Source: Terriglobia bacterium
Lineage (GTDB): Bacteria; Acidobacteriota; Terriglobia; Terriglobales; Acidobacteriaceae
NCBI GenBank assembly: GCA_020073665.1
Contig: JAIQEU010000006.1
Span: 124,001-188,000, forward strand
Direction: 5' to 3'
Length of the DNA stretch: 64,000 bases
Shown here: positions 1 to 64,000 of the stretch, in pieces
How positions within the stretch are numbered: position 1 is the first letter of the stretch
Layout: every line of letters begins with the position of its first letter
The notes under the pieces: generated by a model
Database searches by the model: none
Told to the model about the DNA's origin: nothing
What the model saw: the letters and a program-made list of their open reading frames with translations, nothing else
Made by a program: the position numbers and the translations under genes

Positions 1-357
1 CGAACGGACTCGCTAAGAAAAGGAGTCAGGGACCTGCCATGGAGAAAAGATTCTCGCCCGGAACGGGCTCCTTCCAGTCCTGAGTCCAGGAGCTTTCGGC
101 CGTAATCCACGTTGGAGTGCTTGTGATGGTTCATAGGGTCTTCTCACCAACCGATGTGGAGTAGTGCATTCGACTCCGGGCACGGTCATCAACCGTACCA
201 ACATCTATTCCCTCTTAGACTACTTCCCGAGCTGGATGAAAGCTGTGATTTGGGTCACGGGCGTTGGGGCAGCTCGACGGCGCCGCTCGGCTGGTAGCGA
301 GGTCGACTTGACAAGGGGATACCCACGGACGACGATTCGGACAGGCCCCCGATTCCT
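1..357. other. No supported gene (left edge)
   Basis: I see no convincing coding region. A short frame open from the left edge stops at 103-105 and has no recognisable sequence, so it could at most be the tail of a gene outside the window. A TTGACA at 308-313 followed after 17 bases by a weak GACGAT could be a promoter for the gene starting at 358, but only the -35 is good. No tRNA fold or repeat is evident. Confidence 0.4.
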
Positions 358-1155
358 ATGGCGAAAACTGCCAAAGTGGTGCAGCTGAAACCGCAGACCC
401 TGCAGGCTTTTGCTGACTACGTTCGCGAGGCCGAAGGAGAAATGGAGCGGACGCTGGGCGGCGATGTCCCATTCCTGTGGTCTGAAGCCAGTTCCGAGAG
501 GGCACATCTGGTTCGTGAAGGCCAGGTCGTGGCGCAGTTCTGGTCGGGGAAAGGGCCAGTCAAGGTGGCGGGCGGCCTGATCCATGACTGGATCGGGGCT
601 GCATTCGTACCGGCCACAACCATCGCACAGACCCTGGCCCTTATCCAGGACTACGACAACCACAAGAATATCTACCAGCCCGAGGTGATTGGCTCAGCGC
701 TGCTGAGCCGCCACGGCAACGATTTCCAAATCCGCTTGCGACTTCTCAAGAAGAAAGTCATCACCGTGGTCCTCGATACCGACCATGACGTGCACTATCG
801 TTCCCTGGATCATGCCCACTGGTGTTGCCGCTCTTACACCACGCGGATTGCTGAGGTGGAAAACCCTGGAAGCCCGCAAGAGAAGGTTCTGCCCCCCGAC
901 ACCGGGTACGGTTTTCTGTGGCGTCTATATTCTTACTGGCGATTCCAGGAGAAGGACGAGGGTGTGTACGTGGAGTGTCGAGCCATCTCGCTGACGCGCG
1001 ACGTGCCCTTTGGCCTGGGATGGGTGATTGAACCGATCATCCAGAACCTGCCCAGAGAGTCGCTGATGAACACTCTTGAAGCGACGCGAAAAGCCCTGCT
1101 GGGAGGGCGCTCGCTTACTCGCAGGCGCCGCAAGAGCCGTAAAGCTAGAGTCTAG
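358..1155 (+). CDS. Conserved hypothetical protein, possibly START/SRPBCC-like
   Basis: A 265-residue protein with no signal peptide or membrane segment, so probably cytoplasmic. I do not recognise a catalytic motif. The sequence ends in a very basic tail (RRRRKSRKARV), and the central part (HWCCRSYTTRIAEVENPG, then YSYWRFQEKDEGVYVECRAISL) alternates charged and hydrophobic residues like a beta-rich lipid- or polyketide-binding fold of the START/SRPBCC type; that assignment is inference. The ATG at 358 has a poor ribosome site, so a later start such as Met28 is possible. It converges on the small gene on the other strand and shares 4 bases with its stop. It lies at the edge of a storage-lipid neighbourhood, which would suit a lipid-binding role but does not prove one. 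Confidence 0.6.
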   Translation: MAKTAKVVQLKPQTLQAFADYVREAEGEMERTLGGDVPFLWSEASSERAHLVREGQVVAQFWSGKGPVKVAGGLIHDWIGAAFVPATTIAQTLALIQDYDNHKNIYQPEVIGSALLSRHGNDFQIRLRLLKKKVITVVLDTDHDVHYRSLDHAHWCCRSYTTRIAEVENPGSPQEKVLPPDTGYGFLWRLYSYWRFQEKDEGVYVECRAISLTRDVPFGLGWVIEPIIQNLPRESLMNTLEATRKALLGGRSLTRRRRKSRKARV

Positions 1156-1340
1156 GGCAGAACCGCTTCCTCGTCTGGCGCATCCTCCTGCGGTTGCAGG
1201 GGGTCGTAAGAAGAACTAGCCAGGCCATTGTTGACCAGGTGATCGATCAGTTCCTCCATCCACCCAAATTCCTCTTGGCGGAGTTCTTCCTGCCACTCCG
1301 CTTCCTCGTCCACACTCCATGGCCACTTGTCAGAACTCAT
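1152..1340 (-). CDS. Small acidic tryptophan-rich hypothetical protein
   Basis: A 62-residue protein beginning MSSDKWPWSVDEEAEWQEEL. The start is fixed by a good GGAGGG site about 8 bases upstream of ATG at 1340; longer readings of the same frame contain low-quality sequence. It is strongly acidic, has four tryptophans within 27 residues, no cysteine and no signal peptide, and is probably mostly helical in its first half. The function is unknown; an acidic partner of a basic protein is possible. Its stop overlaps the stop of the convergent gene at 1155 by four bases. Confidence 0.6.
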   Translation of the reverse strand: MSSDKWPWSVDEEAEWQEELRQEEFGWMEELIDHLVNNGLASSSYDPLQPQEDAPDEEAVLP

Positions 1341-1446
1341 CGCGGTACCCTCCGGCAACAGGGTGAAATGGCGAAGCCAGCATACGCGCTTCCCAGCAGG
1401 AATTCTGTGATGGCGTACACAAGCGTGAGTGATGATGCAGGATGGC

Positions 1447-2253
1447 TTATGCGGGCGAAGTGGCCTCGGCCAGACGCTCGGCAATGACGGTATACGCGGA
1501 GGGATTGAAAACCAGTCCCACGTGGGTACCGGGAACCTCGAAGTCGATGTCACGGTCTCCGGTCCGGCAATATCGCCAATCCACGATTCCATCGTCACAG
1601 GTGTAGATGGCGGTCAGGGCAATCGATTTCGGCATGTTGCAACGCAGGGAACTGAGAAAATTGCAGGTACAACGTGGGGTGTAGCAGTCCGGGAGCACTC
1701 CGGCACCATGCTCGTGCAAGATCTGGGTGCGAACCACCTTGGCCGCATTCAGGACAGAAGGATGCATGACCGTGCCCCGGATGGGGGCCCCGAGCGTTAT
1801 CACCGAGGCAACGTCCTTCGGGCGTTGGGCAGCTACCGAGCGGGCAATGATTCCTCCCAGGCTATGGCCGATGAGGTGGATCTTGCGCCCCGTGTCTTTG
1901 AGGGCCTTGTCAATGGTCGCCGCTAAACGGTATCGGATCAGCAAGTTCGGACATTCCGCATTCAAACCGATGCCGGAAAGGTAGGGCCGGTAGCCGATGC
2001 GCTCGAGCCAGGAATGCAGGTGGGATACGTAGAGGTCGGTGCCGAGGAATCCGGGGATGACCACGACCGCGGAGCCATCCCCACGCGGTATGCCTAAACC
2101 GTAGTAGACTGGCGAAGCATGCAACAATAGGAGTTCGGCGCCAAATAGCGCTTCTTTCCAGATTGCAATATCCGCGTCCGCCTCGTGTTCGCGAATGCGG
2201 GGTCTCGTCGCCGTTGCGGTTGACCTTCTTCGCCCTACGCCGTTCCGTTTCAC
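1447..2253 (-). CDS. Alpha/beta-hydrolase (lipase/esterase-like)
   Basis: A 268-residue alpha/beta-hydrolase. The nucleophile elbow GHSLGG is at about residues 128-133, preceded by the oxyanion region VVVIPGFLGTDLYV typical of lipases and PHA-type depolymerases. The likely acid is in CDDGIVDWR and the histidine in PGTHVGL, giving a complete Ser-Asp-His triad in order. There is no signal peptide; the first about 20 residues are basic and low-complexity and may be preceded by a wrong start. It lies downstream on the same strand as a phasin-like gene, so a role in intracellular triacylglycerol or polyester turnover is reasonable. Substrate cannot be read from the sequence. An extra Cys cluster (CYTPRCTCNF) near residue 205 is unusual. 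Confidence 0.75.
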   Translation of the reverse strand: MKRNGVGRRRSTATATRPRIREHEADADIAIWKEALFGAELLLLHASPVYYGLGIPRGDGSAVVVIPGFLGTDLYVSHLHSWLERIGYRPYLSGIGLNAECPNLLIRYRLAATIDKALKDTGRKIHLIGHSLGGIIARSVAAQRPKDVASVITLGAPIRGTVMHPSVLNAAKVVRTQILHEHGAGVLPDCYTPRCTCNFLSSLRCNMPKSIALTAIYTCDDGIVDWRYCRTGDRDIDFEVPGTHVGLVFNPSAYTVIAERLAEATSPA

Positions 2254-2558
2254 CTGGCTGCTTTCCCCCGATCAAGAATCATGAGCGTACCACGGCTTGT
2301 CCCGCGAGCCTTTTCTTGAGCCTTGGCCAATAAAAGTTGTTTTGATTGTGTGTGTTGCCGGAAACCAGAGGCGGTTGCTGCGCCATGCTCTTTGGGGCCC
2401 ATGCCGATGAGGGGTATACCACATCGCTTCGGGTTTCCACAAGCCCCTCCCACTACGTGCCGGTGCTCGCCACGGCACGTCAGCAGAGCTTGAGCGTCGC
2501 GCTTGAGAGCGGAGCGCAAAAATCACTCACGCCACCTAGCCAGGTTATGCCGGCCGTT
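2254..2558. other. Intergenic stretch without a supported gene
   Basis: About 305 bases separate the hydrolase start from the phasin-like stop. Open frames here have no ribosome site and give no recognisable protein. It presumably holds the hydrolase promoter, but I could not pick a convincing one and I see no clear terminator. Confidence 0.4.
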
Positions 2559-3500
2559 TCAAGCAGTGGCGCGCGCTGCCTGGACCTTCTCAGTCTTCCG
2601 ATGATGCACTGCGCGCTGCGGACGGTGCTTGGTCACGCTCACAACTTTCGTTGCTTTGCCTGGCTTGACGATCGACTCGATCAGGGCCTTTTCAGCGCCG
2701 ACAAAGCTCTTAACGCCCTCTTGGGTGAGGCTTGCCACCGGCAAAAGCCGGGCCGGCGATACCAGTTCCACGGTGCGGGTGGCGGCCTTCAAGTTCATGT
2801 TCATCTGCTGGCTGACCACCTCCAGCAGTCTCTTTTGCGCTTCGATAAACGAATTGGTCGCCGCGTGCGCCAGCTTCGACAATTCCGTCTTTTTCATCTT
2901 CCTGGAGGCCTGCTCGTGCTTGCGGCCAGTTGCCTTGGCGGTTTCCTGGGCAATCACGTCAAGGAACTTCCCCTGCGCGTGGACGAAAGTCTCCATGTCT
3001 TCACGGGCCAGATCAACCAGATGCGTGCCCTGATAGCCTTCACCAGCTTTCACAGCTTCGAGCCAGTGCAGGGTCTGCTTGCGGGTGGTTTTCAGGAAGT
3101 CCTGCTGCATCCGGATAAAGGTATCGATACTGCGACGCACAAGGTCGGTCATCACCACTCCGGGCGTGGAACCGGCAACCCGTTCCTTGACGCCGTTCAT
3201 CACGATTTCGTTCTCCTGTTGCACTAAATTGAGCAGGATTTTTTGGGCTTCCATGAAGCTCGAAGTTCCCTGGATCGCCAGTTCGCTCAAAATCGCCACT
3301 GGTGAGTGCTCCAGGTCGAGTCTTCCATGCTCCAGGGTCTTGGTCACTGCCGCGTTCTGACGCATGGCCACTTCTCCGAAGATCCGCTGGGTAGCCGAGA
3401 AGCTCGCAATCCCTTGCTGCATCCACCCTGTTAGCAGGGAGAGGAAAGTTGACGGCCCGCCTTTTGGGTAAGAGGAACCGGGCTTGGTATGTTTGCGCAT
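2559..3500 (-). CDS. Phasin-like granule-associated protein (copy 1)
   Basis: A 313-residue, almost wholly helical protein, start chosen at MRKHTK because GGAGG lies 8 bases upstream. It contains repeated amphipathic units of the form (S/T/N)F(I/V)xAQKxxLxxxxQQ, for example SFMEAQKILLNLVQQENEIV, TFVHAQGKFLDVIAQETAKA and SFIEAQKRLLEVVSQQMNMN, typical of phasins coating polyhydroxyalkanoate or lipid granules. The C-terminus is very basic (KHRPQRAVHHRKTEK), as in phasins that also touch DNA. It is a clear paralogue of the protein at 13079-13996 along its length. A sigma70-type promoter and a PhaR-type palindrome stand directly upstream, so expression probably follows polymer availability through the PhaR encoded at 12197. 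No PHA synthase is in the window, so the polymer is inferred. Confidence 0.8.
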   Translation of the reverse strand: MRKHTKPGSSYPKGGPSTFLSLLTGWMQQGIASFSATQRIFGEVAMRQNAAVTKTLEHGRLDLEHSPVAILSELAIQGTSSFMEAQKILLNLVQQENEIVMNGVKERVAGSTPGVVMTDLVRRSIDTFIRMQQDFLKTTRKQTLHWLEAVKAGEGYQGTHLVDLAREDMETFVHAQGKFLDVIAQETAKATGRKHEQASRKMKKTELSKLAHAATNSFIEAQKRLLEVVSQQMNMNLKAATRTVELVSPARLLPVASLTQEGVKSFVGAEKALIESIVKPGKATKVVSVTKHRPQRAVHHRKTEKVQAARATA

Positions 3501-3514
3501 ATAATCGCCTCCAT

Positions 3515-3529
3515 TGCTGCAATGCAGCA
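3515..3529. promoter_or_regulatory. Probable PhaR operator of phasin copy 1
   Basis: A perfect 15-base palindrome, TGCTGCA-A-TGCAGCA, containing CTGC-N3-GCAG, the form reported for PhaR sites. It lies between the promoter at 3538-3566 and the ribosome site, where a bound repressor would block initiation. Confidence 0.7.
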
Positions 3530-3537
3530 TCAAGCCA

Positions 3538-3566
3538 AAGTTAATCCCACCTTGTAGTTATGTCAA
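3538..3566 (-). promoter_or_regulatory. Sigma70-type promoter of phasin copy 1
   Basis: On the minus strand TTGACA (3561-3566) is followed after exactly 17 bases by TAACTT (3538-3543). The -35 is consensus and the -10 is weak. Transcription would start just before the PhaR-type palindrome. Confidence 0.6.
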
Positions 3567-3733
3567 TATGGCGGCACACTTTTGTTGCTGTGCATCAGGC
3601 GAGAGAATTGGGATAAAACGGGCGGCTTCGCTAGCTGCCAGCGCGCAACCCGAAGACTTTGCGGTACATACGGTGGCCCTGTGACAATCCAAAAGGCTTT
3701 GGTGCGCTGGCCCGAAATGGGACACGGTCGTTT

Positions 3734-4693
3734 ATGCTTGGGTCGGTGAACAATCTTAACCAGGTCTACTCCCAGATGTCGGTTCGGCGGCGGTACGAGG
3801 TCTGGTTTATCCGTCTCGGCCTGGCCGATGGCAGTGGGGCCTGGTGGTTCCGGTATCTGCTGATGAATCCCGGGCGGGGCGGTTGTGCAGGCGAGCCGCT
3901 GGGAATGCCGGTGCAGGTCTGGGCGACGTGGTTTCCGGCCAACGGAGAACCGCGGAGCTTCATCCAGGGGTCTCCGCTAGATGGGTTTCACCTCAGTCCG
4001 AAAGGTCGAAGCCCATTTCACTTTGCCACTGCCGACAACGCGATTCATGAAGACTCCTGCCGCGGACATCTGACCGTCGACGGCCACGACATCGCTTGGG
4101 ACCTGCGATATTCGTCCACGTTCGGGATCACACTGAGCGACAAAGGCTGGATTGGCTTTTCACGAACTCCCCATTCCGACGCAGTCTTTTCCGGCCAGAT
4201 CCTCCTTGATGGTCGGAAGTTCGAGGGACAACCGCTGGGCTTCGGCCTGCAGGGACACAACTGCGGCTACCGGCATCGCAACCTCTGGACTTGGGCGCAT
4301 GCCTATTTTCGCCGCCCCGGAACCGGCCCGAGCACGTTTGAAGCTGTCGTTTACGACATGCCGCTGGGGCTGGTTTTTCGTAAAGCTGTGCTCTGGCACG
4401 AAGGCAAGCAGCATGTCTTCCGCAAGCTGCGAGAGATCCAGGAAGATCGCACCAACCTGCAATGGAATTTCCATGGTTCCGCGAAAGATGGCTCACATCT
4501 GGAAGTTGCCATCTATGGCCGGGAGCCGAGCCTTCACCGCTTGCCATATTTGAAGACGGATTGCTCAGGCACCTTTGATGTGGCCAACAACAGCATGGCG
4601 AGGGCAACACTCCGCTTCGAGCAGCCAGGCAGGCCACCCGAACGACTGGAAACGGCGGACGGCGCGGTACTGGAAATGGGTGGGCAAGCCTGA
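3734..4693 (+). CDS. CrtC/tocopherol-cyclase-like beta-barrel protein
   Basis: A protein of about 319 residues. The opening RRRYEVWFIRLGLADGSGAW, the later YRHRNLWTWAHAYF and the many aromatic beta strands resemble lipocalin-like proteins of the hydroxyneurosporene synthase (CrtC)/tocopherol cyclase/AttH group, which act on or bind hydrophobic molecules. There is no signal peptide. The start is uncertain: ATG at 3734 is used, but ATG at 3776 (MSVRRRYEVW) fits the family start better and has an AGG upstream. It stands alone on the + strand and converges with the ABC1 kinase gene. No carotenoid gene is nearby, so a carotenoid hydratase role is not supported; a lipid role in the storage neighbourhood is inference. 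Confidence 0.55.
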   Translation: MLGSVNNLNQVYSQMSVRRRYEVWFIRLGLADGSGAWWFRYLLMNPGRGGCAGEPLGMPVQVWATWFPANGEPRSFIQGSPLDGFHLSPKGRSPFHFATADNAIHEDSCRGHLTVDGHDIAWDLRYSSTFGITLSDKGWIGFSRTPHSDAVFSGQILLDGRKFEGQPLGFGLQGHNCGYRHRNLWTWAHAYFRRPGTGPSTFEAVVYDMPLGLVFRKAVLWHEGKQHVFRKLREIQEDRTNLQWNFHGSAKDGSHLEVAIYGREPSLHRLPYLKTDCSGTFDVANNSMARATLRFEQPGRPPERLETADGAVLEMGGQA

Positions 4694-4730
4694 CTCGCTT
4701 CTGGAATGCGCCCCGTCGCTGGTTCTTGAT

Positions 4731-6374
4731 CTAGACTTTGTCCGAAGCGGACCGTGACCGGTCCAGCAGTGCCTGGGTCCCTTGCCACCATAGCCGGCCG
4801 CCATAGAACAGGGTACTGGATTGCACGGCAAACCAATCCTTGAGGGAAAGGGGTGACCCAAACGCTTTCCAACTGGTCAGCCAGCGTGGGGTGGCGTGGC
4901 GCGCGAGGATAGCGACCATGCTCACCTCCGGATCACCCATATCGTGCTGGACGCCATCCAGCGTGAACAGCACCTTGCGCAACATGATGAGCGGGGCGGG
5001 GAGACGGACCCCTTTGAAGGCAATGTCCTCCAACATGTCCAACGCATCCGCGGCTCCCGGTATGTGCGTGAGCGGCAGTTGGGCGATGAAGCGATCCACG
5101 CAATCACGAATGATTTTCGCCTGCGACCCCTTACGCCTGGCTCCGCCCCGGCTGAGCGCCTGGATTTGGTTAACGATGCCGTCCGGGTCGCGCAAGGCAG
5201 TCATAAAAAACAGCATGGCGAGATGGCGGCGCTCTTCACGGTTGACGTGTTCGGTCAGAGCCCAGTCGAGAATGGTGAGGTCTCCGGTCCGTTTGTCATA
5301 GAGCAGATTGCCGGCGTGGGGATCGGCGTGGAACATCGCATCTTTCTCGGATGAAAACAGAGGGACCGCCAGGAAGGCTTCGATCAGCAACTCGGAGACG
5401 CGGGTCCGCCGCCATCGAGGCATATGGGCAACCGCGTCCGTGACCTTCTTGCCACGCGCTTCCGTCATCGCGGTGATCTTGGAGGTACACAGCGGCTGGA
5501 TGAGACGAGGCACGCGGACACCGAGCACAGAGCCATAGAGGCGAGAGGCCTCCAGAAGCGTTGCCTGTTCTCGCGAAAACTGCACTTCGTGCTGGAGCAG
5601 TCGACGGACGTCGCTGAAGGTTTCGGGGAGGACCCGCTTCGCGAAGCCGTATTCGCGGTGTTCGAGCGCCACGTACTTGGCCAACCCCGCCAGCAGGTGC
5701 ATATCCTCGGCAAAACATGCGGGGATGTAAGGTTTCATGACCTTGAACACGCCGCGTTCCCGCCGCCGGGAGTCGGGGTTCCACCAGGTGAATCGCACCA
5801 CCGCGCTCACACTGGCTTCGAAGAAGATGCCGGGCTTGACTTGCACCGCGTGGGTTTCGAGCCGCTGTGCCAGTTCCTCCTGGATGATGGCGCGGACTTG
5901 ATCAGCGTTCATGTCGGAGATTCCGTTTTCCAACTCCGTGAGCGCGCGCCGCAAAGCCGGGAGCAGGTGTCGGTTACGGGCCAGCACCTGCCCGAGTTTC
6001 TGCAAACCCGGCACCTTCGCAATCAGCTTCAACAGGCGTTCCCCAGTCGGCGTGTTTGCCGGCAGTTCCATTTGTTCGACCAACTTGGGGGCCAGGCGTT
6101 CGATCGAAAGGTTCAGAAACATGAACAGCATGGCGTCCTGAACCAGCGGGCGCCAGTGGGTATATTTGTCCGGGACCAGTTCCTCTGCCGGCAGGCGCTG
6201 GATGACCCAGCGCCCGATCCGGTCGCGCAACAGCGGGCCCGCCGGACTGCGCAGCATCGTTTCGATCGCGCTGATTCTTTCCGATGAAGTTGGGTAGGCA
6301 GAGAAAAAAGTAGCCTGCAATTGTTCTGGCGTGAACTGCTGCAGGTCGCGTTCTTTCAGGGAGAAGTCGAACAT
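4731..6374 (-). CDS. ABC1/UbiB-family atypical kinase
   Basis: A 547-residue protein of usual UbiB/ABC1 length. The kinase-like core is visible as GVFKVMKPYI (nucleotide-binding lysine region), the long alpha insertion with HEVQFSREQATLLEASR, the catalytic-loop motif HADPHAGNLLYD and the metal-binding LTILDWAL. In quinone-linked relatives the N-terminal extension carries KxGQ; I do not see a clear KxGQ here, so this may be a divergent branch. No strong C-terminal membrane hairpin is apparent. It is the last gene of a four-gene operon, 33 bases after the response regulator, with GAGGG upstream. ABC1 proteins are ATP-dependent factors for ubiquinone or isoprenoid lipids; here the partners suggest a regulatory or stress function instead. 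Confidence 0.8.
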   Translation of the reverse strand: MFDFSLKERDLQQFTPEQLQATFFSAYPTSSERISAIETMLRSPAGPLLRDRIGRWVIQRLPAEELVPDKYTHWRPLVQDAMLFMFLNLSIERLAPKLVEQMELPANTPTGERLLKLIAKVPGLQKLGQVLARNRHLLPALRRALTELENGISDMNADQVRAIIQEELAQRLETHAVQVKPGIFFEASVSAVVRFTWWNPDSRRRERGVFKVMKPYIPACFAEDMHLLAGLAKYVALEHREYGFAKRVLPETFSDVRRLLQHEVQFSREQATLLEASRLYGSVLGVRVPRLIQPLCTSKITAMTEARGKKVTDAVAHMPRWRRTRVSELLIEAFLAVPLFSSEKDAMFHADPHAGNLLYDKRTGDLTILDWALTEHVNREERRHLAMLFFMTALRDPDGIVNQIQALSRGGARRKGSQAKIIRDCVDRFIAQLPLTHIPGAADALDMLEDIAFKGVRLPAPLIMLRKVLFTLDGVQHDMGDPEVSMVAILARHATPRWLTSWKAFGSPLSLKDWFAVQSSTLFYGGRLWWQGTQALLDRSRSASDKV

Positions 6375-6407
6375 CCCGAGCCCTCAGATTTGCACCCGGC
6401 CCCGGCG

Positions 6408-6773
6408 TTACTTCTTCGCGCTTTCCAGTTCGGCTTCAGACAGGCAGAGCCGAATCTTCTCCAGCAAGCTCGGGAACAGGAACTCTTTGGGAAGCCACAG
6501 CTTGACGTGTTCGCATTCGACCGGGGCGAACGCCGTCATCACGATTACCGGGAATCCCGGGTTCTTGTTGCGAAACGCCCGGGCCAGGTCCACTCCCGTC
6601 ATGCCCGGCATGGCGTGGTCGGTCACCAACAGGTCGAAATCTTCCTTCTCGAACGCTTCCAGAGCCTCCGCGACATTGGTCGCTGGCACGGCCCGGTAGC
6701 CTTCCATGCGCAGGATGTCGCAAGCCAACCGGCACAGCATTTCGTTAGCGTCAACAACCAAAATTCTCTTCAT
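6408..6773 (-). CDS. Receiver-only response regulator
   Basis: A 121-residue CheY-like receiver domain without an output domain. The phosphoacceptor is Asp in LLVTDHAMPGMTG (about residue 52), the conserved Thr lies in VIVMTAFAP, and a Lys follows in LPKEF. The acidic pocket reads LVVDANEM where most receivers have Asp-Asp, so one metal-binding acid is replaced by Ala; the nearby Glu may compensate. The ribosome site is AGGAACG. It starts 8 bases after the AAA+ ATPase stop, so the two are co-transcribed. No histidine kinase is in the window. Confidence 0.85.
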   Translation of the reverse strand: MKRILVVDANEMLCRLACDILRMEGYRAVPATNVAEALEAFEKEDFDLLVTDHAMPGMTGVDLARAFRNKNPGFPVIVMTAFAPVECEHVKLWLPKEFLFPSLLEKIRLCLSEAELESAKK

Positions 6774-6781
6774 GGACGTTC

Positions 6782-7882
6782 CTACTCAGCCGCCGACTCT
6801 GCATTCACAAGGGCTGGGGCTTTGCTGAAAGCCAAGCCCCCGCCGGGTTTCATGCGAATTTCTATGCAGTCGCCACTTGCGACCTGGCCGGTGGCGACCA
6901 GGTTGGCAAGCGCATAAACGAGATTGCGTTCGATGACGCGCTTCAGATGACGCGCACCGTACTTGGGGTCGGTGCCCTCCTTGAGCAACCAACTCTTGAC
7001 GTCCGGGGCGCAGCGGAAAGTGAAATGACTCTGGCCGACCGCGCGGGTGATCCGCTGCTGCACTTTGGTCAGTTCCAACTCCAGGATTTGTTCCAACTGC
7101 TCGGGCCGGAGCGTCTTGAAGACCACCACTTTGTCCAGACGGTTCATGAACTCGGGGGAGAACTTGCGGCGCGCCGCCTCGGTTGCCGTACGACTGATTT
7201 TCTCGTCCAGGCTGGCATCCACCTGCGGTTTCTGGGCAGCGAACCCCAGGCCGCCTTCCGCCAAACCACTCATTTCTGTGGCGCCGAGGTTCGAAGTCAT
7301 GAAGATCAGGCATTGCGAAAGGTCTACATGGCTGTTATCGCCCAGGGTGAGACTGGCTTTGTCGAGGATGCCCAACAGAAGCTGCCACAGGGCCTCTGAG
7401 GCTTTTTCCACCTCGTCGAACAACAGCAGCGTGAGTTTAAGCTTGTCGGTGTGCCACCGGCTCAGTGCTTCCTGGGTCAGCAGCGGCGGGGTGTGCATGT
7501 GCCCAATGTAACCAGGCGGGGAGCCGATCAGCTTGGAGATTTCGTGGTGTTCCTGAAATTCAGCGCAGTCGACCTTGATGAACGCGTGAGAATTTCCGAA
7601 CAGGGCTTCCGCGACCACTTCCACCACATAGGTTTTCCCCGACCCGGTGGGCCCCAGAAAGAGCAGGTTGCCCACGGGCCGGTCGGGTGGCGCCATCCCG
7701 ACAAGGAACATCTGGTAGAGCTCGGTGACTGCCTCGATGGCCGGTTCCTGGCCCACGATCTTGCTGCGCAGGAAAGCCTCAAATTCGCGGGTTGCCTCGC
7801 CATGGCGAGTGACGTCGAGTGCCGGGACGTCGGCTAATTCCCGGACAGAGGTACCCGCCGGCGACTTGATTTCGTCGGACAT
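6782..7882 (-). CDS. Single-ring ClpB/ClpA-type AAA+ ATPase
   Basis: A 366-residue AAA+ protein equal to the second ATPase ring of ClpB/ClpA plus the D2-small domain. Walker A is GPTGSGKT (about residues 79-86), Walker B is LLLFDEVEKA, sensor 1 is in FMTSNLGA, and the C-terminal domain carries KYGARHLKRVIERNL with the sensor-2 arginine. The pore loop shows GSPPGYIGH. There is no N-terminal substrate domain, no first ring and no ClpP-binding loop that I can identify, so it is more likely a remodelling ATPase than a protease subunit. It is second in the operon, 13 bases after the RsbRD-like gene. Confidence 0.85.
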   Translation of the reverse strand: MSDEIKSPAGTSVRELADVPALDVTRHGEATREFEAFLRSKIVGQEPAIEAVTELYQMFLVGMAPPDRPVGNLLFLGPTGSGKTYVVEVVAEALFGNSHAFIKVDCAEFQEHHEISKLIGSPPGYIGHMHTPPLLTQEALSRWHTDKLKLTLLLFDEVEKASEALWQLLLGILDKASLTLGDNSHVDLSQCLIFMTSNLGATEMSGLAEGGLGFAAQKPQVDASLDEKISRTATEAARRKFSPEFMNRLDKVVVFKTLRPEQLEQILELELTKVQQRITRAVGQSHFTFRCAPDVKSWLLKEGTDPKYGARHLKRVIERNLVYALANLVATGQVASGDCIEIRMKPGGGLAFSKAPALVNAESAAE

Positions 7883-7895
7883 GTCACCCTTTGTG

Positions 7896-8375
7896 TCACC
7901 TATGGGCCACAGTATGGATCCTGGGCACGTGCTCGGCTTCGCTTTGCCTTACGCTTTCGTATCCGATCGAGGCGAAGTACAAGATTCGATCAAAGAAATG
8001 TTCCAGGGAGTGCAGTAGGTCCAGTTCGCCGAATAGCTCCAACGGCTCCTCCAGCAGACCTTCTCTCTGCAGGAACTCCCAGAGATATTCTTTGGTGGCG
8101 CTGATCGCCCACAGGAAGGCGCTGAAGGGCACGCCCTGCCGAGCGCGTCGTATGCCGAGCCCGACGTAGCGCTCCTCGATTTCGGACTCGGTCTTGGTCA
8201 GCAGCCAATCGTTGAGGTTGCGATAGATCTCGTGGGTGCGTCGTACCAGCTCGTCGGCAGGCACCTTTTGCAGCAGCAGGCTGCACTGGTCCGAGCTTTT
8301 GAGTCGGTGCAGTAGCCCTTCGGATAATCTGTCGGCGTGGGTTTCGATGAGATTAACGAGCCTGACGGCAAACAT
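7896..8375 (-). CDS. RsbRD N-terminal-domain-like sensor protein
   Basis: A 159-residue all-helical protein, start set by AGGAGG just upstream of ATG at 8375. Features such as VNLIETHADRLSEGLLHRL at the N-terminus, DWLLTKTESEIEERYVGLG and the mid-protein RRARQGVPFSAFLWAISATK match the sensory N-terminal domain of RsbT co-antagonist proteins (RsbRD_N family). The usual C-terminal STAS domain is missing, so it is a stand-alone sensor module. It is the first gene of the operon with AAA+ ATPase, response regulator and ABC1 kinase. In known stressosomes such domains collect signals for partner-switching; here the output is unknown. Confidence 0.7.
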   Translation of the reverse strand: MFAVRLVNLIETHADRLSEGLLHRLKSSDQCSLLLQKVPADELVRRTHEIYRNLNDWLLTKTESEIEERYVGLGIRRARQGVPFSAFLWAISATKEYLWEFLQREGLLEEPLELFGELDLLHSLEHFFDRILYFASIGYESVRQSEAEHVPRIHTVAHR

Positions 8376-8574
8376 GGGTGCCTCCTGGCTGTTGGTACTG
8401 CGATTTGTTCTTAAGTACTCTGGTTCAGCCTCTAGCTTTATTTTCCGGCTCAAGCTCCCAACCCACAGTGACGGCCCGCACAGGCAGGAGTGACTGCCCG
8501 GCACCCGGGTAGGGAGCCTATGTCGGATCGAGTCCCTGCTTTCACCTTCTGTGGTTAATCACTCGCCAACGTGG

Positions 8575-10374
8575 CTAGGCAAGAACATACTTGCCGGCCT
8601 CGATCACCCTCTGTGCGATCTGCTGACGCAACGCCACGGTGTTGAATGGTTCGTGTTTGCCGAGACGACGTACGATCGCCATCTGCGAGCGCAACATGTC
8701 GCCCTCGCTGGCCGCCGCTACAACCCTTTTCGCGGCGCTCTCAATTCTCTCAATCGCGCCCGCCAGGTAGACCCGAGTCATGGCAATGGCAAGCCCCGAC
8801 TCGGATTCGCCGTTCCGAGATGCCAGCTTCTGGGCGCGCAAGACCGCCGATTCCATGGCGTAGGTCTCAATCACCATGTCCGCAATGGCGCCCATGATCT
8901 CCTGCTGATCCTGGATGGCCTGCATGTATTTCTGGGTGGCCACCCCGGCGGCGAACAACCCCATCTTCTTGGCACCGGCGACGAGTTTCCGTTCTTCCGT
9001 GAAGAACCCATCCCCGCCGTCGTCAACACTGGGACCGGACAGAACTTCGTCCATCAGCTTCTTGATCGCTGGCATCAGCGGCAGCTGCCCTGACATGGCA
9101 CGCTTCAGCAGAAAGCCGGTAATGACCAGCCGGTTGATCTCATTCGTGCCTTCGAAAATCCGGTTCACCCGGGAATCCCGGTAAGCAAGCTCGGCAGGGT
9201 ATTCTTCTACGAAGCCGTAGCCACCGTAGATTTGCACCATTTCGTCCACTACGTAGTCGATCAGCTCCGAGCCCCAGACCTTGAGGATGGAGCATTCAAT
9301 CGCGTACTCGTCGATGACCTTGCGCACTGCGCTCATGTCACCGGAGTGCGCATGTCCCAGGGCCGCAATCGCCGCATCCATCATGCCCACGGTGCGATAG
9401 GCCATGGCCTCGCCGGTGAAAATACCGACCGCCATGTTGGCCAGCTTCTCGCGAATCAATCCGAAATCGGCGATCACCTTGCCGAAGGCCTTGCGTTGCT
9501 TGGCGTAGGCGATAGAGCTCTCAAGGCAATGGCGGGCTGCGCCGACTGATCCTGCACCCAGCTTAAAGCGCCCGACGTTCAGCACATTGAAGGCAATGTG
9601 ATGTCCCTTGCCGATTTCCCCGAGAACATTTTCCACCGGCACCTTGCAGTCAGTCAGGATGAGTGGGCAAGTGGAAGACCCGCGAATGCCCATCTTGTGC
9701 TCTTCCGCTCCCACCGCAAACCCGGGGAAGTTGCGTTCGATCAGAAATGCGGTGAACTTCTCTCCGTTCACCTTGGCGAATACGGTGAACAGGTCGGCGA
9801 AGCCGCCGTTCGTGATCCACATTTTTTCGCCATTCAGGACGTAGTGTTTGCCATCCGCAGAAAGCTCAGCGCGAGTGCGGCAGTTGAGCGAATCGGAGGC
9901 TGAAGACGATTCCGAGAGGGCGTAGGCCCCGACCATTTGTCCCGACGCCAGCCCCGGCAGGTATTTCTTTTTTTGTTCTTCCGTGCCGAAATAAACAATG
10001 GGGAGCGTGCCGATACAGGTGTGGGCGCCCCAGGTGGCGCTGAAGCCGCCATACTTTGCCAGGTGGTCGGCAATGATCGCCGACGTGACCTTATCCATCT
10101 GCAGGCCGCCATAGGCTTCGGGAGTATCCACCGCGCTCAGGCCCAGGTCGCCAGCCTTCTTGACCAATTCGCGCAGCAGGGCAAAGTCCTTGTGCTCCAG
10201 TTTTTCGATATTGGGGACGATTTCGTTGATGGCGAATTCCTCGGCGGTTTGTGCGATGAGGTTGTGCTGCTCGGTGAAGTCTTCCGGGGTGAAGACGTTG
10301 TCCGGCGGGCAGGCTTCGATCAGGAAGCTGCCGCCAGAAATCTTCGCAGTAGGTACCGCTGTAACCGTGGCCAT
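8575..10374 (-). CDS. Acyl-CoA dehydrogenase, long form
   Basis: A 599-residue FAD-dependent acyl-CoA dehydrogenase for the first step of fatty-acid beta-oxidation. The N-terminal helical domain, the middle barrel (YALSESSSASDSLNCRTRA; KMWITNGGFADLFTVFAKV) and the C-terminal four-helix bundle ending in RIFEGTNEINRLVITGFLLK are in order, the last containing the usual catalytic-Glu region. About 170 further residues follow, as in the very-long-chain/ACAD9-like group, which suggests long-chain substrates and perhaps membrane contact. It starts 52 bases after the acyl-CoA ligase stop on the same strand, so activation and oxidation are probably co-expressed. Both lie next to phaR, linking fatty-acid breakdown to storage polymer. 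Confidence 0.9.
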   Translation of the reverse strand: MATVTAVPTAKISGGSFLIEACPPDNVFTPEDFTEQHNLIAQTAEEFAINEIVPNIEKLEHKDFALLRELVKKAGDLGLSAVDTPEAYGGLQMDKVTSAIIADHLAKYGGFSATWGAHTCIGTLPIVYFGTEEQKKKYLPGLASGQMVGAYALSESSSASDSLNCRTRAELSADGKHYVLNGEKMWITNGGFADLFTVFAKVNGEKFTAFLIERNFPGFAVGAEEHKMGIRGSSTCPLILTDCKVPVENVLGEIGKGHHIAFNVLNVGRFKLGAGSVGAARHCLESSIAYAKQRKAFGKVIADFGLIREKLANMAVGIFTGEAMAYRTVGMMDAAIAALGHAHSGDMSAVRKVIDEYAIECSILKVWGSELIDYVVDEMVQIYGGYGFVEEYPAELAYRDSRVNRIFEGTNEINRLVITGFLLKRAMSGQLPLMPAIKKLMDEVLSGPSVDDGGDGFFTEERKLVAGAKKMGLFAAGVATQKYMQAIQDQQEIMGAIADMVIETYAMESAVLRAQKLASRNGESESGLAIAMTRVYLAGAIERIESAAKRVVAAASEGDMLRSQMAIVRRLGKHEPFNTVALRQQIAQRVIEAGKYVLA

Positions 10375-10426
10375 GTTCTCTCTCCCTAAAATGTACTCAT
10401 GCGGTTCTAATGAAGGACGGCCTGCT

Positions 10427-12040
10427 CTAAGCCACAGGGCTGCCTTGCGCCGTCCAGTATTTCTTGCGCAGGTCTCGCTTCAACAGCTTGCCGGTTCCGG
10501 TCCTGGGCAAGCTGTCAAGAAAATCGATCGATCGTGGGCACTTGTAGTGGGCTAAGCGGGAACGGCAAAAGTCCAGTAGTTCAGTCTCAGTGGCGTGTAA
10601 CCCCGGTTTCAGAACCACCAGTGCCTTCGGGATCTCGCCCCACTTCTCATCGGGGACGGGAATGACTGCCACCTCATATACGCTGGGGTGAGCGGCCAGA
10701 ACTTTCTCTACTTCAAGAGAGGATATGTTCTCGCCGCCGCTGACGATGATGTCCTTCTTCCGGTCCACGATCAGGATGTACTTGTGCTCGTCGATGGTGG
10801 CGACATCTCCGGTGTGGAACCAGCCGCCGGCCATCGCGGCGGCGGTGGCGTCCGGGCGCCCCCAGTAGCCGTCCATGATGGCGTCCCCTCGCGCTACGAC
10901 CTCGCCAATCGCAGTGCCGTCGTGAGGCACGTCGTTCCCGTTTTCGTCGACCACTCGAAGTTCGACGCCGGGGATGGCGAAACCGGTCATCGCCTGGCCG
11001 GCATGGCGACGTGCGCCTTGCCATGACACCCCCGGCTTCACCGGCGAAATCGCCAATACGGGTGCGGTCTCGGTCAGGCCGTACCCGGAGATGCAGGCGC
11101 ACCCCAGCTTTTCTTCTACGTCTCTCACCAAGGTTGAAGAAGAGGCAGCTCCACCGATCATGATCGATCGCAAGCTGCTCAAGTCGAACTTTGTCCTGTC
11201 CGGGGAATTCACCATCGCGTTGACCATGGTGGGAACCATGGCGCAGCACGACACTCGTTCCCGCTCCACCAGGCGGAACACTTCGGCAGGGCTGAATTGA
11301 TGAATCATCACGTGCGTACCGCCCACCAGCGTGATGGTGTGAGCCGCGCCCCACCCGTTGGCGTGGAACAAAGGAATGGTGTGCAACATCACGGTTTCGC
11401 ACGAAGTGTGCCCGGAGATCGTTGCTGAAGTCTGAAACGCAACGATGACCGTCAGGGCGTGCAGATACACATTGCGATGGGACAGCATGACACCCTTGGG
11501 GGTGTCGCTGGTACCGCTGGTATAAAAGAGCTCCGCCAGGGAGTTCTCGTCAATGTCTGTTAGCTCACGCTGGATTCCGGCAGACCGAGCCAGCAGGTCT
11601 TCGTAGTTCTCGGGTGCAAGCCAACCGGCTTGTGGTCGACCGTCCAGAAGAAAAAAGGCCTCAACCGAAGGCACGGCGTTGCGAAAAGCCTCCACCAGCG
11701 GGAGGAACTGCGGTTCGAGGAACAGAAATCTTGCTTGGGCATCATTGAGCACGAACCCCAATTCCTGGGCGGCGAGCCGTATGTTCAATGGAAGCAAGGC
11801 ACAGCCCGCCTCCAGAACTCCGTAGTAGGCCTCAAGCAGGCGATGGCAATTGGTGCTGAGAAAGGCAACTCGATCGCCATGCTGTGCGCCCGCTGCGACT
11901 AGTGCGCCCGCCAACCGCGCGCTGCGATCAGCAAAATGCGCATAGGTGAAACGCTCCGTCCCGCAAACTACTCCAATCTTGTGCGGGAATTGCTCACGTG
12001 CGTAGCGTAGGAATCGTATGGGAGTAAGAGGAATGTTCAT
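10427..12040 (-). CDS. Acyl-CoA ligase (AMP-binding, long/medium-chain)
   Basis: A 537-residue ANL-family adenylating enzyme that activates a fatty acid to acyl-CoA with ATP. Motifs are the P-loop YTSGTSDTPKGVMLSHRN, the A5 motif GYGLTETAPV, the hinge YILIVDRKKDIIVSGGENIS and the C-terminal lysine in PRTGTGKLLKRDL. The start is ATG 12040 (MNIPLTPIRF), preceded by GGAGG; a longer reading from 12079 lacks a ribosome site. Substrate length cannot be fixed. The following gene is an acyl-CoA dehydrogenase and the upstream gene is phaR, all on the minus strand. Confidence 0.88.
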   Translation of the reverse strand: MNIPLTPIRFLRYAREQFPHKIGVVCGTERFTYAHFADRSARLAGALVAAGAQHGDRVAFLSTNCHRLLEAYYGVLEAGCALLPLNIRLAAQELGFVLNDAQARFLFLEPQFLPLVEAFRNAVPSVEAFFLLDGRPQAGWLAPENYEDLLARSAGIQRELTDIDENSLAELFYTSGTSDTPKGVMLSHRNVYLHALTVIVAFQTSATISGHTSCETVMLHTIPLFHANGWGAAHTITLVGGTHVMIHQFSPAEVFRLVERERVSCCAMVPTMVNAMVNSPDRTKFDLSSLRSIMIGGAASSSTLVRDVEEKLGCACISGYGLTETAPVLAISPVKPGVSWQGARRHAGQAMTGFAIPGVELRVVDENGNDVPHDGTAIGEVVARGDAIMDGYWGRPDATAAAMAGGWFHTGDVATIDEHKYILIVDRKKDIIVSGGENISSLEVEKVLAAHPSVYEVAVIPVPDEKWGEIPKALVVLKPGLHATETELLDFCRSRLAHYKCPRSIDFLDSLPRTGTGKLLKRDLRKKYWTAQGSPVA

Positions 12041-12196
12041 GATCGCCTCCCCGACAAACAGGCCGGTACGCCCGGCCACCTGCTCTCGTTGGACTCACCG
12101 ATACACGTTTTGAAGGATTCGTGCAGTGATGAGCCGTGAAATCCGAAGAAACCAGATCGCGATGCGGACCAAAACGGCACCGCCGCGGTGACGACA

Positions 12197-12751
12197 CTAC
12201 TTTCCGCGCCGAGACTTCCGCTGTCTGGGGCGCTGCTTCGGAGTGGACTTCTTCTTCCTCTTCTTGTTGATGCTGCCCTCCAGTTCTGCCACACGCTTGC
12301 GCAGGGCCTTAAGTTCGGACTCGTCTTGCTGCGGCGGCGGGGACGGAGGCGCCCCGCCCAGGAAACGTTTCATGGATTCCACCGGAGACAGGATCGCAGA
12401 CTGCATATCGCTCAAACGGTTCTGCACCGCATCCTGTACCGTTTGATACGTGTCGAAAGCCGATTTGAGGTACCACATGATGAATTCCTGCCGGGTCTGG
12501 TCGGAGGCGACGATGAGCTGACGAAGCAGTTCCAGTGGAAGCCCGGTTGGCTTGTCCCGGGCATCTTCGGTGATGATCTGGGTGAGCGTGACGCGGGTCA
12601 GGTTCTCGCCGGTTTTCGCATCCACGACCTGCACGTGCTTGCCTTCGCGGATCAGTGCAGCGATGTCCTCCAGGTTCACATAGCGGCTTCCGGCCGTATC
12701 GTACAGCCTGCGGTTTCCATATTTCTTGACGACAACGGTGGCTGGTTCCAT
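12197..12751 (-). CDS. phaR: PHA synthesis regulator PhaR
   Basis: A 184-residue regulator. The N-terminal PHB/PHA accumulation DNA-binding domain is unmistakable: VVVKKYGNRRLYDTAGSRYV, then LEDIAALIREGKHVQVVDAK and a conserved TLTQIITE. The second half has FIMWYLKSAFDTYQTVQDAV and a coiled-coil (ALRKRVAELEGSI) with a lysine-rich tail. In characterised bacteria PhaR represses phasin genes and its own gene by binding DNA and is released by binding nascent PHA granules. The start at 12751 is preceded by AGGGGAG and, 16 bases out, by a perfect palindrome; a longer reading to 13018 would translate through that operator and is rejected. Confidence 0.92.
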   Translation of the reverse strand: MEPATVVVKKYGNRRLYDTAGSRYVNLEDIAALIREGKHVQVVDAKTGENLTRVTLTQIITEDARDKPTGLPLELLRQLIVASDQTRQEFIMWYLKSAFDTYQTVQDAVQNRLSDMQSAILSPVESMKRFLGGAPPSPPPQQDESELKALRKRVAELEGSINKKRKKKSTPKQRPRQRKSRRGK

Positions 12752-12766
12752 GTGTGGGTTCTCCCC

Positions 12767-12783
12767 TTGTTGCACTGCAACAA
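12767..12783. promoter_or_regulatory. Probable PhaR autoregulatory operator
   Basis: Perfect 17-base palindrome TTGTTGCACTGCAACAA immediately upstream of the phaR ribosome site. It shares the TGCA...TGCA core with the two phasin operators, though the spacing differs from the strict CTGC-N3-GCAG form. Confidence 0.65.
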
Positions 12784-13011
12784 CCAGCAATCCACATATT
12801 GCCACCTGCCAGGCCCGTTTGTACAGTCGATTACCGACTGCCGTACCGCAGCAATGGCCAAACCGTCTTGGATCAGAACCAACGGCTTGCCGCACCCCAT
12901 CCGGCTTATTGTTCAGGTGTTTAGCTGATGCAGACACCTCGCCACAGATCTGATTGAGTTCCATTGTGGGAAACTTCCGTCTTGCTTTGCATAATTCGCA
13001 TGGCCCTTTCC

Positions 13012-13040
13012 TTGACACGGCGGCGGCCTCTTCGTATATG
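13012..13040 (+). promoter_or_regulatory. Sigma70-type promoter of phasin copy 2
   Basis: TTGACA at 13012-13017, a 17-base spacer and TATATG at 13035-13040. The predicted start, near 13047, falls just before the PhaR-type palindrome. Confidence 0.7.
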
Positions 13041-13051
13041 CTTTAGCCAGA

Positions 13052-13066
13052 TGCTGCAACGCAGCA
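13052..13066. promoter_or_regulatory. Probable PhaR operator of phasin copy 2
   Basis: TGCTGCA-A-CGCAGCA, containing CTGC-N3-GCAG with one mismatch from the perfect palindrome of copy 1. The distance to GGAGG and ATG is nearly the same as in copy 1. Confidence 0.7.
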
Positions 13067-13078
13067 ATGGAGGAATTT

Positions 13079-13996
13079 ATGCGAGAAGAAGCCAGGCCGG
13101 AAACCTCCCGAACTCATCCTCGGGAGTCATCCTTTGTTTCCTTACTGTCCGGATGGGCTCAACAGGGCGTCCAGAGCTACTTTGCGACCCAGCGCATTCT
13201 CCTGGATCTCGCGATGCGGCAGAACGCCAGTGTGATGCACGTGCTGCGGGAACGGCTGACCGATCCCCGTCACTCTCCTGCCACGGTTCTGACCGAAATG
13301 GTGGGTGAGGGCATGACCAATCTCATGGAAGCGCAACAGGTCCTGCTCGGTCTGGCGCAGCGGCAGAACGAAATCGTCATGACCGGGGTCAAGGAACGTG
13401 TTGGCGGTTACGCCGCTGCCGAGGCGATGACCGACCTGCTGCGTCGCAATGTCGACACCGTCATCGAAATGCAACAGGAGTTCCTGAAGATCGCCGACAA
13501 GCAGACCCACACCCTGATCGAGGGCGGCAAAACCGGCAAAGTATTCAAGGGCGAAGCCCTGGTGGCACTCGCGCGCCAGGCGATGGAGAACTTTGTCCGG
13601 GCCGAGAAGAAGTTCCTCGACGTGATTGCGGAGGAAACCGCGAAGGCGACTGGCAGCAAGCATGGAAATGGCGCCGGCAAGAAGCTCAAGAAGACTGAAC
13701 TGACCGAGTTGGCCCGCCATGCGACCGAGTCATTCATCGATGCGCAAAAGAAACTGTTCGACGTGGCCGGCCGCCAGATGAACGTGAATCTGAAGACCGC
13801 CAGCCGGACTATGGATGTGTTGGGACCGCTGCCGATCGTACCCTTTACCGATTTGACGCGGGAAGGGGTGAAGAGCTTCGTGGATGCCCAGAAGGCATTG
13901 ATGGACGCCATGACGAAGCCCCACAACGGGCCCAAGCACGCCGCCAAAGCACATCGCGGCAAGAAACCGGCTCGCGCCACCCATGCGGCGGCCTAA
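13079..13996 (+). CDS. Phasin-like granule-associated protein (copy 2)
   Basis: A 305-residue paralogue of the protein at 2559-3500, aligned from LSGWAQQGVQSYFATQRILL to the C-terminus. It repeats the helical unit FxxAQKxxLxxxxxQxN about five times (NLMEAQQVLLGLAQRQNEIV, NFVRAEKKFLDVIAEETAKA, SFIDAQKKLFDVAGRQMNVN and others) and ends in a basic Ala/Lys tail (KAHRGKKPARATHAAA) like PhaF-type phasins that bind DNA. The start at 13079 is set by GGAGG. It is divergent from phaR and has its own promoter and PhaR-type operator. The protein probably coats intracellular polymer granules. Confidence 0.82.
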   Translation: MREEARPETSRTHPRESSFVSLLSGWAQQGVQSYFATQRILLDLAMRQNASVMHVLRERLTDPRHSPATVLTEMVGEGMTNLMEAQQVLLGLAQRQNEIVMTGVKERVGGYAAAEAMTDLLRRNVDTVIEMQQEFLKIADKQTHTLIEGGKTGKVFKGEALVALARQAMENFVRAEKKFLDVIAEETAKATGSKHGNGAGKKLKKTELTELARHATESFIDAQKKLFDVAGRQMNVNLKTASRTMDVLGPLPIVPFTDLTREGVKSFVDAQKALMDAMTKPHNGPKHAAKAHRGKKPARATHAAA

Positions 13997-14048
13997 GCCG
14001 TAGCGGAACGAAGCAAGAAGCTTGTGTTGATGAAAATTCGATGAGGCT

Positions 14049-14085
14049 GCCGGCCCACGAAGGCCTGTAACCATCGCGGGCCGGC
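14049..14085. terminator. Inverted repeat between convergent genes, possible terminator
   Basis: GCCGGCCC (14049-14056) and GGGCCGGC (14078-14085) can pair as an 8-bp GC stem with a 21-base loop, in the gap between the convergent phasin and peptidase genes. There is no T-tract, so intrinsic termination is uncertain. Confidence 0.4.
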
Positions 14086-14088
14086 TAC

Positions 14089-16209
14089 TTATTTCCAGTG
14101 TATGATCCCTGCTTCAACGCAGGCATCAAGGTAGTCGCTCACCAAGCTTAGCGGCAGAGGGCCGTATTCGGCCGCCACCGCATCTCGTATCTCTGCGACG
14201 GTACGCTTGCCATCCACGAAGTTCGTGATCTCGTAAGCATAAAGCTCAGACTGGTCACGTACGCTCAGCAGCGGTGTGGCCTCGCGGTTGAGCAGTTTGA
14301 TCTTCGAGTATCGCTCTTTGCCCAGACGCGCCAGCAGAACATTGTCGTTCTGATAGGTAAGCGGGCCGAATTCCCCTGCGCGAACCGGTATGCGGCGTGA
14401 GCCCGCCTCAAGCTCAAGAACAGGAGCGCTGGGGGCCGTTGCTTTCACTCCGCGGGTCTTGGCCTGGCGGTCGAGCCAGCCGTTGAACGTAGCGGCTTGG
14501 ACGGTGAGGGCGCTCACTCCGTCTGCTGCTGCATCCGCAGGGCTGCCGGCAAATTCGACCAGTGAATGCAATACGGCACTTTCGCGGCGTAGAGCCTGGT
14601 TCACCAGGTTGCGGCCCTCGTACCAGGCGACACCAGCATCCAGTGCGGGGTCATCTACGAGGCTCTGAGCACGCTCGAAGTCTTGAGCGAGTCGAGCTTC
14701 GCACTGCGCCGTCAGAAACGGCAGCAGCTTCGTGAGTTGCTGCCCATCGGTACTCGCAAACACGTAGCCGGAAGCGGCGCCCAGCAGCGCAACGCGGCGC
14801 AATTTCGTGGGATCGATCTGTTGCAGACTGTCATGGTCAGTATGGATGTAAATGTCGGGCCAATCCCGCAAGTAGAGCGACGGGACCGCAATGGTGGATG
14901 AGTCATAGTCATCATGATCGCTGCCCGCTGAATACGGAGTTACGTCAGCAATGAATTCATTGCGGGTGCCTTGTTCCCCGGCGCGCGTTTCGACAATACC
15001 TTCGTCAGGCGAGCCACCGTTTTCCGCATACTCGCTCGCGGCTGCACGGGTAGCATCGAGGAGCGCAGCGCCGACATCGGTTACAAAGCTCGGCAATGAC
15101 CAGGGCGTCTCGGTGACATGGAACACCGACTTGTTCTTGAACGGGTCGCCGCCCACCATATCCATGTGGATGTTGGCGCGCAGTTTCTGTTTGATTTCCG
15201 GATGACCGGCGAGAAAGGCCATAGTGCCCTCGACCTCCGGCCCCCAGACGAAGCGCAGAGTGCGTTTTGGACGCGGCAGAGCTCCCGATCCGATCAGACG
15301 GGCCAGTATGCGGGCCGACTCCAGAATCGTCACACAACCGCTACCATCGTCATTGGCTCCGGGACGCTCATGATCCAGATGGCAGCTGTACACAATTTCA
15401 CCTGCGGCGGGATCACTGCCGGGAACGGTGCCGGTGACAACTGTCCAATGCCCCGGGCCGACGGTAGCTTTCACCTGGGCATTCAGAATGATCGCTTCGC
15501 CGTTGCGCAATCGTGCCCGCAATGCTTCGGCGGCCTGGCGCGAGACCATGAAGGCGAAACCGGACGGCTGGCGTGCGTCGAGGTGGCCCCATCGAACCAA
15601 GGTCCCGTCCAGGCCGGACCAGGCCGTCGTCTGGTTGGGCATGTCGCTGACGATGCCGGCCGCGCCGTGTTTCGCGATGGCCAATTCCTGTACACGTGCC
15701 AGAACCCCGTCGGCGAGGACGATCTTGCCATGCACATTCTTGCCGGCGTAATCGTCCTCACTGGCTCCATTGCCAACATCTACCAGATCAGTCTCAACGT
15801 CGGCGCTGTGACTGTAGTCGGCGAGGCGGATAGGGTCCGTCTTCCAATCTCCCAGCAGCAGATGTTGCGGACGAACTTCCCATAAGCGTCCCTCCTCAAC
15901 CGTCCAGCCCAGATACGAACGCATCAGACCGTAGGTCTTGGTTCCGTCGATAGGGAACTGTTCGGCGTGGGCATCCTCGAGCCCGTACTCGTGCGCCCGT
16001 TGCAATACGAATTGCGCCGCCTGGTCGAAGTCCGCGGTGGCGGGCACGCGATGCAGACTGGTCAGGTAGCGAAGGTTTTCATAAGGCACGGCGCCGTTGG
16101 ACTCGTTGCGAAGCGCCAGCCACTGGTTCTGGGGGAGAAACGGCTGTTGAGCAACGGCATGCACACTGCTCAGTGCCAGAAGGACACAGGTCAGACGGAG
16201 GCTTTTCAT
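14089..16209 (-). CDS. Secreted M28-family zinc peptidase with PA domain
   Basis: A 706-residue exported peptidase. A signal peptide (MKSLRLTCVLLALSSVHAVA) leads to a PA-type insertion around residues 140-250 and then the M28 catalytic domain. Zinc ligands appear in order: the His and Asp in YSCHLDHERPGANDDGSG, the glutamates in GPEVEGTMAF, the Asp in HMDMVGGD, and the His in DIYIHTDHDSLQQID. The last about 100 residues (from RRIPVRAGEFGPLTYQND to the end) form an extra winged-helix-like domain not needed for catalysis. The enzyme probably acts as an aminopeptidase on periplasmic or external peptides. No strong ribosome site precedes ATG 16209. The neighbouring lipoprotein gene is on the same strand but separated. 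Confidence 0.85.
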   Translation of the reverse strand: MKSLRLTCVLLALSSVHAVAQQPFLPQNQWLALRNESNGAVPYENLRYLTSLHRVPATADFDQAAQFVLQRAHEYGLEDAHAEQFPIDGTKTYGLMRSYLGWTVEEGRLWEVRPQHLLLGDWKTDPIRLADYSHSADVETDLVDVGNGASEDDYAGKNVHGKIVLADGVLARVQELAIAKHGAAGIVSDMPNQTTAWSGLDGTLVRWGHLDARQPSGFAFMVSRQAAEALRARLRNGEAIILNAQVKATVGPGHWTVVTGTVPGSDPAAGEIVYSCHLDHERPGANDDGSGCVTILESARILARLIGSGALPRPKRTLRFVWGPEVEGTMAFLAGHPEIKQKLRANIHMDMVGGDPFKNKSVFHVTETPWSLPSFVTDVGAALLDATRAAASEYAENGGSPDEGIVETRAGEQGTRNEFIADVTPYSAGSDHDDYDSSTIAVPSLYLRDWPDIYIHTDHDSLQQIDPTKLRRVALLGAASGYVFASTDGQQLTKLLPFLTAQCEARLAQDFERAQSLVDDPALDAGVAWYEGRNLVNQALRRESAVLHSLVEFAGSPADAAADGVSALTVQAATFNGWLDRQAKTRGVKATAPSAPVLELEAGSRRIPVRAGEFGPLTYQNDNVLLARLGKERYSKIKLLNREATPLLSVRDQSELYAYEITNFVDGKRTVAEIRDAVAAEYGPLPLSLVSDYLDACVEAGIIHWK

Positions 16210-16245
16210 AAGCAAGAGAGGATAGCACTCTGCGCGACGGGCAGC

Positions 16246-17787
16246 TTAGTTGGTAGGGTTTCGCGGAAACTTCAGGTACGGCAGGCGAACGCCGTTTATC
16301 AGTACTTGGTCGGCGCGAATGGCAGTGGGCGCCGCGAAGCCCTGGGCAGCACCGTTGGTAACGAAATCATCCTGATCAACCCCGTCTCCACTTACGCCTA
16401 ATCCACCTACCAGTACGCCATTCTTATATAGAGGTACGCTGCCGGGGAAAAACACGATCCCGTTCTGGTTGGGATTCGGGGGCTGGGATCCCTGGGTGCA
16501 AGGCTGGGCAATATCCGACAGGTAGAGGCTAAAGAACGGGCCGAGGCCGGAGGCGTTAATACCCGGGGGGAATAAGGGCTGCGCGCCGAAGCCGATGGTG
16601 CGATTGGTCACCGCCGTGGCTGGAGGGATTCCGGGAAGATCAGCGGCGCCCGCGGGACTACTGAAGTAGATCACGTTGCGAGCCTTGGCAACCGCTACGT
16701 CAATACTGAACACGGTGGCATCGTGCATCCTGTAAAGGCCCAGCAAGGTGCCGTCGAGGTCGGAGACTGCGATGGTCATGCGTGTCCGCGAACTAGGGGG
16801 CAAACGAATCACCGCACGAGTAATCTGAGCGGTGGCGACCGCCTGGCTGATGATGGTAGAGACGTCGCTCTGTGTGAGCCCGAAGGACCCGCCGTTTGGT
16901 CCCACAAGCGCACCCTCCGGGGGCAAAGCGCCAGCGAGTGGGCCCAGAAGATAAGTGCCTGAGGAAGTTCCGGGGCCAACCCCCGACGGAGTGGAAGTCT
17001 GATTCACAAAAGGCAGCGCGATTCCGCCAATGATGACCACACCGGGTGGCGGCAATTGGGCTGCTGTAGGCAGGAATCCGGATTGCGATGCTCCAGAGAA
17101 GGCTGCGAACTCCGCAATATCTGCTGACGACGAGACCACGCCGACGCCGCCGACAACGAAGCCGTTCTTAAACAGGGGTACTCCGCCGGGGTTTACGGCA
17201 TTGGGGTCGCTATCCATAGTGTCGGCTTTGCCGGTAATGATTCCTAACCCCAGGCTGGTGCCATCCAAGGAACGGGCGGGGCTGACGATTTGTCCGGGCA
17301 GGAAGCTGGCGTTCAGCGAACACCCACGGTTGGTGTTCTCAATGCCGTACAAGTCAGCATTAGGAGCATTCGCAACTCCTGGCGGGAAATGTATTCCACT
17401 GATAAAACGGACGGTGCGGCTGGAGAGCGGCGCCTGATCGTTGCTGAAAAACGCGGCCGTACGGGCCAGTGCAATTGCCAGTTCATTGCTCGAAACCACG
17501 GTTCCAAAGTTGCCAGTCGATGTGGTGGGCGCCCCGGCGTTGCGAAATACGGCCAGAATATTCCCCGCGCGGTCGGCTACGGCAACGGCCAAAGGAGCGT
17601 TAACCGATTGGGCTGCATTCTGCACAACTTGCTGGACGTCGGCCGCGGTAAGGGGAACGGGCGAAGCAGCCACGGTAGTGGTAGAGGCGGTGCTTCCACC
17701 GCCACAAGAAATCAGCAGCAGGGCGAGGAACGGGACAGCGACGACAGAAAGAGCGAGTAACGGTCCAACCCTGTGACGGTAAGTCAT
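16246..17787 (-). CDS. Lipoprotein with two GlcG/HbpS-like heme-binding domains
   Basis: A 513-residue putative lipoprotein: the N-terminal hydrophobic stretch ends at a lipobox-like LLISCGGG, so it is probably anchored to a membrane from the periplasmic side. Two homologous GlcG/HbpS-like domains follow. The first begins PVPLTAADVQQVVQNAAQSV and continues APLAVAVADRAGNILAVFRN; the second begins LTQSDVSTIISQAVATAQIT with MTIAVSDLDGTLLGLYRMHD. Both contain the GVPLFKNG / SVPLYKNGVLVGG(L/V)GV turn characteristic of the family. Members bind heme or cobalamin-like ligands in some bacteria, but the ligand here is unknown. The start is supported by GAGG. Confidence 0.75.
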   Translation of the reverse strand: MTYRHRVGPLLALSVVAVPFLALLLISCGGGSTASTTTVAASPVPLTAADVQQVVQNAAQSVNAPLAVAVADRAGNILAVFRNAGAPTTSTGNFGTVVSSNELAIALARTAAFFSNDQAPLSSRTVRFISGIHFPPGVANAPNADLYGIENTNRGCSLNASFLPGQIVSPARSLDGTSLGLGIITGKADTMDSDPNAVNPGGVPLFKNGFVVGGVGVVSSSADIAEFAAFSGASQSGFLPTAAQLPPPGVVIIGGIALPFVNQTSTPSGVGPGTSSGTYLLGPLAGALPPEGALVGPNGGSFGLTQSDVSTIISQAVATAQITRAVIRLPPSSRTRMTIAVSDLDGTLLGLYRMHDATVFSIDVAVAKARNVIYFSSPAGAADLPGIPPATAVTNRTIGFGAQPLFPPGINASGLGPFFSLYLSDIAQPCTQGSQPPNPNQNGIVFFPGSVPLYKNGVLVGGLGVSGDGVDQDDFVTNGAAQGFAAPTAIRADQVLINGVRLPYLKFPRNPTN

Positions 17788-17930
17788 CCGACCTCGAAGA
17801 GCCCGCCCGCCGGCAGGCTTGATTTCCGCACGTTCAGCTCTCGAGAGAATGTAATACGGAAGGCCACGAAGAACGACGGTGTTGCGACTTTCGTGTAACC
17901 ACAGTGGTCACTCCCCGAGGGTTGGTAACG

Positions 17931-17958
17931 TTGACATTCATCCGTACTCTGACAGAAT
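17931..17958 (+). promoter_or_regulatory. Promoter of the FecR-domain gene
   Basis: TTGACA (17931-17936), 16 bases, CAGAAT (17953-17958). It lies downstream of an in-frame ATG at 17904, which argues that translation begins later, at TTG 18000. Confidence 0.5.
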
Positions 17959-17999
17959 TAGCTGCAGTCCTGCCTACGGAACAGGGAAAGGGGAATCAC

Positions 18000-18812
18000 T
18001 TGATTTTGTTGAAGCGCCTTATCGCGGGAGTACTTTGCCTTCTGCTTTCTCCATTGCCCGGGCTGTGTGAGTCGGGGGCGGGCGACCAGCACGCCGGCCG
18101 AATCAACGCTCTCATCCCCGCGGCAACCCGCAATGCCAAGCCCGCGAAGGCGAAAGATGACCTGCAATGGAATGATCTGCTGAAAACCGATCACGGCGGC
18201 CGTTTGCGCGCGGGTCTGGCCGACGGATCGATTTTGAGCTTGGGTTCAAACAGCGAACTCAGGGTGGTGCAGCACGACGCTGCCTCGCAGCAGACATCCC
18301 TGGAAATGAATTTTGGCAAGGTCCGAAGCCAGGTCGTGAAGATCACCCAGCCGAACGGCAAGTTTGAGATGAAGACTCCCAACGCCGTGATTGGCGTAAT
18401 CGGCACCGACTTCTTTGTGAGTTACGAGACCAACCGGACGACCGTTGTCTGCTACACCGGAAAAGTCTGGGTGACGCCGCAGGGCAATGCGAAGGTGGTC
18501 AAAAACTCCGGGCAGAATGCCGACAATTCCATCACCGTTGCCGCCGGGCAGATGGTCATCATCAGTACTGAAATCCCGCCGGATGGATTCCAGCCCAGCT
18601 CGACGCCGCCCGCAGTGCAGCAGGCGGGTCTGCAGGATACGGATGTGCCGGATAATCCGCTGCCGCCTTTGCATCCCCACCTGGTGCGTAACGTAATCAT
18701 TGGGGTCGGAGCCGCAACCGCGGGATGGGTAGTGGGTGTCACGCAGTTGAAGACGAGTGCGCCGAAGCCCGCCGGTTGCCGGATCAATCCCAAAAGCGGG
18801 CAATGCGGTTAG
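18000..18812 (+). CDS. FecR-domain exported protein
   Basis: About 270 residues. The TTG at 18000 is preferred because it follows AAAGGGG, lies 42 bases after a promoter and opens directly on a signal peptide (ILLKRLIAGVLCLLLSPLPG). The FecR beta-helix-like domain is clear: DHGGRLRAGLADGSILSLGS, NFGKVRSQVVKI, then KTPNAVIGVIGTDFFVSYE and CYTGKVWV. The C-terminal part contains a proline-rich linker and a hydrophobic stretch (NVIIGVGAATAGWVVGVTQL) that may anchor it. FecR domains carry periplasmic signals; here there is no sigma factor, but the next gene is a CHASE2 cyclase, a pairing repeatedly seen in bacteria. Confidence 0.75.
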   Translation: MILLKRLIAGVLCLLLSPLPGLCESGAGDQHAGRINALIPAATRNAKPAKAKDDLQWNDLLKTDHGGRLRAGLADGSILSLGSNSELRVVQHDAASQQTSLEMNFGKVRSQVVKITQPNGKFEMKTPNAVIGVIGTDFFVSYETNRTTVVCYTGKVWVTPQGNAKVVKNSGQNADNSITVAAGQMVIISTEIPPDGFQPSSTPPAVQQAGLQDTDVPDNPLPPLHPHLVRNVIIGVGAATAGWVVGVTQLKTSAPKPAGCRINPKSGQCG

Positions 18813-18897
18813 CCATCCGCGGGCGAAGGTGCTTGCGAGAGCTGCCACACGGTAGCGTCCTCCGCCCGGAGTTTTCAGAAGTACAGTCAGGCGCTCA

Positions 18898-21258
18898 ATG
18901 ACGCCCCCGCAACAGCGCTGGTCGCAGCAATTGGGCCGGATTTCGGCCCGCCAGGTGGATATCGCTCTCGCCCTGCTGGTGACAGTCGCCGGCATTCTGT
19001 TGTTTGCGTTCGCCGGAATTGGCGGCGATACCCGCGCCGGTTTCCGCTTTCTGCAGAATGTGGAGCAACGCTCTCTCGACATGCGCTTCGAGATGCGGGG
19101 AACGCGTCCGCACGATGACCGGGTAGTGATCGTCGGCATTGATGAAAGAACCCTGCAGAACATCGGTTCCTTCCCTCTACCAAGAAAAAGCTACGCATCA
19201 CTGATTGACCGTTTGACTGCGGGCGGCGCGCGGGTGATTGCCTTCGACGCTACCTTCCCAACGCCCGAGAGCAATTCGGCCAAGGACGCGCTCGAGCATT
19301 TGCAACAAACTCTCGGTTCGTCCACGCCGCGCAAAGTTGCGGAGACGATTAAGCAACTCGAAGTCGCCAGCGATCAGGACGCGATCTTTGCCGCATCCCT
19401 GAAACAATCCGGCAATGTCGTTCTCGGACACCTGTTTCTTGACGCGGAACGCGCCCGGACCGCCGATCCCAAGCTGGAAGAGGAATATTTCAATATTGTC
19501 TGGGCCAAGGCCTTTCCCCAGGTGTTTCCTGTGAGATCGAAGGATGGACACAACTTCGACATGGGGAAGGCGTGGGTGGAAAATGGCGGTACCGTCGCCG
19601 CAGGAGCCGAGGCCAACATCGCGAGATTGGCGGAAGCGGCGGCGTCGTACGGTTTTATCGATATCAATCCTGACCCGGACGGGACCTTGCGACACGCACT
19701 GTTGATCATGCGGTACCGGGACCAGGATTTCTTTCCATCGCTGGCGCTTGAAACCATCCGCCAGTACGAACAGATTCCTGACCAGCAGATCGCGGCGTAT
19801 ATCGCGGAGAACGGGCTGGAACGAATTCAGTTCGGCCAGCACCAGCTGCAGCCTGGGCGAGACGGAACTGCGCTCATCAACTACGCGGGTCCGTACCACA
19901 CCTATCAGCATTACTCGATGTGGGATGTCCTCAGCGGAACAGTTCCGCCGGAAACCTTCAAAGACAAGATCGTGCTGGTCGGCGCCACTGCCATGGCGAT
20001 TGGCGACCTCCGCAACACTCCCTTTCAGCAAGAGGGTGCAGCGTACATGGGGGTCGAGGTGCATGCCAACATCATTGACAACCTGCTGCATAGCAACGAA
20101 AAGGTTCGTGGATTCCTGACCCGGGGATCGCACGAAGAGATGATCGACGTGGGTTTCATCCTGCTCTTCGGCCTCGGTTTCGGGGCGTGGTTCGGCCGCG
20201 TCAAGCCGCTGTACTCGACCATCTCGCTGCTGCTGGTGCTGGTGGCATTTGCCTGGTTCTTGGCATTCAGCTTCGCTCACTGGGGGCTGTGGCTCAGTTT
20301 TGTGGTTCCTGCGGGCACGCTGGTGGCGAACTATGCAGTAATCACCAGTTTCCGCATGATTTTCGAAGAGCGCGAGAAGCGGAAGATCCGCAAGACGTTT
20401 TCGCAGTACCTGTCGCCGGGCGTGATCGCATTGATCGAGCGTGATCCGCAAAAGTACATCCGGCCCGGCGGAGAGACGAAAGAGCTGACTGTGATGTTTA
20501 GCGACATCCGCGATTTCACTACACTGTCGGAGGGTTTGAGTGCGGATGAACTGGTGCATCTGCTGAACGAGTACCTGGGCGAGATGACCGACGTCCTCTT
20601 CCGTAATCTAGGTACGCTCGATAAGTACATTGGCGACGCCATCATGGCGTTCTGGGGATCGCCGTACCCGCAGACTGATCATGCGTTCCGCGCCTGTTCT
20701 TGCGCGCTGGAAATGGTCCGCTGCCTTGAGACCCTCAACGCGCGGTGGCAGGCAGAGAGCCGCCGGCCGATTTCCATCGGAATCGGGCTGAATACCGGAC
20801 CGGTCAACGTGGGCAACATGGGTTCTGCCAAACGGCTGGCCTGGACGGTGATGGGCGACAACGTGAATCTGGCGTCCCGGCTGGAGGGCATGACCAAGCA
20901 GTACCGGACCCGAATCGTCGTCAGCGAAGCCACGTATCGGCAGGTGGCCAACCAGTTTGTCTGCCGCGATCTCGACAAGATACGGGTAAAAGGAAAACTT
21001 CAGCCGGTGGATGTCTACGAACTGATGGATGTTGCCGAAGCCAGACCGAAATACGAGAAACTGCTGGGGGGCTTCGAGCAGGCGATGCGCGCATATCGAA
21101 GCCAGAATTGGAAAGAAGCAGTCGCGGGGTTCGGGGCGGTTTTGGCCGCCTATCCCGACGATGGCCCAACCCAGATCTTTCTGCAGCGCGCACTGGAGTT
21201 CATGGATAACGCTCCGGAGTCGGACTGGGACGGCGTCTACGTCATGAAGACCAAGTAG
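18898..21258 (+). CDS. CHASE2-domain adenylate/guanylate cyclase
   Basis: A 786-residue membrane sensor. An N-terminal TM (about residues 21-42) is followed by a large periplasmic CHASE2 domain to about residue 400 (MRFEMRGTRPHDDRVVIVGI; YSMWDVLSGTVPPETFKDKI), then a cluster of three TMs (about 405-485) and a cytoplasmic class III cyclase domain: LTVMFSDIRDFTTLSEG with metal aspartates, DKYIGDAIMAFWG and WTVMGDNVNLASRLEG. A short TPR-like tail ends the protein. It makes cAMP or cGMP in response to an external signal. The base-selecting residues cannot be assigned confidently. It follows the FecR gene by 85 bases. Two cNMP-binding domains are encoded about 12 kb away (31276-33441). Confidence 0.9.
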   Translation: MTPPQQRWSQQLGRISARQVDIALALLVTVAGILLFAFAGIGGDTRAGFRFLQNVEQRSLDMRFEMRGTRPHDDRVVIVGIDERTLQNIGSFPLPRKSYASLIDRLTAGGARVIAFDATFPTPESNSAKDALEHLQQTLGSSTPRKVAETIKQLEVASDQDAIFAASLKQSGNVVLGHLFLDAERARTADPKLEEEYFNIVWAKAFPQVFPVRSKDGHNFDMGKAWVENGGTVAAGAEANIARLAEAAASYGFIDINPDPDGTLRHALLIMRYRDQDFFPSLALETIRQYEQIPDQQIAAYIAENGLERIQFGQHQLQPGRDGTALINYAGPYHTYQHYSMWDVLSGTVPPETFKDKIVLVGATAMAIGDLRNTPFQQEGAAYMGVEVHANIIDNLLHSNEKVRGFLTRGSHEEMIDVGFILLFGLGFGAWFGRVKPLYSTISLLLVLVAFAWFLAFSFAHWGLWLSFVVPAGTLVANYAVITSFRMIFEEREKRKIRKTFSQYLSPGVIALIERDPQKYIRPGGETKELTVMFSDIRDFTTLSEGLSADELVHLLNEYLGEMTDVLFRNLGTLDKYIGDAIMAFWGSPYPQTDHAFRACSCALEMVRCLETLNARWQAESRRPISIGIGLNTGPVNVGNMGSAKRLAWTVMGDNVNLASRLEGMTKQYRTRIVVSEATYRQVANQFVCRDLDKIRVKGKLQPVDVYELMDVAEARPKYEKLLGGFEQAMRAYRSQNWKEAVAGFGAVLAAYPDDGPTQIFLQRALEFMDNAPESDWDGVYVMKTK

Positions 21259-21265
21259 CGCGGAA

Positions 21266-22804
21266 CTACTTCTCGAAGTTTCTCCACTGCCGCCCGTCGT
21301 GACCGAGCAGGGCATCGGCTTCCTTGGGGCCCCAGGTGCCAGCGGCATAATTGGGAAAACTGCGCGGGGGCAGTGCCTTCCATACATCCAGCATCGGACT
21401 CACCACGCTCCAGCCGGCCTCGACCATATCTGCGCGTTGGAACAGGGTAGCATCGCCCACCATGCAATCGTGCAGCAGTCGCTCGTAGCCGGTGCTGGGT
21501 TGCTTGCCAAAGTAGTCGGCGTACTCAAAATCCATGTCCACCGTTCCCAGGCGCATGACCGGCCCCGGAGTCTTGGCCGCGAAGCGTAGCGAGATACCTT
21601 CTTCGGGCTGAATGTGCAACACCAGTTGGTTCGGCATCAGAGCATCGACCGTCGTGTCACGGAACAGCACAAACGGCGCCTGCCGGAACTGGATTACGAT
21701 ATGCGTATTGCGTGCCGGCATGCGCTTGCCGGTACGTACATAGAAGGGCACGCCAGCCCAGCGCCAGTTGTCGATTTGCACCTTCATCGCGACATAGGTC
21801 TCACAACGCGAATCCGCCGGCACGCCAGTTTCGGAGCGATATGCGGCCAAATGTTGCCCTCCGGCTTCTCCTTCTCCATATTGGCCGCGTACAGTCCGGC
21901 TCAACACGTCTTCCGAACTCAGGGGTTGGATGGCGTGCAGGATCTTGGCTTGCTCGTCGCGCACCGCGTCAGCCTGAAATGAGATTGGGGGCTCCATGGC
22001 GGTGAGACTGATCAGTTGCATGACGTGGTTGGGTACCATATCGCGCAAGGCGCCGGCCTGGTCGTAGTATCCGCCGCGCTGCTCGACGCCCACCGTCTCC
22101 GCCACCGAGATCTGGATGTGATCGATGTAGCGCCGGTTCCAGATGGGCTCAAAAATGCCATTAGCAAAGCGGAAGGCCATGATGTTCTGGACAGTTTCCT
22201 TGCCCAGGTAGTGGTCGATGCGGTAGACCTGCTGTTCTTTCACTACTTTCAGCAGTTGCTGGTTGAGCGCTCGCGCCGAATCCAGGTCGCGGCCGAACGG
22301 CTTTTCGACGATCACTCGCCGCCATTGATGGTTTTCCTCGGTCATCAGCCCGACCGCATTCAGTTGTTCCACCACCGGTCCGAAGAAGTCAGGGGCGATG
22401 GCCAGGTAGTAAAAGTAATTTCCGTGGGTGGCGTGGTCAGTATCCAGTTTTTGCAGCAGTTCCTTCAATTGCGCGAAGGTACGCTGGTCGCCAAACTCGC
22501 CGGTGAGGTAATACATGCGGCGCTCGAGCCACTCCCGCAGATCGGCATCGACGGGAGCGTCGGTAAACTGCTGCAAGTCCTGCAAAACCTTCTTGCGGAA
22601 ATCCTCGGTCGACATGGCATCGCGAGCCACTCCAACCACCGCAAACTCGCGTGACAGAAGCTGGTGTTTGCCCAGGTTGTAGAGAGCTGGTATCAACTTC
22701 CTGCGGGTCAGATCGCCCGACGCTCCGAAAATCACCATGACACACGGATCACCCGGTTTGCCGATCCGCTCGCCGTTGCTTTCTACCGCCGCCGCTTGAG
22801 ACAT
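21266..22804 (-). CDS. zwf: Glucose-6-phosphate 1-dehydrogenase
   Basis: A 512-residue enzyme of normal length that oxidises glucose-6-phosphate to 6-phosphogluconolactone with NAD(P)+, opening the oxidative pentose-phosphate or Entner-Doudoroff route. The nucleotide-binding motif is [18 protein letters not shown] and the substrate motif with the catalytic His is [20 protein letters not shown] is also present. The start at 22804 ([10 protein letters not shown]) has GAAGGGA upstream. It stands alone: no pgl or gnd is adjacent. It is divergent from the porin-like gene of the electron-transfer cluster. Confidence 0.96.
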
Positions 22805-22993
22805 AGGGTCAGTTCCCTTCAAGGGTCGGCGGAAGTTTAGCAAAGCCCCGTGCCCGCCTTTGTTTTGACTGTGGATACCGTTAACGAACCGAAGTCCCGG
22901 GCTGCAGTTTCCTTTGCGTGGAAAGGACGGCTATGGTACCAAAGGAAACATCTTCCCAAGGGATGGTGTTCAAGGGTGCCGAAAGGCGGGAGA

Positions 22994-25186
22994 GTGTACA
23001 GGTGTGTCCTGTCTCGAATCGCTAGACGGACGCCGCGTTTTCTGGTGCTCTCGTGCTCGCTCGTGTTTCTGCCTGCGCTCTTTGCCCAGCAGCCCATTCC
23101 TGAAAGCACCGAGAACCAATCCAATCGCCGCATCCCGGAGCGCGCTCCGGCGAGCATGGTGAGCTTGCAGGGTGTTGTTCGTGATCCACAAGGACAGTCA
23201 ATTGCGAGTGTCACAATTGAGCTACGTGCTGTCGGAGGCGCCAAAAGCTACGCTGCTGTGACCGACGTGGAAGGAATTTTTCGCCTGCGCGAAATGCATC
23301 CTGGAGATTACGAAATCAAACTGACCCGGGAAGGCTTCCAGGCCCTCGATATGCCTGAAGTGCATTTGAACAAACCGGGTTCATTCGCAGTGGAGTTCAC
23401 GCTGCAGCGCTGGGGTGAGACCCCTCCTGCGGGCAAGGGCCCCTCGGGCGTGCCCGGAGAACCGCGCATGCCCGCTGCGACGGCCACTCCGACGACGCCC
23501 TATCCCGGCTTGCGCGGTCCTTCGCCTGAACCGACGCTTGTGGAAGTCTCACCCGAGCAGATTCCACCGGCATCGGCTAATTTCGTTCCTGGGCCTGACC
23601 GCTGGGCTGTGCCAATGCCGGAGTGGCAGCGCTATGAAACCCAACCCGACGTGCCGTACGTGAAAGGCCACTGGTACGATCCTTTCAACCGCAACAAACT
23701 CAAAGGCGACTACCCGATTTTCGGGCAACGCTGGTTCTTTGATTTCACCGGTACCAGCAAAACAGGTTTTGACACCCGCCGCTTGCCGGTACCCAGCGGC
23801 CTGGATTCGGCCAACCCAGGCAGCAGCGGCTTTTTCGGACGGGGTGAGCAGGCTGCTGTATCTGAGAATCTGCGTCTCTCCTTCGATCTGTTCCGGGGAG
23901 ACACCAGCTTCCGGCCGGTAGATTTCCGGGTTCGCTTCACTCCCGAGTTCAACCTCAACTTCCTGCAGGCGCGTGAGCACGGCATCGTGGACGTCGATCC
24001 ACGGCAGGGAACCACCCGTTTTGATTCCCACGTGGGACTGCAGGAAGGGTTTGTGGAAGCCAAGCTCCACGACCTCAGTCCCAACTACGACTTTGTTTCG
24101 GTGCGCGCCGGCATTCAGCAGTTCACCAGCGACTTCCGGGGTTTCTTGTTCTCCGAAGAGCAGCCTGGAGTGCGCATCTTTGGCAACCTTGGTTCCAACC
24201 GCTTCGCGTATAACCTGGCGTGGTTCTACTTTCTCGAGAAAAATACCAACAGCGGGCTGAACACGTTCGAAAACCGGGGGCAGCAGGTCTATCTGGCGAA
24301 CCTGTACGTGCAGGACTTTCTGAGCAAGGGCTACACCACGGAGTTCAGCTTTCACTACAACCGTGACAATGGCGGAATCCATTACGACGACAACGGATTT
24401 CTAGTACGGCCCGAGCCGATTGGTGCCGTGGTCAACGGGCAGGTCAACACCCACAACATCCAGGCCTATTACCTGGGATGGGCCAGCAATGGCCACATCG
24501 GGCGTCTAAACGTGAGCCATGCTTTTTACCAGGCGTTGGGCCACGATGACTTCAACACCATCGCGGGCAGGCGCGTGGACATCAATGCGCGCATGGGAGC
24601 GCTGGAACTCTCGATCGACAAGGACTGGGCCCGCTACCGCGCATCTTTCTTCTATGCTTCCGGAGATTCCAGCAATCGCTCCGGTGCTTCACGGACCGAC
24701 GGAACCGCGCATGGCTTCGATGCGATCGTCGATGATACCCATTTCGCCGGGAGCGACTTCAGTTTCTGGAACAGCGAGGGCATCCGCTTGACTGGGACAG
24801 GCGTTGGCCTGGTCAGCCCTTTCAGCCTGCTCCCCAGCTTGCGGTCGAACAAGGAAGAAGGGCAGGCGAACTTTGTGAATCCCGGACTCTTTCTTTTCAA
24901 CCTGGGGGCTGATTTTGAGCTTACGCCCAAGTTACGGGCGTTTGTGAACGGCAACTACTTGCGTTTTGACCGGACGGAATCGCTGGAATTGCTGCTCTTC
25001 CAGCGCCCGATTGCTCATAGCATCGGCACGGACCTGGGCGCAGGCTTGGAATACCGGCCGCCGCTGAGCGAGAACATCGTGATCCGCGGAGGCGCTTCGG
25101 CGCTTGTGCCTGGCGACGGCTTCAAACAGATTTACAACGGACAAACTCTGTTCTCGTTGTTCGCGAATGTTCGGTTTCAGTTCTGA
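22994..25186 (+). CDS. Outer-membrane beta-barrel (porin-like) with regulatory N-domain
   Basis: About 730 residues if read from GTG 22994; no ATG suits the signal peptide (IARRTPRFLVLSCSLVFLPA), so the start is uncertain. After export there is a carboxypeptidase-regulatory-like beta sandwich (MVSLQGVVRDPQGQSIASVT), a proline-rich linker of about 100 residues, and then about 450 residues of alternating aromatic strands ending in SLFANVRFQF, whose terminal Phe is typical of BAM-inserted barrels. No TonB plug domain is recognisable, so passive pore or cytochrome sheath is more likely than active uptake. The gene for a ten-heme cytochrome follows after 17 bases. Together they look like a porin-cytochrome pair; that is inference from layout. 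Confidence 0.7.
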   Translation: MYRCVLSRIARRTPRFLVLSCSLVFLPALFAQQPIPESTENQSNRRIPERAPASMVSLQGVVRDPQGQSIASVTIELRAVGGAKSYAAVTDVEGIFRLREMHPGDYEIKLTREGFQALDMPEVHLNKPGSFAVEFTLQRWGETPPAGKGPSGVPGEPRMPAATATPTTPYPGLRGPSPEPTLVEVSPEQIPPASANFVPGPDRWAVPMPEWQRYETQPDVPYVKGHWYDPFNRNKLKGDYPIFGQRWFFDFTGTSKTGFDTRRLPVPSGLDSANPGSSGFFGRGEQAAVSENLRLSFDLFRGDTSFRPVDFRVRFTPEFNLNFLQAREHGIVDVDPRQGTTRFDSHVGLQEGFVEAKLHDLSPNYDFVSVRAGIQQFTSDFRGFLFSEEQPGVRIFGNLGSNRFAYNLAWFYFLEKNTNSGLNTFENRGQQVYLANLYVQDFLSKGYTTEFSFHYNRDNGGIHYDDNGFLVRPEPIGAVVNGQVNTHNIQAYYLGWASNGHIGRLNVSHAFYQALGHDDFNTIAGRRVDINARMGALELSIDKDWARYRASFFYASGDSSNRSGASRTDGTAHGFDAIVDDTHFAGSDFSFWNSEGIRLTGTGVGLVSPFSLLPSLRSNKEEGQANFVNPGLFLFNLGADFELTPKLRAFVNGNYLRFDRTESLELLLFQRPIAHSIGTDLGAGLEYRPPLSENIVIRGGASALVPGDGFKQIYNGQTLFSLFANVRFQF

Positions 25187-25203
25187 GGAAGCTGCCGTAA
25201 GCA

Positions 25204-28200
25204 ATGGAGACAAAGCTCCACAAGACGGTGCTGCTGCTGATCACCATCGCGGTCGTGGTTTCGACGCTAGGGACCACAACCGCGCGGTCAGAGACCTCGC
25301 AGGCAGCGGATGTTCTGCTGCTGCAATCGCAGGCTGAGGCCGACCGGAAATCCGCAGGTTGCGTGACCTGCCACACCTCCACCGACAGCGCCAGCATGCA
25401 CACCACCGGAACCGTGCGCCTAGGTTGTACGGATTGTCACGGTGGCAATAACGAGGTGCGCATCGCCGCCGGAACAGCGCAGAACTCTCCCGAATATCTG
25501 CAAGCCAAGAAGCAGGCACATCCTCAGCCGCGCCTGGCAGAGAACGCCAACTCCTCCGCCAATCCCGTGTGCATCTACACCGGCTGGCTCCGGGAAGACT
25601 GGGACTACGTGCGCTTTGTGAATCCGGGCGACTTGCGTGTGGCAGAGAAGACCTGTGGCTCCTCCGGATGCCACACCGCTGAAGTGCGCAAAGTCCAGAC
25701 CAGCATGATGACTCACGGTGCCATGCTCTGGGGTGCGGCGCTCTACAACAACGGCGCGTTTCCGCTAAAGTCCCCGCACTTTGGAGAAAGCTATGCTCCC
25801 GATGGCACGCCGCAGCGCCTGCTGACCTTCCCGCCTCCTACGACCGACGAAATCAGCAAGAAAGGTGTGTTGCCGTTTCTTGATCCGCTGGAGCGCTGGG
25901 AGATCTCGCAGCCGGGCAACGTGCTGCGCGTGTTTGAGCGGGGAGGCAGGAAGCGACCAGAGGTGGGCAACCCCGGCCTGGAAGAAGATCCAGGCAAGCC
26001 GGAAATCAAGCTAAGCGAACGCGGCTTTGGTACCGAGTTGCGTACCGACCCGGTGTTTCTCGGGTTACAGAAAACGCGCTTGCTTGATCCGCTGCTTTCT
26101 TTCCCAGGCACCAACGATCAACCCGGCGATTACCGTGCCAGTGGCTGCAGCGCGTGTCATGTGATTTACGCCAACGATCGCTCCTCGGAACACTCCAGTC
26201 AGTTCGCCCCGTACGGCAACCTGGGCCAGAGCGCAACCCAGGATCCCACCATTCCGCATGATCAATCGGGCCACCCCATTCGCCACCAGTTCACACGCTC
26301 GATCCCGTCGAGCCAGTGCATGGTGTGCCATATCCATCCCGGCACGAACATGGTGGCTACGTACTTCGGCTACACGTGGTGGGACAACGAAATGGATGGC
26401 GAGCACCTGTGGCCAGCAGAGCAGCGCCATCCGAGCGCTGAGGCACAGAGCGAAATTCAAGCTCGCAATCCCGAGCGCTCCTCCATTCGCGGGCGCTGGT
26501 CTGATCTCGACTTCCTGGAGAAAACTGGCACGCCTGACTTCAACCAGCAACTCCAGCACACCCAGTTAGCCGATTTCCATAGCCATGGCTGGATCTTCCG
26601 CGCGGTCTTCAAGCACGACCGCAAAGGCAACCTGCTGGATGCGGACGGCCATCCGGTCGCTTTCGAGGATCCCGAAAAATTCAAGAAGGCTGTACACCTT
26701 AAGGACATCCATCTCGAGAAGGGCATGCATTGCATCGATTGCCATTTCGAGCAGGACAGTCATGGCAACGGCAAGCTCTACGGAGAAACGCGCAACGCGG
26801 TCGAGATCGATTGTGTGGACTGTCACGGAACTATCGAGCAACGCGCCAACCTGATTTCTTCGGGCATGGCCGCACCCTCTGGCGGTACCGACCTGGCTCG
26901 CCTGCGCACACCATGGAAGGCGCGCCGCTTCTACTGGAGAGACGGACGGCTCTACCAGCGTTCCATGCTCAACGAAAATCAGGAGTGGGAAGTGGTGCAA
27001 GTGTTGGACACGATCACCCCCGGCCAGCCTCACTACAACGAAAAATCACGCCTGGCGAAGACCATCCAACAGGATGGACAAACCTGGGGAGACGCGCCGC
27101 ACGATGAATCCAAGCTGGCCCATCAGAACAGCCGCATGACCTGCTATACCTGCCACTCTTCGTGGGCGCCCACCTGCTACGGTTGCCATCTCTCCATGAC
27201 TGCCAACCAGCGCACTCCCATGCTGCACAACGAGGGTCTGACCACGCGGAACTGGACCTCTTACAACTTCCAGGTTCTCCGCGACGACATGTACGCGCTG
27301 GGGATCGATGGCACAGTTACTGGGCATCGCGTTGCCCCAGTGCGATCCGCCTGCGCCGTGCTGGTCAGTTCGCAGAACGCCGACCGCGAATGGATTTACT
27401 ACCAGCAGCAGACCATTTCGGCTGAGGGATTTAGCGGCCAGGCCTTCAGCACCTTCGTGCCGCACACAGTTCGCGCGAAGGAGACCAAAAGCTGTACGGA
27501 TTGCCACGTCTCACGCGCCAATGACAACAACGCCTGGATGGCGCAACTGTTGCTGCAAGGCGCGAATTTCATGAACTTCATGGGCCGCTACATCTTCGTG
27601 GCCGATGGCAAGCACGGATACGAAGCCGTCGCAGTGACTGAGCATGATGAGCCGCCGGTGGTCATCGGCAGTGACTTCCAGAAGATTGCCTACCCCGATG
27701 ACTACAAGGCACACCTGGAGAATCACCAGGAGTTGAAAGAAGCTCACCGGCACGCCGGTTCGGAGGTTCTCGACGTCCAGGCCCGGGGTGAATATCTGTA
27801 CGCAGCAATGGGCAAAGGCGGCCTGCGTATCTTCGACATCGCAAATATCGACAACAAAGATATCTCCGAGCGAATGGTCACCGCGCCGGTTTCACCGCTG
27901 GGCCAGCGCTTCTATCTGCCGACCAGGTACGCAACAGCAGTTGCGACGCCGACCACCTTGGGTGTCGATCCGCTTCGCTCGCATCGCAAAGAGAACGAAG
28001 AGCAGCCGATCCACCTGATGTATGGGTTCCTCTACGTGGCCGATAAGTACGAAGGCTTGGTGATCGTGGGTGACCCCAATCTCAAGAGCAAAAGCCCGGG
28101 CGTGGGGACGCTGCTGGATGGCAATCCGGCGAACAATTTCCTCAAGCGTGCAATGGCATTCAATCCCAACGGCATTTTGAACGGTGCGCGACGCATCACC

Positions 28201-28962
28201 ATCGCCGGCACCTACGCGTATGTCCTCTGCGATCGAGGCCTGGTCGTGGTTGATTTGAATAACCCGCTGCAGCCTAAAGTCACGGCCGAGATTGGTGCAC
28301 CTTTCCTGAATACCCCAAGGGGAATCGCGGTGCAGTTTCGATACGCATTCGTGGTAGACCGCGAAGGCCTGAAGGTGCTGGACGTGACTCACCTCGACCA
28401 GCCGAAACCCGTACCTGACGCTGTAGTCGCCCTCGAGGATGCCCGCAACCTTTACGTGGCCCGCAGCTACGCCTACATTGCTGCCGGGAAGCAGGGACTT
28501 GCCATCGTGGATGTTGAGCATCCTGAAAGCCCGAAGCTGGACCAGGTATTTAACGCGAACGGCGCGATGAATGACGCAAATGACGTCAAGCTGGGAATGG
28601 TCAGTTCGAGTCTGTTCGCCTACGTCGCCGATGGGAAGAATGGCTTGCGGGTTGTGCAACTATTCTCGCCGTCAGATGATCCGGCATTCGGTGGCTTCAG
28701 CCCCAGGCCCATGCCCAAGCTGATTGCTGGCTATCGCACGCAGGGACCAGCACTGGCCATCTCCAAAGGGATCGACCGCGATCGCGCGGTCGACGAAAGC
28801 GGAAATCAACTTGCTGTGTTCGGACGGCGGGGTGCCCGTCCATTCAATCGCCAGGAAACGGAACGCCTCTACTTGCGGGATGGCAAGTTATTCACGGTGA
28901 CGGACGAGCCACCCGGTGCGCCGCGAGGAAGTGAAAAGCAAGCAGCAAGCGATCCTCGCTGA
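25204..28962 (+). CDS. Ten-heme cytochrome c fused to LVIVD-type propeller
   Basis: A 1252-residue exported protein (signal peptide [20 protein letters not shown]). Residues about 50-790 contain nine CxxCH motifs (CVTCH, CTDCH, CSACH, CMVCH, CIDCH, CVDCH, CYTCH, CYGCH, CTDCH) and one CxxxCH (CGSSGCH), giving ten probable c-type hemes. The last about 400 residues are LVIVD-like repeats ([54 protein letters not shown]) that fold as a beta-propeller. The protein is large enough to reach across or sit on the outer membrane. It follows the beta-barrel gene by 17 bases, so the two are co-expressed, and converges with the second ten-heme gene. Confidence 0.88.
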
Positions 28963-28971
28963 AAGGGCCGC

Positions 28972-30339
28972 CTAGTTTTTCGGCATCCTCAGCCGCGCGG
29001 TTCCTCGTAGCTCGGGAATGCTGAACCGCCCTTTCGTCCGCTTGGCCTTGCTCCAGTCGTGATACTGGTGGCATTCGAAGCAACGTCCTTCTGCGGACTC
29101 TTTCATCGGCCCTTGCTCGCGATGGCACTGCTGGCAGATCTGGATGCTGGGCACCAGGATGTCAGCGGTGTCGCGACTGTTGGGGGCACGCGTGTGGCAC
29201 GCCGTGCAAGCCATCGCCCGATGGGCCTGGTGATCGAACTCAGCATGCGGAAGCCAGCGGGCGGTGATGCTGGATTTCGCGACTTCGGGGAGCGGGCCGC
29301 CGGTAAAGTTAAGGGTATGACACTGCTTACACGTCTTGAGCCATAGCAAGTGTTCGGCGTCTTCCACGCGGAACTCTACCCATTCAGAAGCGTTGCGCGC
29401 GACCCGAGGAATGCGGGCGCGCTCCGGCAACTCGCGATTCGAAGCTTCTACTTCGTGGACCGCCGCAGGATGTGCAGCGATATATTCTCCAAACTGCTTA
29501 ATTAGGAACGCATGAACGACTTCGGGCTTGTCATGCGGGACCTGCGCATTGCCAAACCGATTATCGAACTGGAGCGTGTGACAGGCGGCGCAGTGCCAGG
29601 CGAAGGCTGGAGGCACCATGGGCGCCTTCGATCCTCGCTGGTTCAGGTCTTGCGATGTCAGCTTCAAGGCCGCAGAATGCAGTTCGGTTGACGCATATGG
29701 CCACGTCTCACCGCTTCCAGTCGCACGATGGCAGTCATCGCAGCTCATTTCCACCCGCGTGTTGTTGGGACCCATCAAGTTGGGCTGCAAATGGACGTAG
29801 TGATTGAGCTTAATCCGCCCAGGATCCGTCCTGCCCGGTGCCAGCACCGAGAACTCAGGATGCTGGCGATCAAATCCGCCGATGGAGGCCGCGTAATGTG
29901 GCTGCCCGTCGCGTGTACGGAGGTTGGCATGACATTGCATGCAGCTGGCATCGGAAGTGGCGGCTAGGCGTATCGCTCCCTGGTGTTCCACGTGACAGGA
30001 AGAACACTGAGGAGTGAAGGTCTGCTCGGGTTGATGTACTGGTGCATCGTGGCAGGTGAGGCAAGCCTGGTCGCTTACATGCGCAAAGAATGCGCCAGTG
30101 CGGGCCACGTGGCAGAGGCCGCATTGCTGCGTAAACACCGCATGCGAATGCGCCAGCGGGCCGCTGGAGTAGGCCTTTTGTCCACCCTCGGCACGTTGCC
30201 CGACTACCCAGCCCAATGCAATCAACGGAACACCTACCGATAGCCACAAACGCCAGCGACGAAACGGATGCGGACGCGCGAAGTACTGCAAGTCAATTCG
30301 CTTGGCTAGTGTCTTGGTCGTTCGCGTGCGTTGCGACAT
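28972..30339 (-). CDS. Membrane-anchored ten-heme cytochrome c
   Basis: A 455-residue protein with one uncleaved N-terminal TM (LWLSVGVPLIALGWVVG, about 32-48), then a periplasmic domain with ten CxxCH motifs (CGLCH, CLTCH, CSSCH, CMQCH, CDDCH, CAACH, CKQCH, CTACH, CQQCH, CFECH). The arrangement resembles quinol-linked NapC/NrfH-type anchors only in having a single TM; the heme number is much higher. It is last in a four-gene operon, 9 bases after the membrane protein gene, and so probably receives electrons from that protein and passes them into the periplasm. AGGA precedes ATG. Confidence 0.88.
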   Translation of the reverse strand: MSQRTRTTKTLAKRIDLQYFARPHPFRRWRLWLSVGVPLIALGWVVGQRAEGGQKAYSSGPLAHSHAVFTQQCGLCHVARTGAFFAHVSDQACLTCHDAPVHQPEQTFTPQCSSCHVEHQGAIRLAATSDASCMQCHANLRTRDGQPHYAASIGGFDRQHPEFSVLAPGRTDPGRIKLNHYVHLQPNLMGPNNTRVEMSCDDCHRATGSGETWPYASTELHSAALKLTSQDLNQRGSKAPMVPPAFAWHCAACHTLQFDNRFGNAQVPHDKPEVVHAFLIKQFGEYIAAHPAAVHEVEASNRELPERARIPRVARNASEWVEFRVEDAEHLLWLKTCKQCHTLNFTGGPLPEVAKSSITARWLPHAEFDHQAHRAMACTACHTRAPNSRDTADILVPSIQICQQCHREQGPMKESAEGRCFECHQYHDWSKAKRTKGRFSIPELRGTARLRMPKN

Positions 30340-30348
30340 CGCTTTGTC

Positions 30349-31269
30349 CTAGAACCTGATCGCCACTACGGCATGCCATGCGCCCAGAAGCAACACCGCA
30401 TACGACAACGGAATGTGCACCAGCAGCCACCCATGCAGGATTCGGTGAAGCCGGTTCTGCTTGTCCAGTTGGCGCTTTTCAAGGCAAATGTTTTCCAGAT
30501 CGTCCACTTGCGAATGCAGGTTCGGCGGAAGCAGCACTCGCAAGTGCCGGAACATGGCTTGCGCCTGTGCCGCAGTGCCCAGTCGAACCCCACGCGGACC
30601 CGCCTTTTCCAGATACGGCAGCATTTCGGTGAGCAGGAATTGCCGCAATTCGTTGCTGGTGGGCTCGTCGGCTTGCAAGCCGGAAGCCACGGTTACATCC
30701 CAGTTGGCTCCTGCTGACGCAGCCACCGCTCGTTGCCGTTCGCTGGCGCCGGAAACCTCGCCTTCAAGTGTGGCGCAGCATTGGTCCACCAGCCGAGTGG
30801 CTTCTTGCGCCAGTTGGCCTCGCACCCGATCGATCTGTTCATAGATCGTTTCCATGGGGAGCTGTGCGGTGTGAATCCGTGGAATGAAATGCTGAAGCGC
30901 CGCTCCCAGCAGTCCACTAGCGAACACGAAGACGAAAAGCCACATCAGCACACGCGTGAGTTGCGTGCCAAAGTGAAATCCGCCGTGGAACAGGATCAGC
31001 GGAAAACTCACCAACCCAAGCCACAAGTGGCCTCGCATCCAGGTCTGAGCGCGCCCCACACGCCAAACGGGAAACTTCTTCCGCAAACCAAGCAGCCCGG
31101 CGAACAACATGAACGCGAAGCCCACGCTGCCGTAAATCAATCCCAGGACGCTGCTGCCCTTGGGCCCCTGCGGAGAGTTCAGGCTGTACGGCACGTACAC
31201 CACAGTCGCAAGCGCGAGTCCCACGACGCTGCCCAGGAACCACTTGCGGTGTGTCTGGTCAATCAGCAA
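30349..31269 (-). CDS. Multi-His membrane protein, probable b-type cytochrome
   Basis: A 306-residue protein from a TTG start, 6 bases after the preceding stop. Three or four TMs are in the first 125 residues (FLGSVVGLALATVVYVPYSL; VLGLIYGSVGFAFMLFAGLL; LWLGLVSFPLILFHGGFHFG; VLMWLFVFVFASGLLGAALQ), a helical extramembrane domain covers about 125-265, and a last TM ends the protein (LLVHIPLSYAVLLLGAWHAV). Histidines in or at TM helices (RGHLWLG, LFHGGFHFG, LHRILHGWLLVH, AWHAV) could bind two b hemes as in cytochrome b561 or ferric reductases. It would link the cytoplasmic iron-sulfur proteins to the periplasmic ten-heme cytochrome. Heme binding is inferred. Confidence 0.65.
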   Translation of the reverse strand: MLIDQTHRKWFLGSVVGLALATVVYVPYSLNSPQGPKGSSVLGLIYGSVGFAFMLFAGLLGLRKKFPVWRVGRAQTWMRGHLWLGLVSFPLILFHGGFHFGTQLTRVLMWLFVFVFASGLLGAALQHFIPRIHTAQLPMETIYEQIDRVRGQLAQEATRLVDQCCATLEGEVSGASERQRAVAASAGANWDVTVASGLQADEPTSNELRQFLLTEMLPYLEKAGPRGVRLGTAAQAQAMFRHLRVLLPPNLHSQVDDLENICLEKRQLDKQNRLHRILHGWLLVHIPLSYAVLLLGAWHAVVAIRF

Positions 31270-31275
31270 AGTGCG

Positions 31276-33441
31276 TCAACTCCTGTTCAACGGGCTGGAC
31301 TGCTTCAGCAATCCCGCAAAAAACTCGGGAGGATTCACCCGGTGTGCGGCGTCATGCGGGCACGCGTAAACACAGCTCGGCTCGGCGTGGTCGTGGCATA
31401 GGTCGCACGAGGTGGCTTTGACGCGCGTCCCTGCGATCATTCTTCCGGGATGGTCCGGGTCATCCAGTTCGACCGGGAACGGGTGCAGGTTGATGTTTCC
31501 GTACGGACAGTTGTTGGCACAGAGGCCACACCCGATACACCAATCTTCAATAATGACTTCCAGCGTGTTGCGCCGCCGAATGGACCCTACCGGGCACCCA
31601 ACCATGCACAGCGGGTCGCGGCACTGGCGGCAGGAAGTTGCCACCAAGTACTTGTCGAAACGCAAGCCTTCGCGCACCAGGCGGCTGACGCCATCGTGCG
31701 CGTCAGCGCAGGCGCGAACGCACTGGTCGCAGCGGGTGCAACGATCCAGATCGAGCACCAGCAGGCTCTGGGCTTCCATCAGGCCGTTGGCGAGGAACTG
31801 GTCCACTGGGAGGTTCTGAATCTGGGTGATGCGCCGGCGGTTTTCTTCGAGGCGCTCGTGTGCAACTTTTTCCAGGCTGGCACGGACCTCAGGGAAGCGT
31901 TCGAGCATGAGCTCAAAATCTTCCCGCAGGATACGTACGACCTCCACGTGGTCGAGGGCAGTGCAGGTCGCTGTACGCGGACTGCCACTCAACAACGCGA
32001 TCTCACCGAAGTATCCGCCGCGTGCCAGGTATGCCAGGATCAGATCACCGCCCGGCCGCTCCTCCGACACTTTTACAAAGCCGATGCGAATCAAGTAGAA
32101 GCTGTCGGCGGGCTCGCCTTGACGGCAGATCACCTGGCCAGGGCTGAAGCGAACCAACTCCACACGGTCCCGCAGATGGTCGATAAAGTTCTTGGTCAGG
32201 GAAGCGAAGATCGGAACACTGCGCAGGTGCGAATCGAGGGCGCGGGTCCGGTAGGTGCGCTCCAGTTGGGCGCGGAAGGTTTTGTTGCGCTGCAGAATGT
32301 CGAGCACATTGCGCAGCATCTCGAGCATCACGCCATCGGTTTTGGCCCGAACCGTGGCCGATCGCGGATAGTAGCTCATGCAGGTCATTTCGCCGAACAG
32401 GTCGCCGGGGCCGAGTTCGGCAATGGGGCTGTCGTAGGGAAGGTCCACGCTGGCATCAATGGGGATGAACGGCCGGTTGGACTCCTCGCTGCGGGAGTGC
32501 TGCTGGCGTGGCGCCAGCATGCTTTTCAGACGGCTGAAAAAGCCCTTGCTGCTGCCTTCGGTCCTGACGTGGGCCATGGGACTCGAAAGGAAGACTTCGG
32601 CCTTGCCCTCCAGGATGTAGAAAGCTGTAGATCCAAATTCGCCTTCGCGGCAGATGATGTCGCCCGCGCGGTAGTGTCGCTTCACCACCGCCTTCTGGTT
32701 GAGTTCGAGGAAGGTTCCCGAAACATTCTGGAAGATCGGCAGGTGCAACAACTCCGTGGGATCCAGGACGTCGCCCTGACCCAACTCTGTGCCGACCACA
32801 CGCTTGTTGGTCAGCGCGCCGGTGGGACAGGAGACCATGCACTCGCCGCAGGAAACGCACGACGACTCCGCCATTGGCAGGTTGTTGTCGAAGGCCACGC
32901 CGGCCTGGTATCCCTTGCCGCGACGCGCCAGCACCCAGTTGTGGCGAATGTCATCGCAGCCGCGAATGCAGCGGTCGCACAGGATACAGGACTCGTGATC
33001 GACTGCAATGACCGCGGAAGAGTCGTCTTTTCCTCGTGGAGTGGCGCGGCGAGGGAAGCGAGGTTGACCGATGGCCGCAGCCTCGGCCAGACGCTCCAGT
33101 TCGCAATCTCCGGAGTGCTGTTGGCGCGCGCAGGGCGCCGGGTGGTCCGACATCAGCAACTCGATTAAGGTGTGACGTGCCGCTTGCACTTGCTCGGTGC
33201 TGGTCTTCACCGTCATTCCCGGTTCTACCTGGCGGATGCAAGAGGCGGCATAAACTCGCTGCCCTACATCCACTACGCATACGCGGCAGACGCCGACGGG
33301 ATTCTCATTTTGCTGGTGGCAAAGGGTTGGTATGGGGATGCCGTTGATCCGTGCAGCATCGAAGATTGTCGTGCCCGCGGGTACGGAGACGGGCCTGCCG
33401 TCTATCGTGAGTTGAATCTCGGGCGCGGGCTTGGAACTCAT
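31276..33441 (-). CDS. NuoG-N / double cNMP-binding / HybA-like Fe-S fusion
   Basis: A 721-residue cytoplasmic iron-sulfur protein. Residues 1-80 are a 2Fe-2S domain (C41, C52, C55, C68). An HPAPC...GDC motif like the NuoG/HoxU His-Cys cluster follows near 100-115, then two 4Fe-4S motifs (CILCDRCIRGC; CVSCGECMVSCP) at about 150-205. Next come two cyclic-nucleotide-binding domains (about 230-410 and 425-540), with FGEMTCMSYYPRSATV and FGEIALLSGSPRTATC. The C-terminus is a four-cluster ferredoxin like HybA/DmsB (CTRCDQCVRAC, CRQCRDPLCMVGCP, CIGCGLCANNCP, CDLCHDHAEPSC). The start codon overlaps the NuoEF stop by 4 bases (ATGA), showing translational coupling. The protein can take electrons from NuoEF and hand them to the membrane protein, with cNMP as a possible gate. 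Confidence 0.9.
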   Translation of the reverse strand: MSSKPAPEIQLTIDGRPVSVPAGTTIFDAARINGIPIPTLCHQQNENPVGVCRVCVVDVGQRVYAASCIRQVEPGMTVKTSTEQVQAARHTLIELLMSDHPAPCARQQHSGDCELERLAEAAAIGQPRFPRRATPRGKDDSSAVIAVDHESCILCDRCIRGCDDIRHNWVLARRGKGYQAGVAFDNNLPMAESSCVSCGECMVSCPTGALTNKRVVGTELGQGDVLDPTELLHLPIFQNVSGTFLELNQKAVVKRHYRAGDIICREGEFGSTAFYILEGKAEVFLSSPMAHVRTEGSSKGFFSRLKSMLAPRQQHSRSEESNRPFIPIDASVDLPYDSPIAELGPGDLFGEMTCMSYYPRSATVRAKTDGVMLEMLRNVLDILQRNKTFRAQLERTYRTRALDSHLRSVPIFASLTKNFIDHLRDRVELVRFSPGQVICRQGEPADSFYLIRIGFVKVSEERPGGDLILAYLARGGYFGEIALLSGSPRTATCTALDHVEVVRILREDFELMLERFPEVRASLEKVAHERLEENRRRITQIQNLPVDQFLANGLMEAQSLLVLDLDRCTRCDQCVRACADAHDGVSRLVREGLRFDKYLVATSCRQCRDPLCMVGCPVGSIRRRNTLEVIIEDWCIGCGLCANNCPYGNINLHPFPVELDDPDHPGRMIAGTRVKATSCDLCHDHAEPSCVYACPHDAAHRVNPPEFFAGLLKQSSPLNRS

Positions 33442-35105
33442 GCCGCTCCCCGCTTCGGAAAGCAGACGCCCGCAGAACATCGTCGCTGTGTGATGTGCTC
33501 TTCCACAACCGCAGGGAAGTGCTTCAGAACGGAAAGAATGGGCACCGGAACTACCTGCCCCAACCCGCAGATCGAAGTCAGCTTCATGGCGGTCGAGAGT
33601 TCATCGATCAACTGCAAATCGGTGCTGGAAGCCTGGCCCTGGGTCCATCCGGTAAGCATCTCCACCATCTTCTGCGAGCCCATGCGACAGGGAACGCACT
33701 TGCCGCAGGATTCATTGCGATAAAAGCGCACCGCATTGAGTGCCATGTCGAGCATGCAGCGGCCTGCGGCGCACACCACGATGGCGCCAGAGCCAACCAT
33801 CGAACCAGCCGCAGCCACCGCATTCCAGTCGAGCGTAAGATCCGCCATGGACGCGGGCAGGTATCCCGACGAGGGTCCCGAAGGTGCGAAGGCCAGAAGT
33901 TCGCGGTTGTCCAGAACACCACCTGCGCACTCGTAGATCAGCTCCGAGTACGGGGTCCCCATGGGAACCTCGAAGACTCCAGGGTGCTGCACGTCTCCAC
34001 TGATGCCCACGAACTTCATGCCGGTGGAGCCATTCTTGCCCTGCGTTTTGAACCAGTCGCCACCCCGCGCCAGGATCGCGGTGGCGAAAGTAAACGTCTC
34101 CACGTTGTTGATGACCGTAGGCTGGTTCCAGAGTCCGTTGGTGCCGGGGAAGGGAGGCTTGTTGCGCGGCTCAGCACGCTTGCCTTCGATGGCCTCAAGC
34201 AGCGCGCTTTCTTCGCCGCAGATGTAGCCTCCGGGGCTGATAAAAATTTCCAGGTCAAACGCCAAGTCGCTCCCCAGAATGTGCGGTCCCAGTAGTCCTT
34301 CGCGATAACAGCGGTCGATCTCCTGCTGCAGGATTTCCTTCGGCTCCTCGTACTCATGGCGAATGTAAAGAATGCCCTGGCGTGCGCCGGTGACCAGTCC
34401 GGCCGTGATCATGCCCTCGATCACCAGGTAGGGAACGGTTTCCATAATGAAGCGGTCTTTGATGGTGCCGGGTTCGCTCTCGTCGGCGTTGCAGACGATA
34501 TATTTCTCTTTTCCCGGAGCATTGCGAACGATCTCCCACTTGTTGCCGGTGGGGAAGCCGGCGCCACCCATGCCGCGCAAACCGCTCGCCTTAAGTACAG
34601 CGATGATCCCGCTCCAGTCACGAGTTTCCACGAATCGGCGAACCACCGAGTAATTCGGCGATCCAGCGTAGGGATCGGAGGCAACTGGAGCCCTTGGGTG
34701 ATCACGGGGCTCAGCGGGAAGCGGGTGTCCGGAGAGCACATCGCGGACCTTGGACAAGGAACTGGGCGCATCCAGGCCGCAGTAGATGTGGTCGTTGATA
34801 GCGAGCGCGGGAGCACTGTCGCATCGCCCCAGGCATGACACCTGGCGGATGGAAACGTCTTCATTCCCGCGGAAAGCCTGCTCCAGATTCGTCTTCAGTT
34901 CCTGGCCGCCGCGCAAGTGGCAACTCATGTCGGCGCAAACTCTCACCTCGGCCCGAGCCGGCTGGGTCAAATAGAAATGTGGATAGAAACTGGCAACGCT
35001 GTGGATGCGGCTGAGCGGCAGGCCGAGCTTGGCCGCCAGTTGCTGTAGTTGATCAGCCGGCAAGTACCCGAATTGCCGCTGGATCGCCCTGAGTTCTTCG
35101 AACAA
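33438..35105 (-). CDS. NuoE-NuoF fusion (NADH-oxidising diaphorase subunit)
   Basis: A 555-residue fusion. Residues 1-about 120 are NuoE/HoxE-like with the thioredoxin-fold 2Fe-2S cysteines in VCADMSCHLRGG and VSCLGRCDSAP. The rest is NuoF/HoxF-like: FMN/NADH-binding GLRGMGGAGFPTGNKWE, NADESEPGTIKDRFIME, PGGYICGEESALLEAIEGKR, and the 4Fe-4S ligands ESCGKCVPCRMGSQ plus SICGLGQ. It should oxidise NADH and pass electrons one at a time to the downstream iron-sulfur protein. The start is TTG at 35105, directly after an in-frame stop, with GAGG upstream. No membrane arm of complex I is nearby, so it feeds another acceptor. It is the first gene of the four-gene operon. Confidence 0.93.
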   Translation of the reverse strand: MFEELRAIQRQFGYLPADQLQQLAAKLGLPLSRIHSVASFYPHFYLTQPARAEVRVCADMSCHLRGGQELKTNLEQAFRGNEDVSIRQVSCLGRCDSAPALAINDHIYCGLDAPSSLSKVRDVLSGHPLPAEPRDHPRAPVASDPYAGSPNYSVVRRFVETRDWSGIIAVLKASGLRGMGGAGFPTGNKWEIVRNAPGKEKYIVCNADESEPGTIKDRFIMETVPYLVIEGMITAGLVTGARQGILYIRHEYEEPKEILQQEIDRCYREGLLGPHILGSDLAFDLEIFISPGGYICGEESALLEAIEGKRAEPRNKPPFPGTNGLWNQPTVINNVETFTFATAILARGGDWFKTQGKNGSTGMKFVGISGDVQHPGVFEVPMGTPYSELIYECAGGVLDNRELLAFAPSGPSSGYLPASMADLTLDWNAVAAAGSMVGSGAIVVCAAGRCMLDMALNAVRFYRNESCGKCVPCRMGSQKMVEMLTGWTQGQASSTDLQLIDELSTAMKLTSICGLGQVVPVPILSVLKHFPAVVEEHITQRRCSAGVCFPKRGAA

Positions 35106-35254
35106 GGCGCTGATGTCCTCTTAGGCCCACGTCCTGCTGAGGGGTTGCCGGAAATGTTAGCGTCAAATCTTCGCCCTGGGGAATGGCGAACTTGGGACAC
35201 CAACTGCCGCCCAGCGCCGGGTCTCGCCGTCTCGGGCACGTACCAAACTGTCAA

Positions 35255-35283
35255 TTGATTCCCGTCGCCAGAATGGGTATAAG
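35255..35283 (+). promoter_or_regulatory. Sigma70-type promoter of the c554-like gene
   Basis: TTGATT (35255-35260), 17-base spacer, TATAAG (35278-35283). Both hexamers are close to consensus, and ATG follows 75 bases later. Confidence 0.6.
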
Positions 35284-35357
35284 CAAGCCAATCTGTTGCT
35301 TCACAGATGACGCGTGGTCTTCCTAGATATGCCGGGAGAGGATACGCCGGACGAGCC

Positions 35358-36692
35358 ATGGGAAAAACCGGGAACTCGGCGTTCGGTCTGGTGGTGTGCC
35401 TTGTGTTTGCTTTGGGGGCCACTGCCCAGAACGCTCCTGCCGGAAAGTACAATGGCCCCGGCGGCTGTGCTTCCAGCAGTTGCCACGGCAGCATCCAGCC
35501 CAAACAGATTACCCAGGTTTCGCAGAACGAGTACAGCATCTGGGCAGAGCAGGACAAGCACGCCCGTGCGTACCGGGTGCTCTCAAGTCCGGTGTCGTTG
35601 CGCATCGGGAAAATTCTCCAACTCGGCCAGCCTGACCAGGCGCCGAAATGCCTGGCCTGTCATGCGCTATCGGTACCACCGGAACAACGCGCCGCAACCT
35701 TCGAGCTCGACGATGGGGTGAGTTGCGAAAGCTGTCACGGGCCGGCTTCAGGATGGTTGGGGCCGCACACCACTCGCGATTGGCCGCATGAGAAGTCTGT
35801 GCAACTCGGAATGTATGACACTCGCGATCTCATCAAGCGCAGCGAACGATGCTTGAGTTGTCATCTGGGCACACCTGAGAAGTTTGTCGACCACGAGATG
35901 ATCGCCGCCGGGCATCCCGACTTGACCTTCGAGCTCAACCTCTTCAGCGCGGTGATGCCGCGGCACTGGAAAGAACCTGCCGACCAAGCCTGGCATGGCG
36001 TCCAGGTATGGTCGGTCGGTGAGGCCGTCCAACTCCAGCAAGGTCTGGAGCGATTGTCGCGGCGTGCCAATAGTTCGACTTGGCCGGAGTATGCCGAGCT
36101 CGATTGCTTTGCCTGTCACCACAGCTTGACCAAGCCCGAGGATAGCTGGCGGCAAGAACTGGGATATTCGGGGCGCAAGGCCGGGGTGCCGGCGTGGAAC
36201 TCGGCTCGCTACGTGGTCTTCCGGCACGTGGTGAAGAAAGTGAACCCGGAAGCCGCGGCTCAATTGGATTCGGACATCTCGAAACTGGCGGGATTGCTCG
36301 GACAACCCAACGGTAGTCCACAGGAGATCGCAACAACTGCCGCGCGGGCGGCGGCGACGGCGCGCGGGATTGCGCAGCAGCTCAATACACGAGCCTACGA
36401 CCAGCCATTTACCCTCGCTCTCATGCGAGCCATCGCACAGGACGGCGACGCGATCTCAGCCCAGGGACAGCGGGCTGCCGAGCAGGCGGCGATGTCGCTG
36501 GACTCACTGTTCGTGGCTTACCAGCAACACGCGAAAGACCTGGACGAGAGCGAGATTCGGGCCGCCATCAACGGACTGTTTCAGCAACTCGACAATCCAT
36601 CCGCATACAACGCGCCTCGATTCGCGGCGCAGATGCAAAAGGTGGGTGCTCTTCTGGGAGTGTCCACACGCGCGGACAAGGCCATCCACTGA
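35358..36692 (+). CDS. Exported c554-like multiheme cytochrome (five hemes)
   Basis: A 444-residue protein. The start at ATG 35358 gives a clean signal peptide ([20 protein letters not shown]). Heme motifs are CLACH, CESCH, CLSCH and CFACH plus an unusual CASSSCH (CX4CH) near the N-terminus, so four certain and one possible heme. The order and the [20 protein letters not shown] spacing recall cytochrome c554-family proteins. The C-terminal 150 residues are heme-free helices. It is divergent from the NuoEF operon with its own promoter, and is probably a soluble periplasmic shuttle between the membrane cytochrome and the outer-membrane pair. Confidence 0.8.
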
Positions 36693-36694
36693 CC

Positions 36695-39391
36695 ATGTCT
36701 TCTAAAGCCTCCAACCAATTTCTGAGCAAAGAACACGAGCGACTGTTCGAGCCCTACGACGGTGTGCTTGCGCCCTGGCGTAAGTGGGGGCCGTACGTAA
36801 GCGAGCGGTCGTGGGGCAGCGTGCGAGAAGACTACAGCCCGGATGGCTGTGCCTGGGAGTTCCTCACCCACGAAATGGCGCGCAGCAAGGCCTACCGCTG
36901 GGGCGAGGACGGGATTGCCGGCATCTGCGATCGGTACCAACTGCTGGTGTTCGCGCTGGCGCTGTGGAATGGCCGCGATCCCATTCTGAAAGAACGCATG
37001 TTCGGGTTGTCGGGAAACGAGGGCAACCACGGCGAGGATGTCAAAGAATATTGGTTCTATCTCGACAATACGCCAACGCACAGCTATCAGCGAATGCTCT
37101 ACAAGTATCCGCAGGAGGAGTTTCCTTACGCGCAGTTGGTGGAGGAGAACCGGCGCCGCTGGGGACAGGCCGGTGCACCGGAGTACGAACTGCTGGATAC
37201 AGGAATCTTCGACGGAGACCGCTATTTTGATGTGTTCGTCGAGTACGCCAAGGCCGGCCCGGAGGACATCTGCATTCGTATCGAAGCCTTCAACCGCGGG
37301 CCCGAGGCCGCTGAATTGCACCTGTTGCCTCATCTCTGGTTTCGTAACACCTGGGCGTGGACGGATCCTCCGGGAAGCGAACCTCTGATCAGCCTTGCAC
37401 CACCGGCCGCAGAATATGTTGCGCTCGTTGCCGATGACTTCGAAGTGAACACCCTGCGCAACCTCCAGTTTCCTTACTCGCTGGGCCAACGTTATCTCTA
37501 TGCGCCCGCGCGCGGCCAAGCGCTCTTCACTGACAATGAAAGCAACGCAGTGCGGCTGTACGGATGTGCCGGCAACCGAAAGCCCCACGTAAAGGATGCG
37601 TTTCACCGCTTGGTTGTGGACGGCGAAGACGCTGTGAATCGCGCGAACACCGGCACCAAGTCCTGTATTCAATACAAATACCGCGTGCCGGCAAGGGAAT
37701 CGGTCGTCCTGCGCTTGCGCCTTACCCCGGGAAAGCTGAGCAGCCCTCTGGCGGACATAGACAAGATCATCTTCGAGAGAAAAGCAGAGGCCGATGTCTT
37801 CTACGCTACCGTCCATCCTCCCAAAGCAACGGCCGACGAAAAAGCCATCCAGCGGCAAGCGCTCTCGGGGATGTTGTGGGGCAAGCAAATCTACCTGTGG
37901 GACGTAAACCGCTGGCTGGAGGGTGACAACCCCAACCAGCCGCCGCCGGAATCGCGCAAGCACATGCGCAATATTCACTGGCGACACGTGAACTCCATGC
38001 GCGTTCTCTCCATGCCTGACAAGTGGGAGTTCCCATGGTTCGCCGCCTGGGACCTGGCATTTCAATGCATCACGCTGGCTTTGGTCGATCCGGAATTCGC
38101 CAAGGAGAATCTCTGGGTGCTGCTGTTTGAGCAGTTCCAGCACCCGAACGGTCAAATCCCCGCCTATGAGTGGGAATTCTCCGACATGAACCCGCCCGTC
38201 CACGCCTGGGCCTGCTGGCGCGTGTACCAGATCGAAAAGCAGCGCACCGGGAAGGGTGACACTGCATTCCTCGAAAAGTGTCTGCATAAGCTGCTCATGA
38301 ACTTTGCCTGGTGGGTGAACCGGGTCGACAGCCAGGGCAACAACGTCTTCGAAGGCGGATTTCTCGGCCTCGACAACATTGCCGTCGTGGACCGCGGCGA
38401 GAAATTTCCCAATGGCGCGATCCTGGAGCAATCGGATGCGACCGGCTGGATGGGCTTCTTCTGTCTCTACCTGATGCGCATCGCACTGGAATTGGCGCAC
38501 CAGAATCCAGTTTACGAGGGCGTAGCCACAAAGTTTTTCCAGCACTTCATCTATATCGGTGCGGCCATGAAGAAAATGGGAGGCCGCAACTATCAGCTAT
38601 GGGACGAGACTGACGGTTTCTTTTACGACGTGCTGCGCTATCCCAATGGCGAGTTCCACAAGTTCCGCCTGCGCTCGCTGGTGGGCCTGATTCCGCTCTA
38701 TGCCATTGAGGTCCTGGAGCAGAACGAACTGCGGGACCATCCGAACTTTCTCCGCGATGTGGAGTGGTTTATCAACAATCGCCCGGACCTGGTCGGCGAC
38801 GCCTGTTACAAGGTCAGCAATGGCGAAAAGCGTTACGTTCTATCGATCGCCGATCCCAACCAGTTCAAGCGGTTATTGCAGCGCATTTGGGACCCGAATG
38901 AATTTCTTTCTGCCTATGGAATCCGAAGCCTGTCGAAGCACCATCAGGAGCATCCGTTCCAATTTGGAGACCGCTTTCTGGGCTACGAACCGGGAGAAGC
39001 TGAGGTCAAGCTCAAGGGCGGAAATTCCAACTGGCGCGGCCCGGTTTGGTTCCCGACATCCTATCTACTGTTTCATTCCTTCTTGCGTTTTGCCGAGGCG
39101 CTGGGGGCGTCGTCGGAGATTCGGACACCGGGAAGCGGCGGCCAGACGGTTACTCCAGCTGCTATGGCAGAAGAAGCTGCCAATCGCATGATCTCGATTT
39201 TCAAACGCGATGCCAGTGGCAAGAGGCCCTGCTTTGGCGCGTACCAGAAGTTTCAGCAGGACCCGCACTGGCGCGACTGCCTGCTGTTTAACGAGTACTA
39301 CCACGGTGACACCGGTATGGGCCTTGGCGCCAGCCACCAAACCGGCTGGAGCGGCCTGGTCGCAAACCTGATCGATGAATGGCGGCGCTGA
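36695..39391 (+). CDS. GH63-like glycoside hydrolase (alpha/alpha barrel)
   Basis: An 898-residue cytoplasmic protein without a signal peptide. It resembles bacterial GH63/MGH1-like glucosidases: an N-terminal beta domain (to about 370) and an (alpha/alpha)6 barrel with [60 protein letters not shown] and, near the end, [20 protein letters not shown]. Acidic residues in the FAAWDLAF and [23 protein letters not shown] regions are candidates for catalysis. It probably acts on alpha-glucosides or mannosyl-/glucosyl-glycerate-type solutes. It starts 2 bases after the c554 stop and overlaps no functional partner except the potassium channel gene that follows by 4 bases; with that channel, a link to osmotic balance is possible. 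Confidence 0.82.
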
Positions 39392-39395
39392 CGCA

Positions 39396-40436
39396 ATGAC
39401 GCTGCGAAAACGACTCCTATTTGCGGTTGGTCTGCTGGCGGTCCTGATTACGGTCAGCGTGACTGGATACCGTGTGCTCGGGGGATCGTCTGTCACCTTC
39501 CTGCAAGCTTTGTACATGGCCGTCATCACCCTGGCCGGAGTAGGTTATGGAGAGATTGTCGACACCAGCCACAATGCCGCCCTGCGCGTATTTAATATCG
39601 GCATCGTGCTGTTCGGCGTCGCCATCACGGTATACGTGTTCTCCGTGGTCGCCGCGTTTCTGGTGGAAGTGGAAGTGACTAATCCTTTCTGGAGGCGCAG
39701 AATGCAAAAACGCATCGACGAACTCAGAGACCACTTCATCGTCTGCGGACTGGGTGACACCGGCCGTCATGCGGTCGCCGAACTCCAGAAGACCGGCACA
39801 CCGCATGTGGTGGTCGACATCTCGGAAGAAAAAATCAAGAAATTGCGCGAACTGCACCCGGAAAGCTTGAGTGACGTGCTATACGTTGCCGGTGATGCCA
39901 CGGAAGAAGAGGTATTGGAGAAAGCAGGCCTGGAGCGCGCCCGCGGGCTCATCACGGTATTGCCGAACGACAAGGACAATCTCGTCGTGACCGTGGTGGT
40001 ACGACAGCACTTTCCCAAGATGCGTATCGTCACCCGATCGGCAGATCACAAGTTCGCTGAGCGCATGATGCGGGCCGGCGCCAACGCCACTGTCTCGCCC
40101 AGCCAGATCGGCGGTTTGCGCATGGCCAGCGAACTCATCCGGCCCCACGTGGTGGGGTTCCTCGACCTTATGTTGAAGGAAAAAGGCAGCACTCTGCGGG
40201 TGGAAGAAATCGAAGTCCATGCGTCATCGGCATGGGCTGGTGTTGCCCTGCACGACCTCAACCTGAAAGGCCGATACAACTTACTCGTCCTGGGACTGAA
40301 GAAGCCAAGGGAAACCGAGGGGCCGGAACTCGTTGCTAATCCCCCAGACAACTCCGTGGTTCCGGGACAGGGAGTAATCATCGCCATGGGTGACCTGAAA
40401 GACATCCAGCGCGCCCGCTCAGATGCGTTAGCGTAG
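39396..40436 (+). CDS. Two-TM potassium channel with RCK (TrkA-N/C) domains
   Basis: A 346-residue channel subunit. TM1 is LLFAVGLLAVLITVSVTGYR, the pore loop carries the selectivity filter TLAGVGYGE, and TM2 is NIGIVLFGVAITVYVFSVVA. The cytoplasmic RCK-N domain begins HFIVCGLGDTGRHAVAEL (GxGxxG NAD/ligand motif), and a TrkA-C domain ends the protein. It should form a tetrameric K+ channel gated by ligand. The start at 39396 is preferred, 4 bases after the glycosidase stop; an ATG at 39375 inside the previous gene is also in frame. Confidence 0.92.
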   Translation: MTLRKRLLFAVGLLAVLITVSVTGYRVLGGSSVTFLQALYMAVITLAGVGYGEIVDTSHNAALRVFNIGIVLFGVAITVYVFSVVAAFLVEVEVTNPFWRRRMQKRIDELRDHFIVCGLGDTGRHAVAELQKTGTPHVVVDISEEKIKKLRELHPESLSDVLYVAGDATEEEVLEKAGLERARGLITVLPNDKDNLVVTVVVRQHFPKMRIVTRSADHKFAERMMRAGANATVSPSQIGGLRMASELIRPHVVGFLDLMLKEKGSTLRVEEIEVHASSAWAGVALHDLNLKGRYNLLVLGLKKPRETEGPELVANPPDNSVVPGQGVIIAMGDLKDIQRARSDALA

Positions 40437-40548
40437 AGGCTTGCTATCGCGAAGCCTTCTCCGGGTTGTATAAAGGTGCGCGGAGTTTGCCGTTCTCGGC
40501 TGCCTGAACGTCGCGCCAAATTCATCTCACTCAAAAGGAGACTGCAGA

Positions 40549-41013
40549 ATGAAAACACAATTGAGCCGCCCTTTCGTCCTCGCGGTTACGTCCGTGCTCG
40601 CCGTGGGGCTGGCCTACGCCCCTGCCTGTCATGCCCAGGAGCACAAGGCGATTAACCTGTCGAGCACCAGAGGGCTTCCGTTCAACGACGGTGTGGTCGC
40701 AGGCAACACTTTGTACGTCGCCGGGCAGGAGGGAACTGATGAACAAAACAAGCTGGCGCCCGGGGGTATTACCGCTGAGACCAAGGCGGCCCTGGAGAAT
40801 ATCCGGAAAGTCGTTAAAGCCGCGGGATTCGAATTGAACGATATTGTCTCCGTGACGGTCTACCTGGCGGACATTCACGACTTTGGTGACATGAACAAGG
40901 TGTACCGTGAATTCATGCCCGACCCGAAGCCGGCACGCGCTACCATCCAGGCGGTGGCCTTGGTCAACAATGCTCGGATCGAGATATCGGCGATTGCGGT
41001 GAAACAGAAATAG
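40549..41013 (+). CDS. Exported RidA/YjgF-family protein
   Basis: A 154-residue protein: a signal peptide (LSRPFVLAVTSVLAVGLAYA, cut near CHAQ) and a full RidA domain, including the conserved arginine in KPARATIQAVALV and the motif DIVSVTVYLADIHDFGDMNK. Cytoplasmic RidA deaminates reactive enamines/imines from PLP enzymes; exported forms are less understood. AAGGAG stands 10 bases before ATG. It stands alone. Confidence 0.9.
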   Translation: MKTQLSRPFVLAVTSVLAVGLAYAPACHAQEHKAINLSSTRGLPFNDGVVAGNTLYVAGQEGTDEQNKLAPGGITAETKAALENIRKVVKAAGFELNDIVSVTVYLADIHDFGDMNKVYREFMPDPKPARATIQAVALVNNARIEISAIAVKQK

Positions 41014-41133
41014 TCCCAACCGGTGAGAGGCTTGGCATCCGTCTGGGCTGCAACGCAAGCGACGAACATGAAACTCATCGGAAGGTAACCGAACCGGGTA
41101 CTGCGATGCCAACGAACAGGCCGCTGGTTAGCC

Positions 41134-42111
41134 TCACCCATTCGCCCGGGCCACCAGCAGAATCGCCAGCGCATAGAACAGGAACATCAGGACCAAGTAG
41201 GTCTTAGCTTGGCGGTTGGCCCCTTGAAATTCTCTCCACGCAAAAATTCCCCAGAGCGCCGCGACCATGGGCGCGGATTGACCGATCGCGTAGGAGATCG
41301 CGACGCCGGTGAAACTGGCAGCAACCAGATTGAAGACCATGCCAATGCCCCAGATGCAACCGCCCAAAAGGCCTAGCACGTGACCCGAAGCAGGTCCGCT
41401 GAAGTACCCTGCGAAGTCGACCGGTTCACCCACCAGCGGTTTTCTCATGAAATAGGCATTCCAAATGAAACAAGAAAGCAGCGCCCCGAGGGTGAGAAAC
41501 ACCGCGATGCCGTAGGGTCCGAGAGTGTTGCCCGTGGTCATGGCACGCGCGACAAACGGCGCCCACAGCCCCATCAGAACGCCGGAGACAATACAGACGA
41601 CAATGCTTTTCCTGGAGACCGACCGGCCGGCGCTCGCGAGGCTGCCGTAGGCCTTGCCGTCGAGCACAACCGCGATGACGGCGCAGACCACACCCACCGC
41701 CAACAGCGCGGCGTTGCCCTTGGGCTGCAAGGCATAGCTCAAAATGACTCCAACCACCAGCGCAATGCCGATTGCAACCGGGAAAGCGATCGCCAGGCCA
41801 GCCATGTCAATCGCAGCCACCAGTAGCAGGTTGGCAAGATTAAAGATGGCACCGCCGACCATGACCGAGACAATGTTCGAGGTGTCGGCGGAGTGCACGT
41901 TATTCAGAAAGCTGGAAGCGTCGTGGCCGGTGCTCCCCATGGTGAAGGCCAGAATGAGCGAGATCAGAAAAATCCCGAGGGCGTAATCCCAATAGAAGAG
42001 TTCGAAACGATACCCCTTGACACCTTTGTAAGTGTTGGCCCAGGAGCCCCAACAGATGGCACTCGTGATCATCATCACCAGGGCGACGCCCATACTGTTT
42101 GGTGTGAACAT
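41134..42111 (-). CDS. DMT-type sugar/ureide-permease-like transporter
   Basis: A 325-residue protein of about ten TM helices. The opening MITSAICWGSWANTYKGVKG and YRFELFYWDYALGIFLISLI resembles the GRP/RhaT and ureide-permease branches of the drug/metabolite transporter superfamily. Other helices are clear (IFNLANLLLVAAIDMAGLAI; VLGLLGGCIWGIGMVFNLVA). The start at 42111 is fixed by AAGGAGAAACG. It begins 31 bases after the upstream nucleoside hydrolase on the same strand, so a substrate such as ribose, deoxyribose, nucleoside or base is likely. Which one cannot be told. Confidence 0.75.
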   Translation of the reverse strand: MFTPNSMGVALVMMITSAICWGSWANTYKGVKGYRFELFYWDYALGIFLISLILAFTMGSTGHDASSFLNNVHSADTSNIVSVMVGGAIFNLANLLLVAAIDMAGLAIAFPVAIGIALVVGVILSYALQPKGNAALLAVGVVCAVIAVVLDGKAYGSLASAGRSVSRKSIVVCIVSGVLMGLWAPFVARAMTTGNTLGPYGIAVFLTLGALLSCFIWNAYFMRKPLVGEPVDFAGYFSGPASGHVLGLLGGCIWGIGMVFNLVAASFTGVAISYAIGQSAPMVAALWGIFAWREFQGANRQAKTYLVLMFLFYALAILLVARANG

Positions 42112-42142
42112 CGTTTCTCCTTGGAACGACGGCTGGATACGT

Positions 42143-43231
42143 CTACTTGCCTTGAATTCTCGAGACAAAGAGCTGCAAGAAGCGGTCGGCTTGCACGTCC
42201 ACACAAACTTTTGCGTTGGGGACGACTGGGTCGAGTTCCTCGATAACGTACCGATCCCCTTGCAGAACGTTGCGTTCGACAAAGCCATGCCGGTTGGCAA
42301 CAGTTTCGCCGCGAGTGAACTCGCCACGGGTCTCGACATCCACGTGCATGGCGGGCGCGGTCACCAGCGTTGCATCAATGGCAACTCCGACGGCCAGAGG
42401 ATCGTACATCGGAGAACCTGAAGATCCGTACTTCTCCGACAGCTCCACCAGATACTTCACCACCAAGTAGATAAAGTCATTGACCGGCCCATGGGTGCGG
42501 CCGAGTTCGGCTAGCTGCTTGCGGGAAATAAGCGTCTTGTCGCCGACGTCGAGCCCCACCATGGTCAGCGGCCAACCCGCCTGGAACACGATCTGCGCAG
42601 CCTCGGGATCGTTATAAATGTTGGCTTCCGCGGCCGCGTTGACGTTGCCGCCAGAAATCGAGCCTCCCATCAGGATGACTTCCTTCACCAGCGGGACGAT
42701 AGAAGGATCTTTCAGCACCGCGAGCGCGATGTTGGTGAGCGGGCCGACCGGAACCAGCGTGATTTCGTGTGGCGCGGCATGCACCATCTGGATAATCAGG
42801 TCGGGGCCATAGCGAGAATCCACCTTGCACTTGCTGGGTGGTAGCTCGACGTTGGCCAAGCCGTTCTTGCCATGCCAGAATTCGGCTGTGATCAGCTTCT
42901 GAAAAAGCGGGTGCTGCGCGCCGGCAGCCACCGGTATATCACAACGGTTCGCGAGCGAAACCATGCGCAGCGCATTCTCCAGCCCTTGCTGCGCAGTCAC
43001 ATTTCCCGGCACTACGGTGATGGCCCGTACATCGAGCTCAGGAGAGTTGAGCGCTAGCATCAACGCCATGGCGTCATCGCTACCGGGGTCGGTGTCAAGA
43101 ATGATCTTTCGGGTGGAAGCCAGTGCGGGCAAGGCAAGCGCGGCCGCCAGACAAATCAGCAGGCCGCCTAGCCGACACCAGCACCGCACAGTGCGGAGGC
43201 GATGGCAAGAATGTCTCAGTGACAGGCTCAT
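42143..43231 (-). CDS. Exported nucleoside hydrolase, canonical motif
   Basis: A 362-residue member of the inosine/uridine-preferring nucleoside hydrolase family. It has a signal peptide (LGGLLICLAAALALPALAS) followed by the classic calcium/ribose motif KIILDTDPGSDDAMALMLAL. The later GPLTNIAL, MGGSISGGNVNAAAEANIYN (with the ribose-binding Asn) and MYDPLAVGVAIDATLV (calcium Asp) are all present, so it should be active. Release of free base and ribose in the periplasm is the expected reaction. The gene leads a two-gene unit with the transporter. Confidence 0.9.
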   Translation of the reverse strand: MSLSLRHSCHRLRTVRCWCRLGGLLICLAAALALPALASTRKIILDTDPGSDDAMALMLALNSPELDVRAITVVPGNVTAQQGLENALRMVSLANRCDIPVAAGAQHPLFQKLITAEFWHGKNGLANVELPPSKCKVDSRYGPDLIIQMVHAAPHEITLVPVGPLTNIALAVLKDPSIVPLVKEVILMGGSISGGNVNAAAEANIYNDPEAAQIVFQAGWPLTMVGLDVGDKTLISRKQLAELGRTHGPVNDFIYLVVKYLVELSEKYGSSGSPMYDPLAVGVAIDATLVTAPAMHVDVETRGEFTRGETVANRHGFVERNVLQGDRYVIEELDPVVPNAKVCVDVQADRFLQLFVSRIQGK

Positions 43232-43297
43232 GAGTGAAACTGCCGCGTAGGCTAGCCGTGGGCTTGGATTAATGTCAAGACAATTCGTGCCGCAAAG

Positions 43298-43314
43298 CAG
43301 CGCTGTTAGCGCAG
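43298..43314. promoter_or_regulatory. Inverted repeat in divergent nucleoside promoter region
   Basis: GCGCT (43300-43304) and AGCGC (43308-43312) form an inverted repeat with C/G at the outer ends, between the divergent hydrolase and deoC genes. An operator is possible; there is no local regulator gene to pair with it. Confidence 0.25.
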
Positions 43315-43440
43315 CTGAACCGAACCCACCGGATCGCTGGTTGGCGCGCAGGAATGCTAAGATTTCCCGCAGTGGTTAAACCGCCTGGTATTAGAATCGT
43401 GCGGGGCAAGCCCTAAACGCGCACTTGCGGAGAAGGTTCG

Positions 43441-44499
43441 ATGGCTGTGGAGCACGGCAGGCGTTATGGCGTTGCAGGCAGTCTGGATGAGGGTACGTTC
43501 AGTGCCGACTTCCAGGCCAGCCATGCGATTGCCAGCCTGTCTGGGCGCCTTCTGCGGCCAAACTGCGGCATTCCCCTGAATCTCGATTGGGTCAGAGAAG
43601 TCCGCGTCAACACCAGCGCCGTCGAACGCCGCGCCCAAACTCATACCGCCCGCCGCACTGTGAAGAAGGAATGGCAAGCGGCGTGGCTGCTGCGCGCTAT
43701 CTCTTGCATGGACCTGACGACGCTCTCCGGAGATGACACCGACGAGCGGGTGCGGCGGCTTTGCGCAAAAGCCCGGCAACCGGTCCAATACGAGATTGTC
43801 CAGCGGCTGGGGATCGGGGAACTCAATATCAAAGTGGCGGCTGTCTGCGTATATCACGCCTTCGTAGAAACTGCCCTGCGTGCTTTGGAAGGCAGCGGCG
43901 TCCGAGTGGCGGCGGTCTCGACAGGATTCCCCACCGGCTTGTCTCCCCTGCAAGAGCGCGTGGCCGAAATTCGGCGTTCAGTCGAAACCGGAGCCCAAGA
44001 AATTGATGTCGTCATCACACGCGCCCACGTCTTCGGCGGAAAGTGGCAGGAACTGTACGACGAAATCGCCACCTTCAAGAGCGCCTGCGGACACGCCCAC
44101 ATGAAGGTAATCCTGGGCACCGGCGACCTGGTCACCTTGCGCAATGTGGGCCGGGCCAGCGTGGTGGCCATGATGGCGGGGGCGGACTTCATTAAGACTT
44201 CAACCGGCAAGGAGCCGACCAATGCAACTCTGCCAGTCGGCTTGGTAATGACGCGCGCCATCCGCGAATATGCCAACGAAACCGGAATGGCCGTGGGCTT
44301 CAAACCCGCGGGCGGGATACGGACGGCGAAGCAGTCCCTAGAATGGCTGGCGTTGATCAAAGAAGAACTTGGTCCGTCATGGCTGCGAGCGGAAATGTTC
44401 CGTTTCGGTGCGAGCGGCATGTTAGGAGACATCGAGCGCCAACTGGAACACCACGCTACCGGAAGGTACTCGGCAGATTACCGCCATCCGATTGCCTAG
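43441..44499 (+). CDS. deoC: Deoxyribose-phosphate aldolase, long eukaryote-like form
   Basis: A 352-residue enzyme that splits 2-deoxyribose-5-phosphate to acetaldehyde and glyceraldehyde-3-phosphate. The core is MDLTTLSGDD, KVAAVCVYHAF, STGFPTG, EIDVVITR, the first lysine in MKVILGTGDL and the Schiff-base lysine in ADFIKTSTGKEPTNATLPV, then GFKPAGGIRTAKQSL. It is about 100 residues longer at the N-terminus than the short E. coli form and closer in motif to animal DERA. GGAGAAGG precedes ATG. It starts the catabolic operon and is followed by an aldehyde dehydrogenase that can use its acetaldehyde. Confidence 0.93.
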   Translation: MAVEHGRRYGVAGSLDEGTFSADFQASHAIASLSGRLLRPNCGIPLNLDWVREVRVNTSAVERRAQTHTARRTVKKEWQAAWLLRAISCMDLTTLSGDDTDERVRRLCAKARQPVQYEIVQRLGIGELNIKVAAVCVYHAFVETALRALEGSGVRVAAVSTGFPTGLSPLQERVAEIRRSVETGAQEIDVVITRAHVFGGKWQELYDEIATFKSACGHAHMKVILGTGDLVTLRNVGRASVVAMMAGADFIKTSTGKEPTNATLPVGLVMTRAIREYANETGMAVGFKPAGGIRTAKQSLEWLALIKEELGPSWLRAEMFRFGASGMLGDIERQLEHHATGRYSADYRHPIA

Positions 44500-44541
44500 T
44501 CAGACTGGGCGGCGGATGAGGAAAGAATCGAGCACACGCGA

Positions 44542-46923
44542 ATGAGTATTGCGGAAAAATTCCTGACCATGGAATACGGTCCCGCTCCCGAGGACCCCAA
44601 AGAGGCGCTCGCTTGGCTGGACCGCCACCAGCGGCGCTTCCGCCATTTCATCAACGGCGGCTGGCAGGAACCCGCCGCCGGCGGGTACTTCGACTCCGTG
44701 GATCCTTCGACTGGAGAAAAGATCGCCGGCATCGCCCAGGGATCGGCCGCGGACGTGGATGCGGCCGTGCGTGCCGCACGGGCCGCTCTCCCCAAGTGGC
44801 AAGCGCTCACTCCTCATGCGCGAGCCCGCTATCTTTATGCTCTGGCCCGGTTGGTGCAAAAGCATTCGCGGCGGCTGGCGGTGCTGGAAACCATCGATAA
44901 CGGGAAGCCTATCCGCGAGAGTCGCGACATTGATATTCCCCTGGTGGCGCGACATTTCTACCATCACGCTGGCTGGGCGCAACTGCTGAAGCAGGAATTT
45001 CCCGGGTACACGGCCTGCGGCGTCGTGGGACAGATTATTCCGTGGAACTTCCCCTTGCTCATGCTGGCGTGGAAAATCGCGCCTGCTCTCGCTACTGGGA
45101 ATAGCGTCGTCCTGAAGCCGGCGGAGTTCACTTCGCTTACCGCGCTCGCCTTCGCGGAGATCTGCCAGGAAGCCGGGTTGCCCGCCGGCGTGGTGAACAT
45201 CGTGACCGGCGATGGCTCAACCGGGGAAGCCCTGGTAAAGCATTCGGACGTCGACAAGATCGCTTTCACCGGATCCACCGAGGTTGGTCGTGCTATCCGG
45301 AAGGCCACCGCGCAAAGTCATAAGCGACTTTCACTCGAACTTGGGGGGAAGTCTCCCTTCATCGTTTTTGAAGACTCCGACCTGGACAGTGCCGTGGAAG
45401 GCTTAGTAGACGGCATCTGGTTCAACCAGGGACAGGTCTGCTGCGCTGGCTCACGCCTGCTGATGCAGGAAAGCATCGCCGAACCCCTGATGGCAAGAAT
45501 CCGCACGCGCATGAGTACCCTACGCGCTGGTCCTCCGCTTGATAAGGCGATCGATATCGGTGCAATTATCGCTCGGGTGCAATTGGACCGAATCCAGCAC
45601 CTGGTGGACCAGGGCATCGCCGACGGTGCAACCTGCTGGCAACCGCCCATGGTCATGCCCACGAAGGGCTTCTACTTCCCGCCCACGCTGCTGAGCAATG
45701 TGCATCCGACGTCGGTGGTTGCGCAGCAGGAGATTTTCGGCCCGGTGCTGGCGGCGATGACGTTCCGCACCCCGCGCGAAGCGGTAGAGCTTGCCAACAA
45801 CACGGCCTATGGGCTGGCAGCGTGCGTCTGGAGCGAAAGCGTTAACGTGGCGCTGCACGTGGCCGCACAACTGAAAGCCGGGGTTGTCTGGGTTAACTGC
45901 ACGAACCTTTTCGACGCCTCCTGCGGATTTGGCGGCTACCGTGAAAGTGGTTACGGGCGTGAAGGAGGCAGGGAAGGACTGCTCGAATACCTGGAGCCGG
46001 TGTGGTTCAAGAGGGCGCCCTCGCTTCCTCCGGCGGCTGCGGCTTCCAAACCTGGCCCAACCGTTCACGGAGAGCTTGTCAGCCCACCCATCGACCGGAC
46101 GGTGAAACTTTACGTCGGCGGCAAGCAGACTCGGCCGGATTCAGGCTACAGCATGGAAGTGCGGGCTGCCGATGGCCGCCTGCTTGGCGAAGCTCCGTTG
46201 GGCAACCGAAAGGACATCCGCAATGCAGTGGAAGCCGCCCGCAAGGCGGAGGGCTGGAGCAAGACGACCGCCCACAATCGTGCCCAGGTGCTGTACTACA
46301 TCGCAGAGAACCTTTCGCAACGCCGGGAGGAAATCGCTGGACGCTTGACGGCCGTAGCAGGGGACAAGGCCACCGCCGAGGTGGACCTCGGTATCGAGCG
46401 CATCTTCTCTTATGCGGCGTGGGCCGACAAGTTTGATGGCACAGTGCACAATCCGCCGTTCCGCAACATCACCATCGCGATGCACGAATCGATTGGCACG
46501 GTGGGCATTGTTTGTCCTACGGAAGCGCCGCTGCTCGGCTTTCTGTCCCTGGTCATGCCGGCCATTGCCGCGGGGAACACGGTGATTGCCGTACCGTCGG
46601 AGACTTATCCCTTGATCGCCGGCGAGCTCTACCAGGTGTTTGAGACCAGCGATCTGCCGGGAGGAGTTGTCAATATCGTGACCGGCAATGCCTCCGATCT
46701 GCTGAAAGTACTCGCCGAGCACGATGACGTGGACGCAATCTGGTGCTTCGGAGATGAAACTCGAGCGGCCGCGGCCAAGGCTTACTCTGTGGGCAATTTG
46801 AAACAGGTGTGGACCAACGAAGGCCGCCAGATCGACTGGTTTGACGTGCAGCAGGGAGAGGGCCGCTGGTTCCTTGAACACTCGACGCAGGTGAAAAATA
46901 TCTGGGTTCCCTACGGCGAGTAG
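44542..46923 (+). CDS. ALDH16-type two-domain aldehyde dehydrogenase
   Basis: A 793-residue protein with one complete aldehyde dehydrogenase (about 1-490) and a second, shortened ALDH-like domain (about 510-793), the ALDH16 layout. The first unit has IIPWNFPLLMLAWKIAPALA, FTGSTEVG, the general base in LELGGKSP and the nucleophile Cys300 in NQGQVCCAG. The second keeps the Rossmann-like PTEAPLLGFLSLVMPAIAAG but lacks the catalytic Cys and Glu. Oxidation of acetaldehyde from DeoC, 42 bases upstream, to acetate is the probable job. Confidence 0.9.
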   Translation: MSIAEKFLTMEYGPAPEDPKEALAWLDRHQRRFRHFINGGWQEPAAGGYFDSVDPSTGEKIAGIAQGSAADVDAAVRAARAALPKWQALTPHARARYLYALARLVQKHSRRLAVLETIDNGKPIRESRDIDIPLVARHFYHHAGWAQLLKQEFPGYTACGVVGQIIPWNFPLLMLAWKIAPALATGNSVVLKPAEFTSLTALAFAEICQEAGLPAGVVNIVTGDGSTGEALVKHSDVDKIAFTGSTEVGRAIRKATAQSHKRLSLELGGKSPFIVFEDSDLDSAVEGLVDGIWFNQGQVCCAGSRLLMQESIAEPLMARIRTRMSTLRAGPPLDKAIDIGAIIARVQLDRIQHLVDQGIADGATCWQPPMVMPTKGFYFPPTLLSNVHPTSVVAQQEIFGPVLAAMTFRTPREAVELANNTAYGLAACVWSESVNVALHVAAQLKAGVVWVNCTNLFDASCGFGGYRESGYGREGGREGLLEYLEPVWFKRAPSLPPAAAASKPGPTVHGELVSPPIDRTVKLYVGGKQTRPDSGYSMEVRAADGRLLGEAPLGNRKDIRNAVEAARKAEGWSKTTAHNRAQVLYYIAENLSQRREEIAGRLTAVAGDKATAEVDLGIERIFSYAAWADKFDGTVHNPPFRNITIAMHESIGTVGIVCPTEAPLLGFLSLVMPAIAAGNTVIAVPSETYPLIAGELYQVFETSDLPGGVVNIVTGNASDLLKVLAEHDDVDAIWCFGDETRAAAAKAYSVGNLKQVWTNEGRQIDWFDVQQGEGRWFLEHSTQVKNIWVPYGE

Positions 46924-46958
46924 CCTCTTGGAATGCCACGCGATAATCCTGTCCGACC

Positions 46959-47627
46959 ATGAAAAGCACACGTGCGCCACGAATCAAAATCTGCTGCATC
47001 AGCAGTGTGGAGGAAGCGGCATTGGCAGTCGAATATGGGGCCTCGGCGTTGGGCCTGGTTTCACACATGCCCAGCGGGCCCGGAGTTATTCCGGAAGATC
47101 GCATCGCGGAAATTGCCGCCACCGTTCCTCCCGCGATCGGCTCTTTTCTGCTGACCAGCAAGCAGGACGCGCACGAAATCATCGCCCAACATCACCGCTG
47201 CCGGACTAACTGCATACAGGTCTGCGATCGCCTGATATCGGGTTCGTACCGCGATCTTAAGGATGCCCTGCCGGGCGTCTCCATCGTCCAGGTTATTCAT
47301 GTTGCGGATGACGCATCGGTGGAAGAAGCATTGTCAGTAGCTCCCGAGGTTGACGCCCTGCTGCTCGACTCGGGCAACCAGTCTCTTGCTGTCAAAGAAC
47401 TGGGCGGGACAGGCAGAACGCATAACTGGTCTCTGAGCCGGGTAATCCGCGAGCAGGCAGGCGTTCCGGTGTTCCTCGCGGGAGGCCTGTACGCTGGAAA
47501 CGCCAAGCAGGCAATCGTGGAAGTCGAACCCTTCGGACTGGATATTTGTTCCGGGGTAAGGACAGAAGGGAAGCTCGACCGCGCCAAGCTGGGTGCTTTC
47601 TTCGAAGCAGTCAAGTCCGCGGCTTAA
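46959..47627 (+). CDS. TrpF-like (phosphoribosylanthranilate isomerase family) protein
   Basis: A 222-residue (beta/alpha)8 protein of the TrpF family. Visible are RIKICCISSVEEA (equivalent of KICG with the catalytic Cys), ALLLDSGN with the catalytic-Asp position, HNW, LAGGLYAGNAKQAI and GLDICSGVRTEGKLD (phosphate-binding end). Length and motif order fit TrpF, but no other trp gene is near and the gene sits between the aldehyde dehydrogenase and ribokinase of a nucleoside operon. It may isomerise or bind another phosphosugar; the canonical tryptophan role cannot be excluded. Confidence 0.75.
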   Translation: MKSTRAPRIKICCISSVEEAALAVEYGASALGLVSHMPSGPGVIPEDRIAEIAATVPPAIGSFLLTSKQDAHEIIAQHHRCRTNCIQVCDRLISGSYRDLKDALPGVSIVQVIHVADDASVEEALSVAPEVDALLLDSGNQSLAVKELGGTGRTHNWSLSRVIREQAGVPVFLAGGLYAGNAKQAIVEVEPFGLDICSGVRTEGKLDRAKLGAFFEAVKSAA

Positions 47628-47675
47628 GCTTTGCGGACTCGCATCCGGTGCTGTCAGTGGTTTTCCAAATCCCTG

Positions 47676-47704
47676 TTGACACGCTCCGAAGCGGACAATA
47701 AACT
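47676..47704 (+). promoter_or_regulatory. Internal promoter before ribokinase
   Basis: TTGACA (47676-47681), 17 bases, TAAACT (47699-47704) in the 121-base gap before rbsK. The spacer contains a small CGCT/AGCG hairpin. It would express rbsK, the hydrolase and the permease independently of deoC. Confidence 0.6.
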
Positions 47705-47748
47705 CGGCCTTCGCCAAAATCTGGCACCCGCACCAGCTGACAGCTCAT

Positions 47749-48684
47749 ATGGCTAAAACTCCCCGAATTGCTGTGGTTGGCAGTGCGAACATCGATCTGA
47801 CTACATTCACCGATCAATTTCCCAAACCTGGCGAAACCATTTTTGGGCAGAAGTTCGATCTGGGTTTCGGCGGTAAGGGCGCCAATCAGGCCGTGGCCGC
47901 GAAGCTGTGCGGCGCCGAAGTGTTCATGGTCGCCCGCGTGGGAAGCGATCTGTTCGGTCCTGCGACTATCAAGAATTTCGAACAATTGGGCATCGACGCT
48001 ACGCAGGTACGCCAGGTCGAAGGTGTATCGAGCGGCGTGGCGCCGATCTTCGTTGACCCCTCAGGACAGAATCGGATCCTCGTGGTCAAAGGCGCCAACG
48101 ATGAACTCAAGCCTGCCGACGTCGAGGCAGCGGCTTCGGTGCTGAAGGCGGCGGACTGCATCGTCCTGCAGTTCGAAATCCCGCTGGAAACCGTTTACTA
48201 CACCATTCACTTCGCGCGCAAGAATGGCATCCGTTGCATCCTGAATCCCGCGCCCGGCCAGCCAATCGACGTGAAGGCGGTCGCTGACCTGGATTATTTC
48301 GTACCCAACGAGAGCGAAGCGGAGACGATTTCTGGGATGCCGGTGCGCAATCTTGAAGACGCAAAGAAGTGCGCAGCAAGCCTGCTTTCCAGCGGTATGC
48401 GGCGCGTGATTATTACGCTCGGCGCCAACGGCTCTCTACTGGCTGGCCGCGACGGCATGGAGCACGTGCCGGCATTCTCCGTGAAAAGCGTGGATAGCAC
48501 CGGTGCCGGTGACGCCTTCATCGGCAGCTTCGCGGTCTTTCTCGGGGAAGGTCTGCCGGAGCGCGAGGCGGTGCGTCGCGCGAATCTTTACGCGGGACTC
48601 TCAACTACAGGGGTAGGCACTCAGAAATCGTTCTATGATCGTGCCCGCTTTGATGCGGAGTGGACGGCACGAAGCAAGTCCTGA
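47749..48684 (+). CDS. rbsK: Ribokinase (PfkB family)
   Basis: A 311-residue sugar kinase. The N-terminus AVVGSANIDLTTFTDQFPKPGET, the sugar-binding GGKGANQAVAAKL and the catalytic STGAGDAFIGSFAVF (with the base Asp) are typical of ribokinase. It phosphorylates ribose at O5; because deoC is in the same cluster it may also accept 2-deoxyribose, as DeoK enzymes do. That substrate is not proven by sequence. It has its own promoter and no strong ribosome site. Confidence 0.9.
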   Translation: MAKTPRIAVVGSANIDLTTFTDQFPKPGETIFGQKFDLGFGGKGANQAVAAKLCGAEVFMVARVGSDLFGPATIKNFEQLGIDATQVRQVEGVSSGVAPIFVDPSGQNRILVVKGANDELKPADVEAAASVLKAADCIVLQFEIPLETVYYTIHFARKNGIRCILNPAPGQPIDVKAVADLDYFVPNESEAETISGMPVRNLEDAKKCAASLLSSGMRRVIITLGANGSLLAGRDGMEHVPAFSVKSVDSTGAGDAFIGSFAVFLGEGLPEREAVRRANLYAGLSTTGVGTQKSFYDRARFDAEWTARSKS

Positions 48685-48717
48685 TCAGCCGCTGCACCTT
48701 CCGGAGCGTGCGACATC

Positions 48718-49839
48718 ATGAGAAAACTCGCAATCCTGGTATTTGCTCTCGCGTCCATACTATTGTGCCTCCCAGCTTCGGCGCAGCAAAAGAAGATCAA
48801 GGTCATCGCCGATCAGGATAGCGCCGGCCCGCAAGGGACAAATTTTCTGTCGCTGCTGATGTTGCTGCGCGCGCCGCAAATCGATCTGCTGGGCATTACG
48901 ACGGTGAGTGGCGATCAATGGGTGGAGCCGGCAACTGTATTCGCGCTATGGGCCACGGAACAAGCCGGGCGCACCGATGTTCCGGTGATCAAGGGCGCGG
49001 AGCGGCCGCTGGTTAACACCAAGCGTGACACGGAGCTGCGGGAGGCGCTCTACGGGTCGTACGTCGAGTGGCACGGCTCATTTAATCCTGACGCTCCCAA
49101 GCCCAGCGAAACCTGGGCGCCGCCCGGCGGTTTTCCCAAGGTCAGGCCCAGGCCAGGACGCGCTGCCGATTTCATCATCGACACCATTCGCGCCAACCCC
49201 GGCGAGGTGGTCCTGTACGTCGCCGGGCCCATGACCAATGTGGCGCTGGCCGTCCGCATGGACCCGGGGATCGTGCCCCTCACCAAGGCGATCTACATTA
49301 TGGGTGGAAGCAGTTCCGGTGGTCCGGAACTCAATTGGTGGTGGGATCCGGAAGCTGCATCCATCGTGCTGCGTGAACCGTGGAAAGAGATCGTCGTCAC
49401 TCCGTTCGAGGCCGGAGCTCAGGTGTGGTCGAGAGAGAAGTTGATGCGGCGAGTAGTGGATGCCGGCGGGCCGCTTGCCAACCACGTCAAGCAGGTGTAC
49501 CTGGAGACCCCGGCTCCGGCCGGAACCACCATGTGGTCTATGATGTGGGACGAACTGACCGTGGCCTCGATCATTGATTCTTCCGTGATCAAGAGGTCCG
49601 AAACCATGTATCTCGATGTCGACATCGATCACGGGCCCAAGTACGGCCATACGGTGATCTGGAAGCCGCCGAGCGATGTTCCCACTTTCTTCCTGCCCTA
49701 CAGCGGCCCCAGGCCGGTGGATCGGGAGAAGTGGCTGGGGCATCTCACACCTCCGGCACAACTTCATCCCGCCAGCGTTCAAATGGATGTGGATGCGGCG
49801 AAGTTTGAAAAGCTTTTTGTGGAGCTCCTGAGTCATTAG
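48718..49839 (+). CDS. Exported nucleoside hydrolase-like, variant motif
   Basis: A 373-residue protein with a signal peptide (RKLAILVFALASILLCLPAS). The family fold is clear (VLYVAGPMTNVALAV; IYIMGGSSSGGPELNWWWDP; MWDELTVASIIDSSV), and the late calcium Asp is kept. The start of the fold reads IADQDSAGPQGTNFLS instead of DTDPGxDD, so the paired aspartates of the calcium site are changed. Activity or substrate may therefore differ. It lies 33 bases after rbsK and 15 before the purine permease, in one operon. Confidence 0.82.
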   Translation: MRKLAILVFALASILLCLPASAQQKKIKVIADQDSAGPQGTNFLSLLMLLRAPQIDLLGITTVSGDQWVEPATVFALWATEQAGRTDVPVIKGAERPLVNTKRDTELREALYGSYVEWHGSFNPDAPKPSETWAPPGGFPKVRPRPGRAADFIIDTIRANPGEVVLYVAGPMTNVALAVRMDPGIVPLTKAIYIMGGSSSGGPELNWWWDPEAASIVLREPWKEIVVTPFEAGAQVWSREKLMRRVVDAGGPLANHVKQVYLETPAPAGTTMWSMMWDELTVASIIDSSVIKRSETMYLDVDIDHGPKYGHTVIWKPPSDVPTFFLPYSGPRPVDREKWLGHLTPPAQLHPASVQMDVDAAKFEKLFVELLSH

Positions 49840-49854
49840 ACCGGCGCAGGAGCA

Positions 49855-51165
49855 TTGCCAGAGGTTCAATTGCTCGAACGCTACTTTAAACTTGCCGAAA
49901 ATCAAACCACCGTGCGGCAGGAACTGCTCGGTGGACTGACCACGTTCATGACGATGGCCTACATCGTCGTGGTGAACCCCCAGATACTGGCGCAAGCCGG
50001 AATGTCTGCCGAAGGTGTGGTCTTCGCCACCTGCGTGTCGGCGGCAGCCGCGTCACTGGTCATGGGGCTCTACGCCAACTATCCCATCGCCATGGCCCCG
50101 GGCATGTCGCTGAACGCCTATTTCACCTACTCGGTTTGTCTCGGTATGGGCATCCCCTGGCAGACAGCGCTAGGAGTAGTTTTCTTTTCGGGAGTTCTGT
50201 TCGTTCTGCTTACGGTTACCAGGGTACGCGAGCAAATCGTCAACGGGATTCCCGACTGCCTGAAACATTCCACCGCCGCCGGCATCGGCATGTTCATCGC
50301 GTTTGTCGGCCTGCGCAACGCCAAGCTGGTAGTCGCGAATCCCGCCACCTTTGTCAGCATCGGCAATGTGTCCTTGCCTGAAGTGCAGACCGCCTGCTTC
50401 GGCATTGTGCTGACGCTGGTGTTGATGGCAAGGAAAGTGAATGGCGCCATCCTGCTGGGCATACTGGGTACGACGTTGGTTGGCATTGTCCGGGGTATCG
50501 CGCACTGGCCATCGGCGCTGGTCTCGGTGCCTCACCCCGGAAGCACGCTTCTGCAACTGGACCTGCGCGGCGCGCTGCATTTGGGATTGCTTGAGATCAT
50601 CTTCGCCTTCCTGTTCGTGGACCTGTTCGACAACGTGGGCACCCTGGTAGGAGTCTGCGAGCAAGCGGGGTTCGTGAAGGATGGCCGGATCCCGCGCGTG
50701 GGGCGAGTTCTGCTGGCCGATGGCGTTGGAACCGTCATCGGTTCGCTGACCGGAACTTCTACGGTGACAAGTTACATTGAGAGCGCGGCTGGGGTAGCCG
50801 CGGGAGCACGTACGGGGCTGAGCAACGTTGTGGTGGCGGTGCTGTTTCTGGCGGCGGTTTTCTTCTCCCCGGTGGCCGGGGCGATCCCCGGTTTTGCCAC
50901 AGCGCCCGCACTGATCCTGGTGGGCGCGCTGATGACGCAATCCATCGCGCGAGTCGAATGGCTCGACTTCAGCGAGGCCTTCCCGGCGTTCCTGACCATG
51001 GTCGCCATGCCGCTGACCTTCAGTATCGCCACTGGATTGAGCCTGGGTGTGATGGCCTACACGATCGTAAAGGTTGGGGCAGGAAAGTATCGCGAGGTTA
51101 GCATCGTGCTGTGGATTCTCACTATTCTCTTTGTGCTGCGATATGTCTACCTGGCGGCCGCCTGA
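49855..51165 (+). CDS. Purine (guanine/hypoxanthine) permease, AzgA-like NCS2
   Basis: A 436-residue permease with 12-14 TM helices. Family motifs are LGGLTTFMTMAYIVVVNPQIL, MAPGMSLNAYFTYSVC, FLFVDLFDNVGTLVG and the GSLTGTSTVTSYIESAAGVA loop. AzgA-type members import guanine, hypoxanthine or adenine with protons, which suits bases set free by the adjacent hydrolase. Start is TTG at 49855 after GCAGGAG, or TTG at 49870 after AGAGG; neither can be preferred. The gene ends the operon. Confidence 0.92.
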   Translation: MPEVQLLERYFKLAENQTTVRQELLGGLTTFMTMAYIVVVNPQILAQAGMSAEGVVFATCVSAAAASLVMGLYANYPIAMAPGMSLNAYFTYSVCLGMGIPWQTALGVVFFSGVLFVLLTVTRVREQIVNGIPDCLKHSTAAGIGMFIAFVGLRNAKLVVANPATFVSIGNVSLPEVQTACFGIVLTLVLMARKVNGAILLGILGTTLVGIVRGIAHWPSALVSVPHPGSTLLQLDLRGALHLGLLEIIFAFLFVDLFDNVGTLVGVCEQAGFVKDGRIPRVGRVLLADGVGTVIGSLTGTSTVTSYIESAAGVAAGARTGLSNVVVAVLFLAAVFFSPVAGAIPGFATAPALILVGALMTQSIARVEWLDFSEAFPAFLTMVAMPLTFSIATGLSLGVMAYTIVKVGAGKYREVSIVLWILTILFVLRYVYLAAA

Positions 51166-51216
51166 GGATGTTTGCGGGAGCCGGACCCCTAAAACTCTCT
51201 TCAATGCAAAAGTTGA

Positions 51217-51257
51217 GGGCAGGACGAAGCTCCGGGCTCCCGGAATCCAGCCTGCCC
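51217..51257. terminator. Inverted repeat between convergent genes, possible terminator
   Basis: GGGCAGG (51217-51223) and CCTGCCC (51251-51257) enclose a further GC-rich inner hairpin (CCGGG...CCCGG). The position between the permease and TonB-transporter ends fits a bidirectional terminator, but there is no T-run. Confidence 0.4.
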
Positions 51258-51283
51258 GACTTGGCGACCATACTGCCGGCCCG

Positions 51284-54200
51284 CTAAAAGCTCAGTTTGA
51301 GAGCAAACTGAATCAGGCGCGGGTTGTTCACAGTTTGCGTAACCTTCGCGAAGCTTGAAGACGCGTTTATATCTTGCTGCGCGGTTAAGCTGCTGCCCGG
51401 CAAGAAGAACTGTGCGTGGTTGAAGAGATTGAAGAACTCAGCCCGGAATTCCATTCCTACTCGTTCGGTCACGCGGAAATGCTTAATCAGAGACATGTCG
51501 GTGTTCACAAAATCCGGCCCGGTCACCGGCGCGCGATTCGCGGTGCCGAGCTCTCCGGCGGGCGCAGCCACGAAAGCACAAGGATTGAACCAATTCGCAG
51601 TGGTATGGATCTGAGTGGGTGCAGTGCAGCCAGGATTGGCAGCCACGGGCCCCGCTTTATTCGGGTCACCCACCTGGTCAGGCCGGTTCAAGCTGTTGCC
51701 GTTCCACTGAAAGAACACCCCGGAACCGTTGTTGCTGTTTACCACGAACAGCGGGAATCCAGAGGTGATTTTCTCAATCACGGTGACTTGCCAGTCTCCG
51801 AAGGCGGCGTTAACCGGTCCGCTCCAGCCGCCGCCGTAAGCCTTCCCCTTCCCGAAGGGCAAATCATAGATCACGCTAGCCGTGAACTGATTGTGGAGAT
51901 CAATTTGAGAGCGGGCCCAATCTATTTTCTGAGTTCCCGGTAGAGGCCAGTAGGTTGCACCGGGGGTGGTGCCCAGGTTGTCTGCGAAGCCTGAATCGTA
52001 CGCGTGGGAATACGTATAACCCACGAGCGCGTACAGGCCGTGCCGGGCGCTCTTGGTCTCGGCTTTGACCTGGAAGGAGTTGTACGTAGCATTACCGGAG
52101 TCAGTGAAGTTGCCCACGATGGTAAATGGGCCATCAGGAGCATTGATTCCGGTGTGGCGTGGGCCGCATCCCAAGCTGTAGTTGGGATCGTATCCCGGGT
52201 CGGCAGGGGTCAAGAAACACTGTGATGGAGAACTCACGTTGACGTTTACACCGCTCACCAAAATGTGGTGGCTGCGAGACCCGGCGTAGCCGGCTGTGAG
52301 TACAATCTGGCCGGGCAGTTGTTGTTCGAGATTGACGTTAAACTGCTGCACTCTCCCCTGCTTAAAGTTGAGGTTCTGCCACAAACGTGTGCCAGTGAAG
52401 TTATCCGGATTGAGCGGTGGAGAAATAATCGGCAGGAAAGCTGCTCCGATTCCGCAGCCTGCAGGAAAACCAAAACCGCAGTTGAGGGTCCCGATATCCT
52501 GAAAGGGAGCAAGACCAAAGAAATTATCAGACTCGGCAAAGTAGGGGGGATTCAACCATAGACCCTGCGCTCCCTGGTTCCAGGCGGAATCATGGTAGAT
52601 AGCGTAACCTGCACGGAGAGCAGTTTTCTGGCTCCCCAGTACCTTCCAGGCTAGGCCAATTCTTGGCTCTAGGGCGGTTTTGTCGAACTGAACGCCAACC
52701 CCACTGTCACTTTGTACGCACGTTGTACAGCCGGTCACAGCCGGCCCGGCAATCAGGTATTGGCCAGTAAGAAAGTTAAAATTTGCCTGACGGTTCTGAG
52801 CTTCCTTGACTGGGGTAACCAATGACCAAGCCAGTCCAAGGTTTAGCGTAAGGTTCGGCGTCACCCGCCAATCGTCCTGTACGTAAGGACGAAACATTTT
52901 CCAGCGGCGGCCGGTCGTACCACCCAGAAAAGTCTGGTCGTGAATGGCGCCACCAACCTGGCCCAGCAGAAGATCCGCTTCGCCATCTCCGGTGAACGTG
53001 CCGCCGGTGGCGGGAGCGAAGGCATTGCCGATGAGGAAAAAACCATCCTGGAAAGCATTCGATCGCACATTCAACTGGTGAGCGCGAAAACCCATCCCGA
53101 CTCGGATGTCGTGTTTGCCACGAATCATATCGAACGAATCGGCGATGGTGTAAACGTTGGTCCCGCCCTGAAAAGGAGCAAACCCGCGATCTCCGAGAGA
53201 CCAGTAACCGGTCAAAACCTGGATCGAACTCAGCCCGCAGCTAAGACAGTCCTTTGTTGACTGGTTCACTACCCCAGGGGCCTGGGGCCCGCAGAGGCTG
53301 TTGAGATCGGCGCCCTGAATGCCTAGTTTCTGCGCCTCGCAACTGCGGTCGCCGAAAGACAGAATATGGTTGAAGATGCGGTTAAATCCAGCGGTGATCT
53401 GATTGATGTTGTGATCGGAAAAAATGTGGGTTTCCGAAATCGCCACGTTGCGCCCGTGATTGGTAATCGTCTGGGTGCTCGCAAACGCCCCCTGCTCGGC
53501 GAACCCTGGCGAACCACCCGGGACAAAGGACGTTGCCTGGTCATAGCTGAAGCGCGCAAAGGCAGTGTCCTTGCTGGAGAAATTGTGATCCAGGCGGATG
53601 TCGAACTCGCCTTCGTTCAGCTTCCTTACCGGAACGTTGGAGTAGTTAGTACCTATGGTTAAAAAAGTCGGATTGCCGGTTGGGTAGAGATTGATCAGGT
53701 TTTGGCCGACCGAATTGATCAGCCCCCCTGGAATGAAGTTGCACGGAGTACCAATCGTCTGGCCTCCGTGGGCGTTTATGGGTTCAGAAGTAGGGACAGG
53801 CAGGTTCTCGGTGCCAGGAACGCACTGGAAATTCGGGGGATCGCCCGCTAGTGGGTCGGCGTAAGGGTTAGCGAGCAAACCGGGTGTAACCGTGTTGACG
53901 ATGAAAGGATCGCCCCTGAAGTCACCGGTTTTATCTGCGGGTGTCGGAATCGTGCCCACGAACGGCGTCCCATGCCGCTGCTGCTTCGCCTGGTAGTCAA
54001 CGAAGAAAAACGTCTTGTCCTTCTGGAGGGCGCCACCCAGCGCGCCTCCGAACTGGTTGAGATTGAACTTTTCTTTGGTCGCGGCGAAATAACTGCGCGC
54101 GTCGAGCGAGGTATTGCGAAAGAACTCGAACAGCGTCCCGTGCAGCTGGTTTGACCCTGACTTCGTGGTAACCAGCACGGTTGGACCCGCCCGGGTCCCG

Positions 54201-54916
54201 TATTCTGCCGAGTAGTTGTAGGTCAGAACCTTGAATTCTTGGATCGCGTCAATGGAAGGCAGAATCGCGATACCGCCGCCAGTCAATTCGTTATTATCAT
54301 TGCCATCGAAAAGCCAATCGGTGCTGCTGGCTCGCGAGCCACCGACGGAGAGCGAAATAGTTCCGCGAGCTGACACTTCGCTGCTGGGGCCAGCGTTGAA
54401 AAAGCTGTTGGGATTGGTCTCCTGGGTTACACCCGGTGTCAAAGTAGCCAGTTGTACGAAGTCGCGGCCGTTCAACGGCAGATTCGCGACTTGCTGTTCG
54501 GTAACGACCTGACCCAGGGTCGCGTCCGAGGTCTGCACCGCTACTTGCGTCGCGCTGACCTCGACCTGGGTCGAAACCGAAGCGGGCGCGAGGGTGAAAT
54601 TAACCTCGCGATGCTCATCGAGCTGCAGCCGAATGTCCCTCTGTTCGGTAGCCTGAAAGCTCTGGGCCTCCACGCGAAGGGTATAGATGGCAACCGGCAG
54701 CAGCGGGATGAGGTAGTGTCCAGAGTCGTCGGTGGTGGCCGCGCGTGAAGCGCCTGTACTCTGCGAGGTTGCCTTCACCGTCGCCCCGGCAACCACGGAT
54801 CCTGTTTTGTCGGTAACGGTGCCCGAAAAACTGCCAATCGCCTGGCCGTAAAGCAGTGGACAGCAGAGAAGGACGAGCAAACAGAAAAGCAGCGCAAGCA
54901 TTCTTTTGGTCAGCAT
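51284..54916 (-). CDS. Oar-like TonB-dependent transporter
   Basis: A 1210-residue outer-membrane protein. The start at 54916 (MLTKRMLALLFC) has GAGGGGG upstream. After the signal peptide comes a carboxypeptidase-regulatory-like domain (GSFSGTVTDKTGSVVAGATV), then a plug domain (VVTEQQVANLPLNGRDFVQL), and a barrel of about 900 residues ending NPRLIQFALKLSF. This is the large Oar/acidobacterial type, thought to import large or polymeric nutrients, with unknown ligand. There is no TonB/ExbB set nearby. A palindrome overlies its promoter. It converges with the purine permease operon, but a link to nucleosides is only positional. Confidence 0.9.
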   Translation of the reverse strand: MLTKRMLALLFCLLVLLCCPLLYGQAIGSFSGTVTDKTGSVVAGATVKATSQSTGASRAATTDDSGHYLIPLLPVAIYTLRVEAQSFQATEQRDIRLQLDEHREVNFTLAPASVSTQVEVSATQVAVQTSDATLGQVVTEQQVANLPLNGRDFVQLATLTPGVTQETNPNSFFNAGPSSEVSARGTISLSVGGSRASSTDWLFDGNDNNELTGGGIAILPSIDAIQEFKVLTYNYSAEYGTRAGPTVLVTTKSGSNQLHGTLFEFFRNTSLDARSYFAATKEKFNLNQFGGALGGALQKDKTFFFVDYQAKQQRHGTPFVGTIPTPADKTGDFRGDPFIVNTVTPGLLANPYADPLAGDPPNFQCVPGTENLPVPTSEPINAHGGQTIGTPCNFIPGGLINSVGQNLINLYPTGNPTFLTIGTNYSNVPVRKLNEGEFDIRLDHNFSSKDTAFARFSYDQATSFVPGGSPGFAEQGAFASTQTITNHGRNVAISETHIFSDHNINQITAGFNRIFNHILSFGDRSCEAQKLGIQGADLNSLCGPQAPGVVNQSTKDCLSCGLSSIQVLTGYWSLGDRGFAPFQGGTNVYTIADSFDMIRGKHDIRVGMGFRAHQLNVRSNAFQDGFFLIGNAFAPATGGTFTGDGEADLLLGQVGGAIHDQTFLGGTTGRRWKMFRPYVQDDWRVTPNLTLNLGLAWSLVTPVKEAQNRQANFNFLTGQYLIAGPAVTGCTTCVQSDSGVGVQFDKTALEPRIGLAWKVLGSQKTALRAGYAIYHDSAWNQGAQGLWLNPPYFAESDNFFGLAPFQDIGTLNCGFGFPAGCGIGAAFLPIISPPLNPDNFTGTRLWQNLNFKQGRVQQFNVNLEQQLPGQIVLTAGYAGSRSHHILVSGVNVNVSSPSQCFLTPADPGYDPNYSLGCGPRHTGINAPDGPFTIVGNFTDSGNATYNSFQVKAETKSARHGLYALVGYTYSHAYDSGFADNLGTTPGATYWPLPGTQKIDWARSQIDLHNQFTASVIYDLPFGKGKAYGGGWSGPVNAAFGDWQVTVIEKITSGFPLFVVNSNNGSGVFFQWNGNSLNRPDQVGDPNKAGPVAANPGCTAPTQIHTTANWFNPCAFVAAPAGELGTANRAPVTGPDFVNTDMSLIKHFRVTERVGMEFRAEFFNLFNHAQFFLPGSSLTAQQDINASSSFAKVTQTVNNPRLIQFALKLSF

Positions 54917-55010
54917 GAATACCCCCTCTTGGCGGCTACTCAATTAGACGGATGTGACTTTCCCGATCCCCCACTGAAATCTGGAAGTCCCTGAAAATGC
55001 AATGCCCGCC

Positions 55011-55039
55011 ATCTAACTTGACTTGAAATCTAAAGTCAA
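55011..55039 (-). promoter_or_regulatory. Promoter of the TonB-dependent transporter gene
   Basis: On the minus strand TTGACT (55034-55039) and TTAGAT (55011-55016) are separated by 17 bases. The -10 is weak, so activation or repression is likely. Confidence 0.45.
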
Positions 55040-55040
55040 G
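55017..55040. promoter_or_regulatory. Inverted repeat over the transporter promoter (operator candidate)
   Basis: CTTGACTT (55017-55024) and AAGTCAAG (55033-55040) are perfect inverted copies 8 bases apart. The repeat fills the space between -35 and -10 and includes the -35, as expected for a dimeric repressor. Confidence 0.5.
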
Positions 55041-55116
55041 ACTTTTTGTGACGTAAAAGAATGTGATGTGAGTAATCCCGACTCCAGGTTGCCGTCTGGA
55101 AAACTGGACGCCCGAC

Positions 55117-56385
55117 TCACTGGACTTTGTCCGCGTCCTTGCTGAGGCGGTCGGCTTCCTGTCGCTCAGTCGTTGCCCGCGCCGGACGGCCAGTGCGGGT
55201 GTAAACGTCGGCCATGCGCCGGTGCGGTTCGGGTTCGTGAGGCCTCAGCTTCGCGGCTTGCTCCAGATAGCCAAGAGAATCGGAATAGCGCTTGGCTCCC
55301 TGGCTCTTCCGCGCCAGTGCGAGTGCCGTCCGATAGAGCAGATCTGCATTTGCAGAATCCTGCGGATTGAGCTGGTAGGCGCGGCGGAACGCCTGGTAGG
55401 CAGAGGCGTCATCCCCCAGTCTCGACAGGACAGCCCCATAGAGCGCGTTCAGCTGAAACAGGTCCGGCCAGCGCTTGATGGCGCCGGCGAGCGACGTGCG
55501 CGCCTCCACAAACTGATTTAGCTGAAAATAGGCCAGCGCGAGGTTGTATTGGGTCTGCGGCGATTGCGGGGCCAGTTCCACGGCTCGCCGCAGCGGCTTC
55601 AGCGCCGCTTGCAGGTCGCCGTGCTGGGCGTAAATGGTCCCCAGTTCCGTCAGTTTGTTCGCATTGTCAGGATCATAGAGCTGGTCGCAAAGGGCGTGAG
55701 CCTCTTCCCGCAGACCCTGATCCAATTTTTGTCCACACTCCAGCCGCAGCCGGCTCTCACTGTCTTCGCGCTTGCGCAACTCGTCGGAGAGCGCCAGGGC
55801 TTTGGCGGCTTCCTCCTCACGCCCTTCTTTGCGATAGACGGATCCCAACTGGAACCGAATGCGAGCGTCCTGCGGATTCAGCTGGGCGGCTTCCTTCAGC
55901 CACTTTTCGGCCGCCGGCAAGTCCCCCTGCTTGAAGTACGCGAACCCCAGATAATAAGCGGTGTCAGGAAAGGGCGGATTGGCGGCCGCCTCGGTCAGGA
56001 GCCGGATTGCGCTCTCGAAGTTGCGGTCTTCAAGGTCCAGTCTGCCCAGGTAGTACAGGACGTTAGGATGATCTCCGGTTTCGCGGCGCACCGCCTCGAA
56101 CTCCCGGCGGGCTTCGTCGGGTTTATGCAACTCGAAAAGCGCAACTGCCAAAGGGAATCGCGCCCGCAGGACCAGTGTTGGATCCAACACCAAGGCGGCC
56201 TGAAATTCGCTCACCGCCACGTCGTACCGGTCCTGGCGCAAGGCCTCGTAGCCCTTGCCCAAGTGCGCGTCAGGAGTGTCTGCGGCGGGCGCTTCCTGAC
56301 ACGCGGCGTTGGCGGCTACCAAGGTGAGCAGTGCCAGTGCGGTAAGCAACACCGCGACAACCCGCCGAATGGGCGCAGTCTCCAT
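55117..56385 (-). CDS. Exported TPR-repeat protein
   Basis: A 422-residue protein with a signal peptide (RVVAVLLTALALLTLVAANA) followed directly by tetratricopeptide repeats to the C-terminus, for example YEALRQDRYDVAVSEFQAAL, AAEKWLKEAAQLNPQDARIR and YNLALAYFQLNQFVEARTSL. At least nine units are visible. It is a periplasmic scaffold without enzymatic motif. Its start is 72 bases from the divergent FG-GAP fusion gene, whose product also carries TPRs, so the two may function together. Confidence 0.85.
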   Translation of the reverse strand: METAPIRRVVAVLLTALALLTLVAANAACQEAPAADTPDAHLGKGYEALRQDRYDVAVSEFQAALVLDPTLVLRARFPLAVALFELHKPDEARREFEAVRRETGDHPNVLYYLGRLDLEDRNFESAIRLLTEAAANPPFPDTAYYLGFAYFKQGDLPAAEKWLKEAAQLNPQDARIRFQLGSVYRKEGREEEAAKALALSDELRKREDSESRLRLECGQKLDQGLREEAHALCDQLYDPDNANKLTELGTIYAQHGDLQAALKPLRRAVELAPQSPQTQYNLALAYFQLNQFVEARTSLAGAIKRWPDLFQLNALYGAVLSRLGDDASAYQAFRRAYQLNPQDSANADLLYRTALALARKSQGAKRYSDSLGYLEQAAKLRPHEPEPHRRMADVYTRTGRPARATTERQEADRLSKDADKVQ

Positions 56386-56457
56386 TCAGGTTCACTATAA
56401 CGATCTTCGGGTCGTTTTTGCCATGAGTGTGCTTACATACTCCGTGTCTGCCCATTC

Positions 56458-59400
56458 TTGACGCGCCCCAGGGCGGGTGCTAAGTTCGCTTCCACGCGTG
56501 AATCTCCGGGAGGCATCGCTCTGAGTCGGGCAGGGAAGCCCCATTATCTTCGCAGGCGTGACTTTCTTATCCGGTGCTTCCAGGGAGCTTCCGCGGCGCT
56601 GGTTCCCGCCGGCTTGCGCGGCCTTGCCCTTCCCTCCTTCCATCCTGGCGATTCTCAAACCGTGGTCTCGCCTGGTGCCGAGTTCCACTTGCATCCTCAC
56701 TACCGGGCCCCGATGCCGCTGGATGCGACGCTGCTCAAAACGCAAGCCGGACTCGACGATTTCGTCACGGAAAAATACGCTGACCAAATTGCCGCGACGC
56801 TTGCGGAATGGAGAGCGGGCTTTCTGCAGTCTCCACAGCAGGTGGAGGCAGTCGAAAAAGTGCTGGCGCCCGATCTCTTGGGTTCTTCCTTCCGGCCGGT
56901 TGAATCGCAACTCGTACGTTCCGGCCCAGCGCTTGAAATCCGTAAGAACAAATTCACCCGCCAGGCTGCTCCGGGACGGGATACGTTTGTCCAGGAATTG
57001 CGAACTTCCGTGAGTTCTTTCGCCAAGATCGTGACCGCTGAGTTCCAGGTGACGAGCATTGACGCAGCCCTTCCCGGCCGGCTGCGGACTCGCGTGCGCT
57101 ATGACCTGGTGGGTTCGGGCCTTAATTCCTATCGCGAGCAACGCGTAGGAGAGTGGGATCTCGAGTGGGAGACTTCCTCGGCAGGCGAGTTTCGGGTGCG
57201 CGATTGGCAGATGCTTGATGAAACCTGGAGCCGTGCGGCTGGCCCCGTCTACGTGGACGCCGCTACGCAAGCGTTCGGTAGCTGTGCGTCCTACTCTTCG
57301 CAATTGGTTCGGGGAGCGGACTATTGGCGGACTGTCTTAGACGGGGCCTGCGGCATCGACATCTATGGGCACAACGGAGTCTCGGTCGGCGATATCGACA
57401 ACGACGGGTTCGATGATCTCTACGTTTGCCAGCCGGGCGGCCTTCCCAATCGCCTTTATCGCAACCGCGGCGACGGGACGTTCGAAGACATCACGAAAGC
57501 ATCAGGCCTCGGGATACTGGAAAATACCGCATGCGCGCTTTTTGCCGATTTCGACAATGATGGCCGACAGGATTTGATCGTCGTCTGTACCAGCGGTCCT
57601 CAGCTTTTTCTGAACCAGGGCGGCGGCAAATTTCGCCCACAACCCAACGCGTTTCGGTTCGCCCAGCCACCAGAGGGGACTTTCACGGGCGCGGCCGTCG
57701 CCGACTACGATCGCGATGGGTGGTTGGACGTCTACTTCTGCCTCTACCTTTATTACCAGGGCGCAGGCCAGTACAAGTACCCGTCTCCGTATTACGACGC
57801 GCAGAATGGTCCCCCGAATTTTCTGATGCGCAACCACCGCGACGGAACCTTCCGCGACGTTACCGAGGAGTCCGGCCTCAATCAGAACAACAGCCGCTAC
57901 AGTTTTTGCTGCGGTTGGAGCGATTACGACCGTGACGGGTGGCCCGATCTTTGCGTGGTGAACGACTTCGGCCGGAAGAACCTTTATCGCAACAACGGCG
58001 ATGGGACTTTCACCGACGTGGCTGCAGTGGCGGGGGTGGAAGATGTTGGCGCAGGCATGAGCGTCTGCTGGCTCGATTACGACAATGATGGGGCCGAGGA
58101 TCTCTACGTCGCCAACATGTGGACCGCCGCCGGTCAACGTGTGTCCATGCAAGACGTGTTTCAGAAGGGCGCATCCGGGGAAGCCCGAGCGCTCTACCAG
58201 AAACACGCCATGGGAAACTCTCTGTTGCGTAACCAGGGCAACGACGCTTTTCGCGATACCAGCGTACCCGCCGGGGTTGGAATGGGCCGCTGGTCGTGGT
58301 CAAGCGATGCGTGGGATTTTGATCACGACGGCTTTCCCGATCTCTACGTCACCAATGGCATGGTCTCAGGCCCATCGCGGCAAGACCTGAACAGCTTCTT
58401 CTGGCGGCAGGTGGTTGCCAATTCGCCCGAGAAAGCCAGGCCGGCACACGACTACGAGCAGGGATGGAGCGCCATCAACGAACTCATCCGCTCCGACGGA
58501 ACCTGGAGCGGCTACGAGCGCAATGTCTTTTATGTAAACAACCGCGATGGAACCTTCTCCGACGTTTCCGGCGTCGTGGGGCTGGATTTTCTCGAAGATG
58601 GCCGGGCGTTCGCTCTTGCCGATTTCGATCACGATGGCCGGCTGGAAGTGTTCCTGAAGAACCGCGATGGCCCGCAGGTGCGATTGTTGAAAAACGTCAT
58701 GAAGGACCTGGGACCGTCGATCGCTTTCCGTCTCCGCGGCAGCAAGAGTAATCGTGACGCCATTGGCGCGGCTGTCACGGTTGAGACCGAAGTGGGGCGC
58801 CAGACCCGCACGCTGCAAGCGGGATCAGGATTCCTTTCTCAGCACTCCAAGGAGATATTCTTCGGCTTGGGAGAGGCGAAAGGCGAAGTGCGGGCCTCGA
58901 TCCGCTGGCCCGGCGGCTTGGTGCAGGAACTTAACAACCTGCCCGCGAATCACAGGATCTGGATTGAAGAGGGCTCCGATCCGTCTCGCGTGGAACCCTT
59001 CAAGTCGCAGACGCAAGCGCTTGACCAATTTGCTGTTTCCCGGCCGCTGGATACAGAACCGCTGCCCACAACAGTTGAGACCTGGCTGTTGTCGCCCCTG
59101 GCCGCGCCGACTTTTTCTCTTCCCGACGTGACTGGTCAGGCTCGTACGCTTGTCGGCCTGCGCGGCAAGCCGTTGCTGCTGAATTTTTGGGCCAGGGGGT
59201 CTGCGAGCTGCGAAGAGGATTTGAGCGTTTTCAATCGGCTCTACCCACGTTGGGCAACTCAGGGCCTTCAACTGCTCACCGTGAACGCGGATGATTCCGG
59301 CGACGCCGAAAGCGTTCGAGCGCTGGCGCGCGAGCGCCACCTTTCATTTCCCATCCTTTTCGCATCGGAGGACGTGGTCGCCATTTACAACATCCTCTAT

Positions 59401-60366
59401 CGCAACCTGTACGACCGGCACCGTGACCTCAGCCTTCCAACTTCCTTCCTGATTGATGGCGATGGAAGAATCGTGAAGGCGTACCAGGGGCCGGTGAACG
59501 CCGAGCACGTCGAGCAGGATTTCCGCCACATTCCCCAAAGCGCCGCCGAGCGGTTGGCGAAAGCGCTGCCCTTTCCCGGCGTGACCGACGTCTCGGAGTT
59601 TCCCCGCAACTATCTTTCCTACGGTTCGGTTTTTTACCAGCGGGGATACTTCGACCAGGCCGAAGCGTCATTCCGGCTTGCTCTGCATGACGATCCGTCG
59701 AGCGCCGAAGCCCTTTATGGTCTGGGGAGCGCCTGCCTGGAACAACAGAAAGTCGCTGAAGCGCGGAAGAGTTTTGAAGGCGCCATCCAACTTCACGCCA
59801 GCTATCCCGAGACTCTGCCCAATGCCTGGAACAATCTCGGTCTGCTGGCCACGCGGGAATGGCGAACCGCGGATGCGATTCCGTACTTTCAGGAAGCTCT
59901 CCGGTTGAGTCCGGATCACTTGATTGCTCTCGACAATCTCGGGAATGCCTATCGCCAGCAGAAGCAATGGGATGAAGCTCGCCAAGTGCTGGAGCGGGCG
60001 CTTACTGTCAGCCCTCAGGATCCCGAGGCGAACTACAGCCTGGGAATGGTCTTTGCGCAAATCGACGACACCGAGCATGCCTTCGAGTATCTACAGAAAG
60101 CCCTGCAGTTCCGTCCTGGCTACCCCGAGGCCCTGAACAACCTCGGTGTCCTATACCTGCGCACCCGGCGGCGGGATGAAGCGGTGGCAACTTTTGAAGA
60201 ATGCATCCGAGTTGCGCCAGCCTTCGATCAGTCGTACTTGAATCTCGCCAGAGTCTACGCGCTCGAGGACTCGCCCGAGAAGGCCCGGAGCGTTCTTCTG
60301 GAATTGCTCAAACAGCATCCCGGCCACGCGCAAGCGCAGAAGGCGCTGGAACAACTTCCGCAATAG
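56458..60366 (+). CDS. Tat-exported FG-GAP/UnbV-redoxin-TPR fusion
   Basis: A 1302-residue protein from a TTG start; no in-frame ATG is available before the Tat motif R32-R33-R34-D-F-L. After a unique N-terminal domain (to about 270) come FG-GAP repeats with calcium-type DxDxDG loops (VGDIDNDGFDDLYVCQPGGL; ADYDRDGWLDVYFCLYLYYQ) and an ASPIC/UnbV region ending near 830 (SIAFRLRGSKSNRDAIGAAV). Residues about 880-1020 are an AhpC/TlpA-like redoxin (TFSLPDVTGQARTLVGLRGK), in which NFWARGSASC keeps only the second active cysteine (C918; first is S915). TPR repeats fill about 1040-1302. It is probably periplasmic. Function unknown. Confidence 0.85.
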   Translation: MTRPRAGAKFASTRESPGGIALSRAGKPHYLRRRDFLIRCFQGASAALVPAGLRGLALPSFHPGDSQTVVSPGAEFHLHPHYRAPMPLDATLLKTQAGLDDFVTEKYADQIAATLAEWRAGFLQSPQQVEAVEKVLAPDLLGSSFRPVESQLVRSGPALEIRKNKFTRQAAPGRDTFVQELRTSVSSFAKIVTAEFQVTSIDAALPGRLRTRVRYDLVGSGLNSYREQRVGEWDLEWETSSAGEFRVRDWQMLDETWSRAAGPVYVDAATQAFGSCASYSSQLVRGADYWRTVLDGACGIDIYGHNGVSVGDIDNDGFDDLYVCQPGGLPNRLYRNRGDGTFEDITKASGLGILENTACALFADFDNDGRQDLIVVCTSGPQLFLNQGGGKFRPQPNAFRFAQPPEGTFTGAAVADYDRDGWLDVYFCLYLYYQGAGQYKYPSPYYDAQNGPPNFLMRNHRDGTFRDVTEESGLNQNNSRYSFCCGWSDYDRDGWPDLCVVNDFGRKNLYRNNGDGTFTDVAAVAGVEDVGAGMSVCWLDYDNDGAEDLYVANMWTAAGQRVSMQDVFQKGASGEARALYQKHAMGNSLLRNQGNDAFRDTSVPAGVGMGRWSWSSDAWDFDHDGFPDLYVTNGMVSGPSRQDLNSFFWRQVVANSPEKARPAHDYEQGWSAINELIRSDGTWSGYERNVFYVNNRDGTFSDVSGVVGLDFLEDGRAFALADFDHDGRLEVFLKNRDGPQVRLLKNVMKDLGPSIAFRLRGSKSNRDAIGAAVTVETEVGRQTRTLQAGSGFLSQHSKEIFFGLGEAKGEVRASIRWPGGLVQELNNLPANHRIWIEEGSDPSRVEPFKSQTQALDQFAVSRPLDTEPLPTTVETWLLSPLAAPTFSLPDVTGQARTLVGLRGKPLLLNFWARGSASCEEDLSVFNRLYPRWATQGLQLLTVNADDSGDAESVRALARERHLSFPILFASEDVVAIYNILYRNLYDRHRDLSLPTSFLIDGDGRIVKAYQGPVNAEHVEQDFRHIPQSAAERLAKALPFPGVTDVSEFPRNYLSYGSVFYQRGYFDQAEASFRLALHDDPSSAEALYGLGSACLEQQKVAEARKSFEGAIQLHASYPETLPNAWNNLGLLATREWRTADAIPYFQEALRLSPDHLIALDNLGNAYRQQKQWDEARQVLERALTVSPQDPEANYSLGMVFAQIDDTEHAFEYLQKALQFRPGYPEALNNLGVLYLRTRRRDEAVATFEECIRVAPAFDQSYLNLARVYALEDSPEKARSVLLELLKQHPGHAQAQKALEQLPQ

Positions 60367-60389
60367 GCAATGCAGTGGGTATGGGAAGG

Positions 60390-62132
60390 TTACCGAGTCT
60401 TAGGGGGCTGAACCGCCACTCCGGTGCCTTCTTTGACGGTTTGGATCGAATCAACGGCCAGGTTCTCGAAGCGCTCCACCAGACCACTGGGCCAGCGAAC
60501 TTCGACCCACTCCACCTTATCCGCCGATCCCAAACCGAAATGGACTCGCATGTCGCTGCTGGAACTGTAACTAGATCCGCTGCGCACTTCGTCCGCCAGG
60601 ATACGCACTCCAGCTTTCACGCTGATCCGCGCTCCGATCCCGTCGCGGTCGGACTTGACGCCGATGGTGCGAAGCCCGATCCAGTGATTCGAGGATCGAG
60701 CCTGATTGACCAGCAGGCTCGGAGATGCGTACATGTTGTTGATGACCGCGGACATTCTTCCGTCATTCCACAAGTCGCCGACGGCCAAGCCGCGAGAAGA
60801 AGCCGAAGCAGTGATCGCAGGTCCAGCGGAGGCGGAGATGTCGGTGAACCTGCCGTTGCCATTGTTGTGGTAAAGGATGCGGGGTTCCTGGTAGGTGCTG
60901 CCGAGGTGTTGTCGGTCCACCTCAGGGTACACATGGCCGTTGACCAGCAGAAGGTCCGGCCATCCGTCGTTGTCGACATCGAGAAACATGGTGCCCCAGC
61001 CCAGATACCTGGTATTGATGGCGAGTCCGGTAACGGCGGTCACATCGTCGAATGTCCCGTCGCCGTTGTTGCGATATAGAGTCGAGGTGTCATCCGAGAA
61101 ATTGGTTTTGAAGATGTCGAGGTGACCGTCTCCGTTGAAATCGCCGACCGTGGAGCCCATGCCCGCCTGCTCAAGTCCTTGTTCGTTGAATGCCACGCCA
61201 GCGGTAACGGCGACGTCGGTGAAGGTGCCGTTATGGTTGTTGCGGTAAAGGATGCTGGGTGTGCTGTCGCAGGCGACGTAGATATCGGGCCAGCCGTCTT
61301 CGTCAAAATCCAAAGTGGATACGCTGAACGCGTAATGGCCGTTGGTCTGGTCAATGTGCGCCTTGGTGGTGACGTTTTCAAATGTCCCGTTGCCCTTGTT
61401 GTGGTACAGGATATTCTTTGCCCCGGGTAGGCCGCGCGGTCCGCACATCACGGGAACGCCCTTCCAGATGCACGACGTCCTCTCGCCCGGCGCAGGTGCG
61501 GTGGACAAGTCAAAGTCCACGTAATTTGCCACCATCAAGTCGAGATTTCCATCACGGTCATAGTCCACAAAGGCGCAACCCGTGCCCCACGCATTGCCAG
61601 ATCCAACCACGCCGGCTTTATCGGTGACATCTGTAAATACCCCACCTTTATTGTGATACAGACGATTCTTCCCGTAATAAGTGACGTAGAGGTCCTCCCA
61701 TCCGTCGTTGTCGTAGTCGCCGACACAAGCACCCTGACCCCAGCCGGTCGCGACTAGGCCAGCCTGCTGGGTGACGTCTGTAAAAGACCCATCATGATTG
61801 TTGTGATACAGGTGGTTGGAAGGGGCCGGGTTCGCGGGTGGGGCATCGAGAGTGGTGCCGTTCACGATGAAGATGTCCGGCCATCCGTCGTTGTCGAAGT
61901 CGAAAATCGCGAGCCCGGTGCCGGTGGTTTCGATGATGTACTTCTTGGTGTCCTTTCCCCCGAAGACATTGGTCATGGTCAACCCCGCCTTCGCAGCCAC
62001 ATCGGTGAAGTAAGCAGGAGAAGCCGGACCGCGACTGGGCGGGGTCTGCGCGCGGGAAACAGTAAGTAGGAAGAAGGCAAACGACAGCAGAGCGAGGACC
62101 GGTCGAGAGGCTCGGGGAATACTTGAAATCAT
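60390..62132 (-). CDS. Exported CRTAC-like FG-GAP/ASPIC-UnbV protein
   Basis: A 580-residue protein with a signal peptide (RPVLALLSFAFFLLTVSRAQ). It has about seven FG-GAP repeats bearing calcium-binding DxDxDGxxD loops (GLAIFDFDNDGWPDIFIVNG; CVGDYDNDGWEDLYVTYYGK; MFLDVDNDGWPDLLLVNGHV) and closes with the ASPIC/UnbV domain (SNHWIGLRTIGVKSDRDGIG ... VEWVEVRWPSGLVERFENLA). It is the same architecture as the middle of the neighbouring fusion, which it meets tail to tail 23 bases apart. A surface or periplasmic adhesion or sensing role is plausible; none is proven. Confidence 0.88.
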   Translation of the reverse strand: MISSIPRASRPVLALLSFAFFLLTVSRAQTPPSRGPASPAYFTDVAAKAGLTMTNVFGGKDTKKYIIETTGTGLAIFDFDNDGWPDIFIVNGTTLDAPPANPAPSNHLYHNNHDGSFTDVTQQAGLVATGWGQGACVGDYDNDGWEDLYVTYYGKNRLYHNKGGVFTDVTDKAGVVGSGNAWGTGCAFVDYDRDGNLDLMVANYVDFDLSTAPAPGERTSCIWKGVPVMCGPRGLPGAKNILYHNKGNGTFENVTTKAHIDQTNGHYAFSVSTLDFDEDGWPDIYVACDSTPSILYRNNHNGTFTDVAVTAGVAFNEQGLEQAGMGSTVGDFNGDGHLDIFKTNFSDDTSTLYRNNGDGTFDDVTAVTGLAINTRYLGWGTMFLDVDNDGWPDLLLVNGHVYPEVDRQHLGSTYQEPRILYHNNGNGRFTDISASAGPAITASASSRGLAVGDLWNDGRMSAVINNMYASPSLLVNQARSSNHWIGLRTIGVKSDRDGIGARISVKAGVRILADEVRSGSSYSSSSDMRVHFGLGSADKVEWVEVRWPSGLVERFENLAVDSIQTVKEGTGVAVQPPKTR

Positions 62133-62221
62133 GGCCCGATGCGCATGCTATATCGCAGGGTGGGCCGGGTCAAGCTTGCCCACAGCGGTAACGGTATTCC
62201 TGCTGTCGAAGCCTTGCTTGC

Positions 62222-63301
62222 CTAGTGTGGCGACGGCGTGGGCGCAGTCAGTAGATTCACAAGCAGTTTGTAAAGCCTCTCGGTGTCAAGATCAGCTTGG
62301 ATCTCGACCGGCTGGACATCGAGTTTGGGCTTGTCTTGATCCGTCCACGACAGGATGTTGCCGTAGCCAGCGCCACGGTCGAGTTCCACATCCAGGAATC
62401 GCGTTTCTTTTTTCGTAATCAAGCTGGGATCGAGCCACGCCGCTGCTGCCAGTTCATCCCACAAGTAGTTGTATTCGCCGTGCAGGCGGGCATACTTGCC
62501 CACATAGCGCGCCGCGGGCGAATCACCTGCTTTGATCCGGTTGATCAATTCGGCAGTCATTCGCGTCTTCACGGAGATATCCACCGTGGTACAGACAATC
62601 TTCTTCCATGGGGCTCGAAGCACAATGTGGGCCGCCTCCGGATCGAACCAGATGTTGAATTCACGCCGCGGAGTGTTGATGAACTCCGGATCGGTGGTCT
62701 CGGGGTTCAAGCTGGCCCCCATGAACACCAGTTCTTTGGCCAACCGCGGAAATTCGGGATCGATGGAGATGGCCAGCGCCAAGTTGGTCATCGGACCACC
62801 CGCGTAAATGGTCACCTCGCCGGGAAATCGGTGCACCATGCGAACCAGAAAGTGTGCGGCATCTTCGTCGAGAGCTTTGGTGCTGGGCCTGCCTTCTGGC
62901 ATCTCTCCCAACTGGTCGGGTGGGTGGTAGAGCTGTGGAGTCCAGGCTCCCAGCCAGGCTACGGAGCCATAGCGTTGCTCCCAGAGTTCAGTTTCCTCTT
63001 TTTGCCTTACCAGCGGATACTCCGCACCCGGCACCAACGGAATGTCGCTTCGTCCAATGAGTTCGAGCATGCGCAAGGTATGTGCCACTTCCGCCTTGAG
63101 CCACTGATCGCCTGTCACCACCGTGATGCCTAGAACTTGCGTCTGTGGAGACTGGATCAGCAGAAGTGTCGACTGCAGATCGGTCCCGGCGGGCCCGGCC
63201 GCATCCTGGTCAATGATGATTTTGCGCTTGTCTTGTCCCCAGCAGGTGAGGCAGGTCAGCAGTGCTACCATCGCCAAAACCCAGGCTCGGCCGAATTTCA
63301 T
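62222..63301 (-). CDS. Exported nucleoside hydrolase-like, variant motif (third copy)
   Basis: A 359-residue protein with a signal peptide (RAWVLAMVALLTCLTCWG). It has the nucleoside hydrolase fold (VTIYAGGPMTNLALAISIDP; LVFMGASLNPETTD; LWDELAAAAWLDPSLI) and the same changed first motif as the protein at 48718: IIIDQDAAGPAGTDLQS, here with an Asp retained at the end. The two variants are more alike than either is to the canonical copy at 42143. It lies outside the main nucleoside operon, alone, with GAGG before ATG. Confidence 0.82.
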   Translation of the reverse strand: MKFGRAWVLAMVALLTCLTCWGQDKRKIIIDQDAAGPAGTDLQSTLLLIQSPQTQVLGITVVTGDQWLKAEVAHTLRMLELIGRSDIPLVPGAEYPLVRQKEETELWEQRYGSVAWLGAWTPQLYHPPDQLGEMPEGRPSTKALDEDAAHFLVRMVHRFPGEVTIYAGGPMTNLALAISIDPEFPRLAKELVFMGASLNPETTDPEFINTPRREFNIWFDPEAAHIVLRAPWKKIVCTTVDISVKTRMTAELINRIKAGDSPAARYVGKYARLHGEYNYLWDELAAAAWLDPSLITKKETRFLDVELDRGAGYGNILSWTDQDKPKLDVQPVEIQADLDTERLYKLLVNLLTAPTPSPH

Positions 63302-63423
63302 CAGTCACCTCGGAGTTACCCGATAAAGTTACGAACCACTCCCAAGCAGAGTAAAACGCATGACCGCCTTGGTTTGTTCATCGCCCTGTCAGGATTTAAC
63401 AGCTGCTGATCCCGCGAGTCCTA

Positions 63424-63452
63424 TTGCGGATCGCGGCTTCGACGACTAGAAT
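63424..63452 (+). promoter_or_regulatory. Possible promoter of the right-edge gene
   Basis: TTGCGG (63424-63429), 17 bases, TAGAAT (63447-63452). The -10 is good and the -35 is half-consensus. Confidence 0.4.
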
Positions 63453-63552
63453 ACGCGCGCACGACTGATTGCGCCTCACCTTTTCGATTCGCGTTCGTCC
63501 TATGGGTTGTCCCCGCTTGAACGCACACCAATCCGGACACTCTGGAGCGGGT

Positions 63553-64000
63553 ATGGCGACATGCGTCCTGACCGTGATCGCGTTGATCACCCCACTTATC
63601 AGCCAGGGGCAATCTCAGGGTAGCGCGGGCTCGGCCATGTTGCAGGGATCGGTGCGCGATTCACGTGGCCACCCGCTGGTTGCCGCCAAGGTTTGTCTCC
63701 AAAGTCAGAGTGGAGCTCAGATTCTAGCCGTAAACACCGATGCGGAGGGAACCTATCGCTTTCCTGCGCTTCCCGAAGGCGCCTACACTCTGCGCGCGGA
63801 GATGGCCGGATACACCGAAGCTACTTTCGGCCCCGTTGTGCTTGGACCGCGAGCTTCGAAAACGGTTGGCCTCACGCTCGAGCCTCCGACGGAAAACTCC
63901 GCCGCGAAATTGCCTGAGTTTTTCGACGAACCACAATTTACCGTGGCCGGCGTTACGGAAAGCATGAATCCCGGCGGACATGGGTCCGACCGGATCTTGC
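63553..64000 (+). CDS. Partial exported protein with carboxypeptidase-regulatory-like domain
   Basis: The first 149 codons of a gene that runs off the right edge; no stop appears. GGAG precedes ATG 63553; an in-frame ATG at 63502 would give a more basic N-terminus. A signal peptide (MATCVLTVIALITPLISQGQ) leads to a carboxypeptidase-regulatory-like beta sandwich (MLQGSVRDSRGHPLVAAKVC; NTDAEGTYRFPALPEGAYTL). The following EFFDEPQFTVAGVTESMNPG resembles a linker seen before TPR repeats in acidobacterial proteins, so the missing part may be TPR; that is from memory of such proteins and needs the rest of the gene. Confidence 0.75.
   Translation, partial: MATCVLTVIALITPLISQGQSQGSAGSAMLQGSVRDSRGHPLVAAKVCLQSQSGAQILAVNTDAEGTYRFPALPEGAYTLRAEMAGYTEATFGPVVLGPRASKTVGLTLEPPTENSAAKLPEFFDEPQFTVAGVTESMNPGGHGSDRIL

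Follow-up and report, generated by a model that had tools for sequence, protein, structure and literature searches.

The 64,000-nucleotide stretch of Terriglobia bacterium DNA analysed here (the window) carries four closely spaced minus-strand genes that a preliminary description read as one operon, a possible module for stress signalling and protein remodelling. This raises the question of which of these genes belong together, and what their products may do.

Locus layout and the conserved unit

In order of transcription, the four open reading frames encode a small protein (SML; positions 7896–8375, 159 a.a.), an AAA+ protein (AAA; 6782–7882, 366 a.a.), a receiver (REC; 6408–6773, 121 a.a.), and an ABC1 kinase (ABC1; 4731–6374, 547 a.a.), all on the minus strand. 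SML begins at an ATG with an AGGAGG upstream, and a longer GTG-start version of its frame, reaching 8504, is present in the ORF listing. The gaps between the genes are 13, 8, and 33 bases, confirming the spacing first described. A scan for promoters and terminators was uninformative, returning one promoter-like and six terminator-like sites against 0.9 and 4.3 expected by chance.

Of the family's 398 genomes, nine carry the subfamily to which AAA belongs; REC lies directly downstream in all nine loci, separated by 8–9 bases or overlapping by 4 bases (the REC start in genome G580 was trimmed to an internal ATG for this count). SML sits directly upstream of AAA in four of the nine, giving an SML-AAA-REC arrangement, while ABC1 adjoins the pair in the window only (1/9 AAA loci). 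The conserved unit is AAA plus REC, and the four genes are not one conserved module; what stands of the proposed operon is the pair and, in the four loci, the trio. The check set in the preliminary description, whether adjacency of all four genes is rare in other genomes, went against its operon. The AAA and REC proteins of the linked loci each form a single clade (support 100/100). Because the nine genomes are related, the pairing does not amount to nine independent events. Genomes G290 and G472 share a common cassette site, and a protein kinase gene lies next to the cassette in both G644 and G446. The commoner AAA paralogues lack any receiver in 31 of 32 loci, the last having an unrelated receiver 6 kb away, so an AAA motor can work without one, which we count against the explanation preferred below. 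The neighbour count used 29 of the 30 solo loci.

Recent horizontal transfer of the cassette was considered and rejected, given that the 85% identity between the AAA proteins of the window and G290 does not stand out from that of three other genes compared between these two genomes (75, 79, and 91%); vertical descent with relocation is enough. No repeats of at least 14 bases, as a mark of insertion, were found at positions 6200–8800 of the window. An anti-phage system was likewise rejected, PADLOC having returned only partial matches for AAA and the receiver and none for SML or ABC1.

ABC1 and the PHA/lipid cluster

The kinase assignment of ABC1 holds (PF03109, 86 bits, cut-off 22.9), with a score against the UbiB equivalog model (117.7 bits) below the cut-off of 487.55. 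The PHA/lipid character of the neighbourhood is also borne out by a PhaR-type regulator (PF07879), an AMP-ligase, an acyl-CoA dehydrogenase, and a hydrolase; the "phasin" label corresponds to one below-cut-off match (PF09712, E 0.0057). In this genome, the cassette lies with the acyl-CoA dehydrogenase gene on one side and ABC1 on the other. The region comprising SML-AAA-REC plus flanks (6384–8574, minus strand) falls between two match blocks to genome G451. There the same cluster keeps its gene order, and 89 bp occupy the place of the three genes, i.e., an empty site; the three-gene cassette of G451 itself is on another contig. ABC1 is an ABC1/UbiB-family atypical kinase of the resident PHA/lipid cluster, outside the cassette, and looks like a chance neighbour of it.

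These observations bear directly on the reading in which all four proteins, ABC1 and an RsbR-like sensor included, form one stress-signalling and remodelling module. Tight spacing of all four window genes speaks for it, as does the predicted membership of the SML sensor in the RsbR/HisK_N globin superfamily. Eight of the nine AAA-REC genomes also have ABC1, as against 50 among all 398, a co-occurrence confounded by relatedness and not taken as evidence because the holders come largely from genera in which ABC1 is widespread. Against it, AAA-REC adjoins ABC1 in only one of the 26 ABC1 loci read (of 53 matches), which is again the window, the site is empty in G451, and a STAS domain is absent. 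The neighbourhood largely refutes this reading, which we regard as very improbable; one genome was insufficient ground for assigning ABC1 to the cassette, and the four-gene reading is corrected here.

The AAA unfolding motor

AAA contains one AAA_2 domain (116.8 bits) and one ClpB_D2-small domain (63 bits), both over the Pfam cut-offs, with a Walker A (GPTGSGKT), a Walker B (LLLFDEVEKA), a pore loop (PPGYIG), a sensor-2 (YGARHLKR), and a ClpP-type loop (GGLGF). Neither Pfam nor its length (366 a.a.) gave any sign of an N-domain, D1, or M-domain. Judged from these domains and motifs, AAA is a single-ring Clp/Hsp100 unfoldase with a D2-type module, as had been noted from the sequence.

The further label "ClpB-like" fits the overall similarity of the D2 module and fails at one loop. 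AAA scores 231 bits against the ClpB model TIGR03346 (cut-off 1232; the genome's own ClpB reaches 1375) and 214 bits against ClpA, and ClpB chains head its PDB match list. The LGF of AAA occupies the same alignment columns as those of the genome's own ClpX and ClpC-type protein, whereas its own ClpB lacks the loop in the aligned stretch. The names of ClpB and ClpX rest on NCBIfam scores over cut-off; the "ClpC-type" label of the second double-ring protein, for which NCBIfam gave neither ClpB nor ClpA over cut-off, depends partly on the LGF loop. PMC10149685 describes LGF loops in ClpC and their absence from ClpB, with the loops used as a marker.

Set beside the known unfoldases, AAA differs from ClpB, which has two AAA rings, N- and M-domains, and no LGF. 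With the double-ring ClpC (and ClpI), it shares the D2-type AAA+ module and the position of an LGF loop (PMC10149685), but it has one ring, lacks the N-domain, D1, and M-domain, and carries an N-terminal extension of ~30 a.a. ClpX likewise has a single ring, and its LGF-type loop lines up with that of AAA; unlike ClpX, AAA has no zinc-binding N-domain and scores far below the ClpX cut-off (37 bits against 359; own ClpX 640).

The L/M/I-G-F loop is found in all nine AAA-REC members and in 27 of 34 members of the wider family, and a ClpP gene is present in this genome. From the docking motif and this gene, AAA probably docks on the cell's ClpP via its LGF loop, which would sharpen the protein remodelling originally suggested, a suggestion that our results support, towards ClpP-linked proteolysis. 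The other seven wider-family members keep only -GF, the whole-sequence score is nearer ClpB than ClpA, and the PDB matches are headed by ClpB; these points count against this explanation and favour a ClpP-independent remodelling chaperone or disaggregase, of which REC would be a structural or targeting subunit. That alternative is at odds with the loop being kept in every AAA-REC member, aligned with those of ClpX and the ClpC-type protein, and with the lack of an M-domain, the part of ClpB that binds Hsp70 according to PMC4023160. We consider it unlikely, while giving it some weight.

The receiver and loss of the phospho-acceptor in most linked members

REC is a single-domain protein (Response_reg PF00072, 64.4 bits, cut-off 30.2) carrying the conserved stretch EHVKLWLPKEFLFP. 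By domain content it is the output-less response regulator that had been described; conservation of its phospho-site is where that description falls short. The REC of the window keeps D52, T80, and the Lys of LPK, with an incomplete acidic pair (D8-A9). Across the nine linked members, position 52 is Asp in three (the window, G290, and G472), Asn in three, Ala in two, and Ser in one, i.e., the phospho-acceptor Asp is gone in six of nine, whereas every one of the 21 sister receivers read has Asp. The dN/dS computed for four Asp-less pairs was 0.06–0.15, indicating purifying selection. A clustering of the clade-specific changes on the alpha4-beta5-alpha5 side found no support, as this side holds 5 of 13, with 7 of 13 lying within the first 50 residues. 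Among 40 genomes, with 11 candidates scored in each, none had two matches at E ≤ 1e-28, as a solo plus a linked REC would give; fewer than one such overlap is expected, so this makes no case for mutual exclusion of the two.

ClpX works with adaptors. AAA has no N-domain for substrate choice and would therefore need a helper, and the AAA-REC pairing suggests a dedicated helper for a protein-degrading machine. Our preferred explanation, to which we assign roughly an even chance, is an unfoldase that partners ClpP and depends on an adaptor, this adaptor being a pseudo-receiver; the real unit is then the (SML-)AAA-REC cassette. REC, once a phospho-switch, would have turned or be turning into a constitutive adaptor or activator, which may contact the AAA ring by its alpha4-beta5-alpha5 side. 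The D52 still present in the window REC counts against the pseudo-receiver reading.

That residue, with T80 in the window and the D52 of G290 and G472, would instead suit a true response regulator, through which an unlinked histidine kinase toggles the unfoldase in the manner of CpdR and ClpXP. CpdR offers a precedent for this reading and for the preferred one alike: it is a stand-alone, single-domain receiver whose unphosphorylated form serves ClpXP as an adaptor (PMC8973945), and a similar priming of the unfoldase by REC is a proposal. Unlike CpdR, REC is gene-linked to its unfoldase, and its score against the CpdR model (55 bits, cut-off 180) reflects general receiver similarity only. The absence of the Asp from most linked members, in pairs under purifying selection, and the Ala in the acidic pair of the window member (position 9) argue against such a phospho-switch, which seems to us distinctly improbable.

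Under the preferred pseudo-receiver explanation, the cassette could represent a class of its own among Clp protease partners, in which an unfoldase with one ring and no N-domain leaves substrate choice to a gene-linked pseudo-receiver derived from a normal phospho-receiver, and a globin-fold sensor is an optional third subunit. We put this forward tentatively, as possible rather than probable. If true, a minimal Clp unfoldase architecture would join the known ones, a response regulator would have been caught on its way to becoming a permanent part of a proteolytic machine, and position 52 (Asp, or Asn, Ala, Ser) would offer a natural series on how a phospho-receiver turns into a constitutive adaptor. 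The open-licence literature searched (titles and abstract starts) yielded no description of such an AAA and receiver pair.

The small first protein

SML is a stand-alone protein predicted to be all-helical. At E ≤ 1, the SML of the window had no match in Pfam or NCBIfam; it does not reach the Pfam cut-off for RsbRD_N, and its own genome is without a PF14361 match. In its family, aligned as the window protein plus 27 of 33 relatives (six were dropped for unclear starts or distance), 12 and 13 of the 28 members match RsbRD_N and HisK_N, respectively, at E ≤ 0.1, and there is a weak profile match of members to RsbR chain 2bnl (E 0.59). Kinship to RsbRD_N/HisK_N is visible only through this family and the predicted fold.

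A four-sequence structural model (pLDDT 80.8, pTM 0.75) was preferred over the single-sequence model (pLDDT 53.6). It resembles pXO1-118 and pXO2-61 with Z of 16.1 and 15.2 and rmsd of 2.4 and 2.2, respectively, at 11–14% identity, the best Z spanning 145 residues where helical models can reach ~14 without a clear match. Foldseek gave nothing at E ≤ 0.001 (best match 0.014); a profile match to pXO2-61 (E 3.5e-5) lends independent support to the globin fold. RsbR (2bnl) is absent among the best 50 structural matches, which is no evidence against kinship. SML is thus predicted to be a non-heme globin-fold sensor without STAS, nearest to pXO1-118/pXO2-61, with which it shares a predicted fold and the stand-alone domain, but it occurs in a different organism with other partners. 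A heme globin was unsupported, no invariant or nearly invariant His being present in the alignment of 28.

The initial view of SML as an RsbRD-like stressosome sensor survives in its stand-alone nature and its predicted place in the same non-heme globin superfamily as the RsbRD/RsbR N-domain, and not in the Pfam match or an associated STAS domain. Stress signalling of the RsbR kind finds no support, as neither a STAS nor an RsbT-like kinase domain occurs in the four proteins. Where present, SML may act as a ligand sensor adding signal or substrate input to the unfoldase, the ligand perhaps being a lipid; pXO1-118 and pXO2-61 reportedly bind fatty acids. At the G472 locus, the one scanned for transposases, an IS1595-type transposase gene was seen ~1.35 kb upstream of SML.

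Gene content and conservation of the locus

A run of four ORFs on the minus strand (nt. 8375-4731) encodes a predicted non-heme globin-fold protein (SML, 159 a.a; no Pfam match at E ≤ 1), a single-ring Clp/Hsp100 unfoldase (AAA, 366 a.a; Pfam AAA_2 and ClpB_D2-small), a single-domain receiver (REC, 121 a.a; Response_reg), and an ABC1/UbiB-family kinase (ABC1, 547 a.a; Pfam ABC1), with the Pfam matches of the latter three all over cut-off. The genes are separated by gaps of 13, 8, and 33 bases, in agreement with the 8-33 bases of the preliminary description. Acyl-CoA dehydrogenase, AMP-ligase, and PhaR-type regulator genes lie upstream of the run; downstream, a weak match identifies a phasin-like protein, and a hydrolase gene is also present. 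The genome assembly comprises 5.4 Mb in 62 contigs; among named records, the AAA subfamily occurs in seven MAGs (six Terriglobia bacterium and one Candidatus Sulfotelmatobacter).

The subfamily was found in 9 of the 398 genomes of the family (E ≤ 1e-160), with REC directly 3′ of AAA at all nine loci, at gaps of 8, 9, 9, 9, and 8 bases in five and a 4-base overlap in G592, G484, G644, and G580 (in the latter with the REC start trimmed to an internal ATG; −208 untrimmed). SML lies directly 5′ of AAA in four loci (the window, G290, G472, and G451), and ABC1 adjoins the pair in the window only. The four genes had been proposed to form one stress-signalling and protein-remodelling module; with ABC1 present at one of nine loci, we instead assign AAA-REC as the unit, with SML as an optional member. 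Across an initial set of 61 genomes, SML, AAA, and REC were absent beside all five other close ABC1 homologues (G010, G026, G032, G015, plus a second copy carried by the window's own genome), and AAA, REC, and ABC1 were absent from the stretches read around all 30 SML loci outside the window. Neighbours of AAA-REC include transketolase, decarboxylase, M1 peptidase, and protein kinase genes, and G290 and G472 carry the pair at a common site. A kinase gene is the next gene in both G644 and G446 (Ser/Thr protein kinases, L152:3907-5415 and L154:2650-5136; 42% mutual identity).

ABC1 itself gave 53 matches in 50 of the 398 genomes (E ≤ 1e-90). At the 26 of these loci surveyed, several of which stop at contig ends, SML, AAA, or REC was present at one, the window. 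The hydrolase (15 loci), the phasin-like gene (13), and PhaR (12) occurred within 7 kb of ABC1. The gene order in G451 matches that of the window (PhaR, AMP-ligase, acyl-CoA dehydrogenase, ABC1, the W3659 gene, phasin-like, hydrolase, and the W358 gene), with PhaR reversed and ABC1 82% identical. The dehydrogenase and ABC1 match blocks are 89 bp apart in G451, in place of nt. 6384-8574 of the window, and the SML-AAA-REC genes of G451 lie on a different contig from its ABC1 cluster. The run in the window is therefore best read as a cassette placed next to a resident ABC1.

The second ABC1 copy lies in a separate stretch (G000:C50:1-11321, L043, in the window's genome) that shares 99.3% DNA identity over 11.3 kb with contig C5 of G290 (L268), the copies being identical at 544/544 a.a. 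Three other genes of these genomes share 75-91% identity, below that of this stretch, which would represent either a misbinned contig or a recent transfer.

The AAA unfoldase

A single Clp module of the D2 type makes up AAA and carries the Walker A, Walker B, pore-loop, and sensor motifs. Its closest solved chain by sequence is ClpB (E 5.1e-57), yet the genome's own ClpB has no LGF-like sequence in the columns aligned to the GGLGF loop of AAA, which is flanked by sensor 1 and the PEFxNR box. The LGF does share columns with KSLGF of the genome's own ClpX and EGLGF of its own double-ring ClpC-type protein. ClpB and ClpX were both identified over NCBIfam cut-off; the ClpC-type protein fell below both the ClpB and ClpA cut-offs and is named from its length and loop. 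An L/M/I-G-F loop is present in 9/9 AAA-REC members and 27/34 other members of the wider single-module family, with the remaining seven retaining only -GF. According to PMC10149685, the LGF loop docks ClpC onto ClpP and is lacking in ClpB. Given the shared loop, this precedent, and a ClpP gene adjoining clpX on contig C2, AAA likely docks on ClpP.

In the class, 276 of 399 genomes gave a match to the wider family (E ≤ 1e-55), the lowest-scoring of which could be ClpB or ClpC. Within this family the AAA-REC members group as a single clade (support 100/100), and no receiver lies beside the wider-family gene at 31 of 32 loci, the remaining locus having one 6 kb off.

At these 32 loci (L106-L118 and L122-L140), one gene family follows AAA in 12 and a divergent family lies upstream in 18; Pfam, run on the own-genome members only, gave an M48 peptidase and LysM/DUF4015 (C27), respectively. 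In five that fall outside the family of the window, another protein of ~150 a.a precedes AAA (L111, L112, L115, L117, and L139; no Pfam match in the two scanned), raising the possibility that the small partners of the motor are exchangeable.

The SML protein

SML and 27 relatives are alignable over their length, and 13 and 12 of the 28 match HisK_N and RsbRD_N, respectively (E ≤ 0.1). The family profile found pXO2-61 in the PDB (E 3.5e-5), with weak matches to pXO1-118 (E 0.41) and RsbR (E 0.59). A structure predicted from four sequences (pLDDT 80.8, pTM 0.75) best matched pXO1-118 (Z 16.1, rmsd 2.4, 145 residues) and pXO2-61 (Z 15.2), followed by heme globin sensors and phycobiliproteins from Z 14.4 downwards. 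Arguing against this assignment, Foldseek returned nothing at E ≤ 0.001 (best 0.014), and the aligner cautions that a Z of about 14 may be attained by helical models lacking any clear match. The MabR N-domain is described in PMC11617747 as a non-heme globin sensor close to RsbR and pXO1-118. Solo SML genes lie 5′ of an acetyl-CoA hydrolase/transferase-like gene in 7/29 loci and 3′ of a SecA-like gene in 6/29, these families being grouped by mutual similarity with Pfam run on two of seven and one of six members. From these neighbours and the setting in the window, we would guess at a lipid or acyl-CoA ligand.

The REC receiver and a possible mechanism

REC matched 40 of 398 genomes (E ≤ 1e-28), comprising the nine AAA-linked receivers and 31 others. 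Among the 21 of these sisters examined, none had AAA within the stretch read (up to about 1.5 kb either side), and all retain the acidic pair and phospho-acceptor Asp; they and the linked receivers form separate clades (100/100). The linked receivers carry D in three (window, G290, and G472), N in three, A in two, and S in one at the acceptor position, and only the window member shows A in the second position of the acidic pair. dN/dS was 0.15, 0.12, 0.10, and 0.06 for four Asp-less pairs, which argues that Asp-less receivers are retained for a role other than phosphorylation; three pairs including an Asp-bearing member gave 0.09-0.19, and one further pair yielded no dS. The clades are fixed differently at 13 positions, with seven in the first 50 residues, one in 51-82, and five in 83-110 (α4-β5-α5); given this spread (5/13 vs 7/13), a concentration of changes on the signalling face was unsupported.

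Near the sister receivers (L218-L238), a YdjC-like gene occurs in 17/30 clustered loci, with Pfam run on one, and 12/30 have a gene that by eye resembles a glycosyltransferase.

Since AAA has no substrate-choosing domain, a dedicated partner would be expected, and REC is the sole partner found at all nine loci. REC could thus act as the adaptor of the unfoldase. RssB is a receiver-type unfoldase adaptor of the kind proposed here. CpdR likewise provides a precedent for a receiver in this role (PMC8973945). We consider the chances evenly balanced that AAA-REC is a ClpP-directed unfoldase with an adaptor freed, in most members, from phosphorylation dependence.

Other genes in the window

By eye, CxxCH-rich proteins adjoin an iron-sulphur protein with apparent cyclic-nucleotide-binding repeats (nt. 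25204-33480), and three mutually similar proteins that resemble nucleoside hydrolases and have signal-like N-termini (nt. 42143-43231, 48718-49839, and 62222-63301) lie near one ribokinase-like and one permease-like gene.
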